Source of the DNA: Pedobacter roseus
GTDB taxonomy: Bacteria; Bacteroidota; Bacteroidia; Sphingobacteriales; Sphingobacteriaceae
Assembly: GCF_014395225.1 (NCBI RefSeq)
Contig: NZ_CP060723.1
Location: 1 to 64,000 of the forward strand
Reading direction: 5' to 3'
DNA: 64,000 bases
The notes beneath the pieces are model-generated. The model worked only from the letters and a program-made list of their open reading frames with translations. It had not been told where the DNA came from and made no database searches. The position numbers were made by a program, and so were the translations under genes. Shown here one piece after another: positions 1 to 64,000 of the stretch (its first letter is position 1; each line of letters begins with the position of its first letter).

Positions 1-1
1 T

Positions 2-1138
2 ATCGAACAGGAAAGGTTAACCTTTACCACAAACCTTGCTGATGCAGTAAAAGAAGCACAGATTATTTTTATGGCTTTGCCAACGCCTCCGGGCGGTGAT
101 GGTGCTGCCGATCTTTCTTATATTTTAGGTGCTGCAAAAGATATTTCAAAACTGATTACCGAATATAAGGTAATCGTAAATAAATCAACCGTTCCGGTAG
201 GCACTGCCGATAAGGTAAAAGCTGTTTTTGCCGAAAATACTTCTATTGAGGTTGATGTGGTTTCGAACCCTGAGTTTTTAAGGGAAGGTGTAGCGGTTGA
301 TGACTTTATGAAACCCGACCGTGTGGTATTGGGTACCAAAAGCGAAAAGGCTAAAAAACTAATGACCGAACTTTATGGTCCTTATGTACGCCAGGGAAAT
401 CCAATCCTTTTTATGGATGAACGTTCTTCTGAACTGACCAAATATGCAGCGAACTCTTTTTTGGCTACAAAAATCACCTTTATGAACGAAATCGCAAATC
501 TTTGCGAGTTGGTAGGGGCCGATGTTGATGCGGTTAGAAAAGGTATCGGTTCTGATGAACGTATTGGTAAACGTTTTCTTTTCCCCGGAATAGGTTACGG
601 CGGTTCATGTTTCCCGAAAGATGTACAGGCGCTGGTAAAATCATCTGATGATTATGCCTACGATTTTCAGATCCTGAAATCGGTGATGGAGGTTAACGAA
701 AGGCAAAAAACAATACTGGTAGATAAGGTGCTTAAATATTATAAAGGCGATATCAAAGGCAAACATTTTGCATTGTGGGGTTTGGCTTTTAAGCCAGAAA
801 CTGATGATATCCGCGAAGCACCGGCTTTATATATTATTGATGCACTGGTTAAGAACGGAGCTACCGTAACGGTGTTTGATCCGGAAGCGATGAGCAATGT
901 AAAAGGTGTAATCGGTAATCAGGTAAATTATGCCAAAAACCAGTACGAGGCTTTAGAAGGTGCTGATGCGCTGTTGATTGCAACTGAATGGTCGGTTTTC
1001 CGCAACCCTGATTTTGAAAAAATAGATAACATCTTAAAAAGTAAAGTCGTTTTTGATGGCCGTAATTTATACGATCTGCAAAAAATGATCGATCTTGGCT
1101 ATTATTATAATAGTATAGGCAGAAAACTGATAGATTAA
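2..1138 (+). CDS. ugd: UDP-glucose 6-dehydrogenase, 5' end outside window
   Basis: Oxidises UDP-glucose to UDP-glucuronate with two NAD+ in the cytoplasm, supplying acidic sugar nucleotides for surface polysaccharide. The reading frame is open to the window edge, so the N-terminal Rossmann glycines are missing; the ATG at 71 is internal, since upstream codons still encode family-like sequence running into [11 protein letters not shown]. The catalytic cysteine lies in [10 protein letters not shown] (TGT at 608-610). Other family motifs are [17 protein letters not shown] and a C-terminal UDP-binding region containing [15 protein letters not shown]. The stop is two bases before the next gene, which uses its UDP-glucuronate product. 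Confidence 0.95.
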
Positions 1139-1139
1139 A

Positions 1140-2129
1140 ATGGGGAAGAAAAGAATATTGATTACAGGTGCTGCCGGATTTTTAGGCTCACATCTTTGCG
1201 ATCGTTTTGTAAAGGAAGGTTATCACGTCATCGGAATGGATAACCTGATTACAGGTGATATGGCAAATATCGAACACCTGTTCAAACTGGAGAATTTTGA
1301 GTTTTACAACCACGATGTTTCCAAATTTGTGCATATTCCAGGTAAACTTGATTATATCCTTCATTTTGCTTCACCGGCTAGTCCGATTGATTACCTTAAA
1401 ATCCCGATCCAGACGCTTAAAGTAGGTTCATTGGGTACACACAACCTGTTGGGTTTGGCACGTGGTAAAAAAGCAAGGATGCTGATAGCTTCAACATCTG
1501 AAGTATACGGAGATCCGAATGTAAACCCACAGCCCGAAGAATATTGGGGTAACGTAAATCCTGTTGGTCCGCGTGGCGTATACGATGAGGCCAAACGTTT
1601 CCAGGAAGCCATCACCATGGCCTACCATACATTTCATGGGGTAGAAACAAGGATTGTAAGGATTTTTAATACTTATGGCCCAAGAATGCGCCTGAATGAT
1701 GGTCGTGTTTTACCTGCTTTTATCGGGCAGGCATTAAGAGGGGAAGATTTAACTATCTTTGGTGATGGAAGCCAGACCCGTTCTTTCTGTTATGTTGATG
1801 ATCTGATCGAAGGGATTTACCGTTTATTGATGAGCGATTATGCCCAGCCGGTAAACATCGGTAACCCGGATGAAATTACCATCAAACAGTTCTGTGAAGA
1901 AATTATCAAACTTACCGGTACCACACAGAAAATTGTGTACAAAGAACTGCCACAGGATGACCCGAAACAACGCAGACCGGATATTACAAAAGCGAGGGAG
2001 ATTTTGGGTTGGGAACCTAAAATAGGACGTGCAGAAGGATTAAAGATTACATACGAGTATTTTAAATCATTGCCTGCTGAGGCTTTGGAAAAAATAGAAC
2101 ATAAAGATTTTACCACATTTAACCGTTAA
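1140..2129 (+). CDS. UDP-glucuronate decarboxylase (UDP-xylose synthase), extended SDR family
   Basis: Predicted to convert UDP-glucuronate to UDP-xylose by NAD-dependent oxidation, decarboxylation and reduction. The 329-residue protein has the dinucleotide motif TGAAGFLG (9-16), the TSEVYGDP segment with Glu121, and the catalytic pair Tyr148/Lys152 in YDEAK. The [11 protein letters not shown] context and a conserved RRPDITKA near residue 280 favour the UXS subgroup over dTDP-glucose dehydratases. It starts two bases after the ugd stop and one base before galE, so it is cotranscribed with the enzyme that makes its substrate. A related 4,6-dehydratase activity is the main alternative. Confidence 0.87.
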
Positions 2130-2130
2130 A

Positions 2131-3153
2131 ATGGCAAAAATATTAGTTACTGGTGGAACAGGATACATAGGTTCGCACACAGCTGTAGAGTTACATAACG
2201 CAGGATACGAAGTTGTAATTATCGATAACCTTTCTAACTCGAATATCAAAATTTTAACCCAGCTGCATGCCATCACCGGCAAATGGTTCGATTTTCATGA
2301 AATCGATCTTCAGGATGAAAAAGCGGTGCAGGGATTTGCAGAAAACAACAATGATATCGACGGGATTATCCATTTTGCTGCTTCAAAGGCAGTAGGCGAA
2401 TCGGTAGAACAACCATTAAAATATTATAAAAACAACTTCTACGGATTGATTAACCTGCTGACCTCGTTTAACAGGAAAATTAATTTTGTATTTTCTTCTT
2501 CATGTACCGTTTACGGTCAGCCAGAAACTTTGCCCGTAACTGAAGCTGCACCAGTTCAGAAAGCCGAATCTCCTTATGGCAATACCAAACAGATTGCTGA
2601 AGAAATATTGGCAGAAACCGCCGCGGTAACCCCTGATTTAAATGTAATCGCTTTGCGTTACTTTAACCCGGTTGGTGCCCACGAAACGGCGCTGATCGGT
2701 GAATTGCCAAACGGTGTTCCTGCAAACCTGGTTCCTTTTATTACCCAGTCGGCTATTGGTAAACGCGGTCCGATTACGGTTTATGGTGATGATTACAATA
2801 CACCTGATGGTTCAGCCATCCGCGATTATATCCATGTGGTAGATCTTGCTAAAGCACACGTTGCCGCGATTAAAAAATTAGAAAATGGAAACCCTAACGG
2901 CAATTACGATGTTTTCAATATCGGTACCGGTAAAGGATCTTCAGTTTTAGAGATCATTGCCGCTTTCGAAAAAGTAAACGGAGAAAAACTCGATTATAAA
3001 ATCGGTCCAAGAAGGGCAGGGGATATTGTTCAGATTTATGGCGATGTACAGAAATCGAATAACGAACTGGGTTGGAAAGCCAATCTGGATATCAATGAAA
3101 TGATGCGCTCGGCATGGGAGTGGGAAAAATACATTAAGGCTAACCCTTTTTAA
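2131..3153 (+). CDS. galE: UDP-glucose 4-epimerase
   Basis: Interconverts UDP-glucose and UDP-galactose in the cytoplasm with tightly bound NAD. At 340 residues it has normal GalE length. Visible motifs are the glycine-rich TGGTGYIGS (7-15), the SSSCTVYG segment near 122-129, the Tyr149/Lys153 pair in YGNTK, and DGSAIRDYIHVVDLA, which is highly typical of GalE. It follows the UDP-xylose synthase gene by one base and ends directly against the next start (TAA then ATG), showing a compact sugar-nucleotide operon. Confidence 0.95.
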   Translation: MAKILVTGGTGYIGSHTAVELHNAGYEVVIIDNLSNSNIKILTQLHAITGKWFDFHEIDLQDEKAVQGFAENNNDIDGIIHFAASKAVGESVEQPLKYYKNNFYGLINLLTSFNRKINFVFSSSCTVYGQPETLPVTEAAPVQKAESPYGNTKQIAEEILAETAAVTPDLNVIALRYFNPVGAHETALIGELPNGVPANLVPFITQSAIGKRGPITVYGDDYNTPDGSAIRDYIHVVDLAKAHVAAIKKLENGNPNGNYDVFNIGTGKGSSVLEIIAAFEKVNGEKLDYKIGPRRAGDIVQIYGDVQKSNNELGWKANLDINEMMRSAWEWEKYIKANPF

Positions 3154-3711
3154 ATGAAGTTATCGGAACACAAAGATTTAAAAACCGCCATTACCGAACT
3201 GCCTGTTAAAGAAAAAGACAAGCTGTTGTTGCGTTTGGTGGCTAAAGATAAAGTGCTTACCGAACACCTTCATTATAAATTATTAGAGGATGAAACCGAT
3301 CTGGAAGACAGGAAAGAAAGGATTAAAGCCGATGTTAACGAACAGATTCTTGAACTGAAAAAACTAAATGCCAAAGAGGCATTGGTAAAAGTTCGGAAGA
3401 TGATCACTTCGGTGAACCACTTTTATAAAGTAACCAAAGATCCTGTTGGGGAAGTAGAACTTAAACTATTTATCCTCAATGCCATCCCTTTTGACTATAA
3501 AAAATCAATTTTTGGTTACCGTGATTTTATGATGCTTTTTAGTATATATTACATCAAAACGGTTGCGGTAACCATCAATAAATTTAAAAAACTGCACGAA
3601 GACCTGCAGTTCGATTTAAGTGAAGATCTGACTCATTTACTCAATAAAATCTATTCCTCTAAATTGGCTGGCGCAGCCGAAGCCAGTAATTTGCCAAAAG
3701 AGATCAGTTAA
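3154..3711 (+). CDS. Conserved-looking protein of unknown function, 185 aa
   Basis: I do not recognise this family. The protein is rich in Lys, Leu and Glu, has no signal peptide or clear membrane segment, and is predicted largely helical, with a basic N-terminal half (EKDKLLLRLVAKDKVL) and a more hydrophobic stretch near residues 125-145. Its ATG directly abuts the galE stop and it ends 16 bases before the phosphatase gene, so it is probably translated from the same mRNA. A role linked to polysaccharide production is suggested only by position. Confidence 0.75.
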   Translation: MKLSEHKDLKTAITELPVKEKDKLLLRLVAKDKVLTEHLHYKLLEDETDLEDRKERIKADVNEQILELKKLNAKEALVKVRKMITSVNHFYKVTKDPVGEVELKLFILNAIPFDYKKSIFGYRDFMMLFSIYYIKTVAVTINKFKKLHEDLQFDLSEDLTHLLNKIYSSKLAGAAEASNLPKEIS

Positions 3712-3727
3712 ATTATGACCTACAATT

Positions 3728-4465
3728 ATGTTCGGATTATTTAAAAAGAAAAAAATAGCACCCGAATTTAATTTCTCCGGTATTAAAACCGATATGCACT
3801 CGCACATCATTCCGGGGATTGATGATGGAGCACAAAACCTTAAAGACGCATTACTGCTGGCCAAAAAGTTTAAAGCTTTAGGTTATCAGAAACTGATTGC
3901 TACGCCGCACATTATGGCCGATTATTTCCGTAATACGCCAGATACTATTAACCGTGGATTGGATATTTTAAGAAAAGGCCTGGAAGAAAATGAAATCGCT
4001 TTAGAAGTTAATGCTGCTGCTGAATATTACCTGGATGAAACTTTAGAGAAAAAAATCAGGCAGAAAGAGGTGCTCACCTTTGGCGAAAATTACATGCTGT
4101 TCGAACTTTCCTACATCAATCCGCCTCAAAACCTGATCGATTTTATTAAAACCATACAGGATGCCGGCTACAAACCTGTATTGGCCCATCCCGAAAGGTA
4201 TCCATACTATTATAGTTCTTTCGAAAGCTACCACCAGATCAGGGAAACTGGTTGTTTATTGCAGTTAAATTCGATTGCTTTAACAGGATATTATGGATCT
4301 GGTGCAAAAAAAGTAGCAGAAGAAATGGTCGAAAACCACCTGGTCGATTTCTTAGGCAGCGATATGCACCACTTGAAACATGCCGCCGCACTCGAAGATA
4401 GCCTCAGCACACCTTTAATGCAGCAGCTGCTAACGCAACATCAGCTTAATAACGCGTTGCTTTAG
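3728..4465 (+). CDS. PHP-domain protein-tyrosine phosphatase, CpsB/YwqE type
   Basis: Predicted metal-dependent phosphatase of the CpsB/YwqE group, which removes phosphate from tyrosine kinases that control capsule or exopolysaccharide chain length. The 245-residue protein has the PHP metal site DMHSHIIPGIDDG (His24, His26, Asp32/33), a second site in TPHIM near 57, HPERY near 158, and a C-terminal GSDMHH. It is the last gene of the sugar-nucleotide operon, which fits control of polysaccharide assembly. No matching tyrosine kinase is visible in the window. Confidence 0.88.
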   Translation: MFGLFKKKKIAPEFNFSGIKTDMHSHIIPGIDDGAQNLKDALLLAKKFKALGYQKLIATPHIMADYFRNTPDTINRGLDILRKGLEENEIALEVNAAAEYYLDETLEKKIRQKEVLTFGENYMLFELSYINPPQNLIDFIKTIQDAGYKPVLAHPERYPYYYSSFESYHQIRETGCLLQLNSIALTGYYGSGAKKVAEEMVENHLVDFLGSDMHHLKHAAALEDSLSTPLMQQLLTQHQLNNALL

Positions 4466-4486
4466 ATTGGGTTAACTGTTTAAATT

Positions 4487-4551
4487 GGTTAATCGGTTAA
4501 TTGTATAGAGCTTTCTGCAGTTAACCAGTTTAAACAATTAACCGATTAACC
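4487..4551. repeat. 18-bp perfect inverted repeat of the GGTTAAT family
   Basis: GGTTAATCGGTTAATTGT at 4487-4504 is exactly complementary to 4534-4551, with a 29-base loop. It lies between the convergent phosphatase and permease genes, where it could fold in either transcript and act as a weak bidirectional terminator. Similar GGTTAAC/GGTTAATC words recur at 6921-7060, pointing to a dispersed repeat. Confidence 0.8.
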
Positions 4552-4556
4552 TTCTG

Positions 4557-5786
4557 TTATTCGTACCTCAACGCCTCCACAGGATCCAGTTTCGAAGCCT
4601 TTTTAGCAGGGTAATATCCTGAAAGAATTCCTACTAATACACAAAGCACAAAACCACCGATAATAAATAACCAGGGAATTAAGAATGAACCACCCATGGC
4701 AAGGGAAATCAGGTTACCTAAAACGATCCCCAGGAAAATACCAAACACACCACCGATTAAACAGATCACTACTGCCTCAATTAAAAACTGGCGACGGATT
4801 ACCTTTGGATTAGCGCCAATAGCTTTACGAATCCCAATTTCGCGTGTACGTTCCGTTACCGATACCAACATGATATTCATTAATCCGATGGAGGCACCGA
4901 TTAATGTAATGATACCAATTGCAACACCACCGATGGCAACAAATGCCAGGTTTTCGAATAAAGTTTGGGCTATGGCATCACTCTTGGTGATTTCGAAGTT
5001 ATTGGTTTCATTTACCTTTACCTTACGGATATTCCTGAATAATGCCGTAGACTCGCCGATAATATTTTCCTGCATTTCATTGCTTGGAACCATTACGGTT
5101 ATGGTATAAGATGGATTGGCATTGGCATTAATCTGTTTTGCTTTGATAAGCGGAACATAAACCGCTCTATCGCCGCTAAAGCCCATGCTCGATCCCTTTT
5201 TCTCCAATATACCAACAATTTTAAAGCGATTGTTACCTACGTTAATTAGTTTATCCAATGGATCGGCATCTTTGAATAGTTTTTCAACCACTTCACCTCC
5301 TACAATACAAACATTGCTTCCCAACTGTATTTCGGAAAAACTAAAATTTCTTCCTTGTGAAAGATTTAAACCCTGCGAGGCTAAACCATTTTCATCAATC
5401 CCCTGAACATTGATATTGGGATTGGTTTTTAAGCTGCCGTATTTTACGGTAGAACCACCACTGGCAAAAACACTCACTGCAACAGTGGCCGGGGTATTTA
5501 GGCTATCCTTAAACTTAACAGCATCTTCGTAACGGATGGCCTTAAAAGGTTTTGGTCTTTTACCATTGCCGATCCTGATTCCCGTACCCCGGTTCCTGAT
5601 CGTGAATGAATTGGCCCCCATGCTACTAAAAGCATCCGTCATACTTTTCTTTACAGCATCCAGCGTGGTCAAAATCCCAACTAAAGCCATTAAACCGATG
5701 GCAATAATCAAGGCAGTAAGCATGGTACGCAAACGGTTACCTTTAATAGATTCTAATGCCAGTCTGATGTTTTCTCTGTAATTCAT
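4557..5786 (-). CDS. ABC transporter permease, MacB/FtsX family
   Basis: Inner-membrane subunit of a MacB-like ABC system, a class that couples ATP hydrolysis to movement of periplasmic substrates such as lipoproteins, peptides or drugs. The 409-residue protein has one N-terminal membrane helix (about 20-42), a large periplasmic MacB core domain (about 45-285), and three C-terminal helices of the FtsX domain, with the typical RTREIGIRKAIGA between the first two. Family length is normal. No ATPase or membrane-fusion gene is adjacent, so the partners must be encoded elsewhere. The substrate cannot be inferred. Confidence 0.9.
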   Translation of the reverse strand: MNYRENIRLALESIKGNRLRTMLTALIIAIGLMALVGILTTLDAVKKSMTDAFSSMGANSFTIRNRGTGIRIGNGKRPKPFKAIRYEDAVKFKDSLNTPATVAVSVFASGGSTVKYGSLKTNPNINVQGIDENGLASQGLNLSQGRNFSFSEIQLGSNVCIVGGEVVEKLFKDADPLDKLINVGNNRFKIVGILEKKGSSMGFSGDRAVYVPLIKAKQINANANPSYTITVMVPSNEMQENIIGESTALFRNIRKVKVNETNNFEITKSDAIAQTLFENLAFVAIGGVAIGIITLIGASIGLMNIMLVSVTERTREIGIRKAIGANPKVIRRQFLIEAVVICLIGGVFGIFLGIVLGNLISLAMGGSFLIPWLFIIGGFVLCVLVGILSGYYPAKKASKLDPVEALRYE

Positions 5787-5884
5787 TTATTGTAAGTACC
5801 AAGTCAAGTATTGAGTATCAAGTATGAAGATGGGATTAACCTTATACCCTACACCTTTTGCCTTAAACCTTTATGTGTAAAAAT

Positions 5885-5916
5885 AAAAAAAGTCCCGATG
5901 TTTAGACAAGGGGACC
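5885..5916 (-). terminator. Probable terminator of the HesB/IscA gene
   Basis: Read on the minus strand, a GTCCC/GGGAC hairpin is followed by a run of seven T residues, about 30 bases beyond the HesB/IscA stop. The stem is short. Confidence 0.55.
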
Positions 5917-5943
5917 GCACTATATGTTACAATAATATTTTAT

Positions 5944-6297
5944 TTATGCCGAGAAACTCGTACCACAGCCACAGGTGCTGGTTGCGTTAGGGTTAACAAA
6001 GGTAAAACCACGTGAGTTTAAACCATCCTGCCAATCAATCATCATGCCCATTAAGTACATCTGGTGTGCTTTGTTCATGAAAACTTTAATGCCATCAATA
6101 AAATATTCCTGATCGCCTTCTTTTCTCTGATCGAAACCCAAAATGTAATTCATACCAGCGCAACCACCGCCCTCTACGCCAACACGTAATCCGTAATCCT
6201 CACCGATCTCCTGCTGATCTTTTAATTTATATAACTCTTTAGCTGCTCCTTCCGAAAAAGTAACCGGTGCAAATGCTGTATCAACTGTTGTGCTCAT
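5944..6297 (-). CDS. HesB/IscA/SufA-type iron-sulfur cluster assembly protein
   Basis: Small A-type carrier that receives iron-sulfur clusters and passes them to apoproteins. The 117-residue protein has the three invariant cysteines: one in GVEGGGCAGMNYILG and two in the C-terminal CGCGTSFSA. Length and spacing match the family. It is monocistronic, with a terminator-like hairpin downstream and a promoter-like sequence upstream. SufA, ErpA and IscA cannot be told apart from sequence alone, so no symbol is given. Confidence 0.92.
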   Translation of the reverse strand: MSTTVDTAFAPVTFSEGAAKELYKLKDQQEIGEDYGLRVGVEGGGCAGMNYILGFDQRKEGDQEYFIDGIKVFMNKAHQMYLMGMMIDWQDGLNSRGFTFVNPNATSTCGCGTSFSA

Positions 6298-6319
6298 GTT
6301 ATTTAAATTTTATCTGTTA

Positions 6320-6327
6320 CAAATATA
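6320..6327 (-). promoter_or_regulatory. Bacteroidetes -7 promoter element (TATATTTG) for the HesB/IscA gene
   Basis: On the minus strand the sequence reads TATATTTG, matching the Bacteroidetes TAnnTTTG consensus about 23 bases upstream of the HesB/IscA start. A convincing -33 TTTG was not found, so this rests on the -7 element and its position. Confidence 0.5.
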
Positions 6328-6389
6328 AATAATAATGCACATTTTTGCTTTTAACGGTTCATTAATATTACCGTATATAAACAATACTT

Positions 6390-6920
6390 ATGAATACCCA
6401 ACAGATTTTGATAGATGTAGTGATCTTATTTGCAGGCCTTTTTGCCGCGTTAATGGCCGTTTATTATATTTTAAAGAGCGATATCCAACGATTTTTTGAC
6501 CTTAAAAATATTGAACTCAATAAAGAAAGCAGGGCACACATTTTACCCTTAAGATTGCAGGCACACGAGCGTTTAATCATATTTATCGACCGAATTAACC
6601 CTGCAAACCTGCTTGTGCGTTTGCATCAGCAGGGCATCAGCATAGCTGTTTTACAGGCGGGCATTTTAAATGAGTTGCGCTCAGAGTATCAGCATAACAT
6701 TACCCAGCAACTATACGTAGATAGTGTAACCTGGAATGTGGTGCGCAAACTGAAAGATGATACCATCGCAATGATCAATAATGCTGTACAGGGTTTACCT
6801 GCAGATGCAAACGGAATTGAACTGAGTAAAGCAATTTTGCAGCACATGGCCAGCATAAATGAGAATCCTTATGATTTAACGATTGAGTTAATTAAGAAGG
6901 ATATACATAGACTATTTTAG
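6390..6920 (+). CDS. Membrane-anchored protein of unknown function, 176 aa
   Basis: One N-terminal membrane helix (about residues 8-28, rich in Ile, Val, Leu and Ala) is followed by a soluble, mostly helical domain containing PLRLQAHERLIIFIDRINPANLLVRLHQQG. The domain probably faces the cytoplasm. I recognise the general pattern as a conserved Bacteroidetes family of unknown function but cannot assign an activity. It is divergent from the HesB/IscA gene over a 92-base gap and appears to be transcribed alone. Confidence 0.8.
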   Translation: MNTQQILIDVVILFAGLFAALMAVYYILKSDIQRFFDLKNIELNKESRAHILPLRLQAHERLIIFIDRINPANLLVRLHQQGISIAVLQAGILNELRSEYQHNITQQLYVDSVTWNVVRKLKDDTIAMINNAVQGLPADANGIELSKAILQHMASINENPYDLTIELIKKDIHRLF

Positions 6921-7060
6921 GGTTAATCTGTTAATTGCTAAGAGGGGTTAACTGGTTAATCGTTTAAAATGGTTAATTGTTTTAGGGTCGGTTAATTGAT
7001 TGAACGAGTTATTGGCCATTATGTTCAGTTAACCGATTAACCAGTTTCAACAGTTAATCA
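6921..7060. repeat. GGTTAAT-family intergenic repeat cluster
   Basis: The segment contains many variants of GGTTAAC, GGTTAATC and TTAATTG and their complements. For example, CTGGTTAATCG at 6952-6962 is complementary to 7034-7044. It resembles the inverted repeat at 4487-4551. The following bases (7068-7100) carry CTATGGACTATC and ACTATCGACTATG, related to the heptamer array at 11839-11894. Confidence 0.7.
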
Positions 7061-7138
7061 ACTTAGCTATGGACTATCAAACTATCGACTATGAACCAAT
7101 AAAGGGCTAATGAAACACTGAACTAATAACCTAACCAA

Positions 7139-8686
7139 ATGAGCGATAAAAAACATACCACCACTTCAGGCATTGAAATAAAGCCTCTGTACACTCAGGC
7201 GAAGCCGATGGATGAGCGTCCGGGCGAATTTCCCTTCACCAGGGGAATCCAAAAAGATATGTACCGTGGACGTTTATGGACGATGAGGCAGTATGCCGGT
7301 TTTTCTACCGCTGAAGAATCTAACAAACGTTATCATTATCTATTGGCGCAGGGAACAACAGGTTTATCGGTGGCGTTTGATCTCCCTACACAGATCGGTT
7401 ACGATTCCGATCATGAAATGGCTGATGGTGAAGTAGGGAAGGTCGGGGTAGCTATCGACTCCCTAAAAGATATAGAAATCCTCTTCGAGGGTATTCTATT
7501 GAAGGATATTACCACCTCGATGACCATAAATGCAACCGCTTCAATTTTATTGGCCATGTACATTGCGCTGGCAAAAAAGCAGGGAGCGGATTTAAAACAG
7601 ATTTCGGGCACCATTCAGAATGATATATTAAAAGAGTACGCCGCCAGGGGGACTTATATTTATCCACCAAAACAATCCATGCGGTTGATCACTGATATTT
7701 TTGAATTTTGTAGCAAAGAAGTTCCCAAGTGGAATACCATTTCTATCTCTGGTTATCATATACGCGAAGCTGGGTCAACGGCCGTGCAAGAACTTGCTTT
7801 TACATTGGCTAATGGAAAAACTTATTTGAAAGCCGCATTAGATAAAGGTTTGGATATTAATGTTTTTGCAAAACGTTTGTCGTTCTTTTTTAACTGCCAT
7901 AATAATTTCTTTGAAGAAATTGCCAAGTTTAGGGCAGCAAGGCGGATGTGGGCAAAAATTACCAAAGATTTGGGCGCAACAGATGAAAAAGCCCAAATGT
8001 TAAGGTTTCATACGCAAACCGGTGGTTCTACTTTAACGGCACAACAACCGCTAAATAACGTCATCCGGGTGAGTAACCAGGCCATGGCAGCCGTTTTAGG
8101 CGGTACGCAGTCGCTCCATACCAATGGCTATGATGAGGCACTTTCTCTCCCAACCGAGTCGGCAGCTAAGATCGCTTTACGTACCCAACAGATTATTGCC
8201 TTTGAGAGTGGGGTTACCGACACTGTAGATCCACTGGCGGGATCATTCTTTGTAGAGAACCTTACTGATGAAGTTGAGGCTGCTGCATGGGCTTATATCG
8301 ATCGGATAGATGCCATGGGCGGTTCTGTGAATGCCATCGAAAGCGATTATATGCAAAATGAAATTGCCAGCGCATCTTATCAATATCAGAAAGAAATTGA
8401 AAGTGGAGAGCGAATCTCCGTTGGGGTAAATAAATTTACACAGCAAGAGGAAGGTTTAACTGAGGTTTTCAATATAGACGATTCCATCCGCAAGCTGCAA
8501 TCTGAAAAGCTCGATTACTTAAAATCAACCCGTGACCAGGTTGCAGTAGAAAAAGCATTACAGCAATTGAGCGAAGCTGCCAAAGGCGAAACCAACCTGA
8601 TGCCTTTGATTATTGATGCCGTTGAAAAATATGCTACCCTTGGCGAAATTGCAGACGTGTTCAGGGCCAGCTTTGGAATATACTAA
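7139..8686 (+). CDS. Methylmalonyl-CoA mutase-family catalytic subunit without B12-binding domain
   Basis: Catalytic (alpha-type) domain of a coenzyme-B12-dependent acyl-CoA mutase. At 515 residues it covers the TIM-barrel part but lacks the C-terminal cobalamin-binding domain with DxHxxG. By alignment from memory with the Propionibacterium enzyme, the substrate-reading residues Tyr89 and Arg207 correspond to Tyr52 (RQYAGFS) and Arg170 (KEYAARGTY), and active-site His244 to His207 ([11 protein letters not shown]). Keeping both Tyr and Arg favours methylmalonyl-CoA over isobutyryl-CoA as substrate. A separate B12-binding subunit must be supplied from outside the window. No chaperone GTPase or epimerase gene is adjacent. 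Confidence 0.88.
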
Positions 8687-9020
8687 GCTTTCATTTTTTA
8701 TAATATCCATTTAAATGAGGTTAGGTAACCTGTAAGGTAAATCATATTAACCCAAAGAATATATTGTTTAATGATTTTGTTCAAAAGGAGTTTAACTGTC
8801 GTAAAACTAATACAACAAAATGATGGTAATGATTTAATCTTGATTGCTTATTGATGATACCAATGATAGGATGTTTATTTGCTTTCGTTATGGCTTTGAT
8901 TTTCAGTTGATTCTAATAATCATGCTACTAAAACGGTTAATTATCTTCCAAATGGCTTAAAATTTGCTTTTCAAATGTGATTCGAAATTAAATGGAGGAA
9001 ATCGTGTTAAATAATTGTAA

Positions 9021-9029
9021 TGTGGATAA
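9021..9029 (-). promoter_or_regulatory. DnaA box, perfect TTATCCACA on minus strand
   Basis: The plus strand reads TGTGGATAA, the exact complement of the consensus DnaA box, 194 bases upstream of the dnaA start. It could serve origin binding, dnaA autoregulation, or both. Confidence 0.65.
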
Positions 9030-9046
9030 CCAGTGTTAATAAATAG

Positions 9047-9055
9047 TTATCAACA
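9047..9055 (+). promoter_or_regulatory. DnaA-box-like site TTATCAACA
   Basis: One mismatch from TTATCCACA, 17 bases from the perfect box and in the opposite orientation. Confidence 0.5.
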
Positions 9056-9130
9056 TAAAAAATTGAGGTTAAGTGGGCTACCATATTCCTTATCAGTACG
9101 TTACGATTTATTTGAAATTTTTGTTTAAAA

Positions 9131-9139
9131 TGTTGATAA
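9131..9139 (-). promoter_or_regulatory. DnaA-box-like site TTATCAACA on minus strand
   Basis: The plus strand reads TGTTGATAA, the complement of TTATCAACA, 83 bases upstream of the dnaA start. It repeats the variant seen at 9047-9055. Confidence 0.45.
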
Positions 9140-9222
9140 TTTTGTCAATATTCGTAGTCCCTAAACGGACCATCCCTTTAATTCGAATAGGCACTGTAAA
9201 CCAATAAATTATAGAAATCGCA

Positions 9223-10653
9223 ATGGAAAAAACTTGTACAGAAGTGTGGAAGAACTGTCTTCAAATTATTAAGGATAACATTCCGAACCAAAGTTTCAAA
9301 ACTTGGTTCGAGCCAATAACGGCTCTTAAATTGGAAGGCAAGGTTTTAACCATACAGGTGCCAAGTTTGTTCTTTTACGAATGGCTTGAAGAACATTATG
9401 TAGGCTTGCTACGTAAGACTGTAAAAAAGCAACTTGGAGAGGATGGCAGGTTGGAATATAACATCGTTGTAGATAAATCATCAAACAGCGGTAATCCTTA
9501 TACTACCAATATGCCCTCAAATGGAAATGGAGCGGAGGCAAAGGTACAATCGATGCCGATTCCGGTTTCCATTAATAAGGATATAAAAAATCCTTTTATC
9601 ATTCCCGGATTAAAAAAATTAAATGTTGATCCACAATTAAACTCTAACTATACTTTCGAAAATTATATTGAGGGAGATTGCAACCGCTTGGCGCGTTCTG
9701 CAGGTTACGCTGTGGCTGCTAAACCAGGAGGTACGTCTTTTAACCCTTTAATGATTTACGGTGGAGTAGGTTTGGGTAAAACCCACCTGGCGCAGGCAAT
9801 CGGTAATGAGATTAAACGCAGCATGCCAGATAAATTGGTGATCTACGTAAGTTGTGAGAAATTCTGTCAGCAGTTTGTAGACTCCTTAAAAAACAACACC
9901 ATTAACGATTTCGTTAACTTTTACCAGGCAATGGATGTAATCATCATGGATGATGTACACAACTTTGCAGGTAAAGAAAAAACACAGGATATTTTCTTCC
10001 ACATCTTTAACCACTTACACCAATCGGGTAAACAGGTAATCTTAACATCTGATAAAGCACCGAAAGATTTAGCTGGTTTGGAAGAACGTTTGTTAAGCCG
10101 TTTCAAATGGGGCTTATCTGCTGACCTGCAGATTCCTGATCTTGAAACGCGTATTGCCATCTTAAGAAAGAAAATGTATGCCGATGGTATTGAGTTACCG
10201 GGCGAAGTTGTAGAATATGTTGCACACAACATTGATAACAACGTACGTGAGCTTGAAGGTGCTATGGTATCGCTTTTAGCGCAGGCTACTTTGAATAAAA
10301 AAGAAATTGATTTAGCACTTGCTAAACAGATGTTGAAAAACTTTATCAAAAATACTTCAAAAGAAATTTCAATGGAATACATCCAGAAATTGGTTTGCGA
10401 GTATTTTGAGGTTCCGGTTGATATGGTTAAATCGCAAACACGTAAACGTGAAATTGTTCAGGCCCGTCAGATTTCGATGTACCTTTCAAAAAGCCATACC
10501 AAATCATCATTGAAAACAATCGGCGCTTTCTTCGGTGGCCGCGATCACAGTACTGTAATTTACGCTTGCCAAACGGTAGAAGATTTAATCGATACCGATA
10601 AAAAGTTTAAAGCTTACGTACACGATATCCAAAAGAAATTAAAAATGAGCTAA
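9223..10653 (+). CDS. dnaA: Chromosomal replication initiator protein DnaA
   Basis: Binds DnaA boxes at the origin, opens the duplex and loads helicase. The 476-residue protein has an N-terminal helicase-interaction domain (about 1-75), a variable linker (85-135), the AAA+ domain with Walker A GGVGLGKT (180-187) and Walker B VIIMDDVHNF (239-248), and the C-terminal DNA-binding domain with signature GGRDHSTVIYA (438-448). The start is supported by the typical N-terminal family sequence after the ATG. It stands alone, without dnaN, which is common in this phylum. A strong bidirectional terminator follows. Confidence 0.98.
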   Translation: MEKTCTEVWKNCLQIIKDNIPNQSFKTWFEPITALKLEGKVLTIQVPSLFFYEWLEEHYVGLLRKTVKKQLGEDGRLEYNIVVDKSSNSGNPYTTNMPSNGNGAEAKVQSMPIPVSINKDIKNPFIIPGLKKLNVDPQLNSNYTFENYIEGDCNRLARSAGYAVAAKPGGTSFNPLMIYGGVGLGKTHLAQAIGNEIKRSMPDKLVIYVSCEKFCQQFVDSLKNNTINDFVNFYQAMDVIIMDDVHNFAGKEKTQDIFFHIFNHLHQSGKQVILTSDKAPKDLAGLEERLLSRFKWGLSADLQIPDLETRIAILRKKMYADGIELPGEVVEYVAHNIDNNVRELEGAMVSLLAQATLNKKEIDLALAKQMLKNFIKNTSKEISMEYIQKLVCEYFEVPVDMVKSQTRKREIVQARQISMYLSKSHTKSSLKTIGAFFGGRDHSTVIYACQTVEDLIDTDKKFKAYVHDIQKKLKMS

Positions 10654-10731
10654 ACTTAAGTTCAGGGGCAGAAAGATAGAAGGGTTTAAATTAAAATCTT
10701 TCGTTCATGTTCAAAAAGTTGAAGCAGTAAC

Positions 10732-10764
10732 AATAAAGGCCCGATAAAACATCGGGCCTTTATT
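10732..10764. terminator. Bidirectional terminator between dnaA and the Nudix gene
   Basis: AATAAAGGCCCGAT at 10732-10745 pairs perfectly with 10751-10764 across a 5-base loop. The 14-bp stem is GC-rich in its inner part with A/T flanks on both strands, and lies between two convergent genes. Confidence 0.9.
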
Positions 10765-10786
10765 GTTTATCCGGTTTTATAAACCG

Positions 10787-11335
10787 TTAAAGTTTCTCTA
10801 TCTCGGCTAAACCGTAAAACAGCGCTGCAACGTGCAGGGCTTGTGCTATTTTATTATCCTTTATAAACTGTTTTACCTCGCCTACAGTATATTCTTCTAC
10901 ATTTAAAATTTCATGTTCATCTAAATGCTGCTCGTGCGTTTTAACACCACCTGTTAAAAAATAGGTGAAAGTTCTGTTATTTGATGTGGCAGGGTTAGGG
11001 TAAAGCTCAGCTATCAATTTGCAGGTTTCAAAACTATAACCCGTTTCTTCTAAAAGCTCGCGTTTAATAGCAAACTCCGGTGCTTCATCACCATCCATTA
11101 CGCCACCCGGAACTTCAAGCGAAACAATATCTGCAGCATGGCGATACTGGCGTACCATAATAATTTTTCCTTCAGCCGTTAATGCAATGGCATTAACCCA
11201 GTTTGGGTATTCCAGTACATAATAATCATCTTTTACAATTCCATCCGGAAGTTTAACTTCATCTACCCTTAAGGTAGCCCACTTTTCTCTTACTAAATAT
11301 TTAGAGGCAAGTTTCTGCCACTTTTCTATAATCAT
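10787..11335 (-). CDS. Nudix hydrolase, ADP-ribose pyrophosphatase-like
   Basis: Hydrolyses a nucleoside diphosphate linked to another group; the ADP-ribose/ADP-sugar subgroup is suggested by overall form. The Nudix box runs from Gly78 to Tyr100 and fits GX5EX7REUXEEXGU, with RELLEETGY at its end. The 182-residue length and the N-terminal strand-rich region with VRQYRHA before the box match ADP-ribose pyrophosphatases. A Tyr-Pro-Asn-Pro segment (about 109-112) follows the box. The true substrate is not decided by sequence alone. Confidence 0.88.
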   Translation of the reverse strand: MIIEKWQKLASKYLVREKWATLRVDEVKLPDGIVKDDYYVLEYPNWVNAIALTAEGKIIMVRQYRHAADIVSLEVPGGVMDGDEAPEFAIKRELLEETGYSFETCKLIAELYPNPATSNNRTFTYFLTGGVKTHEQHLDEHEILNVEEYTVGEVKQFIKDNKIAQALHVAALFYGLAEIEKL

Positions 11336-11376
11336 TTATTTATTTTTATTTACTGCAAACTAAAAATTGCCAACCG

Positions 11377-11766
11377 CTAACTGATATACTGTTGTATCGT
11401 TTTCTGACGGTGCAGGTTTACCAAATGTACAATCTTATGCTGATCTGACAAGTATTGGTAAACCAGATTAAGTTTCGGTGCAATCAGCAGATTTCTTTCG
11501 GCACTGATCCCCAATTCATAATATAAAAATTCGCTTAACGAATCGAGTTTTTCGGGCGGAAGATTATCTTCATGCAGCCAGTTTTCAAAAATTGTGTGGT
11601 CGTCGCTCTCCAGGATTTCTTTGGGCAACTGGAAACCACTTTGCATGGTCTCATCAAAAACCTGACTCGCCTCTGCCAGCTTGCCTTCTAGTTTAAGGCC
11701 CATAATGCGCGCCAAAACCTGGGCAAGTTTTTGTATTTCTGCTGTGATTAAATCTCTTCTGTACAT
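11377..11766 (-). CDS. Small helical protein of unknown function, 129 aa
   Basis: No known family is recognised. The protein is predicted all-helical, acidic and soluble, starting MYRRDLITAEIQKLAQVLA, with a repeat-like arrangement of Leu-rich helices and no signal peptide. It lies 41 bases upstream of the Nudix gene on the same strand, so the two may be cotranscribed. The ORF is long for its position and its upstream gap is AT-rich, which supports it being real. Confidence 0.7.
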   Translation of the reverse strand: MYRRDLITAEIQKLAQVLARIMGLKLEGKLAEASQVFDETMQSGFQLPKEILESDDHTIFENWLHEDNLPPEKLDSLSEFLYYELGISAERNLLIAPKLNLVYQYLSDQHKIVHLVNLHRQKTIQQYIS

Positions 11767-11838
11767 TTTTGTTACAATGTTAAAATTGTTACAAAGTTGG
11801 AATGTTTTGTAACGTTAAAAAACAAAAAGGCTCCAACT

Positions 11839-11896
<58 letters not shown>

Positions 11897-11898
11897 AT

Positions 11899-12672
11899 CT
11901 ACCAGCTTCCGCTTGCGCCGCCACCGCCACCACTTCCTCCGCCAAAACCACCAAAACCACCACCGCCTCCTGATGAACCACCACCGCCCCAGCCACTGCC
12001 ACGGTCTCCGCCACCACCACCAAAAAGTAATGCCCAAAATAAGGCGTTAGATGCTCCACGACCGCCAATAACCTGACTGCCACCTCCTCCACCTTTTCGC
12101 ATAATGATGATAATTACAACAATAATGATGATGATAATGGCAATGCTGCCTGAGCCACCTCCCCCCTTTGAAGAGGTTTTGGGATTATCATTTTTATATT
12201 CGCCTCTGGTATATTTAATAATCGATGTAGTAGCTTCATCCAGGCCGGCATAATAATTACCAGCTTTAAAATTTGGTTTAACGTCGTTATCGATGATCCG
12301 TTTAGCATAAATATCTGGTAATGCGCCTTCCAGGCCGTATCCTGTTTGAATAGAAATTTTTCTATCGCCAACAGCAACAACAATCATAATACCGTTGTTT
12401 TTGCCACTTTGACCAACTCCCCATTTTCTGAGCAGCCCTACCGCGTATTCATTAATATCATAATCGCCAACCGATTTTAATATGGCAATGGCAATTTGCG
12501 TCGAAGAGGAATCGTTAAAAGTTACCAGTTTGCTTTCGAGTGCCTGTTTCTGATCGGCCGATAACACATTCGCATAATCGTTAACCAAAGTGTTGGGCTT
12601 TTCTGGAAAATCCTGTGCAAAGGTAAAATTGAAGAACAGGCAAAGGAGCGATAAAAGGAATATTTTCTTCAT
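11899..12672 (-). CDS. Exported TPM-domain protein with glycine-rich tail
   Basis: TPM (YgcG-type) domain protein, a family often encoded beside LemA; some members have phosphatase activity or take part in photosystem repair, but the role here is unknown. The 257 residues comprise a signal peptide (1-19, ending FTFAQ), a TPM domain (about 28-150, with LVNDYANVLS and GLEGALPD), a membrane helix of mostly Ile and Val (about 175-192), and a Gly/Ser-rich tail (about 193-257) ending GASGSW. The tail is probably disordered. It is third in a LemA-TPM-TPM operon, four bases after the preceding stop. Confidence 0.88.
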   Translation of the reverse strand: MKKIFLLSLLCLFFNFTFAQDFPEKPNTLVNDYANVLSADQKQALESKLVTFNDSSSTQIAIAILKSVGDYDINEYAVGLLRKWGVGQSGKNNGIMIVVAVGDRKISIQTGYGLEGALPDIYAKRIIDNDVKPNFKAGNYYAGLDEATTSIIKYTRGEYKNDNPKTSSKGGGGSGSIAIIIIIIVVIIIIMRKGGGGGSQVIGGRGASNALFWALLFGGGGGDRGSGWGGGGSSGGGGGFGGFGGGSGGGGGASGSW

Positions 12673-12675
12673 CGC

Positions 12676-13119
12676 TTATTTATTTTCTAGGTTATCCATA
12701 AAAACAATATCATTTGGCAGCTCATTAATGTCGCCTTTTTGTGTCGGGAAAAATAAAGCCAGTTTTTCTCCTGCCAATGCAACACCTGCAATTATACCAT
12801 CGGCTAAATTTCCTTTGGCAAAATGTGCGGTCATGGCAATTTTAGTCGTTTCCCAGAAATTTTCTGGTACCCGCTGATTAATACCTACATCGCCGATAAT
12901 GGCAAATTTATGGTCTGCATGCGCAATGTAAATCAATACACCATTTCTTCTGGCGGTTTTATCCATGTCAAGCTTATTGAAATATTCGATGGCCTTTTCG
13001 TATGGATCGCCTTCGCAAAGTTTATCAATTGCAATTCTGATTTCTCCCGAAGTAGCTTTCTCCGCATCAGCTATCGCGTTTGCTATTTTTTCTTGTTCTA
13101 TATCTGAAAATAACGGCAT
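12676..13119 (-). CDS. TPM-domain protein, short form
   Basis: A 147-residue protein with a TPM domain and no signal peptide or obvious membrane helix. Features are SDIEQEKIANAIADAEKATSG, a TARRNGVLIYIAHADHKFAI strand-helix segment and GDVGINQRVPENFWE. It sits between LemA and the exported TPM gene. Lack of a signal peptide suggests action in the cytoplasm or at the inner face of the membrane. Function is unknown. Confidence 0.85.
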   Translation of the reverse strand: MPLFSDIEQEKIANAIADAEKATSGEIRIAIDKLCEGDPYEKAIEYFNKLDMDKTARRNGVLIYIAHADHKFAIIGDVGINQRVPENFWETTKIAMTAHFAKGNLADGIIAGVALAGEKLALFFPTQKGDINELPNDIVFMDNLENK

Positions 13120-13203
13120 GTGCTTATTTTTATAAGAAGTAAAAAGGGTAATAAACGTTTAATTCATAAACATCCATTACCCTTAAATGTTATCGTTAGA
13201 TTC

Positions 13204-13785
13204 TTAAAACTCTACTTTAGGTGCATTTTTTGCAGACGCATCAGCCTCGAAATATCCTTTTGGTTTAAAACCGAACATTCCGGCTGTTAAATTGGTAGGG
13301 AACGACCTGATTTTACCATTATATTCCTGCACAGCATCATTAAAGTCTTTACGTGCAACAGTAATCCTGTTTTCGGTACTTTCCAGCTGAGCCGATAAAT
13401 CGCTAAACTGTTGTGTAGCCCTTAATTCAGGATAATTCTCGGTAATGGATAATAATTTACCCAAAGCCTGACTTAATTCTCCTTGTGCAGCCTGGAATTT
13501 CTTGATGTTTTCTGGCGATAAATCATCCGTACTCACCGTCATTTGGGTTGCTTTTGCACGTGCTTCAGTCACCGCAGTTAATGTACCCTGTTCAAATTTA
13601 GCGGCTCCTTTTACGGTTGCTACCAGGTTCGGAATCAAATCTGCTCTTCTCTGATATTGGGTTTGTACTGTTCCCCATTTCGATTTAACGTTCTCATCAA
13701 GTTTAACCATGCTGTTATAACCGCACGAACTTAAAGTGCTCACTGCAATTACTGCAGCTAAAATTCCAAATATTAATCTTTTCAT
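13204..13785 (-). CDS. lemA: LemA family lipoprotein
   Basis: LemA proteins are membrane-anchored helical bundles of uncertain role. The 193-residue protein has a lipobox (STLSSCGYN, Cys21), so lipid attachment is expected. It carries the family motif RRADLIPNLVATVKG (47-61), then heptad-rich helices and a C-terminal NLTAGMFGFKPKGYFE. It is first in the operon with two TPM genes, 84 bases upstream of the next start. This gene order is common across bacteria and suggests a shared envelope function. Confidence 0.92.
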   Translation of the reverse strand: MKRLIFGILAAVIAVSTLSSCGYNSMVKLDENVKSKWGTVQTQYQRRADLIPNLVATVKGAAKFEQGTLTAVTEARAKATQMTVSTDDLSPENIKKFQAAQGELSQALGKLLSITENYPELRATQQFSDLSAQLESTENRITVARKDFNDAVQEYNGKIRSFPTNLTAGMFGFKPKGYFEADASAKNAPKVEF

Positions 13786-13979
13786 TTTTATGGTTTTTGT
13801 CTTTTTTTATTCAAACTGAATTATGGTTCAATTTACGAATTAGATATCAAATTGCATGCCTTTGTTACAGTTTCGGTATTTATCTGACAGGTTGACAAGC
13901 TACTCATTGATTTTAATAAGGTGAAATCAGGACATTTTGATTCTTAATTAGTAATAAGCCTGTGTATATCGATCCCAGT

Positions 13980-14250
13980 TCTTTTGTTTTGGAGCGCAGG
14001 GCTTTTCACTTTTTTTAAATGTTCGTCCCGCTCTCTGCTCTATCCCGATAGAAAACCTGTGAAACAAGCAAGCACACCAAAATATAACATAAACTGGAGC
14101 TTAAATCGGGATGCCCGTTCCGATCGGGGCTAAAAACTTTGGGCTGTGGCACAGAAAACCGGCATATTATCAGAAAAATAACCTAATTAAACCCGATCGA
14201 ACGGATGCCCCCAATTTTTCAATGGGGCAGAAGGGAGAGCGGGACTGTAG
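13980..14250. repeat. Long imperfect intergenic palindrome, Pedobacter-type repeat
   Basis: GTCCCGCTCTC near 14026 is complementary to GAGAGCGGGAC near 14236. The inner arms, with GATGCCCGTTCCGATCGGGG near 14111 and CCCGATCGAACGG near 14193, also pair imperfectly. The left end, TTTTGGAGCGCAGG, is similar in inverted orientation to a segment beyond rRNA operon 2 (about 35000-35020). The rest of the 600-base gap (13786-14387) holds no recognised gene. Confidence 0.65.
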
Positions 14251-14350
14251 TTTCCAATGAAATACTGCAATTGCTTTCCAAAAAAACATGATCATTACTT
14301 TAGTCTGCTTTATTCATACGCTGATATCATCAAATATGCTATCAGATATC

Positions 14351-14358
14351 TATCTTTG
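14351..14358 (+). promoter_or_regulatory. Bacteroidetes -7 promoter element TATCTTTG
   Basis: Matches TAnnTTTG, 30 bases upstream of the FAD-dehydrogenase start. No good -33 TTTG is visible at the expected distance. Confidence 0.5.
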
Positions 14359-14387
14359 TACTGTTCGGGATAAAAACCTGACTAGAT

Positions 14388-15929
14388 ATGCAAAAAGACA
14401 TCGAAATTACTTTGCTCCCTGATCAGGTTGAGCAGACTGAAGTTATTAAACAAAAACTTGCCGAAGGTTTAAAACTACCTGAAACGAGGATAAAAGGCTA
14501 CGAAATTCTTAAAAGATCGATAGATGCCCGTTCCAGAAAAGTGATTTTCCGTTTACAGGTGAAGGTTTTTGTAGATGAAGAAGCCATTCCTGAAGTTTAC
14601 ACCATAAACTATCCTAATGTGAGCGAAGCCAAACCGGTAATTATTATAGGTGCTGGTCCGGCTGGTTTATTTGCCGCTCTGCAATGTATTGAGAATGGAC
14701 TAAAACCCATTATTATCGAAAGAGGTAAAGATGTTAAACAGCGACGGAGAGATCTGGCAGCCATAAATAAGCAAGGTTTAGTCAATACAGAATCTAATTA
14801 TTGTTATGGTGAAGGTGGTGCCGGAACTTATTCTGATGGTAAACTATATACCCGCTCTAACAAACGTGGCGACATTAATAAGGTGCTTCAGGTTTTTGTA
14901 AACCATGGCGCAGAACCAGATATTGCAATCGATGCCCGTCCTCACATTGGTACCAACAAACTTCCCCACATCATTACGGCTATAAAAGATACCATTTTAA
15001 ATGCCGGGGGAGAGGTCATGTTTGATAGCAAGATGACTGATATTTTAATCGAATTTGGAAAAGTAAAAGGCATCGAAATTAATTTTGAAGAAAAACTGCT
15101 TGCTGATGATATTATCTTGGCAACAGGACATTCTGCAAGAGATGTGTACGAATTGTTGAACAGTAAAAACATACTGATCGAAGCAAAACCTTTCGCTTTA
15201 GGGGTGCGGATAGAGCATCCTCAGGAAATTATTGATGCTGCACAGTACCATTGCGATATCCGTTCGGAGTTTTTGCCTCCGGCATATTACAGCCTGGTTG
15301 AGCAGGTAGGCGCCAGAGGCGTATTTTCTTTCTGCATGTGCCCGGGTGGAATTATTGCGCCTTGTTCTACAGGTGAAAATGAAATTGTGGTGAATGGTTG
15401 GTCTCCTTCTAAGCGGAATAATCCTTACGCCAATTCCGGGACTGTGGTTCAGGTTACTCTAAACGATGTTCAGGGTTACGATCCGCTAAGGATGTTAAAT
15501 TTCCAGTCTGAAATCGAAAAAGCCGCTTTCGAAGCCGGCGGAGGAAACCTCGTTGCCCCTGCACAGCGTATGGTCGATTTTGTGAACAATAAATTATCAC
15601 TCGATCTGCCAAAGAATTCTTATCTCCCTGGTACCAAAAGTTCGATGCTCGATAATATCCTGCCTGATTTTGTTTCCAGTAGTTTGCGGGCAGCACTGCC
15701 TTTATTTGGTAAAAAAATAAGAGGTTATTATACCAACGAAGCCATTTTAGTTGGTGTTGAAAGCAGAACTTCTTCTCCGGTAAGGATTCCGAGGGATAAA
15801 GAAACCTATCAGCACCCGCAGGTAAAAGGTTTATATCCATGTGCTGAAGGTGCAGGTTACGCAGGCGGAATTGTATCGGCAGCGATTGATGGAATCAACT
15901 GTGCAAATGCAATATTGAACGCATCTTAA
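14388..15929 (+). CDS. FAD-dependent dehydrogenase, uncharacterised family
   Basis: A 513-residue FAD-binding protein of the family described as uncharacterised FAD-dependent dehydrogenases. An N-terminal domain (1-80) precedes the Rossmann motif GAGPAGLFAAL (about 86-96) and a second FAD motif around ATGHSARDVYELL. The region CYGEGGAGTYSDGKLYTR (about 137-154) and a C-terminal GAGYAGGIVSAAIDGI are typical. No reductase partner is nearby, and the substrate is unknown. It forms a plus-strand series with the next two genes. Confidence 0.85.
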   Translation: MQKDIEITLLPDQVEQTEVIKQKLAEGLKLPETRIKGYEILKRSIDARSRKVIFRLQVKVFVDEEAIPEVYTINYPNVSEAKPVIIIGAGPAGLFAALQCIENGLKPIIIERGKDVKQRRRDLAAINKQGLVNTESNYCYGEGGAGTYSDGKLYTRSNKRGDINKVLQVFVNHGAEPDIAIDARPHIGTNKLPHIITAIKDTILNAGGEVMFDSKMTDILIEFGKVKGIEINFEEKLLADDIILATGHSARDVYELLNSKNILIEAKPFALGVRIEHPQEIIDAAQYHCDIRSEFLPPAYYSLVEQVGARGVFSFCMCPGGIIAPCSTGENEIVVNGWSPSKRNNPYANSGTVVQVTLNDVQGYDPLRMLNFQSEIEKAAFEAGGGNLVAPAQRMVDFVNNKLSLDLPKNSYLPGTKSSMLDNILPDFVSSSLRAALPLFGKKIRGYYTNEAILVGVESRTSSPVRIPRDKETYQHPQVKGLYPCAEGAGYAGGIVSAAIDGINCANAILNAS

Positions 15930-15962
15930 CAAACTTTATAGTGTACCAATTGTTGTTTTGAT

Positions 15963-16430
15963 ATGTTTAATATCACGAACGAAATAAAAAAAGCTTTTAA
16001 TGGTGATGCCTGGCACGGCAACCACGTCATGCAGACATTGAATAATGTGAATCCTGAAAGTGCATTTAGTCATTTTGTACCGGGTGCACATTCTATAGCC
16101 GAAATAGCCTTACATTTAACTGCCTGGACAGAGGAGGTGAGTTCGAGATTAATCGGTAAACCTGCTGATGAACCTGCAAGAGGCGATTGGCCTGAACCGG
16201 AAGAAAGGACACCGCAGGCCTGGGAACGGATCATCTTTGATTTTAAAATTGCAAACGAAGAACTGATTCGCCTTTGCGAAAGCCTGAAAGATAATCAATG
16301 GAATGATGAAGTAAATAGCGAGCGTAATCCTGCTTTAGGCACAGGGGTAACCAATGTAGAATTAGTGAGCGGTTTAGCACAACACCATGCCTACCATTCC
16401 GGTCAGATTGCTTTATTATCTAAATTTTAA
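15963..16430 (+). CDS. DinB-like metal-binding four-helix protein
   Basis: DinB/YfiT superfamily member, a metal-dependent helical bundle used by thiol transferases and related enzymes. The 155-residue length is normal. Candidate metal ligands are His in WHGNHV near 20, His in ALHLTAW near 52, and His in LAQHHAYHSGQI near 141-145. Thiol or substrate specificity cannot be assigned. It follows the FAD-dehydrogenase gene by 33 bases and is followed by the CoA-binding gene after 33 bases. Confidence 0.85.
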   Translation: MFNITNEIKKAFNGDAWHGNHVMQTLNNVNPESAFSHFVPGAHSIAEIALHLTAWTEEVSSRLIGKPADEPARGDWPEPEERTPQAWERIIFDFKIANEELIRLCESLKDNQWNDEVNSERNPALGTGVTNVELVSGLAQHHAYHSGQIALLSKF

Positions 16431-16463
16431 TCTTTGTAATCTTCCAATCTGTGTAATCATATT

Positions 16464-16823
16464 ATGAAAAAGACATTAATAATTGGCGCTTCGCCAGATC
16501 CATCAAGATATTCGTACAAAGCCGCTCACATGCTTAAGCGTTTCAACCACGACATTGTTAACGTTGGAATAAAAAAAGGAGAAGTTGCAGGTGTTGAAAT
16601 TGAAAAACCAGGAGAGATCCATAATGATATCGATACCATCACCTTATATATAGGTCCTGCATTGCAGCCACAATACCACGATTATATTTTGTCTACAAAA
16701 CCAAAGCGGGTAATCTTCAACCCCGGGACTGAAAATTACGAACTGGAGAAATTATTGGATCAGCATGATATAGAACCTGTTGAAGCCTGTACTTTAGTGT
16801 TGCTGAGTACAGGACAATATTAA
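16464..16823 (+). CDS. CoA-binding domain protein
   Basis: Stand-alone Rossmann-like CoA-binding protein of 119 residues. It has the starting motif TLIIGASPDPSRYSYKAA, a V-N-V-G segment at about 32-35, and a strand-loop VIFNPGTEN near 83-91. Similar small proteins are common in Bacteroidetes, but their role is not known. Its stop codon overlaps the converging PagL-family gene by four bases. Confidence 0.82.
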   Translation: MKKTLIIGASPDPSRYSYKAAHMLKRFNHDIVNVGIKKGEVAGVEIEKPGEIHNDIDTITLYIGPALQPQYHDYILSTKPKRVIFNPGTENYELEKLLDQHDIEPVEACTLVLLSTGQY

Positions 16824-17929
16824 AACCGGTACACTACGCCCCAGTTTACATAATCGGCCTGAGCAAAGTGCATATAGGTTTTTGCCTGTAAGCCCAGGTG
16901 TGGAGTAATGTTAAAGGTTGGGCCAAATGTCCAGTACCAGGTTGCTTTCTCCATCAGTCTATTATAATGGATGTATTTCCCAATCTGGGCTGCAACAGTG
17001 ATACGCCATAAATTAATGTCTGCACCTACACTTATTCCTGTGCGCCAATGGTCGTAAGAAGTACCGTAGTTTTGGAAAGTATCCCCATAATTATTAGGGT
17101 CGAAAACGGTATAATAATAAACCGCGTCGGCACCTGCTTTAAGCGATATTACATCATTCAGGTAAAAATTGTAACCTGCATATAACCCGCTTTTGTACAA
17201 ACTTTTATTTCTATTCGCAAATACGCCCCTTGCACCTAAGCCGGCGCTAAGCTCAATAGAATTTCGCTGTAAAGTAGTATAGGTGCTTTTCCGTTCTGTA
17301 GTTAATGGTTTCTGATTATTTAACTTTAAGCCGATATAAACATTCCCGGTATTTAAGCCTCCATTAGGTACCGTTGCACCACCATTTGAAATATGTAAAA
17401 AACCAAAACCCAATAACAGATCTGCATATTCGCTCATTGGCAGCTCCATTCCTAAATCTGCTTTTATGGTTTCATTAATCGGGCTTCCCAAAAATCTGTT
17501 TTTGGTATTGTTATAGTAATACTTATTCGTGTAGCCTAAACCAACCCCTGGGGTAAAATTAATTTTGGCCTTTCCAATTTTAAACAATTGGAAATCCATC
17601 TGGGCAACCAAACCATATATCTGCCCAAAGGCATGTTCCGAAGTATCTTTTGTTCCCTTTAATTTGCTCAGGTCCCTGAAAATAAAACCGACACCATAAG
17701 ATTTGGCCCCGCTAAAGCCGATCCAATTGTCACTGTTCCTGCTAATATCCTTAAAGTAGGCTGCGTCGAAACCTGTAATCTGGTCCTGAAACAAATGTCC
17801 CTGGTCACTATTTACATGAGTACCGAAAACAGGCTTAAAAATAATCGAATGATTTTCTGGTGCAATTTGTGCCTGGGCAAAGGTAATGCAGGTAATCAGG
17901 ATGATTAGGGATAGGGATAATTTTTTCAT
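16820..17929 (-). CDS. Lipid A 3-O-deacylase (PagL)/acyloxyacyl hydrolase family barrel
   Basis: Predicted outer-membrane beta-barrel hydrolase that removes the 3-linked acyl chain from lipid A. The 369-residue protein has a signal peptide (1-20, ending FAQA) and the PagL-type catalytic motif FLHISNGGATVPNGG with His179, Ser181 and Asn182. It is about twice the length of Pseudomonas PagL and carries an extra C-terminal strand-rich part (about 210-369) ending in a Phe, which suits barrel assembly. Its start overlaps the LpxR-like gene stop in TAATG, so the two are translationally coupled. Confidence 0.83.
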   Translation of the reverse strand: MKKLSLSLIILITCITFAQAQIAPENHSIIFKPVFGTHVNSDQGHLFQDQITGFDAAYFKDISRNSDNWIGFSGAKSYGVGFIFRDLSKLKGTKDTSEHAFGQIYGLVAQMDFQLFKIGKAKINFTPGVGLGYTNKYYYNNTKNRFLGSPINETIKADLGMELPMSEYADLLLGFGFLHISNGGATVPNGGLNTGNVYIGLKLNNQKPLTTERKSTYTTLQRNSIELSAGLGARGVFANRNKSLYKSGLYAGYNFYLNDVISLKAGADAVYYYTVFDPNNYGDTFQNYGTSYDHWRTGISVGADINLWRITVAAQIGKYIHYNRLMEKATWYWTFGPTFNITPHLGLQAKTYMHFAQADYVNWGVVYRF

Positions 17930-18894
17930 TAGTTTTTACTAAAACGGTAAGCAAGACTATAAAAGGCATAGCGGTAGCCAGTGGCACTGTTTTTAACTTC
18001 GTTCGATGTAAAAGTAGCCGTATAATTGGCCGTCCACCTTGCAATGGCAAACGTTAAACCCACTTGCGTGGTAAAAACAAAAGGTTTTGGTTTAAAGGTA
18101 ATCGGTCCCTTATCACTCCTGAATAATCCACCCTGCAGGCTCGAGTCAAAAGCCACAGCATGTAATTGCGGACTAACTGAAAGAAAAAGCTCATATTTAC
18201 GGGTAGCTTTATAAGCATTGTTATTGCTCACTATACTGTTAAAAGCTGCTGAGCCTTCCATATCATTAAATCTACCCAAACGAAACATAGCGCCAAGGTT
18301 GGCCTTTGTAATTACGTTCCCAAGCGCAGCCGAAGCCGTTCCCGTAACATCAAATACCTTGTTATTGGTGGTTACTAAAAGTTTGTTGTATTCGGCGCCC
18401 AGGTTCAATGTCGGCTCGCTGTTTAAGCCATATTCCCATCCTTCAATCTGGTTTTGGCCAACTAATTTGTGAAACGCCTTCTGAAATTTTTCGCCCAGCG
18501 CATCTTTTCCTGTAACGCCAAGCTGTGCAGAAACCTTTAGCATTTGTTTATTTTCGTAAAACCGGCTATAATTTGCTTCGCCATATAAATAAGCTGTGAA
18601 AGGCCTATCATGTAAAGCTGGATTAGGTACGAAACTATAATATGGGTTGTAGATCTTTTGACCAAACTCAAAACCAATAATCTCTTTACTTCTTCCGGAT
18701 TTCAAATTTTCACCATTTAAAGCATGTCTGAATTTAATAAATGCACCGTTAGTATAATAGCGGTCGCTGGTAATATCTATATAAGCATCGTTTTCAGAGA
18801 TAACAACAAGTTCATTTTTATAATTTTGGGCATAACCAATTTCCGCTATGCCGATAAATAGCAGTGTGACGTATAATTTGAGCATTAATTTCAT
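17929..18894 (-). CDS. Lipid A 3'-O-deacylase, LpxR family
   Basis: Outer-membrane barrel predicted to remove the 3'-acyloxyacyl group of lipid A. The 321-residue protein has a signal peptide (1-22, ending GYAQ). Motifs matching Salmonella LpxR are ENDAY with Asn35/Asp36, SDRYYTNG with Thr48, DRPFTAYLYGE (96-106), and GKDALGEKFQKAFHKLVG with His142. The equivalent residues are catalytic in Salmonella LpxR. It is the first gene of a two-gene operon with the PagL-like gene, overlapping by one base. Deacylation at the membrane surface is inferred, not shown. Confidence 0.85.
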   Translation of the reverse strand: MKLMLKLYVTLLFIGIAEIGYAQNYKNELVVISENDAYIDITSDRYYTNGAFIKFRHALNGENLKSGRSKEIIGFEFGQKIYNPYYSFVPNPALHDRPFTAYLYGEANYSRFYENKQMLKVSAQLGVTGKDALGEKFQKAFHKLVGQNQIEGWEYGLNSEPTLNLGAEYNKLLVTTNNKVFDVTGTASAALGNVITKANLGAMFRLGRFNDMEGSAAFNSIVSNNNAYKATRKYELFLSVSPQLHAVAFDSSLQGGLFRSDKGPITFKPKPFVFTTQVGLTFAIARWTANYTATFTSNEVKNSATGYRYAFYSLAYRFSKN

Positions 18895-18997
18895 TTATGG
18901 GGCATTTAAAGCTATAAAAGTATTAATTATTGTTCAAAATCTCGATATCGCATTCTTTGGTTGATCGTTGTTTATTTCTTTAGTATATATTAATGCT

Positions 18998-19303
18998 GTT
19001 GTTTTTTCAGCAAAGCAGGTTTCGTGCTACTATATAAGTATGTTCCCGCTATTCGCTTCAAAGCCTTGGTTCGTTCCTCACCTTCGGGTTTTCCGCTGCT
19101 ATCGGGTTTAGGTGGCCAGGTAATCCGGAAGTTTTAAAGGTTATTTTCCCTAAACCGATCCGGTTTTCGAGACCTGATCGGTTTGATAAACCCGCGCTAA
19201 ACACCTATTCTACCAAAAAGTTTTAAGCACAGCGAAACTTTTTCCTGCTGTAAACCATCAACTTACGTTAAACCGTGCAATATTCCCTAAATATCCTTTG
19301 GTG
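18998..19303. repeat. Left flank of the rRNA duplication, copy 1
   Basis: Matches 28428-28733 with scattered substitutions, then becomes identical from about 19304 through the first promoter. It contains Pedobacter-type repeat words (TTCCCGCTATTCGCTTCAAA). No gene is supported. Confidence 0.88.
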
Positions 19304-19327
19304 TTGTACAGAATTTTCCTACTTTTG
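19297..19327 (+). promoter_or_regulatory. rRNA operon 1 promoter P1
   Basis: -33 TTTG at 19297-19300 and -7 TACTTTTG at 19320-19327, separated by 19 bases, matching the Bacteroidetes primary-sigma promoter form. Confidence 0.8.
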
Positions 19328-19406
19328 CATCCCGCTTCGGAGGAAGGGTTTTAGTTGAAAAGATGGCTTAGTGATAAAGAGGGCAGGATTTATTTTAAAA
19401 TAAATA

Positions 19407-19436
19407 TTGCGGAAGAGAAAAAGATTGCTACCTTTG
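19407..19436 (+). promoter_or_regulatory. rRNA operon 1 promoter P2
   Basis: TTG at 19407-19409 and TACCTTTG at 19429-19436 with 19-base spacing, followed by GCAGCCCGGTTCGGAAG, a pattern like that after P1 and P3. Confidence 0.78.
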
Positions 19437-19531
19437 CAGCCCGGTTCGGAAGAACGGAAAGCTGGTTAACACCAGCATATTGAAATAGAGGAAAGAAGAA
19501 AAAGAAGGCTAAAAAAATAAAATTTATTTTA

Positions 19532-19562
19532 TTTGGAAGTTCGGAAAAGATCCTTACCTTTG
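19532..19562 (+). promoter_or_regulatory. rRNA operon 1 promoter P3
   Basis: TTTG at 19532-19535 and TACCTTTG at 19555-19562, 19-base spacing. The 330-base transcribed leader to 16S begins after this site. Confidence 0.82.
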
Positions 19563-19892
19563 CACTCCCAACCGAAAGGAAGGGCAAAAAAATCGGAACG
19601 GCGGATGTCGGAAAGATAACAAAAACAAGATTGAAAATACCGGCGCGAAGCTAAAGACTAACAAGACTTTAACGGAGTGAAGGTTTAACAATATAAAGAT
19701 CGGCCGTGAGGTTTACCAGATCAATAAGTTCTTAAAAGAGATGTCAATGTAGCGTAGCGGGGTAATGGAGTACTAATCAAAGTACATGATTATTTTGCTT
19801 TATTTTAAAGGTGGTGTCTAACAGACAACATAACAAAAAGAAGACTATTTTTAACAATAGTTAAAACTGGTCAGCATCTTACAACACATTTT

Positions 19893-21416
<1,524 letters not shown>

Positions 21417-21665
21417 GGAGTAGCACCGCCTACCCGCAACGCAACATGATATTTCAAATAAGGTAGAAGGTAGAGGGTAATAAGGCTGAAGGTCTTAATA
21501 CTTGATACTGAATACTTTTAAAAAACAAAAGAAACACCCAGAAGAAAACGGTGGGCATACTATAAAGGTATAGCGCAACGGAGACAAGAAGGGTAAGCCA
21601 AAAAGGGAAGCAGTAGCGGTAAGATACTATATACTGCGACTAAGTAAAGCCTACCTTAAACAAGA

Positions 21666-21740
21666 AGTCCCGTAGCTCAGCCTGGTTAGAGCACTACACT
21701 GATAATGTAGGGGTCTCCAGTTCAAATCTGGACGGGACTA
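21666..21740 (+). tRNA. tRNA-Ile(GAT), copy 1
   Basis: Acceptor AGTCCCG/CGGGACT, anticodon stem CTACA-TGTAG with GAT anticodon, T-loop TTCAAAT. CCA is not encoded. It lies in the 16S-23S spacer. Confidence 0.96.
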
Positions 21741-21752
21741 CATTTAAATCCT

Positions 21753-21829
<77 letters not shown>

Positions 21830-22193
21830 CAGAATACATACCTTATTATCGGGATAGATAATATACATTGACATAAAGATTAAGAAAGAAGAAAACGCCA
21901 CGGGGCACATACAAATAAAAGTATGAAACGGTTCGAGACCGCAGTTTTTTACTAACGAAGCTGGAACGAAGCTTAGGTTGGGGACAATGAAACCCTCCGC
22001 CTTTATACCTTCGGCCTTCAGGTTCAGTAAAGTTCTTTGACATATTGGAAGAAGTTAAAAAAGAAGAGCAAACAACAATAGGCGACTGTTGTGTTTGTGC
22101 TCACTTAAAGGGATCGCAAGAGACCAATAAGTATGAGACATCATAACAAGAGCAAAAAAAGCATACCATACGGCGCAAAAGGCGTATGAGTAG

Positions 22194-25070
<2,877 letters not shown>

Positions 25071-25154
25071 GCAAACAGACTGTTGTTTGTTCTTCAAACT
25101 AACTTCTTTCAATAATATGTCATTTAAGCTCGAGATAGCTTATCTAAAGAAATT

Positions 25155-25264
<110 letters not shown>

Positions 25265-25273
25265 TCTTAAAAG

Positions 25274-25310
25274 AAACCCTTTAACAACATCGTTAAAGGG
25301 TTTTCTTCGT
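25274..25310 (+). terminator. Terminator of rRNA operon 1
   Basis: AAACCCTTTAAC at 25274-25285 pairs with GTTAAAGGGTTT at 25292-25303, followed by a T-rich tail. Confidence 0.92.
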
Positions 25311-25366
25311 TTATAAGCTTTTTTCCATATTGAAGGAATATGGTATTTCCAATCATTTAAGTATGG

Positions 25367-25440
25367 GCAGAAGTTAAACCCACCAGAGCTGACAGTACTG
25401 TCCCGAAACTTCGGGATGGGAGAGTAGGTCGGTGCCAAAT
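25367..25440 (+). pseudogene. Truncated, diverged 5S rRNA remnant
   Basis: Begins near CAGAAGTTAAACCCACCAGAGC and ends GGGAGAGTAGGTCGGTGCCAAAT, matching the 3' two thirds of 5S with changes; the loop is CTGTCCCGAAACTTCGGGATGG instead of the operon version. The 5' part is missing. It is followed by the same downstream words (CTTAAAAGAAACCC) and a second copy of the terminator. Copy 2 lacks it. Confidence 0.85.
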
Positions 25441-25448
25441 CTTAAAAG

Positions 25449-25480
25449 AAACCCTTTAACAACAATGTTAAAGGGTTTTT
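25449..25480 (+). terminator. Second terminator after the 5S remnant
   Basis: AAACCCTTTAAC at 25449-25460 and GTTAAAGGGTTT at 25467-25478 plus T run, a duplicate of the 25274 terminator with one loop change. Confidence 0.88.
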
Positions 25481-25626
25481 CTTCGTTTATAAGCATTTTT
25501 GCAGAATGTTTTATTTCCCCAATTTGATATTAACTGTTCCTGATTATTTTCACCATTAAGTAGTGAAGAAGCGTTAAGGTATAGGTTCTATTTCTTAATG
25601 GTAAAAAGATCTATGCATTATTTCCC

Positions 25627-25866
25627 ACCATTAAGGAGTTAAGAAAAGTTAAGGGTTTGCTCCCGCAGATAAAGGTGATTTACGCAGATAAATTCCATCA
25701 TCCATCTTTTACATCTTCAATGTTCTGTCTTGGCTAAAATAGCCCCGATCGCAGCGGTATCACTTTTGGGCAAAGATGAAATTGTTTAACAGATAGGTTT
25801 CCCAAAAGGATTTAGCGTACAGCAGGACCGAACCCAACCCATAAGCACTGAAACTGCGCTTCAGAA
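25627..25866. repeat. Right flank of the rRNA duplication, copy 1
   Basis: Matches 34765-35018 with substitutions and small indels, including TTAAGGGTTTGCTCCCGCAG, AAAGATGAAATTGTTTAACA and CCCAAAAGGATTTAGCGTAC. A diverged copy of its first words occurs near 25550. The rest of 25481-25990 has no recognised gene. Confidence 0.85.
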
Positions 25867-26014
25867 AAATATAAGACTTATTATCTGGCTCAGTTTACGT
25901 AATCTGTAAACCACGCATAAACTCATTTAAGCAGATTTGAATAATTTAGATCACTTTTAAAACTGATTTAGTGCTAAATATGTTAATATCATAAGGTTTG
26001 CCGCAATATTTGGT

Positions 26015-26022
26015 TATCTTTG
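26015..26022 (+). promoter_or_regulatory. -7 promoter element TATCTTTG of the desaturase gene
   Basis: Matches TAnnTTTG 27 bases upstream of the preferred ATG. It lies inside a longer open frame starting with TTG at 25998, which argues against that earlier start. Confidence 0.6.
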
Positions 26023-26048
26023 TTGTTAACAATATATATACAAAAGTA

Positions 26049-27029
26049 ATGAGTTTTTTTGCAGATAAAAGAAGGGAAGTAATGGTGCATATAGAAAAGT
26101 ATATGCTGGAGATGATGGACACCTATCTTAAACCAATCGATACTAACTGGCAACCGTCTGATTTTCTTCCTGATTCTACTAGCGACACATTTTATCAAGA
26201 TATCAGAATTTTAAGGGATAATGCAAAAGATCTTTCTTATGACCTGGTAGCTGTATTAGTAGGTGATACAATTACGGAAGAAGCTTTACCAACATACGAA
26301 TCGTGGTTAGCCATGGTACAAGGCCCAAGCATGAAAGAAGATGGCGGCTGGATGAAGTGGAACAGGCACTGGACTGCAGAGGAAAACCGTCATGGTGATT
26401 TATTAAATAAATATTTGTACCTATCTGGTCGTGTAGATATGCGCCAAATGGAGATTTCTACGCAGTACCTTATTGCTGATGGTTTCGATATCGGAACTGG
26501 ACATGATCCTTACCGTAACTTTATCTATACTTCTTTCCAGGAGATGGCGACCAATATTTCGCACAGAAGGGTAGCTTCTTTAGCGAAAAAAGATGGTGAT
26601 ACTTTGTTGTCTAGAATGTGTGGTGTAATTGCATCAGATGAAGCGAGACATGCAAAAGCATATAAAGATTTTATGAACCGTATTTTCGAGGTTGATCCTA
26701 ATGAAGCGATGTTGGCTTTTGAAGATATGATGCGCCAGAAAATTGTAATGCCAGCTCATTTCTTACGTGAGGTAGGTTTAAAAATCGGTCAAACCTTTGG
26801 TCACTTTACCGATGCGGCACAGCGTTTAGGCGTTTACACAGCGATTGATTACGTAGAAATTATGCAACAGTTGATTGAAGACTGGAAAATTGAAGGCATG
26901 CGTGATTTAAATGAGGCTGGTGAAAAAGCCCGTGATTATATTATGGCTTTACCTTCGCGTTTATTACGTGTTGCGGAACGTATGAAAACCCCAACGATTG
27001 ATTATAAGTTTAGCTGGATTGCTGGATAA
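26049..27029 (+). CDS. Acyl-[ACP] desaturase-like ferritin-fold diiron protein
   Basis: Soluble diiron desaturase of the plant stearoyl-ACP type, which introduces a double bond in acyl-ACP chains for membrane lipids. Diiron ligands are seen as WTAEENRHGDLL (about 110-121), a Glu in SFQEMATNISHRR (about 158-170) and a second ExxH in SDEARHAKAY (about 193-202). From ATG 26049 the protein has 326 residues. The upstream TTG frame is rejected because it would overlap the promoter. It lies between the two rRNA operons with its own terminator. Confidence 0.87.
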   Translation: MSFFADKRREVMVHIEKYMLEMMDTYLKPIDTNWQPSDFLPDSTSDTFYQDIRILRDNAKDLSYDLVAVLVGDTITEEALPTYESWLAMVQGPSMKEDGGWMKWNRHWTAEENRHGDLLNKYLYLSGRVDMRQMEISTQYLIADGFDIGTGHDPYRNFIYTSFQEMATNISHRRVASLAKKDGDTLLSRMCGVIASDEARHAKAYKDFMNRIFEVDPNEAMLAFEDMMRQKIVMPAHFLREVGLKIGQTFGHFTDAAQRLGVYTAIDYVEIMQQLIEDWKIEGMRDLNEAGEKARDYIMALPSRLLRVAERMKTPTIDYKFSWIAG

Positions 27030-27047
27030 TAGCATACAGAATATATG

Positions 27048-27080
27048 AAAGCTCCCGATATAAAATCGGGGGCTTTTTTT
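27048..27080 (+). terminator. Terminator of the desaturase gene
   Basis: AAAGCTCCCGAT at 27048-27059 pairs with ATCGGGGGCTTT at 27065-27076 (one G-U pair), followed by T residues. Confidence 0.9.
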
Positions 27081-27520
27081 ATGCAATTTTAACTCATAAT
27101 CAAGGTCGTTAAAGTTCCGGATAGGTTTTTCCTTAATGTCCTTAATCCTTTAATGGTGAAATGGGCCATATTGTTTCTACGCCATTACGGAGCGAAGAAA
27201 ATTTAAGATTCGTACTTAGGATCTGAAATTGTTATTCCTTTTTATCACGCGGAATCTATTCCATTATTCATTTAACTAAAGCTTAATTTAGGATGATTTA
27301 AAGCTTAACATATCTTGCTTTTTGAATAATGAAAAAAATATTAATTTCTTTTCGAACAGTTTTAGTTAATTACTGTTATAATCCGTGTTAATAAATATGG
27401 ATTGCTTTTAAATAAACCAGGATAGCATAGTTTTAATATATGTATGGGTTAAAAGATTTGGTGTATGATCATCTAAATCTAAAAGGGAATTAATATTTTG
27501 CAACATTAATAAATTTAGAT
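27081..27520. other. 440-base intergenic region, nothing recognised
   Basis: AT-rich gap between the desaturase terminator and the DUF808 gene. I see no convincing promoter consensus, ORF, tRNA or repeat. Confidence 0.6.
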
Positions 27521-28387
27521 ATGGCTTCGGGTTTTTTTGCGATTTTAGATGATATAGGTGCGTTAATGGACGATGTTGCCGTAACGGCAAAGGTGGCAGC
27601 TAAGAAAACGGCTGGTATTTTGGGCGATGACCTGGCGGTAAATGCAGAAAAATCTACCGGCTTCCTTTCTTCACGAGAATTACCCGTATTATGGGCAATC
27701 ACAAAAGGTTCTTTAGTGAATAAAATCATCATTGTTCCGATTGCATTGTTGCTTAATGTTTTTTTTCCGGTTGCAATTAAAGTAATCCTGGTATTGGGTG
27801 GCTTGTATCTCGCCTATGAAGGGGTAGAAAAAGTTGTAGAATATTTTTTTCATCGCCCTAAACCGTCGCATGTTGAAGCTAAAGAAGTTACCCAGGAAGG
27901 TGAAGCAGCAGAAAAGGCAAAAATCAGATCTGCTATCACAACCGATTTTATCCTGTCGATAGAGATCGTTATTATAGCATTAGGCAGTGTTTTGGATGAA
28001 AAGCTTACCATTCAGATTATGACTGTTTCGGTTATCGCATTACTGGCCACCATTGGCGTTTACGGTATCGTTGCACTTATTGTAAGGATGGATGACGCTG
28101 GCTACCGTTTAATGAAAGCCTCGGGCGAAAAAGGTATACTTTCAGCAATCGGAAAAATCCTGGTTAAATCACTACCTGTTATCATCAAAATTTTAAGTAT
28201 TGTCGGGACAGTGGCTCTAATATTAGTATCGGGAGGAATCTTTGCGCACAATATTGCTTTTCTGCACCATATTTTCCCTTCTTTCCCATCAATCCTTCGT
28301 GAATTTGCTTTTGGATTAATAGCTGGATTAATTTTGGTAGTGTTGCTAGCTTTAGGCAAAAAACTTGTTAGCCTTATCAAGGCCTAA
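27521..28387 (+). CDS. DUF808 (YedI-type) inner-membrane protein
   Basis: Integral membrane protein of unknown function in the DUF808 family. The 288 residues begin with the typical MASGFFAILDDIGALMDDVA, followed by TKVAAKKTAGILGDDLAVNA-like sequence, and about six hydrophobic segments (about 73-95, 145-165, 170-190, 220-245, 262-283 and others). A soluble acidic loop lies near 112-130. It stands alone between the rRNA operons. No transport activity can be assigned. Confidence 0.88.
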   Translation: MASGFFAILDDIGALMDDVAVTAKVAAKKTAGILGDDLAVNAEKSTGFLSSRELPVLWAITKGSLVNKIIIVPIALLLNVFFPVAIKVILVLGGLYLAYEGVEKVVEYFFHRPKPSHVEAKEVTQEGEAAEKAKIRSAITTDFILSIEIVIIALGSVLDEKLTIQIMTVSVIALLATIGVYGIVALIVRMDDAGYRLMKASGEKGILSAIGKILVKSLPVIIKILSIVGTVALILVSGGIFAHNIAFLHHIFPSFPSILREFAFGLIAGLILVVLLALGKKLVSLIKA

Positions 28388-28427
28388 TAGAGAAAGAATT
28401 GTTAAGCTATTCTTTAGGATCTTTTAA

Positions 28428-28733
28428 TACTTTTTTCAGCAAAGCAGGTTTCGTGCTACTATATAAGTATGTTCCCGCTCATCCGCTGCAAAGCCTTGGT
28501 TCGTTCCTCACCTTCGGGTTTTCCGCTGCTATCGGGTTTAGGTGGGCAGGTCATCCGGAAGTTTTAAAGGCCTTTACCTCTAAACCGATCCTGTTTTCGA
28601 AGCCTGATCGGTTTGATAAACCCGTGCTAAACACCTATTCTTCCAAAAAGTTTTAAGCACATCGAAACTTTTTCCTGCTGTAAACCATCAACTTACGTTA
28701 AACCGTGCAATATTCCCTAAATATCCTTTGGCA
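28428..28733. repeat. Left flank of the rRNA duplication, copy 2
   Basis: Diverged counterpart of 18998-19303, starting about 40 bases after the DUF808 stop. The first differences from copy 1 appear from about 28480. The 85-residue frame across it is not a supported gene. Confidence 0.88.
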
Positions 28734-28757
28734 TTGTACAGAATTTTCCTACTTTTG
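28727..28757 (+). promoter_or_regulatory. rRNA operon 2 promoter P1
   Basis: TTTG at 28727-28730, TACTTTTG at 28750-28757, 19-base spacer. The spacer differs from copy 1 at two positions. Confidence 0.8.
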
Positions 28758-28836
28758 CATCCCGCTTCGGAGGAAGGGTTTTAGTTGAAAAGATGGCTTA
28801 GTGATAAAGAGGGCAGGATTTATTTTAAAATAAATA

Positions 28837-28866
28837 TTGCGGAAGAGAAAAAGATTGCTACCTTTG
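28837..28866 (+). promoter_or_regulatory. rRNA operon 2 promoter P2
   Basis: TTG then TACCTTTG (28859-28866), identical to copy 1. Confidence 0.78.
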
Positions 28867-28961
28867 CAGCCCGGTTCGGAAGAACGGAAAGCTGGTTAAC
28901 ACCAGCATATTGAAATAGAGGAAAGAAGAAAAAGAAGGCTAAAAAAATAAAATTTATTTTA

Positions 28962-28992
28962 TTTGGAAGTTCGGAAAAGATCCTTACCTTTG
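28962..28992 (+). promoter_or_regulatory. rRNA operon 2 promoter P3
   Basis: TTTG then TACCTTTG (28985-28992), identical to copy 1. Confidence 0.82.
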
Positions 28993-29322
28993 CACTCCCA
29001 ACCGAAAGGAAGGGCAAAAAAATCGGAACGGCGGATGTCGGAAAGATAACAAAAACAAGATTGAAAATACCGGCGCGAAGCTAAAGACTAACAAGACTTT
29101 AACGGAGTGAAGGTTTAACAATATAAAGATCGGCCGTGAGGTTTACCAGATCAATAAGTTCTTAAAAGAGATGTCAATGTAGCGTAGCGGGGTAATGGAG
29201 TACTAATCAAAGTACATGATTATTTTGCTTTATTTTAAAGGTGGTGTCTAACAGACAACATAACAAAAAGAAGACTATTTTTAACAATAGTTAAAACTGG
29301 TCAGCATCTTACAACACATTTT

Positions 29323-30846
<1,524 letters not shown>

Positions 30847-31096
30847 GGAGTAGCATCGCCTACCCGCAACGCAACATGATATTTCAATAAGGTATAAGGT
30901 AGAGGGTAATAAGGCTGAAGGTCTTGGTACTTGATACTGAATACTTTTAAAAAAAACAAAAGAAACACCCAGAAGAAAACGGTGGGCATACTATAAAGGT
31001 ATAGCGCAACGGAGACAAGAAGGGTAAGCCAAAAAGGGAAGCAGTAGCGGTAAGATACTATATACTGCGACTAAATAAAGCCTACCTTAAACAAGA

Positions 31097-31171
31097 AGTC
31101 CCGTAGCTCAGCCTGGTTAGAGCACTACACTGATAATGTAGGGGTCTCCAGTTCAAATCTGGACGGGACTA
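31097..31171 (+). tRNA. tRNA-Ile(GAT), copy 2
   Basis: Same sequence as copy 1; offset 9,431 because of spacer length changes. Confidence 0.96.
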
Positions 31172-31183
31172 CATTTAAATCCT

Positions 31184-31260
<77 letters not shown>

Positions 31261-31624
31261 CAGAATACATACCTTATTATCGGGATAGATAATATACATT
31301 GACATAAAGATTAAGAAAGAAGAAAACGCCACGGGGCACATACAAATAAAAGTATGAAACGGTTCGAGACCGCAGTTTTTTACTAACGAAGCTGGAACGA
31401 AGCTTAGGTTGGGGACAATGAAACCCTCCGCCTTTATACCTTCGGCCTTCAGGTTCAGTAAAGTTCTTTGACATATTGGAAGAAGTTAAAAAAGAAGAGC
31501 AAACAACAATAGGCGACTGTTGTGTTTGTGCTCACTTAAAGGGATCGCAAGAGACCAATAAGTATGAGACATCATAACAAGAGCAAAAAAAGCATACCAT
31601 ACGGCGCAAAAGGCGTATGAGTAG

Positions 31625-34500
<2,876 letters not shown>

Positions 34501-34584
34501 GCAAACAGACTGTTGTTTGTTCTTCAAACTAACTTCTTTCAATAATATGTCATTTAAGCTCGAGATAGCTTATCTAAAGAAATT

Positions 34585-34694
<110 letters not shown>

Positions 34695-34703
34695 TCTTAA
34701 AAG

Positions 34704-34740
34704 AAACCCTTTAACAACATCGTTAAAGGGTTTTCTTCGT
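34704..34740 (+). terminator. Terminator of rRNA operon 2
   Basis: Same AAACCCTTTAAC/GTTAAAGGGTTT hairpin with T-rich tail as copy 1. Confidence 0.92.
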
Positions 34741-34764
34741 TTATAAGCTTTTTTCATGTTTCTT

Positions 34765-35018
34765 ACCATTAAGGAGTTAAGAAAAGTTAAGGGTTTGCTC
34801 CCGCAGATAAAGGTGATTTACACAGATCAATTCCATCATCCATTTTACATTTTACATCTTTTACATCTTCTATGTGCTGTTCCGGCTAAAATAGCCCTGA
34901 TGGAAGCGGTATCCCTTTTGGGCAAAGATGAAATTGTTTAACAGATAGGTTTCCCAAAAGGATTTAGCGTACAGCAGGACCGAACCTAACCCATGCGCAC
35001 AGAAACCTGCGCTCCAAA
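34765..35018. repeat. Right flank of the rRNA duplication, copy 2
   Basis: Counterpart of 25627-25866 with substitutions. In this copy it follows the terminator directly, without the 292-base extra stretch of copy 1. The 61-residue frame across it is not considered a gene. Bases 35019-35200 hold no recognised feature. Confidence 0.85.
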
Positions 35019-35200
35019 AATGAAGAAATTATATTTTTAGGATCCTTTGAATTGTCTAAGAGTACAGTATGAGGTAAGCTTTGATATTTGTAATGCCACT
35101 GCGCTCCAGAATTGATTGCTCACCTCTTGTTAAAAAATGTAAAATCTTACATCCTCAAGGTAATAAAACCGTATTATTGTAGCATTACGTACATAATACT

Positions 35201-36970
35201 ATGATGAACGCTAACCTTAAGAAATTAACTTTTCTTGTTTTTATTTTCTGCATAAACCTTAGTGCTTTTGCTCAGAATAAAAATGTACAGCTCCCTGCCA
35301 ATTGGTTTAATTTAGATTTACTGGAGAATGGCTATTTTGGTATCAGTACCGAAAAGGCTTATCGTGAGCTGTTAAAAGATAAAAAGCCCAAACAGAATAT
35401 CATTGTAGCCGTAATTGATGGTGGAGTAGATACCAATCACCCGGATCTGCAGCAGGTTTTATGGACAAATAAAAAGGAAATCCCCGGAAATGGAAAAGAT
35501 GATGATGGCAATGGCTACATCGATGATATACATGGCTGGAATTTTATCGGCTCTAAAAAGGGAAACCTCGAGTTTGATAACCTGGAACTGGTTAGGCTGT
35601 TAAGGATTTACAGGCCAAAATATCAATCAACAACCAATTTAACACCTTTAGATAGTACGCAGAAGGAAGAATATAAGTTATATAAGAAAATGGTTGGCGA
35701 TTTCGGTAAAAAATACGAGGATGCCAGCAATACTTTTTCTGTGCTCATTGCCATTAACAAAGTTTTAGATTCTGTAGCCAAAATCAATAGGAAGGAGATG
35801 CCAACCCTTGAGGATATCGACCGATACAAAGCTGATGATGAAACTGAGGAACAAGTAAAAACCATTATCAGAAAAGGTTCTAAAGAAGATGGCGGTTTTG
35901 ATAAGTTTTACAAAAATATAAAGGAAGGGTATAAGCAATATGATGCCATGCTAAAATATAACCTGAATCCTAAATATGATATGCGTGCCGAGTTAGTAGG
36001 TGATGATTATAGCAATTCTTACCAGAAAGTTTATGGAAACAACGATGTAAAAGGACCTGATGCTTTCCACGGTACACATGTATCTGGCATTATTGGTGCC
36101 GACCGTACAAATAATGTTGGCATATTAGGGGTAGCCAATAATGTAAGTATTATGGCCATTCGTGTTGTACCCACTGGTGATGAGCGTGACAAAGATGTAG
36201 CCAACGGTATCCGTTACGCGGTTGATAATGGTGCGAAAGTTATCAATATGAGTTTCGGTAAGAGCTATAAATGGGATAAAAAGGCTGTAGATTCTGCAGT
36301 TAAATATGCTGAAAGCAAAGGTGTTTTACTGGTTCATGCCGCAGGGAACGATAACCAGAACAATGATATAGAAGAAAATTTTCCCAATAAGTTTTTCGAT
36401 AGCAAAGAAGCTGAAGCTTATAAGGAAGCCAACAAAAAGCCTGCTAAGCCCGATTTTACCCCACCCCGCCCAATGGGCCAGAATAATGGAATGGGTATGC
36501 GGCCTCCTTTTGAACGATCAGCGCTGGTTAAACCGATCGTTATAGATTCTGCTAAGTTCAATCTTCCACACGCCAGTAATTGGATCGAAGTGGGCGCTAG
36601 TGCCTATAAAGACGATGATAACCTGAAAGCAGATTTCTCTAATTATGGCAAATATAGTGTTGATGTTTTTGCGCCTGGGTTTTTGATCAAATCTACAGTG
36701 CCAGATATTAAGTATGAAGAAGCTGATGGAACAAGCATGGCTTCGCCGGTTGTTGCTGGTTTAGCCGGACTGATTTTAAGCTATTATCCGGAATTAAAAC
36801 CTGCTCAGGTGAGGGAAATTATTATGAAGTCGGTTTCGAAAGTAGCACACAAAATAAAATACAAAAACGAAAAAGGTGAAAATGTTAGGGTACTTTTTAG
36901 CGAAATATGTGTGAGTGGCGGGATTGTAAACACCTATAATGCACTTAAATTAGCAGAGACGTATAAATAA
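35201..36970 (+). CDS. Exported subtilisin-like serine protease (S8 family)
   Basis: Predicted secreted or periplasmic protease. The 589-residue protein has a signal peptide (about 1-25, ending SAFAQ) and a complete catalytic triad: Asp73 in AVIDGGVDTNHP, His290 in FHGTHVSG, Ser512 in DGTSMASPVVAG, with oxyanion Asn383 in AAGND. About 217 residues separate Asp and His, far more than the roughly 30 in subtilisin; the insertion is charged and helical (about 125-285). A Pro/Met-rich stretch (412-436) forms a second insertion. No type IX or SprB-like sorting domain is seen at the C-terminus. Met2 is a possible alternative start. Confidence 0.92.
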   Translation: MMNANLKKLTFLVFIFCINLSAFAQNKNVQLPANWFNLDLLENGYFGISTEKAYRELLKDKKPKQNIIVAVIDGGVDTNHPDLQQVLWTNKKEIPGNGKDDDGNGYIDDIHGWNFIGSKKGNLEFDNLELVRLLRIYRPKYQSTTNLTPLDSTQKEEYKLYKKMVGDFGKKYEDASNTFSVLIAINKVLDSVAKINRKEMPTLEDIDRYKADDETEEQVKTIIRKGSKEDGGFDKFYKNIKEGYKQYDAMLKYNLNPKYDMRAELVGDDYSNSYQKVYGNNDVKGPDAFHGTHVSGIIGADRTNNVGILGVANNVSIMAIRVVPTGDERDKDVANGIRYAVDNGAKVINMSFGKSYKWDKKAVDSAVKYAESKGVLLVHAAGNDNQNNDIEENFPNKFFDSKEAEAYKEANKKPAKPDFTPPRPMGQNNGMGMRPPFERSALVKPIVIDSAKFNLPHASNWIEVGASAYKDDDNLKADFSNYGKYSVDVFAPGFLIKSTVPDIKYEEADGTSMASPVVAGLAGLILSYYPELKPAQVREIIMKSVSKVAHKIKYKNEKGENVRVLFSEICVSGGIVNTYNALKLAETYK

Positions 36971-37058
36971 AGGAGATTTTTAGTTTTTTGGAAGCCCGGA
37001 GCTAAAAAGTTCCGTAAATGTCCTGAATGTCAAACGAAAAAATAGGTAAATTGAAAAT

Positions 37059-37838
37059 TTACGCGCTTAGGGTTTTAATAAACTCCTGAAAGGTCCCAAA
37101 CGGATAGTTTTTCTCCTTCATCCACGAAATAAGTGCTTCCATGCGTTCGACCATTTTTTTGCCCGTATTTTTCCTCACGTAACCAGGGAAACCAAAGCGC
37201 TCAAAATCGTTCAGATCGGTAAACTCCCAGGGGTGGAAATAAATATTCAGGTATTTATCCTTTTTATAAGTCCAGCTGGCCAGTGTTTTGTAAATGCTGA
37301 GTGGTAAGTTATGAAATGACAACCAAAATAAAGGGAAACGTATTAACGGACTTACTGATGCCGGAATCTGCAATACATTATCTTTAACAAAATGTGTTCT
37401 CGAGATGTTAAAATTATTGTAACGACCTGGTAAATAGGTTGGGTTTATAGAGGTATTATAAGTATATCCTGCCTTTTCTATTTCTTTTTCATCAACAGGC
37501 ATCATCCTCGCCATACGGTAACCTGTAATTTCTTTACCAGAAAGTTCTTCGAGTTTGAGTTTTGATTGAAGTAAATGTTCGGGTTTAAAATCTGAATGAT
37601 AATACCCGTGCGAAGCCAGTTCATGCCCTGTTTCAGTAATCCGCTTAATGAGATCGGGAATGTTTTCGGCAAAAGTTACCGTACAAAAAAACGTTGCTTT
37701 TACGTTGTATTTATCTAAAATATCCAAAATGGCAATGGTACCTGCTCTGGAAATGGAAATCTGATCTTCAAAAGAAATATCTTTTCCATACTCAAATGGC
37801 ATATCAAATTCTTCAATATCAAAACTTAACAACACCAT
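37059..37838 (-). CDS. Polysaccharide deacetylase (NodB/CE4 type)
   Basis: Predicted metal-dependent carbohydrate N- or O-deacetylase. The 259-residue protein has the NodB start LSFDIEEFD with Asp7, the histidine metal pair His77/His81 in ELASHGYYH, and a C-terminal part with NIYFHPWEF (about 205-213) as in polysaccharide deacetylases carrying a DUF3473-like tail. No signal peptide, so action on a lipid-linked sugar at the cytoplasmic face is likely. Its ATG follows directly on the glycosyltransferase stop (TAAATG). Confidence 0.88.
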   Translation of the reverse strand: MVLLSFDIEEFDMPFEYGKDISFEDQISISRAGTIAILDILDKYNVKATFFCTVTFAENIPDLIKRITETGHELASHGYYHSDFKPEHLLQSKLKLEELSGKEITGYRMARMMPVDEKEIEKAGYTYNTSINPTYLPGRYNNFNISRTHFVKDNVLQIPASVSPLIRFPLFWLSFHNLPLSIYKTLASWTYKKDKYLNIYFHPWEFTDLNDFERFGFPGYVRKNTGKKMVERMEALISWMKEKNYPFGTFQEFIKTLSA

Positions 37839-38771
37839 TTATTTTTGCTGAATATTAGTTGAACGGATAATGTAATTAGGGCGGTTTTTAGACTGCATGA
37901 ACATTTTGCCTACATAAATGCCTATAATGCCCAAAATAATAAGCTGTAGCCCTCCAAAAAAGACAATGGTCATAATTACCGATGCCCAGCCAGAAACCTC
38001 TACATGATTTACAAAAGCATAAATAATGTAGGGTATGTAAAGTACAGAGGCAAAAGAAAGAATGAAACCCAGGTATACCGCAGTATATAGTGGTTTAATA
38101 CTAAAAGAGGTAACACCGTGTAAGGCTAACCTGAACATTTTTTTAAGGGTGTATTTACTTTGTCCCGAAAAACGTGCAGCCGGATTGTACCTGATGGCGA
38201 ACTGTTTAAACCCGAGCCATTTTACCAAACCGCGTAGAAAAGGTTCGTTTTCGTGGAAATTCCTGAAAACACTTACCACTTTTTGATCTAATAACCTGAA
38301 ATCGGCTGCTCCCGGCTCTAAATCGATATCAGATAACCAGTTTAAGGTTTTGTAAAACAGGTTTGATGAGCTTCTTTTGCCTTTTGACAGATTTTTATCT
38401 TCTTCCCTTATGGTATAAACCACTTCAAATCCATCCTGCCATTTCTGCAGCATTTCAGGGATCAGCTCAGGCGGATGCTGCATATCACAGTCCATAGAAA
38501 TTACACAATCGCCAAAAGCATGATCCATACCAGCTTTTACCGCCAGTTGATGCCCGAAATTTTTAGAAAATTCGAGAAAGAAGATATTATCAGCCGTTGC
38601 TGCATAATCCTTTATTTTTTCGAGGGTGTGATCAGCACTGCCATCATCAACCAGGATAATTTCATAACGGTAATCAATCACCGAAAAAACATTTTTAATA
38701 CTTTCGGCAATTACGAAAATATTATCGGCTTCATTGTAGGCAGGGATTACTATAGAAACTAACTTATTCAT
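37839..38771 (-). CDS. Family 2 glycosyltransferase, GtrB/polyprenyl-phosphate type
   Basis: Membrane-bound GT2 that probably moves a sugar from a nucleotide donor to a lipid carrier. The 310-residue protein starts VSIVIPAYNEADNI, has the donor motifs DDGSADHT and MDCDMQHPPELIP (about 115-127), and ends with two membrane helices (about 228-250, 264-288). It overlaps the upstream GT87-like gene by one base (TAATG) and directly abuts the deacetylase, so the three are one operon. The lipid is likely undecaprenyl phosphate. Confidence 0.9.
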   Translation of the reverse strand: MNKLVSIVIPAYNEADNIFVIAESIKNVFSVIDYRYEIILVDDGSADHTLEKIKDYAATADNIFFLEFSKNFGHQLAVKAGMDHAFGDCVISMDCDMQHPPELIPEMLQKWQDGFEVVYTIREEDKNLSKGKRSSSNLFYKTLNWLSDIDLEPGAADFRLLDQKVVSVFRNFHENEPFLRGLVKWLGFKQFAIRYNPAARFSGQSKYTLKKMFRLALHGVTSFSIKPLYTAVYLGFILSFASVLYIPYIIYAFVNHVEVSGWASVIMTIVFFGGLQLIILGIIGIYVGKMFMQSKNRPNYIIRSTNIQQK

Positions 38772-39952
38772 TAATCGGCAATCAGATAAGACTTAAAATC
38801 TTCTTTCATCATTTGATATATTATGGTAAGCCAAATGATTACGCAAGGTAGGGCTTTAAACGAATATAGACGAATAAATTCTTTAACAGCCTTGGGGAAA
38901 ATATCGGTTGGCGATAGGCTGGTGAGTATAAATGCAAAGATAAACAATGCGATTATCCAACCGTTCTTGGGGTTTTGTTGTACCATAAACCAGATGGCCA
39001 CACCTGCAAATGCAATAATATAAGTTGGCGATTCTGATCCACTGCTGAAAATTACCGTAAAAATCAATGTTGATGCCAGTAACATTAACCTAAAACCTAA
39101 ATGTTTGTATTGGTTAATGCGGGTATAAGGCAATCCGAATAAGATTAATCCACCCAGCAAAAACGGCATATTCGGAATATTGATATTTCCTGTTGCCCTT
39201 CTAACCATTCCCATTAAAGAAATATCCTGAAAAGAAGTTAATGAGGCATTCAGGTCATTTTTATGTGCCAAAGAGTGGTACCAATCGCTGTAAGACTGAA
39301 TTACAAATGCTGGCGACGAAATCGCCATAGGCAAGGCAAATAACAAAGCAAAGGCAATAAAACAGCCTAAAATAAATTTAAGTTTATTTTTTGTAAAGAA
39401 GAAAAAAGCAAGTCCTACTATGCCATAAAGTTTTACCAAGGTACCAAATGCAATAAAAAATGCCGATTGCACCTCCTTTTTTTTGACCAGGTAAGAGAAA
39501 CTGAGCAAAATAATACCGGTTAAGGCAATATTGAACTGGAAACTAAATAAAGCGGTTAACGCTTCGTGTGCGCAGATCCAGGCAATAATAGTACGTTTTT
39601 TAAGCGATATAGGTAAACTATAAATACCCCAGAGCAGTATGCATACATTTGCAATATTCCATAAAATACAGCCTAAACCATCGGGTAAAAGGGCAAAAGG
39701 TGCAATAAAAACCGAAAATACCGGTCCGTAATGGTTGCTATCCCGATATTCAGCATAATTATTATATAAATTTTGCAGATCTGTAGTATGCCAGTATACA
39801 TATTTAAAGATCAGGTAATTGTTGTACGAATGATGGTGATATTGTTTGAAACCGGCAATAATAGCCAATAGGAGATAAATGACGATAACACATTGCTTTT
39901 TTAAAAGAAATGAGAATACTTTGTTCAAACCAGCGTTCTTAGAATTGTTCAT
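38771..39952 (-). CDS. GT87/DUF2029-type integral membrane glycosyltransferase
   Basis: Predicted polyprenyl-phosphate-sugar-using glycosyltransferase with about ten membrane helices over 393 residues. Features consistent with the GT-C/GT87 fold are the periplasmic loop after the first helix (YRDSNHYGPVFSVFIAPFAL, about 68-87), the segment GTLVKLYGIVGLAF near 172-185, and C-terminal GSESPTYIIAFAG. It is first in the operon with GT2 and the deacetylase. Together these suggest making and transferring a lipid-linked sugar that is then deacetylated. The acceptor is unknown. Confidence 0.78.
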   Translation of the reverse strand: MNNSKNAGLNKVFSFLLKKQCVIVIYLLLAIIAGFKQYHHHSYNNYLIFKYVYWHTTDLQNLYNNYAEYRDSNHYGPVFSVFIAPFALLPDGLGCILWNIANVCILLWGIYSLPISLKKRTIIAWICAHEALTALFSFQFNIALTGIILLSFSYLVKKKEVQSAFFIAFGTLVKLYGIVGLAFFFFTKNKLKFILGCFIAFALLFALPMAISSPAFVIQSYSDWYHSLAHKNDLNASLTSFQDISLMGMVRRATGNINIPNMPFLLGGLILFGLPYTRINQYKHLGFRLMLLASTLIFTVIFSSGSESPTYIIAFAGVAIWFMVQQNPKNGWIIALFIFAFILTSLSPTDIFPKAVKEFIRLYSFKALPCVIIWLTIIYQMMKEDFKSYLIAD

Positions 39953-40058
39953 TATGATTAGTGCCGCTAATATAACTATTTTAACAGCTTGCTTAATGAT
40001 CTATTCTTTTTGGACCTTGTTTTTTTGAAGTGGTGAGAGAAGTTTTAGCAAGGTACGC

Positions 40059-41345
40059 TTAAAATTTTTCGCCGGTTTTTAGATCAGAAAGGCTGAAATT
40101 TTTGAAAGAGCCTATCCCTGCAAAAACAATCTTAAAGCCCATTAGCTTTCCAATAGGTTTATGGTATTTGGTTTTAAAGATTTCCCTGCCATCTATAAAC
40201 AGGATTACCTGTTGGTTTTCTATTTTTAATTTAATCCGGCCGCCATTGGTGAGGTCATGTCCAAACTCTCTTAAATCATCCTTTTCACCTTTTTTGTTGA
40301 CTTCCGAAAATTTGTATGAACCCCAAACCGTACACTCAGGCTTAATGATGCTGAGGAAATGTTTATCGTTTTCTCCATAAAAAACCAGATCTACCTGAGA
40401 GCAACGTACACCGGGTCTTTCAGCAGAAGTAGTAATATCCGCATCGAACTCAAAATTATCAGCGCTGATCTGTGTTGGCCGTACATTGGCAAACGACACA
40501 AAAAATGTTTTACTGGTATCAACGCCGGCATCCAGCACATCTCTGCTGGTTACATGATAATCATGCGCTGTAGAAATCTTTTTTAATATTGGATATACCC
40601 TCGTCGAATCATTTTGCATGGTTGCAATGATATCCCAGCCTTTGCTCTGCAGGTACACATAAGCCGTATCTATGATGGTATTTTTATGGTACAATATCGG
40701 GAAATACCTTCCCGGCGTTTCGTAATAATGATTCGCCGTACTGTCGCTAAAATTCGATTGCTTTAACCTGCTATCTGCAAAATCTATCGTAAAATTGCTC
40801 AGTTCATCAGACAGTTTTCCATTAATATCCAGCTTAAAAATAGCGGAATGTGGACTCTTTCCCTCGGGATTTAAACAGCGGAGTTGCACGTTGCGAACTT
40901 CATTATTTCCAAAAAAGTAGTAAATACTGGCAGGTACAGCTACAATAAAAAAAGCAAGCATGAAGTATAAGGCATAATTACGCCTGGGTTTTGCAGGTAT
41001 TGGCGGAGGAGCCTGGCTTATATCGCTCTCCTTTTCGGTTACCGCATGCAAGAGTTCAAATTCATACCAATCCCTAAAACCTATAAATTGAGCAAGGGCA
41101 TCTCTCGTTGCTTTTTGGGGGTAATAACGTGTAGGTTTTTTAAGCTTTCCGAAAATGCGCTTTAGTGTATTTTCGCTTAAATGAACCTTTGTTTTACGGT
41201 GCAGTAAACCGCTGAGTTTGATGTAATCGCTATTCTTCCATTCCGAAATGCTTTTTTCGCCGACCTGGTGTGCTACTTTTTTACAACAAATATCCAGCTG
41301 TTTAAAAAAAACAGAATTTTCGGGCTGTACAAACTCATTATTCAT
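40059..41345 (-). CDS. One-span membrane protein with DNA-binding-like N-terminus and glycan-sensor-like exterior
   Basis: I do not recognise the full protein. Of 428 residues, 1-100 look cytoplasmic and helical, with LSENTLKRIFGKLKKPTRYYP (56-76) resembling a helix-turn-helix recognition helix and a basic tail. A Pro-rich linker (112-120) with Arg121/Arg122 leads to one membrane helix (about 124-145), so the C-terminal part should lie outside the cytoplasm. That part (150-428) is strand-rich and ends with a lectin- or laminin-G-like region (NGGRIKLKIENQQVILFIDG, 376-395). It is divergent from susC. A membrane-anchored transcription regulator responding to a glycan is a reasonable guess, not proven. 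Confidence 0.72.
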   Translation of the reverse strand: MNNEFVQPENSVFFKQLDICCKKVAHQVGEKSISEWKNSDYIKLSGLLHRKTKVHLSENTLKRIFGKLKKPTRYYPQKATRDALAQFIGFRDWYEFELLHAVTEKESDISQAPPPIPAKPRRNYALYFMLAFFIVAVPASIYYFFGNNEVRNVQLRCLNPEGKSPHSAIFKLDINGKLSDELSNFTIDFADSRLKQSNFSDSTANHYYETPGRYFPILYHKNTIIDTAYVYLQSKGWDIIATMQNDSTRVYPILKKISTAHDYHVTSRDVLDAGVDTSKTFFVSFANVRPTQISADNFEFDADITTSAERPGVRCSQVDLVFYGENDKHFLSIIKPECTVWGSYKFSEVNKKGEKDDLREFGHDLTNGGRIKLKIENQQVILFIDGREIFKTKYHKPIGKLMGFKIVFAGIGSFKNFSLSDLKTGEKF

Positions 41346-41521
41346 TTAGTTTAAGTGGTTGATTATTAGTTTGTTGGCTTGTCAATAATATTGGTAAACA
41401 TTTGTATAAATGGTTATCGTTTTGGGACGTGGATCATTGCCTAAGTTTATCATAGCAAATGAAAAAAAAAAGTTCTTTCGCTGCAAAACAAACTATTTTT
41501 TATAAAACTAACCAAATTTTA

Positions 41522-44500
41522 ATGAAAAAAAAACTACTCTTAATGGTGTTCTTTTTGTGCAGTTGTTATGCACTAAAAGCACAAACCAAATCGGTTACCG
41601 GGAAGGTGATTGACGCAGGTACCAAAGAAAGTCTTATCGGTGTTACCATTACTATTCCCGGCACTAAAATAGGTACCACAACAGATGTAAATGGACTATT
41701 CAATTTAAATGTTCCAACTGGTTCTGACAAACTTTTGGTTACCTATATCGGCTATCAGGAACAAATGGTTTCGATAACCGGAACAAGCCTGACCATCAGT
41801 CTGGCTGCCAATACAAAAAACCTTAACGATGTGGTGGTGGTTGGGTATGGAACCCAGAAAAAGAAAGATTTAACGGGGGCAATTTCTACGATCAGTGCCG
41901 AAGACATTACCGGGAGGCAGACTGCTCAGATTTCGGAGTCGTTACAGGGCGCCATTCCGGGAGTGTCGGTTACGCGGAGTAGTGCGGCACCGGGTGCCGG
42001 GGCAACAGTACAGATCAGGGGCGTAACCACCTTAAACTCGAATGCACCTTTGGTAGTGGTTGATGGAATACCCGTAAGTAGTATGGATCTGGTGAACCCT
42101 AATGATGTAGAATCGTTTAGTGTGTTAAAAGATGCTTCTTCTGCGTCCATTTACGGATCAAGAGGTGCAGCAGGTGTAATTTTGATTACCACCAAGCGTG
42201 GCAAGAATGGAGCTTCAAACCTCGATTACAATTTTGAGTACGCCCTGCAAAAACCTACAGCCTTACCAACTTATGTAAACTCGCCTACCTACATGCGGTA
42301 TTTTAATGAGCAGGCCACTAATGACGGTGCAGCAACCGGACCTTATGCGAATGATTACATTGTAAACTTTGATGCACGCAGGGCCGCAACGCCAGATCTG
42401 TTCCCTTTTGGAAATACCGATTGGCAAAGCCTTATTTTAACCAGAGATTATGCCCCAAGGCAGGAGCATAACCTGAGTTTTACGTCCGGTACCGAAAAGT
42501 TAAAAACCAAAGCTTCTTTTGGCTACCAGGATATTGGCGCTTTTTACAATAACTACAATTACGAACGTTACCAGTTTAGGGTAAACAACGATATTAAGCT
42601 AAGTGATAAATTCAATGCTAATGTCGATTTATCATTCAGGCGTTTAAATAATCTTTCGCCGGTAAACAATCCATTTAGTGGACAGAGCCCGATTTACGAA
42701 GCCAGGGTAATGCCGCCCATTTATGCTGCTACTTATACCAATGGGGCCTATGCTATTGCAAAGGACGGACGAAACCCATTGGCGCAGTTAAACGAAGGTG
42801 GAACCACAACAGGGGCTTCAAATCAGTTACAAGGCCGGTTGGCTTTAAATTTTAAACCCATTAGGGATTTAACCTTAACAGCCCAGGTGGCACCTACATT
42901 CGATTTTGACAAGAGTAAGGCCTTTTCGAAAAAAATTGCATACACCAATGCTGATGGTACACCAAGCGCTGCTACCAATACTGCGTTAACCACTTTAAGG
43001 GAATCACGGAACGAAACTTACCAGTTAAACAGTCAGTTTTTAGCCAATTATACTAAAAGCTTTAACAATAAGCACAATTTTAGTGCTTTGGCAGGTTTTG
43101 AGAGCATTTACTTTAACTATGAAACATTGGGTGCGGGTAGGGATGGCTTTGCATTAACCGATTATCCTTATTTAAGTGTGGGCTCGCAGCTTTTGAGAGA
43201 TAATTCAAGTGATGCGGGGCAGGAGAGCCTTCAATCGTTTTTCGGCAGGTTAACCTACGATTTTATGGGTAAATATTATATTCAGGCCAATTTAAGGTAT
43301 GATCAATCCTCACGTTTTGCTCCTGGATTCCGTGGCGCGTCTTATCCTTCTTTTTCGGCCGGATGGAGCATTTCGGAAGAAAACTTTATGAAAAATGTAA
43401 AGTGGGTAAGCTTTCTAAAATTAAGGGCTTCGTATGGCGGTGTGGGTAATCAGCGCATTACTAACCCGTATCAAAATAATGCGCAAAATTATTATCCTTC
43501 TCAGGCATCGATCGATCTTTCCAATACCGCACTGTTTTATCAGAACGGCGTATTGGTACCCTTAACAACTGCTGCCCAAACCATTTATGCCATCAGGGAT
43601 ATCAGATGGGAAACCACCAAATCATCTGATATCGGTATCGATGCTGCTTTTTTAAACAACCGTTTAAGTGTTACTGCCGATTATTATAAAAAGAGCACCA
43701 AAGATATATTGCTTTCTTTGGATATCCCCTATAACCTAGGTTACGACAGGCCGACTCAAAATGCCGGAATTTTAGATGTATATGGATGGGAACTTGGTTT
43801 AAACTGGAAAGATAAGATTGGCGATTTTACTTATAGCGCAGGCTTTAACATTGCCGATGCCAAAAGCAAGATCAAAAATATGAACGGTACCCGCCAGGAA
43901 ATTAACAGTCAGCAGGTAAATATGGAAGGCAGCCAGTTTAACGAATGGTATGGTTATTTATCAACGGGGATTTACCAAAATGTAGCTACTGCAAACGGGG
44001 CTGCAAGAACCAGTTCTGCCATTACCGTTGGCGATATCGGCTATGTTGACCTTGATAATAATGGGATCATAAATGCCAATGACCGTGTTTTGCTTGGTGG
44101 CTCTTTGCCACGGTACCAATATGGTGGTAATATTAATGTAGGTTATAAAGGATTCGATTTTAGTATGGCTTTTCAAGGTGTAGGTAAAAGATTAAGCAGG
44201 TTGAATAATGATGTAGTAAGGCCTTTTCAGGAGCAGTTCGGTAATTTTCCAACCCTGCTTGATGGCAATTTCTGGAGTAAAAGCAATAGTGCAGAACAAA
44301 ATCTTGCAGCACAGTATCCAAGGTTATCCAACACGAGCAGTACAAACAATTATGCCAGTTCCGATTTCTGGCTGATAGATGGATCATATTTCAGGTTAAA
44401 GAATGCCACGCTGGGTTATACTTTTAATAAACAGGCATTATTAAAAAAAATCGGCCTGCAGTCTATCAGGATTTATGTTGCCGCAAATGATTTCCTCACC

Positions 44501-44596
44501 AGCAGTAAATTCCCAAAATATGCCGATCCCGAATCTGGAAATGCCAGTTATCCGATTGTTACCACCTTCTTGGGCGGAGTTGCAGTTAAATTTTAA
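41522..44596 (+). CDS. SusC/RagA-type TonB-linked outer-membrane transporter
   Basis: TonB-dependent outer-membrane channel for oligosaccharide or other large nutrients. The ATG at 41522 (1,024 residues) is preferred over 41459 because it directly precedes the signal peptide MKKKLLLMVFFLCSCYALKA. A CarboxypepD_reg-like domain follows (about 24-100, VTGKVIDAGTKESLIG), then a TonB-box-like VVVVGYGTQ and the plug domain with VQIRG and GSRGAAGVILITTKRG. The C-terminus has barrel strands ending in VAVKF. A SusD partner starts 19 bases downstream. Confidence 0.95.
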   Translation: MKKKLLLMVFFLCSCYALKAQTKSVTGKVIDAGTKESLIGVTITIPGTKIGTTTDVNGLFNLNVPTGSDKLLVTYIGYQEQMVSITGTSLTISLAANTKNLNDVVVVGYGTQKKKDLTGAISTISAEDITGRQTAQISESLQGAIPGVSVTRSSAAPGAGATVQIRGVTTLNSNAPLVVVDGIPVSSMDLVNPNDVESFSVLKDASSASIYGSRGAAGVILITTKRGKNGASNLDYNFEYALQKPTALPTYVNSPTYMRYFNEQATNDGAATGPYANDYIVNFDARRAATPDLFPFGNTDWQSLILTRDYAPRQEHNLSFTSGTEKLKTKASFGYQDIGAFYNNYNYERYQFRVNNDIKLSDKFNANVDLSFRRLNNLSPVNNPFSGQSPIYEARVMPPIYAATYTNGAYAIAKDGRNPLAQLNEGGTTTGASNQLQGRLALNFKPIRDLTLTAQVAPTFDFDKSKAFSKKIAYTNADGTPSAATNTALTTLRESRNETYQLNSQFLANYTKSFNNKHNFSALAGFESIYFNYETLGAGRDGFALTDYPYLSVGSQLLRDNSSDAGQESLQSFFGRLTYDFMGKYYIQANLRYDQSSRFAPGFRGASYPSFSAGWSISEENFMKNVKWVSFLKLRASYGGVGNQRITNPYQNNAQNYYPSQASIDLSNTALFYQNGVLVPLTTAAQTIYAIRDIRWETTKSSDIGIDAAFLNNRLSVTADYYKKSTKDILLSLDIPYNLGYDRPTQNAGILDVYGWELGLNWKDKIGDFTYSAGFNIADAKSKIKNMNGTRQEINSQQVNMEGSQFNEWYGYLSTGIYQNVATANGAARTSSAITVGDIGYVDLDNNGIINANDRVLLGGSLPRYQYGGNINVGYKGFDFSMAFQGVGKRLSRLNNDVVRPFQEQFGNFPTLLDGNFWSKSNSAEQNLAAQYPRLSNTSSTNNYASSDFWLIDGSYFRLKNATLGYTFNKQALLKKIGLQSIRIYVAANDFLTSSKFPKYADPESGNASYPIVTTFLGGVAVKF

Positions 44597-44615
44597 CGGT
44601 TCAAAATATTATAAA

Positions 44616-46313
44616 ATGAAAAAGTTATTCATCATCATATCTATCATGGCTTTCTGCGGATTTTCTTGTAAAAAGCTCGATTTAAACCCATTATCAAGTC
44701 CAGGTTCTGATAGTTTTTATTCAAACCAGAACGAACTGGAGCTCGCTGTAAACGATTTATACCGTTTGGATTTTTGGACGCCGGTAAAGGAAAGTACAGG
44801 TGCCTGGGAGGAATTCTTTTCGGACAATTGTTTTTACCGTGGGGGCTCCGGCGGTAATCCGGTAATTGCCGGAAGTTTATCCTCAACAGATGGTAATGTG
44901 CAAACCTTTTATCAAAACTGTTATAAGGCAATTGCCCGCGCCAATACCTTTTTAGAAAGTAAAGACCGGGCCGCTTCCAATACACCGATAGCCGTTCTGA
45001 TGAGGCTTGAAGCGGAAATGCGTTTAATCAGGGCTTATCAATATACCAAATTGATTACCCATTTTGGAGATGTGCCGCTGATTTTAAAAACGCAGACCAT
45101 CGAAGAGGCAAGCAATGTTAGCAAAACTACCAAGGCTGATATTTATAGTTTTTTAAAAACTGAATATGATTTCGCCGCTCAAAATCTGCCACAAAGTTAT
45201 GGCGCAGCAGTAAAAAGGTTAAGCAAAGGTGCTGCCCTGGCTTTAAAAGCGAGAACAGCCTTGTACATGGGCGATTGGGAAACGGCAAGAGCAGCTTCCT
45301 TAGCGGTAATGGAATTAACCGGCGCCGGGGCTTATAGTTTAAATAATTCATATTCCGCATTGTTCCAGCGCGCCGGGGAGCAGAGTGCCGAAATTATTTT
45401 AAGCATTCCGCGCGATCAGACCCAAAAAGTATCGAGTGTACCTGACGATATTTTAACCCGTAATGCAGGTGGCTTTGCGGCTACCATGCCAACCCGTGAG
45501 CTGGTTGATGCTTACGAATGTACTGATGGTAAACCCATCGACGAATCTCCCTTGTACAATCCATTAAAACCATTTGATAACCGCGATCCACGTTTGGCTG
45601 CCACAGTGGTACCTTTTAATACTTACTGGCTGGGGTATAATTTTAATCCACATCCAGATTCAACACAGGTTTGGAGCAATAAGTTGGGGCGGAAAGTAAC
45701 CAATAATGATACCCGCGCAGTTGCACCTTTTGCCACATTTACGGGTTTTATTTGGCGCAAAGGCGTAGAGCAGAGCTGGTCGGATACCCACAATGAGGAT
45801 AATGATGCCATTATTATCCGTTTTGCAGAAGTTTTGATCACCTATGCCGAAGCTAAAGTAGAATTAGGACAGGCAGACGCAACTGTTTTAGATGCCCTAA
45901 ACAAGGTAAGGGCAAGGGCTTATGGTGTTCCGGTAACCCAAACGGGATCCTATCCCGCAGTTACCACGTTTGATTTAACCGAACTTAAAAAAATAGTAAG
46001 GAGGGAAAGAAGAATAGAATTCACATTTGAAGGCTTACGTTATATGGACCTCATCAGGTGGAAGCTTGCCGAAAAAGCGCTTACTAAGCCCGTAATAGGC
46101 TTACCAGATCCTGCTAATCAGAACAGGGCCAAATGGCCTTTCCCTGGAGTAACACCAATTGATGATGATGGGATTGCCGATTATTCAGGCTTTGGAGGTG
46201 ATGTAAAAATTTTATTTACCCGAAGTTTTGATAAAAACAAACAGTATTTGTGGCCAATACCTGCCGTCGAAGTAAGATTAAATCCAAAATTGACACAAAA
46301 CCCGAATTATTAG
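44616..46313 (+). CDS. SusD/RagB-type surface glycan-binding lipoprotein
   Basis: Surface lipoprotein that covers the SusC channel and captures the ligand. The ATG at 44616 (565 residues) gives a lipoprotein signal peptide with CGFSC (Cys18). The earlier frame from 44475 runs inside susC and lacks one. The family C-terminal motif RREDRIEF-like RRERRIEFTFEGLRYMDLIRW is near 463-483, and PIPAVEVRLNPKLTQNPNY ends the protein. It is cotranscribed with susC. Confidence 0.94.
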   Translation: MKKLFIIISIMAFCGFSCKKLDLNPLSSPGSDSFYSNQNELELAVNDLYRLDFWTPVKESTGAWEEFFSDNCFYRGGSGGNPVIAGSLSSTDGNVQTFYQNCYKAIARANTFLESKDRAASNTPIAVLMRLEAEMRLIRAYQYTKLITHFGDVPLILKTQTIEEASNVSKTTKADIYSFLKTEYDFAAQNLPQSYGAAVKRLSKGAALALKARTALYMGDWETARAASLAVMELTGAGAYSLNNSYSALFQRAGEQSAEIILSIPRDQTQKVSSVPDDILTRNAGGFAATMPTRELVDAYECTDGKPIDESPLYNPLKPFDNRDPRLAATVVPFNTYWLGYNFNPHPDSTQVWSNKLGRKVTNNDTRAVAPFATFTGFIWRKGVEQSWSDTHNEDNDAIIIRFAEVLITYAEAKVELGQADATVLDALNKVRARAYGVPVTQTGSYPAVTTFDLTELKKIVRRERRIEFTFEGLRYMDLIRWKLAEKALTKPVIGLPDPANQNRAKWPFPGVTPIDDDGIADYSGFGGDVKILFTRSFDKNKQYLWPIPAVEVRLNPKLTQNPNY

Positions 46314-46357
46314 ATGCAGCAGTTGGAAGAATACTTCCGGCTGTTTAAAATATACAC

Positions 46358-48760
46358 ATGAAAACAAACCTTATATTAAAATTTGGTGCCTTAATGAGCG
46401 CTGCCATTTTTACCGCTCAATTAACCTTTGCCCAAACAAAACCCCTGCAGGTAAGCGGTGTTTATCCGCATTTAGCCACATTTAACGAAAGCTGGGACAA
46501 ACAAAACTGGTTAAAACAAGGTGTTGCAAAAAGTTATGGTGATGGTGGCGAAAACGGTATTGGTGCCATTACACCCTGGGCAGGCAAGCTTTGGATGGTT
46601 ACTTATTCGCCGCACATGCCTAAAGGGAGCTCTGATAAGTTATATAGTATTGATAACAACCTTAATGTTACCATACATCCTGAAAGCATTGGGGGCACAC
46701 CTGCAAACCGGATGATCCATAAAGAATCCAATCAGTTAATTACCAGCAACTATTTTATAGATAATAAAGCTAATATCAGGGTGATCCCCTTTTCGGTAAT
46801 GCCTGGTAGGATGACCTCAACTACGCGCCACCTTACCGATCCGGCAAACATGGTCTATTTTTACGACATGGAGGGGATGCTTTACGAAGTTAATGTGCAC
46901 ACGCTTGCCGTAAAAAAACTATTTAATAAACCTGTGCCTGGTTGGCATGGTAAAGGTGCTTATACTGCACAAAAACAGCTGGTAGTAGCTAATAATGGAG
47001 AAGAAGCTGTTTTTAAACTTACAAAAGACATGCTCGAAGCAGGTGATTTACCCAAAAATGAAGAAGAAAAGGGTGTTTTGGCCAGCTGGGATGGGAAAAC
47101 CTGGAAAATTATTGAACGCCGCCAGTTTACCGATGTAACCGGACCAGGTGGTATTTATGGTTCGCCAAATGATAAAAGCCCGCTTTGGAGTATCGGCTGG
47201 GATAAACGTTCGGTGATATTGAAACTGTTGGATGGTGGCAAATGGTATACCTACCGTTTACCCAAAGCGGCCCATACTTATGATCATCGTGGGGGTTGGT
47301 ATACCGAATGGCCACGTATCCGTGAGGTTGGCAACGGTAAAATGTTAATGGATATGCATGGAATGATGTACGATTTTCCAAAAACTTTTTCAAGGAATAA
47401 TAGCAGTGGTATTACTCCGGTAAATAGCCATTTACGCTATATCCCCGATTTTTGCAGCTGGAATAACCAGATTGTAATCTCAACCGATGAAACCACCGTT
47501 TTAGAAAATCCTATGGCCGGTAGGGCACAATCAAACCTATGGTTCGGGCAATGGAACGATTTAAAGACCTGGGGCGGTGCGACAGGGTGGGGTGGTGTTT
47601 GGGATAACGATGAAGTCAAAGCCAATGTCCCTTCTGATGCATTTTTAGTCAATGGTTTTGAAAAAAAGGTTTTGCATTTTGATCAGAAATCGGCAGAGCC
47701 GGTTCGGTTTACCATTCAGATAGATAAAACCGGGAATAATAAATGGGAAAATTATAAAACAATAACTGTTGCGGCCAATACTTATCAGTATTTTGTGTTT
47801 CCGGCTGATTTTAAGGGAACCTGGGTAAGGATCACAACAGATAAGAACTGTACAGCTTCCGCATTTTTTCATTTTACCGGAAAAATGCATGACAGTCAGG
47901 ATTCAATGTTTAATACACTGGCCGGGATTGATGAGAAAATGAAAGTGAACGACAACTTGATCCGTCCTTCCGGATACAATAAAAATCTTCAGGTATTAAA
48001 TATTTCCAGCGGTAAAAAACAATACCAGGAAGTTGATGAAAAACTATCCTTTTTAAGTAATACGCCTGATAGCACAGCACAAATGGAAAAACTTTTAACA
48101 TTAACTAAAAACTATACCGTTGATGATGCTTCTGTTATTATAAAAGATAAAACCGGTACTTTCCGTTTACCAAAAGGATCATCCCAATACGAACTTTTTC
48201 CATACCGCGATAAAAGAGAGGTAGAATCGGAACGTTTTATGATGAACATTAAGGGTACTTTTTACGAAGTTGGCCGCGAATCTGGATTTAGTGCGATCCG
48301 TCCTGTTACCACCCACAATAAAAAAATAGTGGATTTTTGTACCTGGCGTGGATTATTGGTGATGAGCGGTACTAAACAGGATGCAAAACCAGATGGACAT
48401 TATTTCGGTAACCAGACCAATGGGTTGTGGTATGGCGGTATTGATGACCTGTGGAAAATGGGTAAACCTGTTGGCGAAGGTGCTGTATGGAAAAATACAG
48501 CAGTAAAGTCGAATAATCCTTCCTTACCTTACTTAATGACGGGTTACGATCAGAAAAAGGTGAGCCTAATGGCTGATAAAGATGTAGATATCACCCTGGA
48601 GGTTGACTTTGATCTGTGTGGTTTTCATCCCTACAAAACATTTTCTATCAAAGCAGGAGAAACTATAAATTATACATTCCCCGATGGTTTTAGTGCCCAC
48701 TGGGTGAGGGCTATTGCAAATAAAGATTGCCAGTCAACAGTAACCTTTACCTATTACTAA
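46358..48760 (+). CDS. Large exported protein of unknown function with duplicated module
   Basis: I do not recognise a family. The 800 residues begin with a signal peptide (1-26, ending LTFAQ). The middle (40-320) is strand-rich, with Trp/Gly-rich repeats that suggest a beta-propeller. Residues 328-506 and 626-800 are clearly related: both have a MHG/IKG-xx-Y start, DFCSW/DFCTW (364-368, 659-663), SNLWFG/NGLWYG, GVW/AVW, VNGFEKK/MTGYDQK, TITVAANTYQYFVFP/TFSIKAGETINYTFP and WVRITTDKNC/WVRAIANKDC. It starts 44 bases after susD and is probably in the same operon, so a role in glycan binding or breakdown is likely. No catalytic motif was recognised. Confidence 0.82.
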   Translation: MKTNLILKFGALMSAAIFTAQLTFAQTKPLQVSGVYPHLATFNESWDKQNWLKQGVAKSYGDGGENGIGAITPWAGKLWMVTYSPHMPKGSSDKLYSIDNNLNVTIHPESIGGTPANRMIHKESNQLITSNYFIDNKANIRVIPFSVMPGRMTSTTRHLTDPANMVYFYDMEGMLYEVNVHTLAVKKLFNKPVPGWHGKGAYTAQKQLVVANNGEEAVFKLTKDMLEAGDLPKNEEEKGVLASWDGKTWKIIERRQFTDVTGPGGIYGSPNDKSPLWSIGWDKRSVILKLLDGGKWYTYRLPKAAHTYDHRGGWYTEWPRIREVGNGKMLMDMHGMMYDFPKTFSRNNSSGITPVNSHLRYIPDFCSWNNQIVISTDETTVLENPMAGRAQSNLWFGQWNDLKTWGGATGWGGVWDNDEVKANVPSDAFLVNGFEKKVLHFDQKSAEPVRFTIQIDKTGNNKWENYKTITVAANTYQYFVFPADFKGTWVRITTDKNCTASAFFHFTGKMHDSQDSMFNTLAGIDEKMKVNDNLIRPSGYNKNLQVLNISSGKKQYQEVDEKLSFLSNTPDSTAQMEKLLTLTKNYTVDDASVIIKDKTGTFRLPKGSSQYELFPYRDKREVESERFMMNIKGTFYEVGRESGFSAIRPVTTHNKKIVDFCTWRGLLVMSGTKQDAKPDGHYFGNQTNGLWYGGIDDLWKMGKPVGEGAVWKNTAVKSNNPSLPYLMTGYDQKKVSLMADKDVDITLEVDFDLCGFHPYKTFSIKAGETINYTFPDGFSAHWVRAIANKDCQSTVTFTYY

Positions 48761-48935
48761 AAAGGGCATAAAGCTTAATGGTTTATAATCTTGATTATGA
48801 GTTTTTTACCCGTTCAAAGTTTTGGATAGGCTTTGGATAAGTGGTAATGATTATTTTTCTGCGTTATCAACTATTATTGTAGTGCAATAAGGTATTAGGG
48901 ATATCTGATAGCGAAGTCTAGGGACAACAAACGCG

Positions 48936-48970
48936 ATCAATGCAGGGGCTTTATGCCCTTGCATTTGATT
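48936..48970 (+). terminator. Hairpin downstream of the glycan locus
   Basis: ATGCAGGGGC and GCCCTTGCAT pair with one G-U across a 5-base loop, flanked by ATCAA/TTTGAT words. It is 180 bases after the last gene of the glycan locus. It could be a terminator or a repeat. Confidence 0.55.
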
Positions 48971-49519
48971 TTAACTTTTTTCCATTTAGCCTCGATTTAA
49001 TCGGAAATTAATAAGGTTGCCCATATTATGAATCGTAAATATTTGGTTAGTATTTATAATGTTAGTTGATTAATATCAAGCCATGGTGTATCACACTGTG
49101 GCTTTTTTTGTTCATTCTGACCATATAAGGCATTGAAGAAACATATAAGTTTAAGGTGTATATAAATGCACTATTAAATTACTATAAGTTATTCGGGTTG
49201 TTCCAAACTACCAATATTTTCTTAAATGTACTCAGGTGTCTTAGGTATTGAAAATGGTTTGTTCGTCGATTCTTATTAATTTTCATTAACCACCTTAGAC
49301 GCCTGAATTTTCCAAATCATAACAAAAAGTCCTTAGCTGTTCAGGTGGCTAGCCATAAGAAAGAGTTGGTTTCAATGTTAATACACTCACTCTGCTGCTT
49401 AATTTACCTATCAAATTAAACAATCATTATAAAATTGTTAAGTATATCGATTTAGTAAAACCTTTTACTAACTTTAAGACACTGAACCAAATAAATCATC
49501 AATCTTCCTTAAAAAAACT
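48971..49519. other. Intergenic region between glycan locus and PI-PLC gene
   Basis: About 550 bases with one further hairpin (see 49078-49107). The rest is AT-rich without ORF or recognised repeat. Confidence 0.6.
49078..49107 (+). terminator. Probable rho-independent terminator
   Basis: AAGCCATGGTG and CACTGTGGCTT form a stem with G-U pairs, followed by seven T residues. No gene ends directly upstream. Confidence 0.65.
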
Positions 49520-50488
49520 ATGAAGAAACTACAACTGCCACTTTTCGTGGCCCTGGTGCTTACCTTTAGCGCCTGTAAAAAAGAACAACAAGAGACTGAA
49601 AAATTTTCCGGACCAAAACTTAAAGAAAATGTAAATCCAAATGCGGCTTTATCAAGTTTTTCGCTTAATAACTGGATGAGCGTACTTGCCGATCAAAACA
49701 GCATTGCTACAATTTCTATCCCGGGTACTCACGATTCAGGCGCTACAATCGAACCTGTTTCAGGTACGGCTAAATGTCAGAACCTGAGTATCGCCGATCA
49801 GTTAAATGCAGGTGTACGTTACCTGGATATCCGCTGCAGGCACATAGACAATGCTTTTGCCATCCATCATGGAGCTATTTATCAAAACCTTAATTTTAAT
49901 GACGTACTGAATGCCTGTATCAATTTTTTGAACAGTCACCCATCTGAAGCTATTATTATGAGCGTTAAAGAAGAACATACACCATCAAACAATACCCGTT
50001 CGTTTGAGCAAACATTCGACTCTTATGTACAGCAAAATCCAGGTAAATGGGATTTGGGAAATAACGTTCCAACCCTGGGTAGTATCCGCGGAAAAATAAG
50101 ACTGTTGAGAAGGTTCGGAGCATCTTCGCCAAAAGGGATTGATGCGACTGCATGGGCTGATAATACCACCTTCGATATCAATAATGCTGCTGCCAATTTA
50201 AGGGTTCAGGATTTTTACAACGTTAATGATGTAAATACAAAATGGACAAGAATAGAAACCTTATTAAACGAAGCAAAAAATGATACTTCGAATAAACTTT
50301 ACCTTAATTACGCAAGCGGATATAAAGCAGGTATATTCAGTATTCCGAGCATCACTACGGTTTCAAATTCTGTCAATCCAAAAATCACTACTTTTTTTAC
50401 CAATAACACACATGGTAAATTCGGTATTATCCCGTTGGATTTTGTTGATTCAGGCCGGAGCCAATTAATTGTAAATACAAATTTCTAA
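49520..50488 (+). CDS. Phosphatidylinositol-specific phospholipase C-like lipoprotein
   Basis: Predicted metal-independent PI-PLC on the cell surface or in the periplasm, cleaving phosphatidylinositol or a related head group. The 322-residue protein has a lipobox LTFSACKK (Cys19). The X-domain carries catalytic His71 in SIPGTHDSG and His116/117 in AIHHGAIYQ, with Arg and Asp in YLDIRCR (101-107) matching inositol-binding residues. The C-terminal half has the barrel strands expected. It is monocistronic with a terminator. Confidence 0.88.
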   Translation: MKKLQLPLFVALVLTFSACKKEQQETEKFSGPKLKENVNPNAALSSFSLNNWMSVLADQNSIATISIPGTHDSGATIEPVSGTAKCQNLSIADQLNAGVRYLDIRCRHIDNAFAIHHGAIYQNLNFNDVLNACINFLNSHPSEAIIMSVKEEHTPSNNTRSFEQTFDSYVQQNPGKWDLGNNVPTLGSIRGKIRLLRRFGASSPKGIDATAWADNTTFDINNAAANLRVQDFYNVNDVNTKWTRIETLLNEAKNDTSNKLYLNYASGYKAGIFSIPSITTVSNSVNPKITTFFTNNTHGKFGIIPLDFVDSGRSQLIVNTNF

Positions 50489-50523
50489 ACCTAAACCACT
50501 TGGTTTATTGGTTCAGGTAATGG

Positions 50524-50553
50524 CGGTACATCCAAAAGGATGTGCCGTTTTTT
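50524..50553 (+). terminator. Terminator of the PI-PLC gene
   Basis: CGGTACATCC and GGATGTGCCG pair across AAAA, followed by TTTTTT. Confidence 0.88.
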
Positions 50554-50588
50554 AGGCAAATTAGGGTTTGTTAATTGGTTTAAGTTAT

Positions 50589-51218
50589 CTACGCCCCAAC
50601 TGGCTCCTGGGCAGCTTTATTCAGTTCTTTACTTCTGATCCTGCTTAAAGTTTCAAACCTCATCCCCAAATAGCTGGCCAGATAACGTAATGGTATCCTG
50701 TTCATATCAATTTTTTTGCTTTCTTCCAGTTTCCGGTACCTGCGCAGGGCATTGGGTATCCGGGCCAGGATCGATCTTTCAGATGCAGCGTAATAGTGCA
50801 GGGCTAAAAGTTTTCGGCCAACAACATTGGCTTCTTCAAAATTAGAATAAGCGTACTCAATCATCGTGTAGGGGATGCGGATGAGTTCGCAATCTTCGAG
50901 TGCCTGCAAATATTCTACAGAATGGTAGGGTTGGAGGTCGGGATGACGGATAGCGCCAACGATATTGTTTCCAAAGCAGAACCAGGTGGTGATATCTTTA
51001 TTACTATCTTTTATAAAACCCCGAACAATACCGCTAACTACGAAATATAAGGCGGCATTACTATCAACCGGGGAAACAATGTGTTTATTTTTTTTGACGG
51101 TTAACCGTGTACACTGCGTAGCATAATGTGTAGCAAGAAGCGGCGAAATGGGGTGATATTGCTCCATATATTCGATAAGTGGCTTAACAAAGGAGCTGCT
51201 GTTGATATTTGGCATCAT
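50589..51218 (-). CDS. Crp/Fnr-family transcription regulator
   Basis: Cyclic-nucleotide-binding-fold regulator of 209 residues. The N-terminal sensor domain (about 20-130) carries NAALYFVVSGIVRGFI and a C-terminal helix leads to a DNA-binding region with IPLRYLASYLGMRFETLSRIR (about 176-196). No cysteine cluster for an Fnr-type Fe-S sensor is visible. The binding pocket lacks an obvious cAMP signature, so the signal is unknown, as in many Bacteroidetes members of this family. Confidence 0.9.
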   Translation of the reverse strand: MMPNINSSSFVKPLIEYMEQYHPISPLLATHYATQCTRLTVKKNKHIVSPVDSNAALYFVVSGIVRGFIKDSNKDITTWFCFGNNIVGAIRHPDLQPYHSVEYLQALEDCELIRIPYTMIEYAYSNFEEANVVGRKLLALHYYAASERSILARIPNALRRYRKLEESKKIDMNRIPLRYLASYLGMRFETLSRIRSKELNKAAQEPVGA

Positions 51219-51567
51219 ACCATAAAGTTTAGTTCAAAAAAAGGGATCTACGAGATATATAATGTACAAAAAAAATTAAATAATTAACATATCTGTGTTA
51301 ATCGTATTAGTGCAATCAGGATATTCCTGTTAGGTGTAAACGCACATACGTTAAATTATATTAGAAGGTTTTCTCTTTATTGTTAACAAAACTACCTTAT
51401 GCTTTACCAAAATGGAATTTAGCCTTTCATTTTGGTAGGGTATGGATGGCGAGACATAAGTTTTGAATAAAAATAAAGGCTAATACTTTGTTTAAACCAC
51501 GATTGTGGTCATAAGACGATTTACGGTATTGGATTTGTAATAGGCGCGGCATGAAATTTTAATCATC
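51219..51567. other. 349-base divergent intergenic region
   Basis: Separates the Crp/Fnr gene and the GNAT gene. It is AT-rich. No clear TAnnTTTG element, ORF, RNA gene or repeat was found. Confidence 0.55.
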
Positions 51568-52172
51568 ATGGATAACCAGATCATTTTTGTACGTATCGCC
51601 AATCATAACGATGCACCTTACGCAGAAGAAATTATAACAGAAACAGAACAATCGGCCATTGCACGTGGCTCAGGGATTGCCAAAAGAACGGCAGCATCAG
51701 TAATTGAAAAAATGACAGCGGGTAAGGCAGTTATCGCCTTAACCAATACCGGTGAGTGGGTAGGGTTCTCTTACCTCGAAACCTGGGAGGGGGGCGCTTC
51801 GTTTCCAACTCAGGATTAATTGTAGCCCCAAAATTCAGGAACTCGGGCGTGGCCAGATCAATAAAAGACAGGATTTTCAAAATGTCGAGAAGGTTATACC
51901 CCAATTCAAAAATCTTTAGCATTACCTCTGGTCCGGCCATTATGCGGATGAATGCCAAACTTGGTTTTCTTCCGGTTAGTTTTGCGGAGATCACACACGA
52001 TGAACATTTTTGGGAAGGATGTAAAAGCTGCGTGAATTATGATATCCTGGAGCGCAAAAAAAAATGCAACTGTTTGTGTACCGCCATGCTTTTCGATCCT
52101 GAATATTTTATAGAAGCGCAACCTGTAGTTTACCAAAAAACAGAAATTTACCAGGAAGTTGCCCATTCTTAA
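51568..52172 (+). pseudogene. GNAT N-acetyltransferase, apparent -1 frameshift
   Basis: The frame from 51568 reads 83 residues to ETWEGGASFPTQD and stops at 51819. The frame from 51756 continues as GGRFVSNSGLIVAPKFRNSG to 52172. Joined at the G run 51789-51794 they give a continuous GNAT acetyltransferase of about 200 residues, similar to members beside arginine-biosynthesis genes in Bacteroidetes. A cysteine-rich segment (KSCVNYDILERKKKCNCLC) lies near its C-terminus. A one-base deletion in the G run, or a -1 slip at G-GGG-GGC, restores the frame. The gene precedes an ArgE-like gene by 18 bases. Confidence 0.8.
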
Positions 52173-52190
52173 TCACCTAACCACATCATC

Positions 52191-53303
52191 ATGAATACCA
52201 TTAGTAAAATACACCTTACCGAAGGTCCTGATCTTAACCATCTTTATCAGGAATCGCTAGAACTCCTTTCTTCATTAATCTCTATTCCTTCATTCAGCGG
52301 CGAGGAAACATTCACTGCCGATGATATCGAATCTTTCTTAAACCAGCACGGCATCAATACCTTTAGGAAACACAACAATGTATGGTGTTATAATAAATAT
52401 ATGGATGCATCAAAACCAACCATCCTCTTAAACTCCCATCACGATACGGTGAGACCCAACGGACAATATACCCGCGATCCTTTTAGGCCAACAATTGAAA
52501 ACGAAAAATTATATGGCTTGGGCAGTAACGATGCAGGAGGGCCCCTGGTATCATTAATAGCCACTTTTTTATACTTCTTTGAGCGGAAAGATCTCTGTTT
52601 CAACCTTTGTTTAGCTGCTACAGCCGAAGAAGAAACCTCAGGCGAACTGGGAATACGCGATATATTGGGTGATATTAAAGAAATTGCCTTTGCCATTGTT
52701 GGAGAACCTACCTGTATGCAAATGGCCATTGCCGAAAAAGGATCGATGGTGATTGACTGCATTGCCAAAGGCCGGTCCGGCCATGCGGCGAGGGAAGAGG
52801 GAGATAATGCCATTTATCATGCCTTAAAAGATATTGAATGGTTTAAATCTTATTTATTCCCGATTATGGATGATCAGCCACAGCCCGTAAAAATGACGGT
52901 AACCGAAATTAAGGGAGGAATTCAGCACAATATTGTACCAGGAGAATGCAGTTTTACGGTCGATATCCGTTTCGACCATAATTATACTGAAAGGGAAATC
53001 GTAAACACCATCATTAACCACACTTCAAGTGATTTTACAATTCGCCCCAATGTTTTAAAACCATCTTATATCGATATTCTTCACCCTTTGGTAGTTGCCG
53101 GACTTAGTTTGGGCAGACAAACCTACTTTTCGCCAACAAGTTCAGATCAGGGCTGGCTGGATATGCCATCGGTTAAAATGGGACCAGGCAATTCTGCACG
53201 ATCACATACTGCTGATGAGTTTATCGGTATTGAGGAGATTGAAGAAGGGATTGATATTTACATCAGTTTATTAGAATCGTTGGAGTTGGAGCAAGGTAAG
53301 TAA
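52191..53303 (+). CDS. M20-family deacylase, acetylornithine deacetylase (ArgE)-like
   Basis: Zinc-dependent amidohydrolase predicted to free ornithine or another amino acid from an N-acyl group. Metal and catalytic motifs are NSHHDTVRPNG (about 80-90), LGSNDAGGP (about 105-113) and ATAEEETSGELG (about 142-153), then VGEPT and a dimerisation domain with KGRSGHAAREEGDNAI. The C-terminal SHTADEF supplies the last ligand. Of 370 residues, length fits ArgE. It likely forms a pair with the upstream GNAT gene; N-acyl specificity is not settled, since Bacteroidetes can use succinylated intermediates. Confidence 0.85.
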   Translation: MNTISKIHLTEGPDLNHLYQESLELLSSLISIPSFSGEETFTADDIESFLNQHGINTFRKHNNVWCYNKYMDASKPTILLNSHHDTVRPNGQYTRDPFRPTIENEKLYGLGSNDAGGPLVSLIATFLYFFERKDLCFNLCLAATAEEETSGELGIRDILGDIKEIAFAIVGEPTCMQMAIAEKGSMVIDCIAKGRSGHAAREEGDNAIYHALKDIEWFKSYLFPIMDDQPQPVKMTVTEIKGGIQHNIVPGECSFTVDIRFDHNYTEREIVNTIINHTSSDFTIRPNVLKPSYIDILHPLVVAGLSLGRQTYFSPTSSDQGWLDMPSVKMGPGNSARSHTADEFIGIEEIEEGIDIYISLLESLELEQGK

Positions 53304-53322
53304 GTTTCATTCAACACCATCT

Positions 53323-53500
53323 GTCATTCTGAACGCAGTGAAGACCTGCGTAGCAAGCTTCAATGCCTTTTAAATCTTAAACACAGCATGAATAATCCCT
53401 AACCGATGAAAAAAAGAGCCCAAATCACGCTACGTTCAAAGCGGTAGGTTCATTTAAGCCATTGTTCATGCAAAACAAGATTCACTGCGTTCAGAATGAC
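53323..53500. repeat. REP-like element A1, 20-bp perfect inverted ends
   Basis: GTCATTCTGAACGCAGTGAA at 53323-53342 is exactly complementary to 53481-53500, with an AT-rich inner part. A shorter relative is found at 57851-57950. Confidence 0.85.
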
Positions 53501-53734
53501 AAAAAATTAGAAACACGGAATTAATTGGTGGGTTTTAGCGAGACGCTAAGACCAGATAAGATAATATCACCTAGCTGGACGGAAATGCCTAGTTGCTCAA
53601 ATTGTTCATTAATAAGGAATTACAAAATAACGTCAATGGTAGCTTGTCTAAAGAACCTGTGCGATAAGATGCTGAAACAAGTTCATAAGGACATCACGAA
53701 GAATAAACATAAACTACCGGAAATTCCCACTATG

Positions 53735-53768
53735 AAAAAAACCTTTCCAAAATGGAAGGGTTTTTTTA
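53735..53768 (+). terminator. Terminator-like hairpin before kdp
   Basis: A-rich stem with ACCTTTCCA pairing to TGGAAGGGT (one G-U), followed by seven T residues. It would end transcription coming from the ArgE-like gene. Confidence 0.75.
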
Positions 53769-53814
53769 TGCCTGAATTTAATTATAAAAGCATTTTTGTT
53801 TGTAAGTATTTGTA

Positions 53815-53834
53815 AATCAATTAATTAATTGATT
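53815..53834. promoter_or_regulatory. 20-bp perfect palindrome upstream of kdp
   Basis: AATCAATTAATTAATTGATT, 53 bases upstream of the first small ORF of the locus. Its symmetry and position suit a dimeric regulator's operator, but AT-richness means chance is possible. Confidence 0.5.
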
Positions 53835-53887
53835 TTTATTTTTTATGGTATAAGAGTTGGCTAATGGCATTCAAAATCATTAGAATC

Positions 53888-53968
53888 ATGACAATACTAC
53901 TTTTTTTAATTCTCGTCCTGCTCTGCTGGGCTACTTACAAATCAATCGACTGGTTCGAAAAAATCTAA
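53888..53968 (+). CDS. 26-residue membrane peptide at the head of the kdp locus
   Basis: Short ORF: MTILLFLILVLLCWATYKSI followed by DWFEKI. It is nearly all one membrane helix with an amphipathic end. The stop is five bases before the kdpF start. It looks translated with the operon and resembles a KdpF-sized peptide, but I know of no named family. A role in stabilising the Kdp complex is only a guess. Confidence 0.55.
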   Translation: MTILLFLILVLLCWATYKSIDWFEKI

Positions 53969-53972
53969 CATT

Positions 53973-54050
53973 ATGATCGCATTATTCATTATCGCCATCG
54001 CCGTATTTATCTATATGATTTACGTGCTGATCAAACCCGAAAAATTTTAA
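53973..54050 (+). CDS. kdpF: KdpF small subunit of the potassium-transporting ATPase
   Basis: 25 residues, MIALFIIAIAVFIYMIYVLI then KPEKF, with one membrane helix and the Tyr-x-Leu...KPEKF ending seen in KdpF peptides. It sits 39 bases upstream of kdpA. KdpF stabilises the KdpFABC complex. Confidence 0.83.
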   Translation: MIALFIIAIAVFIYMIYVLIKPEKF

Positions 54051-54089
54051 TCTTTTCTCCTTAATGGAGAGCAATTAACAAATCAAAAA

Positions 54090-55807
54090 ATGAACACTGA
54101 ATTAACAGGCATTATCGCCACCTTCCTGCTTACCCTGGTTATCGCAATACCATTGGGTAAATACCTGGCTAAGGTTTTTGCAGGAGAAAAAGTCTGGACA
54201 GATTTTTTAAAGCCATTGGAAACTGGCATATATAAGCTTTCCGGAATTAATGTAAAAGAACAAATGAACTGGAAGCAGCAGATGAAAGCACTGCTTACCA
54301 TTAATATATTATGGTTGTTCTACGGTTTTTTTGTTCTTATTTTTCAGGATAAACTTCCATTCAATCCGGACGGAAATCCGGGGATGACACCTGACCTGGC
54401 CTTTAACACCATCATCAGCTTTGTTGCCAACTGTAACCTTCAGCATTATTCGGGCGAGAGCGGCGTAAGCTACCTCACTCAGCAATATGTACTGATGTTT
54501 CTACAGTTTGTTAGTGCGGCCACAGGTATTGCGGCAGCGGTGGTATTTTTCAAAGCTTTTAGAGATAAAACAACCACTCAACTGGGTAATTTCTGGGAAT
54601 TCTTTGTTAAAGCGATCACCCGTTTATTATTGCCTTTATCAGTTATAGTGGCTTTAATATTAACTTTTAACGGTACGCCTGCAAGTTACGATGGTAAAGA
54701 CAAATTCATTTCTCTACAGGGCGATACCGTAAATGTATCAAGAGGTCCGGCAGCGCAAATGATTGCCATTAAACATTTAGGTACAAACGGTGGAGGTTAT
54801 TTTGGCGCCAATTCGGCACATCCATTTGAAAATCCAAGCTACTTTACCGATATGGTTGAGCTGATTGCACAGGTAATTATTCCGATTGCCATGGTAATTG
54901 CTTTCGGTTATTTTATCCGCAGGAAAAAATTGGCCTGGACTATTTTTGGAGTAATGACCATCGGTCTGTTTATGCTTCTCATCCCGATGCTTAGCTCAGA
55001 ACTGGGAGGAAATCCGGCCTTGGCGAAAATGGGTATTTCTCAGACTACAGGAGCAATGGAAGGAAAAGAAGTCCGCTTCGGGCCGGCTGCCTCTGCTTAT
55101 TGGGCAACAGTAACTACAATTATTTCTACAGGTTCTGTAAACAGTATGCACGATAGTACCATGCCAATGTCGGGTACCTGGCAGTTACTGGGCATGATGA
55201 TCAACTCATTTTATGGCGGTTGTGGTGTAGGTTTATTGAACTATTTCATTTACCTGATTGTTGCTGTATTTATTTCGGGATTGATGGTGGGCAGAACCCC
55301 GAGTTTCTTGGACATAAAGTAGAAGCAAGGGAAATTAAAATTGCCGCAATCATCACTTTGCTAAGTCCGTTTCTGATCCTTGCCGGCACAGCTGTTGCAA
55401 GTTATATTTTTACCAGTCATGGCGATGCTGCCTGGGCCGTTCAGCCTAAAAACTGGCTCAATAACCCAAGTTTCCATGGATTCTCTGAGATGCTTTATGA
55501 AATGACTTCATCCAATGCCAATAATGGTTCGGGATTTGAAGGACTGGGTGATAACAACATCTTCTGGAATTTATCAACCGGTATTTTGATTTTCCTTGGC
55601 CGTTTCTTACCGATTATTGGTCCGGTTGCCATTGCGGGTTTATTAGGTGCCAAAAAATTCATTCCTGAATCGGCCGGTACACTTAAAACAGATACCAAAA
55701 CCTTTGCCCTGATGACTTTTGCGGTAATACTGGTATTGAACGCATTATCTTATTTCCCTGCATTGGCATTAGGTCCATTGGCAGAATACTTTACCATGCT
55801 TAAATAA
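54090..55807 (+). pseudogene. kdpA: KdpA potassium-channel-like subunit, apparent -1 frameshift
   Basis: Potassium-binding, channel-like subunit of KdpFABC. The first frame runs 410 residues and goes off family sequence at GRTPSFLDIK. The second frame (visible from 55220) continues as PEFLGHKVEAREIKIAAII to 55807. Joined at the C run 55297-55300 they make about 570 residues, the normal KdpA length, with filter-region sequences such as FVANCNLQHYSGESG and GTNGGGYFGANSAHPFENP. One missing C explains the break (ACC CCC GAG, R-T-P-E). Intact kdpB and kdpC follow, so a sequencing error is likely. Confidence 0.88.
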
Positions 55808-55815
55808 ACATACAA

Positions 55816-57843
55816 ATGAAACCCAATAATAAATTGTTCGAACCTGCCTTGGTGCAGACCGCACTAAAACAATCTTTCATTAAGCTAGATCCAAGGGCGA
55901 TGGTCCGCAACCCGGTAATGTTTACCGTTGAGATTGGAACACTGGTAATGGCTTACGTAACGGTATATTCTTTCAGCCATAGCGGACAGGGATCACCATT
56001 ATATAATTTCTTTATCTTTTTGGTACTGTTGCTTACGGTATTGTTTGCAAATTTTGCCGAAGCCATTGCAGAGGCGAGAGGTAAAGCACAGGCCGATAGT
56101 TTACGTAAAACAAGGGAAGAAACACCAGCTAAAGTACTTTTAGCAAACGGAACCATCGAAATCCGCTCATCCAACCAATTAAAAAAAGGCGATGTGTTCG
56201 TTTGTGAAACAGGCGATACCATCCCAACCGATGGAGAAATTATCGAAGGGATTGCTACTATTGACGAATCAGCGATAACAGGAGAATCTGCTCCGGTAAT
56301 CCGTGAATCGGGTGGTGATAAATCTTCGGTAACAGGCGGTACAAAAGTTTTATCTGATGAGATTAAAGTTCAGGTGAGCACTGCTCCGGGCGAAAGCTTT
56401 TTAGATAAAATGATTGCGCTGGTTGAAGGTGCATCACGTCAAAAAACACCAAACGAGATTGCTTTAACCATCCTTTTGGCCAGTTTTACCCTGGTATTCA
56501 TTATTGTATGCGTAACCTTGAAACCTTTCGCTGATTACGCCAATACACCGATCACCATTGCTGCGTTGATCTCCCTGTTTGTATGTTTAATCCCAACCAC
56601 CATCGGCGGACTTTTATCAGCCATCGGTATTGCCGGAATGGACAGGGCATTAAGAGCCAACGTAATTACCAAATCGGGTAAAGCGGTAGAAACTGCCGGT
56701 GATATTGATGTGTTGCTTTTAGATAAAACCGGAACCATCACCATTGGTAACCGTAAAGCCACCAATTTTTATCCAACAGCCGGTGTAAATATTAAAGCTT
56801 TTACCGATGCCTGTGTGTTAAGCTCATTGGCTGATGAAACCCCTGAAGGAAAATCAATCATCGAACTGGCTGCCGAACAAGGTTTCAAATCTGCCGGAAC
56901 CCCAGAGGGATCAACATTCATCAAGTTTACTGCCGAAACCCGTTCAAGTGGATTGGATACTGCCGATGGAAGAAGAATCAGAAAAGGAGCCTTCGATTCG
57001 ATCAGGAATATTGTACAAAAAGCCGGAAATAATTTTCCATCAGATATTGAAAACCATGTAAAAACCATCGCTACCAATGGTGGTACCCCTTTAGTAGTAT
57101 CCGAAAACGAAAAAGCCCTTGGCGTGATCGAATTGCAGGATATCATTAAACCAGGTATTAGCGAACGTTTCGAACGTCTCCGCAAAATGGGTGTGAAAAC
57201 AGTAATGGTTACCGGTGATAACCCTCTAACAGCTAAATATATCGCAGAAAAAGCAGGTGTTGATGATTTTATTGCAGAGGCTAAACCTGAGGATAAAATG
57301 AACTATATCAAAGATGAGCAAGCACTTGGTAAGCTGGTAGCCATGATGGGCGACGGGACTAATGATGCCCCTGCCTTAGCACAGGCGGATGTTGGTGTAG
57401 CCATGAATAGTGGAACACAGGCAGCAAAAGAAGCAGGTAACATGGTCGATTTGGATAACGACCCGACCAAACTGATCGAGATCGTAGAAATCGGTAAACA
57501 ATTATTGATTACCCGCGGTACATTAACCACTTTTTCCATCGCGAATGATGTGGCCAAATATTTTGCAATTGTTCCGGCATTATTTATCGCATCAATTCCT
57601 GCGCTGCAAAGCCTGAACATTATGGGCCTGCACTCACCAGAATCAGCAATTATGTCGGCGGTGATCTTTAACGCGATCATTATCCCGATCCTGATCCCAT
57701 TGGCTTTAAAAGGTGTAGCCTACAAACCTATTGGTGCAACTGCCTTATTACGTAGAAACCTATTTATATATGGTATCGGCGGTGTGGTAGCTCCATTTAT
57801 AGGGATTAAAATAATCGATTTATTGGTCGGGTTATTTGTATAA
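55816..57843 (+). CDS. kdpB: KdpB, potassium-transporting P-type ATPase subunit
   Basis: ATP-hydrolysing subunit of KdpFABC. The 675-residue protein has the actuator TGES loop (155-158), the phosphorylation site Asp303 in DKTGTIT, the TGDNPLTA and [17 protein letters not shown] hinge motifs, and the membrane helix with [15 protein letters not shown]. It starts eight bases after kdpA. Length is normal. This is the typical Kdp organisation in gene order F-A-B-C. Confidence 0.97.
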
Positions 57844-57850
57844 AGAAAAA

Positions 57851-57950
57851 TGTCATTCTGAGCGCAGCGAAGAATCTGTAAGCAATAGGGAAGTATCTAA
57901 AATCTGGCACTGCCTAATAAGTTAGAGATGCTTCGTTCCTCAGCATGACA
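57851..57950. repeat. REP-like element A2 inserted between kdpB and kdpC
   Basis: The ends GTCATTCTGAGCGCAGCGAA and TTCGTTCCTCAGCATGAC are imperfect inverted copies, related to element A1. It separates kdpB and kdpC by 135 bases, unlike the tight kdpA-kdpB spacing. Confidence 0.82.
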
Positions 57951-57978
57951 GCAATGAAAAATTTAAAAAAATAAAAAG

Positions 57979-58539
57979 ATGAAAAAGTACATCATTCAAT
58001 CCATCCGCTTAACACTGGTATTATTGGTACTGTTATGCGTAATATATCCTGTTACTGTTGCCTTTATCGGTAAAATGTCTAAAGGAAACGGTGGAGGAGA
58101 AAAAATCACCAAAAATGGTAAAACAGTAGGTTATGCATTATTAGGTCAGTCGTTTACTAAACCACAATATTTCTGGGGAAGACCATCAGCTGTGGCCTAC
58201 AATGCAGCAGGTTCTGCAGGTTCTAACAAAGGACCATCAAACCCAGATTATTTAAAAGAAGTACAGACCCGTATCGACACTTTATTGAAATACAACCCTG
58301 GTATCAAAAAATCTGATATCCCTGCCGATATGGTTACTGCGTCAGGAAGCGGGCTGGACCCAAATATTTCTGAGCAAGGTGCCGCTATTCAGATCGAGAG
58401 GGTTGCTGCAGCCCGTAAAATCGATGTGAAAAAGGTAAAAGAACTGGTTGCGATGAATACGCTTAAACCATTTATGGGTGTATTTGGCCCTTCATCAGTA
58501 AATGTGTTAAAATTAAACCTTGCCCTTGATGCACTTTAA
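57979..58539 (+). CDS. kdpC: KdpC subunit of the potassium-transporting ATPase
   Basis: Small subunit that supports ATP binding in KdpFABC. The 186 residues contain one N-terminal membrane helix (about 10-30, LTLVLLVLLCVIYPVTVAF) and a periplasmic domain with LGQSFTKPQYFWGRPSA, GSNKGPSNPDYLKEVQTRI and DMVTASGSGLDPNISEQGA, all family motifs. Length is normal. Confidence 0.96.
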   Translation: MKKYIIQSIRLTLVLLVLLCVIYPVTVAFIGKMSKGNGGGEKITKNGKTVGYALLGQSFTKPQYFWGRPSAVAYNAAGSAGSNKGPSNPDYLKEVQTRIDTLLKYNPGIKKSDIPADMVTASGSGLDPNISEQGAAIQIERVAAARKIDVKKVKELVAMNTLKPFMGVFGPSSVNVLKLNLALDAL

Positions 58540-58618
58540 TTAGTGGCTTGGCAATCTGTCAAAATGCGTTTGCCAAAACTAAAAGACAGATAGCGACGAT
58601 GATAAGTTGCGAGGGATC

Positions 58619-58709
58619 GTCATTCCCAACCCGATGGCTATCGGGTTGATCAGGAACCTTAATGCTAATGTATGTGAATTAAGATTCCCGCCTTCGCTGG
58701 AATGCAATG
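58619..58709. repeat. REP-like element B1
   Basis: Starts GTCATTCCCAACCCGATGGC and ends with TTCCCGCCTTCGCTGGAATG. Imperfect inverted ends; same family as 60066-60150 and 62096-62203. The flank AAAAGACAGAT is shared with the third copy. Confidence 0.82.
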
Positions 58710-58726
58710 TCATTAAGTTAAGGATT

Positions 58727-58796
58727 TTTAACCACAGATGTACACAGATAAACACGGATTTTATATCTGTGTGCATCCCTTTTATCTGTGGTTAAA
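58727..58796. repeat. Inverted repeat of the CCACAGAT family
   Basis: TTTAACCACAGAT at 58727-58739 is complementary to 58784-58796; inner words ACACAGAT, ACACGGAT and ATCTGTGTG repeat the theme. Related degenerate words occur at 61755-61785. Confidence 0.75.
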
Positions 58797-58984
58797 TCAT
58801 GCTTGCCTAAGCCGAGAGCTTAAATAACAGCAATGCGCGGTCTTAACTAACAACTGAGCAATCTATCAATACGAACAATTTAAATGAACAATTCCCCAAA
58901 ACAATAACAACGGTAATGCACTAAGGCCTGGTATAAAACGAGCCAGGGCCTTAAGCTTTGCCCAATACAAAACAATCAGATAAA

Positions 58985-60055
58985 ATGAAAAAATTACTAT
59001 TATTTGCCGCTACACTTACAACAGGATTCTTCGTTAAAGCACAGGAAGAACCAAAAATTAAAGTAAGCGGTTACCTTGAAGCTTATTACGGATACGATTT
59101 TAACAAACCTGCTGACCATAACCGCCCTGGCTTTATTTATTCCCACAATCGCGCTAACGAAGTGAACCTGAACCTTGGTTTTATTAAGGCAGCTTATGAT
59201 AGCGGAATGATCAGGGCTAATTTAGCAGTAATGGCCGGAACTTATGCCAATGCCAATCTTGCTGCGGAGCCAGGGGTTTTGAAAAATATCTTCGAGGCCA
59301 ATGCTGGTGTCAAATTATCCAAAACAGAAAATCTTTGGATTGATGCAGGAATCTTTTCTTCGCACATCGGTTTCGAAAGTGCGGTTTCGAAAGATTGTTG
59401 GGTACTTACCAGAAATATTTCTTCAGAAAATACACCTTATTACGAATCGGGTGCGAAAATTACTTATGGTACTAAAGATGGAAAATTTACGGCTACCGCA
59501 TTGTACCTAAACGGATGGCAGCGCATTACCCGCCAGAATGGAAATGACAAACCTGCCGGTGGACTTCAGCTAACCTGGAAACCAACAGATAAAATTACCG
59601 TAAACTACAGCAATTATCTCGGAACAGAAGGTGCCGATTCTGTACGCGTAAACAGGTTTTACCACAATGTTTATGGAATTTTTCAGCTTACCGATAAATT
59701 TGGTGTGACCCTTGGTTTTGATTACGGCACACAACAGAAACAAAAAGGCAGTAGCGATAAAAGCGAAGTCATTTCTCCGGTAGCCATTGCACAATACAAA
59801 TTTGCACCAAAATGGGCAGTTGCGGGTAGGTTCGAATATTATGAAGATAAAAACGGAATTTTTATTGCCACAGGCTCACCGCAAGGCTTTAAAACCAAAG
59901 GTTACTCTTTAAATCTTGATTACTCGCCAATCGCTAATGCTGTTGTAAGGTTGGAAGGAAAAGCCTACGATAGTAAAGACAAAATATTTGCCAGGGAAGG
60001 CGCTGCGGTTAATGCCAATGCAAGTTTAACGGCAAGTATTGCAGTATCGTTTTAA
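58985..60055 (+). CDS. Outer-membrane beta-barrel porin (BBP2/OmpL-like)
   Basis: Predicted outer-membrane porin, likely for potassium or small solutes given its place in the kdp locus. From ATG 58985 (356 residues) there is a signal peptide (about 1-20, ending FFVKAQ) and regular beta strands to a C-terminal SIAVSF. An earlier ATG at 58958 adds nine polar residues before the signal peptide and is less likely. A similar barrel often follows kdpC in Bacteroidetes, as far as I recall. Substrate is inferred only from context. Confidence 0.78.
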   Translation: MKKLLLFAATLTTGFFVKAQEEPKIKVSGYLEAYYGYDFNKPADHNRPGFIYSHNRANEVNLNLGFIKAAYDSGMIRANLAVMAGTYANANLAAEPGVLKNIFEANAGVKLSKTENLWIDAGIFSSHIGFESAVSKDCWVLTRNISSENTPYYESGAKITYGTKDGKFTATALYLNGWQRITRQNGNDKPAGGLQLTWKPTDKITVNYSNYLGTEGADSVRVNRFYHNVYGIFQLTDKFGVTLGFDYGTQQKQKGSSDKSEVISPVAIAQYKFAPKWAVAGRFEYYEDKNGIFIATGSPQGFKTKGYSLNLDYSPIANAVVRLEGKAYDSKDKIFAREGAAVNANASLTASIAVSF

Positions 60056-60065
60056 GTAAATGGCT

Positions 60066-60150
60066 CGTCATTCCCAACCCGATAGCTATCGGGTTGATTG
60101 GGAATCTTAATGCATGATGCATTAAGATTCCCGCATGCGCGGGAATGACG
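60066..60150. repeat. REP-like element B2
   Basis: Perfect ends CGTCATTCCC and GGGAATGACG, with inner palindromes CCCGATAGCTATCGGG and CCCGCATGCGCGGG. It is the best conserved of the three B copies. Confidence 0.88.
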
Positions 60151-60199
60151 GGCATTTTTAAAATGAAATTAACTTTTGTAACAATTTCTTAATAAAACA

Positions 60200-60448
60200 A
60201 TGCATCCCTACATAGAAATCATATTCAGCCTGTTTTTAGCGTTCTTAGGAATATTATTGATGCGAAAATTGAATTCTTTAAAAAGGAATAAAACTGGTGC
60301 AAAAAAAAGAAGTTATGCCACAGAAAAATACTTTAAACTACTTTATCATAAGATTTCCTTTAGATTTATAGTGGTATTATTTACGCTGGTTGTGATTATT
60401 GCAATTACTATACTGATCGAAAACGGTATCATGAGCGTTAACTGGTAA
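60200..60448 (+). CDS. Small two-helix membrane protein of unknown function
   Basis: 82 residues with two hydrophobic segments (about 5-21 and 54-74) separated by a basic loop rich in Lys and Arg (27-52), so both ends likely face the periplasm. No family is recognised. It lies between the porin and kdpD and ends five bases before the kdpD start, suggesting translation with it. Confidence 0.68.
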   Translation: MHPYIEIIFSLFLAFLGILLMRKLNSLKRNKTGAKKRSYATEKYFKLLYHKISFRFIVVLFTLVVIIAITILIENGIMSVNW

Positions 60449-60453
60449 ATATC

Positions 60454-61584
60454 ATGGAAGAAGAACAAAAAGAAGAATCGGTAAGGCACTTTTTGGATCT
60501 GGTAAAGAAATCCAGGCGCGGAAAACTGAAAATCTACATTGGTATGAGTGCGGGTGTGGGTAAAACTTACAGGATGCTCCAGGAATCGCATGCTTTGCTG
60601 CGTAATGGGGTAGATGTTTGCATTGGTTATGTAGAAACCCATAAAAGGGCAGAAACTGAAGCACTTGTTGCGGGTTTACCCATGGTTGCAAGGCGCAAAA
60701 TCTTCTATCGTGGTAAAGAAATAGAAGAAATGGATCTTAACGGGATTTTGAACCGCCATCCCGAAATTGTAATTGTAGACGAACTTGCGCATACCAATGC
60801 CGAAGGCAGTAAGAACGGCAAACGCTGGCAGGATGTTTTCGATTTGCTCGAGGCGGGCATTAGCGTAATCTCAGCAGTAAACATTCAGCATTTAGAAAGC
60901 ATTAACGAAGAAATTGAACAAATTACCGGCATTGCAGTTACCGAACGCATCCCTGATAAAATATTGGAGCTTGCCGATGAAATCGTAAACATCGACCTTA
61001 CTGCCGATGAATTGGTTACCCGGTTAAAAGAAGGAAAAATTTACGATCAATCAAAGATCGAAAGGGCACTGGGTAATTTTTTTCAGTCGGATAAAATCCT
61101 TCAGCTGCGTGAGCTGGCCCTTAAAGAAGTGGTGCATCAGGTAGAGCGGAAAATCCAAACGGAAATTCCCAAATCGATTAAACTCCGGCCCGAACGCTTT
61201 TTGGCCTGTATTTCGTCGAATGCAGAAACCGCGGGTGTGGTGATCCGCAAAACCGCTAGATTAGCTTCTTATTACCGTTCGCCATGGATGGTATTGTATG
61301 TGCAAAGCGATAGCGAAAGCATGGAGCGGATTAAACTGGATAAACAGCGCCACCTGATTAATCATTTTAAACTAGCTACCGAATTAGGCGCAGAAGTGAT
61401 CAAAATAAAAAGCAACGCCATTACCAAAACCATTATCGATATCGCTACTGAAAAAGAAGTTACCACGATATGCATCGGCAAACCCCACCTTAATATTTTT
61501 CAGGTGATTTTGCGTACCGCAGTTTTTAATGGGCTGTTGAAAAACCTGGCAATGAAGGATATTGATTTGGTGATACTTTCTTAA
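60454..61584 (+). CDS. kdpD: Short KdpD: sensor domains without histidine kinase
   Basis: Potassium-sensing half of KdpD. The 376 residues contain the KdpD N-terminal ATP-binding domain with Walker A GMSAGVGKT (30-38), GYVETHKRAET and VDELAHTNAEGS, then a UspA-like domain (about 250-376). The four membrane helices and the histidine-kinase core of E. coli KdpD (894 residues) are absent, and no kdpE follows. Truncated KdpD is known in cyanobacteria and in Bacteroidetes. The kinase must be encoded elsewhere if signalling works this way. Confidence 0.9.
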   Translation: MEEEQKEESVRHFLDLVKKSRRGKLKIYIGMSAGVGKTYRMLQESHALLRNGVDVCIGYVETHKRAETEALVAGLPMVARRKIFYRGKEIEEMDLNGILNRHPEIVIVDELAHTNAEGSKNGKRWQDVFDLLEAGISVISAVNIQHLESINEEIEQITGIAVTERIPDKILELADEIVNIDLTADELVTRLKEGKIYDQSKIERALGNFFQSDKILQLRELALKEVVHQVERKIQTEIPKSIKLRPERFLACISSNAETAGVVIRKTARLASYYRSPWMVLYVQSDSESMERIKLDKQRHLINHFKLATELGAEVIKIKSNAITKTIIDIATEKEVTTICIGKPHLNIFQVILRTAVFNGLLKNLAMKDIDLVILS

Positions 61585-61593
61585 AGGAGAAAT

Positions 61594-61694
61594 CGTCATT
61601 GCGAGAAGGCTTTTTCAGCCGACGAAGCAATCTTACTACTATGGGTTAAAGCGATAGTTTTAAGATTGCTTCGTCGTTCCTCCTCGCAATAACG
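61594..61694. repeat. REP-like element C
   Basis: CGTCATTGCGAG at 61594 pairs with CTCGCAATAACG ending 61694, with inner GACGAAGCAATCTT/AAGATTGCTTCGTC. It follows the kdpD stop by 10 bases and may end its transcript. Confidence 0.82.
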
Positions 61695-61914
61695 ACTTTT
61701 CTTAGATATTAATCAACAAGAGCGCAATCGAAGGTATAGCAATTATTTTCTAGCCACGGAAGCACTGAAAACACGGAAAATAATTCGAGCAATTGTCATC
61801 CATAGAGATAATTTATTGTATAAAATCAATATAATAAAAGTTTTTTTTGTGTTTTGGAGGCTACAAGGAATTATCATTCCCATAGATCAGTTATTTGTGA
61901 TAAAGGTATAGTCG

Positions 61915-62001
61915 GATCGTCATTTCGACCGCAGTGGAGAAATCTTTTAACATAGTTTAAAGATTTCTCCATTTCGCTGTGCTCCAGTCGAAATGACGAT
62001 C
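61915..62001. repeat. REP-like element D
   Basis: GATCGTCATTTCGAC at one end is exactly complementary to GTCGAAATGACGATC at the other; inner AGAAATCTTT/AAAGATTTCT also pairs. Confidence 0.88.
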
Positions 62002-62095
62002 ATACTATTCTAATAGTTTGTCATCCTGAGGGATAATTATTTCATAAAATCAATATAAAAGACAGATCTTTTTGGTAAAATGGGAGGCTGCGCGA

Positions 62096-62203
62096 GATCG
62101 TCATTCCCAACCCGATAGCTATCGGGTCGATTGGGAATCGTAATGCTTTAGTATGGCTTGTAAATTGCATTAAGATTCCCGCCTGCGCGGGATTGACGGA
62201 TCG
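62096..62203. repeat. REP-like element B3
   Basis: Third copy of the GTCATTCCCAACCCGATAGC family, ends less exact than in B2 (GATTGACGG replaces GAATGACGG). Confidence 0.82.
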
Positions 62204-62250
62204 TTTTAAATGATTCTTCATTCCTTTCAGAATGACAATACAGAATGCCA

Positions 62251-63045
62251 CTATAATATCGATCTTACCAATCCTCCTTCTACCCTGATGGCCGCGCCAT
62301 TTGTTCCAGAAGCTAAAGGACTTGAATAAAATGTTACTGCATTTGCAATTTCGCTTACATCCAAAAAGCGTTGTAATAATGAAGTTGGGCGCATATTTTT
62401 AAAGAAATCAGTTTCTACTTCTCCAACAGTTATGTTTCCTTTTTTTGCTAAATCCTCAATAAAACCTCCAACACCTTTTGATTTGGTTGGTCCAGGTAAA
62501 ATGGAGTTAACGGTTACTTGCGTTCCCTTGGTGAGTTCGGCCAGACCGCGGCTAACTGCAAGTTGTGCCGTTTTAGTCAAACCGTAGTGGATCATTTCGT
62601 CGGGGATAAATACGGCCGATTCGCTCGAAATAAAAATAATCCTGCCCCAGTTTTTCTTTAGCATTTTCGGAAACAGCTCGCGCGACAAACGAATGCCGCT
62701 CATTACATTGACTTCAAAAAACCTGAACCAGTCTTCATCAGTAATTTCTTCAAAAGCTTTGGGTTCAAAAATACCTGCATTATTGATGAGGATGTCAATT
62801 TCAGGAAGTTGTGCAATGAGCCTGCTTACTTCTTCTGCATTTGAAAAATCGGCGGCTATACCCGAAACAGTTCCACTCCCTGCCATACCTTCCAAATCTT
62901 TTACAGCCTCATCTACGCTGCCTTGCGATCGGCCATTGATGATTACATTTACACCTTCTTTTAACAAGCTCTCGGCAATTGCGAATCCAATACCTGCGGT
63001 AGAGCCACTTATAAAAGCTGTTTTATTCTTTAATTGTAAATCCAT
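62251..63045 (-). CDS. Short-chain dehydrogenase/reductase (SDR)
   Basis: NAD(P)-dependent oxidoreductase of unknown substrate. The start at 63045 (264 residues) gives the normal N-terminus MDLQLKNKTAFISGSTAGIG; the upstream frame to 63129 adds 28 non-family residues. Motifs are SGSTAGIG (14-21), NNAG (near 90), the catalytic Ser in ISSES and Tyr/Lys in YGLTK (near 157-161). The C-terminus has the usual substrate-binding loop. It is transcribed alone, toward the repeat cluster. Confidence 0.9.
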   Translation of the reverse strand: MDLQLKNKTAFISGSTAGIGFAIAESLLKEGVNVIINGRSQGSVDEAVKDLEGMAGSGTVSGIAADFSNAEEVSRLIAQLPEIDILINNAGIFEPKAFEEITDEDWFRFFEVNVMSGIRLSRELFPKMLKKNWGRIIFISSESAVFIPDEMIHYGLTKTAQLAVSRGLAELTKGTQVTVNSILPGPTKSKGVGGFIEDLAKKGNITVGEVETDFFKNMRPTSLLQRFLDVSEIANAVTFYSSPLASGTNGAAIRVEGGLVRSIL

Positions 63046-63232
63046 TTTGATTAAATAATGTTGATGATCAAATTTGAGTTGCCCTGTGGCATATACAAAC
63101 TGAACAATTTTCTGGTGAAAATGTGTCATAAGAATATGCTAAAATCAATTATAGTAATTAGTTAATCGGGGCATCATTTTTGAATAAGCAGAGGTCGGAA
63201 ACAAAAAAATCATCCTAAACGTAATCAACCCC

Positions 63233-63871
63233 ATGAAAAAAACAGCAATTGCCCTCGTACTTGGAGTGGCCCTGGTTTCTTGTAATAATAAGGAAAAGAA
63301 AACAGCGGAAAATCCTAATGACAGCATTTCAACCACAACTGTTGAACAGCCTAAAGCTAGCGGAAGCGTTAGCACTACAAATGTTGATTGGGAAAGCATT
63401 CCCGAAGCAAAAGAAATCGGCAACTTTCCTTTTTTCAAACCTTCTAAAGAATTTAAAATTTTAGATGAGAAAGATGGCCTATCGGAAGTTTTTGAAAATG
63501 AAAAACTGGAAAACTATACGGGTAAGGATGTGTATACTACAGAAGGAAAACTTGGCGTACTGGTTTTTGAAAATGTGGATGGCCAAAATTTCAGCCGAAG
63601 TTTATTCGAAAAAAATATTAACGATTATATGACCAAAATAGGGGCGAAGCAACTATACAAAGGCGATTATCCGGCTAATGAAACCGCGAACGAGGCCTTG
63701 AGGGATAAACTGAAAGAAAACTTATGGAATGGTAAACACCGTACAATCGGTTTATCAGATGATGAACCTTTTGCGGTTTATGCTTTTAAAAATAATGGTA
63801 AAAATTATGTCGTTAACGTGCAGTATAACTCTGCCCAAGGTTATATTTTTATCATGGAGCTGAAAGCTTAA
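63233..63871 (+). CDS. Lipoprotein of unknown function, 212 aa
   Basis: Predicted lipoprotein with lipobox LVSCNNK (Cys17) and a Lys/Asn/Ser-rich linker (18-50). The rest (52-212) looks like a single alpha/beta domain with an FPFFKPSKEFKILDEKDGLS segment near 66-85 and a hydrophobic C-terminal strand GYIFIMELKA. No known family is recognised. It is divergent from the SDR gene and has its own terminator. Confidence 0.8.
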   Translation: MKKTAIALVLGVALVSCNNKEKKTAENPNDSISTTTVEQPKASGSVSTTNVDWESIPEAKEIGNFPFFKPSKEFKILDEKDGLSEVFENEKLENYTGKDVYTTEGKLGVLVFENVDGQNFSRSLFEKNINDYMTKIGAKQLYKGDYPANETANEALRDKLKENLWNGKHRTIGLSDDEPFAVYAFKNNGKNYVVNVQYNSAQGYIFIMELKA

Positions 63872-63895
63872 ACAATAAATAAACTGCCTTAAAAC

Positions 63896-63927
63896 AAAAC
63901 AGACCTTGCTTTTGCAAAGTCTGTTTT
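63896..63927 (+). terminator. Terminator of the lipoprotein gene
   Basis: AAAACAGACCTTGC at 63896-63909 pairs with GCAAAGTCTGTTTT at 63914-63927 with one mismatch and a TTTT loop. Confidence 0.82.
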
Positions 63928-64000
63928 ATAAATTGTTTTTCGGTAGATATAAGTAAAGAACAAGCTTGTCTTTATATTGTTTTAAAAATGTGAAATAAAT

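Follow-up and report, generated by a model that had tools for sequence, protein, structure and literature searches.

What controls a glycan-uptake locus whose divergent neighbour fits none of the sigma/anti-sigma, hybrid two-component and SusR layouts, and what is the task of the 800-residue protein encoded at its far end? The question is raised by a locus in the window, the 64,000-nucleotide stretch of Pedobacter roseus DNA analyzed here. A SusC/RagA TonB-dependent transporter is encoded at 41459..44596 on the (+) strand (TIGR04056, 902.8 bits against a cut-off of 368.25); its true start is probably 41522 rather than 41459, as in SusC relatives. The SusD/RagB lipoprotein follows at 44607..46313 (+), with a SusD_RagB match in Pfam (E 4.2e-49) and a lipoprotein-like start at 44607, the first ATG of that ORF lying at 44475. 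Adjacent susC and susD are one mark of a polysaccharide utilization locus, and the first-pass annotation had read a glycan-uptake locus here, with the divergent neighbour also where it had been placed. The 800-residue protein, here P800, occupies 46358..48760 (+). Pfam and NCBIfam searches detected no recognizable carbohydrate-active enzyme in the locus, and among 10 scanned proteins (35201-51218; 12 ORFs listed) Pfam found no match to a sigma factor, FecR, histidine kinase or AraC.

The divergent neighbour, a membrane-tethered regulator of 428 aa at 40059..41345 (−), was called from its ORF, profile searches, a structural model and linkage within the genus. A single membrane span is supported by hydropathy, which peaks at residue 126, and by the AlphaFold model (mean pLDDT 87, pTM 0.65, residues 105-121 below 50), in which helices between residues 12 and 99 are followed by a transmembrane helix (124-145) and by beta domains. 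The resulting order is a helical, DNA-binding-like domain (~1-100), the span, a PKD-like domain (~150-250) and a C-terminal exterior (~260-424) that resembles galectins, ERGIC-53 and CBM66. The single span and the lectin-like exterior claimed beforehand thus stand; the HTH-like reading of the N-terminus derives from the helix pattern and the context. No HTH family and no solved DNA-binding structure matched that domain in Pfam, NCBIfam and PDB sequence and profile searches, and the protein as a whole matched no family in Pfam, NCBIfam and PDB sequence searches, either singly or as a profile, described anti-sigma families included. Trans_reg_C (PF00486) gave no match, and Pfam detected no histidine kinase, receiver or AraC domain at E<=1. 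Hemagglutinin rows were considered chance, while MATalpha_HMGbox and OAT transporter matches were below cut-off and made no sense at the locus. The balance of lysine and arginine around the transmembrane helix (4 versus 3) hardly favours an N-in orientation. With moderate confidence, the protein is read as an activator of the one-component, membrane-tethered kind, oriented N-in, which stands in for an anti-sigma factor; its DNA binding and activation are predicted. A shallow literature search, which leaves absence unproven, recognized neither a similar regulator nor P800-like proteins.

Linkage was examined in 151 genomes of the order. Every P800 locus of the same genus (10/10) has the regulator as divergent neighbour; conversely, all 10 regulator matches above 600 bits lie next to a P800 locus, on opposite strands and with gaps of at most about 5.3 kb. 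Among close P800 loci the regulator is present in 17 of 21; of the remaining four, two start at, or close to, the end of a contig, and L012 and L021 do not have it. It is also found near distant P800s (38-39%) in L050 and L052. Since the regulator-SusCD-P800 unit recurs in Sphingobacteriaceae and Chitinophagaceae, the locus is not peculiar to this genome. In a sister P800 subfamily, the same susC-susD-P800 module stands behind a FecR anti-sigma gene in the place of the regulator: FecR directly precedes SusC-SusD-P800 in 8 of 80 loci, all outside the close P800 clade, and SusC-SusD-x-P800 in L083, also outside it. Pfam confirmed FecR in one of these nine loci (L042), and in L093. Neighbour counts (FAD and others) have a denominator of 77, as no P800 was called in 3 of the 80 loci.

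What is new here is a conserved site in the divergent promoter. The site reads TGT-N8-TTG-N7/8-TTTG; under leave-group-out models, 15/15 loci have a Bacteroidota −7 box 62-64 bp downstream of it, with a site score of p<=0.05 in 13 of them. The site positions in these models were taken over from a run in which the left-out locus had taken part, and some of the loci are closely related. The chance of a −7 box at that distance is about 0.013 per locus, and the motif obtained by EM scored 342, compared with 236-246 in eight shuffled sets. For motif discovery, L005, L006 and L023 were dropped as near-copies, and L015, L016, L050 and L070 were shortened; L015 and L050 were retested at fuller length. 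Six further loci, of which L091 is close to the locus of the window and L113 to L022, showed an exact −7 box at 62-64 bp (4/6) or a one-mismatch box at 62 or 64 bp (2/6). In the window, the predicted operator TTGT...TTG...TTTG is located between the divergent genes at 41379..41404 (+), the 26-nt motif from EM covering 41374-41399. The predicted −7 box, TAAGTTTA, is at 41442..41449 (+), 63 bp beyond the first base of TTGT. The box is of the housekeeping-sigma type, TAnnTTTG, the −7 consensus given in the part of PMC7366714 consulted.

The type of box bears on the idea that the regulator might work like an anti-sigma factor, upon a sigma factor whose gene lies elsewhere. Proteins of the FecR type do have a similar layout (cytoplasmic domain, one span, periplasmic domain), and in sister loci the place of the regulator is taken by FecR. 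However, a housekeeping box with a conserved site upstream argues against that idea, as do the lack of FecR or sigma matches nearby and of any STN domain listed by Pfam in SusC, and we regard it as very improbable.

When the genome was searched with the operator pattern, fixed from the training loci, three matches with at most one mismatch were detected, compared with none in the control. One is the susC promoter of the window and another lies between a regulator paralogue, the only one in the genome, and the susC of that paralogue; this second site (matrix p 0.037) had already been seen by eye. A pattern with an 8-nt spacer gave six matches against four in the control, which is background; chance matches with one mismatch are therefore not uncommon. 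Among paralogous regulators, 14 of 17 did not present the site at p<=0.010 in either direction. Binding of the site by another factor, or mere shared ancestry of the intergenic DNA, of which close relatives have long stretches in common, would account for the conservation in a different way. Yet the site and its spacing are retained both where P800 takes the place of susC as the next gene and in the distant Bacteroidales locus L052, conservation drops between about −32 and −8, and a like site adjoins the paralogue; we therefore hold both explanations to be improbable.

A third possibility concerns the sign of the control. In eight of the loci examined, the site is 28-29 bp from the start codon of the regulator and may thus cover the regulator's own promoter. 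Repression of the regulator gene, of susC or of both, with release by the glycan, would fit this position, but the site is also found at a constant distance upstream of the expected −33 element for susC or P800, the usual place of an activator. Repression is for this reason considered unlikely.

Altogether, it is probable that a single conserved cassette, divergently arranged, comprises susC, susD, P800 and the regulator, and that the regulator senses a periplasmic glycan and activates the operon directly via the conserved site. This reading has its computed basis in gene content and order, in the mutual linkage of regulator and P800 within the genus, in the conserved site with its fixed distance to the box, in the like site of the paralogue and in the FecR swap. 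The galectin-like domain would sense the glycan in the periplasm, and the N-terminal domain, on the inner side, would bind the site and activate susC-susD-P800. SusCD would then import an oligosaccharide, which P800 would process outside the cytoplasm; an MFS transporter, encoded after P800 in most close relatives, would there take the product inside.

That transporter gene, found in 14 of 21 close relatives, is absent from the window; among the seven close loci where it is missing, L015 lies on a short contig and L033 is decayed. A stable hairpin with a T-rich stretch behind it (48935..48983, (+)) may be a terminator; it occupies the gap that, in the close relatives L005 and L006, contains the MFS gene. 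No remnant of that gene was detected by tblastn in the window. The genome would thus need another transporter, and an MFS paralogue encoded elsewhere, 48% identical and outside any SusCD locus, might be the missing partner. The earlier statement that the locus has no enzyme and no further gene holds for the window but not for its relatives, a few of which have GH88-type (L011) or GH29-type genes (L015, L016, L092). The nearest models of the MFS protein, below cut-off, are aromatic-acid and sialate symporters, and L075 has sugar-acid-like neighbours. That the substrate might be a glycan with a sugar acid is a weak guess and the weakest step of the explanation; it derives from matches under the cut-off, some of them in other phyla.

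P800 begins with a signal peptide recognized by eye and continues with a propeller (~27-407) and more beta domains; residues ~331-507 resemble 629-799 (29% identity). As initially claimed, it could be assigned to no known family: at E<=1 neither Pfam nor NCBIfam gave a match, to carbohydrate-active enzyme families or others, and none was obtained among PDB sequences at E<=5. A 53-row profile against PDB gave two rows (E 1.1 and 1.3) that look like chance. Foldseek returned mixed propellers (WD40, phage proteins, several GH43 enzymes, a sialidase); the GH43 and sialidase rows had TM-scores below 0.3. VIA-align describes the propeller as generic, and hence no function was read from the fold. Relatives number in the thousands, in Bacteroidota, Verrucomicrobiota, Planctomycetota and Acidobacteriota: a short relative used as query yielded 3719 proteins, of which the 120 listed had neither a Pfam domain nor an informative name, and no precomputed Pfam domain appeared among 240 relatives listed.

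A likely role of P800, as predicted, is to process the imported sugar. It is possible, if less probable, that it captures glycans without catalysis, degradation being left to enzymes encoded elsewhere: the propeller is matched by fold and not by sequence, single-sequence Pfam searches of 53 relatives gave weak matches to PLipase_C_C (6/53) and CBM_35_2 (3/53), and some distant relatives, lipoprotein-like by eye, lie between SusD and enzymes. Against mere capture, P800 occurs without SusCD in other phyla, and invariant charged residues across the 53 sequences, down to ~39% identity, are more numerous than expected of a binder.

Three regulator types have been proposed for such loci in Bacteroides, according to the part of PMC3878776 consulted. 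A further type, recognizable by sequence and with a candidate site, would allow its loci to be called and tested; sister loci with susC-susD-P800 behind FecR offer a natural comparison, and a function for P800 would annotate a large family. The locus had been proposed as a new type of transport locus; its transport part is ordinary, the same module being found behind FecR, and the regulator is the part that differs. A wider proposal can be made, although we would not quite call it probable: one-component, N-in, membrane-spanning activators, with a galectin-like lectin reading the periplasmic glycan and a binding site at a constant distance (62-64 bp) ahead of the −7 box, would make up a further class of SusCD regulators at several loci across Bacteroidota, some beside GH36 and sulfatase genes, and P800 would found a new carbohydrate-active family over several phyla.

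Comparison with known systems places these proteins as follows. PL22, PL24/25 and GH145 are beta-propeller carbohydrate-active enzymes; a propeller in a glycan locus is common to P800 and enzymes of this kind (GH43, sialidases), but P800 differs in having no Pfam, NCBIfam or PDB sequence match. Regulators of the ToxR/CadC type have an N-terminal DNA-binding domain, one span and a C-terminal periplasmic sensor. By model and hydropathy the regulator would fit this layout, with topology and DNA binding predicted; it differs in its N-terminal domain, which is not Trans_reg_C, its lectin-like sensor and its place beside SusCD. Unlike hybrid two-component systems, it has no histidine kinase, receiver or AraC domains. 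SusR of B. thetaiotaomicron, as described in the consulted part of PMC3878776, is a membrane protein that has its sensor in the periplasm and its DNA-binding domain in the cytoplasm and activates the sus operons, a plan that the regulator is predicted to share. In SusR, however, the DNA-binding domain is C-terminal and the motifs come as a pair of sites separated by 67 or 77 bp, whereas the regulator has the reverse order, with a predicted N-terminal DNA-binding domain and a C-terminal galectin-like sensor, and its site is made of three short elements within 26 bp. A second sus regulator, MalR, is named in the portion of PMC12632263 consulted. In contrast with SusCD loci under ECF sigma/FecR control, the locus has no nearby sigma gene, FecR match or listed STN domain in SusC; a one-span protein beside susC is nevertheless common to both, and the sister P800 loci are themselves of the FecR type.

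P800, the 800-residue beta-propeller protein encoded at 46358-48760 on the plus strand, has 21 close loci at ≥59% identity (L005-L023, L033 and L070), and the divergent one-span regulator adjoins the unit in 17 of them. SusC and SusD precede P800 in 15 of the 21, and the gene of an MFS transporter follows it in 14. L018 starts at P800 and L020 at SusC, while L012 and L021 lack the regulator. The regulator faces P800 with no SusC-SusD pair between them in L010, L011, L015 and L092 (the second locus of genome G110). It is also found near two P800 relatives of 38-39% identity, adjoining one (L052) and separated from the other by one gene (L050). On a tree of 71 P800 open reading frames above 600 amino acids, the regulator label takes 6 changes, compared with 16.2 in shuffles.

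P800 was detected in 13 and a regulator match at 1e-20 in 22 genomes of an evenly drawn order-level sample of 151; hence, the locus is accessory in the order. Within the genus of Pedobacter roseus, this sample contains 10 P800 loci in 9 genomes (the gene is broken in one of them, genome G103, as it is in L070) and 10 regulators that match at more than 600 bits. P800 and these regulators are mutual neighbours on opposite strands, in 10 of 10 cases counted from either gene. Four further P800 genes in the sample come from other genera, and their genomes have no regulator match. At a broader scale, at least 7694 of 7999 scored proteins are P800 relatives at E≤0.001, and regulator relatives number 343 among 4408 scored. 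One scan of genome contigs yielded 83 P800 relatives; the best 80, taken as loci, belong to Bacteroidota, Verrucomicrobiota, Kiritimatiellota, Planctomycetota and Acidobacteriota.

Outside the close clade, a single protein cluster lies directly 5' of SusC-SusD-P800 in eight loci (L031, L032, L038, L041, L042, L046, L066 and L082), and precedes SusC-SusD-x-P800 in L083. Pfam names this cluster FecR, as judged from the members of L042 and L010, the latter belonging to a different SusCD pair. In L093 (genome G039), sigma factor, FecR, SusC, SusD and P800 are consecutive. No close locus carries the FecR cluster before its own SusC-SusD-P800. With FecR before the module in sister loci and the regulator in close loci, susC-susD-P800 is thus found downstream of two different types of one-span regulator.

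A motif of 26 nt was obtained by expectation-maximisation from 17 intergenic regions between divergent genes, 4 of them shortened; it scored 342, versus 236-246 in eight dinucleotide-shuffled sets. Measured from the TTGT of the motif, the distance to the next TAnnTTT[AG] box is 62-64 bp in 14 of the 15 loci that have a box, and leave-group-out models place it there in 15/15 loci of at least 100 nt; the chance of a box within a 3-nt window is about 0.013. The site itself scored p≤0.05 in 13 of 15 leave-group-out loci, L022 and L033 being weak. Of six loci tested later, four (L015, L091, L092 and L113) carry a perfect box at 62-64, while the box of L115 (64) and that of L050 (62) each differ by one mismatch. 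Two of the six, L015 and L050, were part of the initial motif set but not of the matrix used. When sequences are anchored on the box, conserved columns fall at about -64 to -60, -51 to -48 and -40 to -38, with others at -79/-78, -68, -35 to -33 and -7; conservation is mostly low elsewhere between -32 and -8. The regulator gene is the constant neighbour of the site, both in loci with susC on the other side and in those with P800 there. The box matches the -7 consensus given in PMC7366714 for the housekeeping sigma factor of Bacteroidota. The conserved site is located at a constant distance upstream of this box, an arrangement that fits an activator.

A pattern derived from the box-anchored columns, allowing one mismatch, had 3 matches in the 6.3-Mb genome versus 0 in a reversed control. 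One is the susC promoter of the locus (0 mismatches), another the gap between a paralogous regulator and its susC (matrix score p 0.037), and the third, inside a SusD-like gene assigned by eye, is likely due to chance. With an 8-nt spacer, the pattern matched 6 times in the genome and 4 times in the control. Two directions were scored for each of 17 paralogous regulators, and three of them (L098, L102 and L103) reach p≤0.010 for a site in one direction or both.

P800, which the first-pass annotation had left outside known families, is filed here as a family without a name. Neighbours were counted within 6 open reading frames of P800 relatives in the 77 loci (of 80) with P800 called, using single-linkage clusters each named by Pfam from one or two members: FAD_oxidored proteins occur in 19 loci, sulfatases in 9 and GH29 in 6. 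Shorter relatives (473-499 aa) lie beside FAD_oxidored-type genes in Acidobacteriota MAGs (L074 and L075). The one in L075 is surrounded by genes resembling a galactonate transporter, a sugar-acid dehydratase and DapA, none of which reaches its NCBIfam cut-off, and a single GH88 neighbour of P800 is found, in L011. The closest NCBIfam models of the MFS protein are aromatic-acid and sialate symporters, again below cut-offs. Together, the L075 neighbours, the MFS class and the L011 GH88 weakly suggest a sugar acid as substrate. The MFS gene does not follow P800 in the window or in L007; the only relative at 1e-10 in the window's genome is a paralogue (48% identical) located elsewhere with no adjoining SusCD. 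L033 has a decaying copy of the gene downstream of P800 (about 12330-12840), broken across reading frames.

The unit is followed by a gene for a PI-PLC-X-domain protein (49520-50488), retained in L005-L007, where GT87, GT2 and polysaccharide-deacetylase genes also occupy the same place as in the window (in a row, 37059-39952). Two copies of a tRNA-Ile(gat)/tRNA-Ala(tgc) pair, at 21666-21830 and 31097-31261, lie about 9.4 kb apart and likely mark two rRNA operons close together.

Some regulator paralogues have susC nearby (L089, L097, L101 and L106). A GH36 gene and a sulfatase lie near that of L099 (6699-10510; Pfam-checked), and genes that look GH36- and sulfatase-like by appearance near those of L096, L101 and L102. 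Given these neighbours, the paralogues may share a role in glycan use. The N-terminal domain, which we infer to bind DNA, is also found elsewhere in the window's genome, fused in front of a protein that resembles P-loop ATPases (L003, 1408-3150; P-loop by eye). The excerpt of PMC3878776 names SusR-like, HTCS and ECF/anti-sigma regulators; the regulator fits none of the three, and we class it as a novel form of membrane-tethered one-component regulator.
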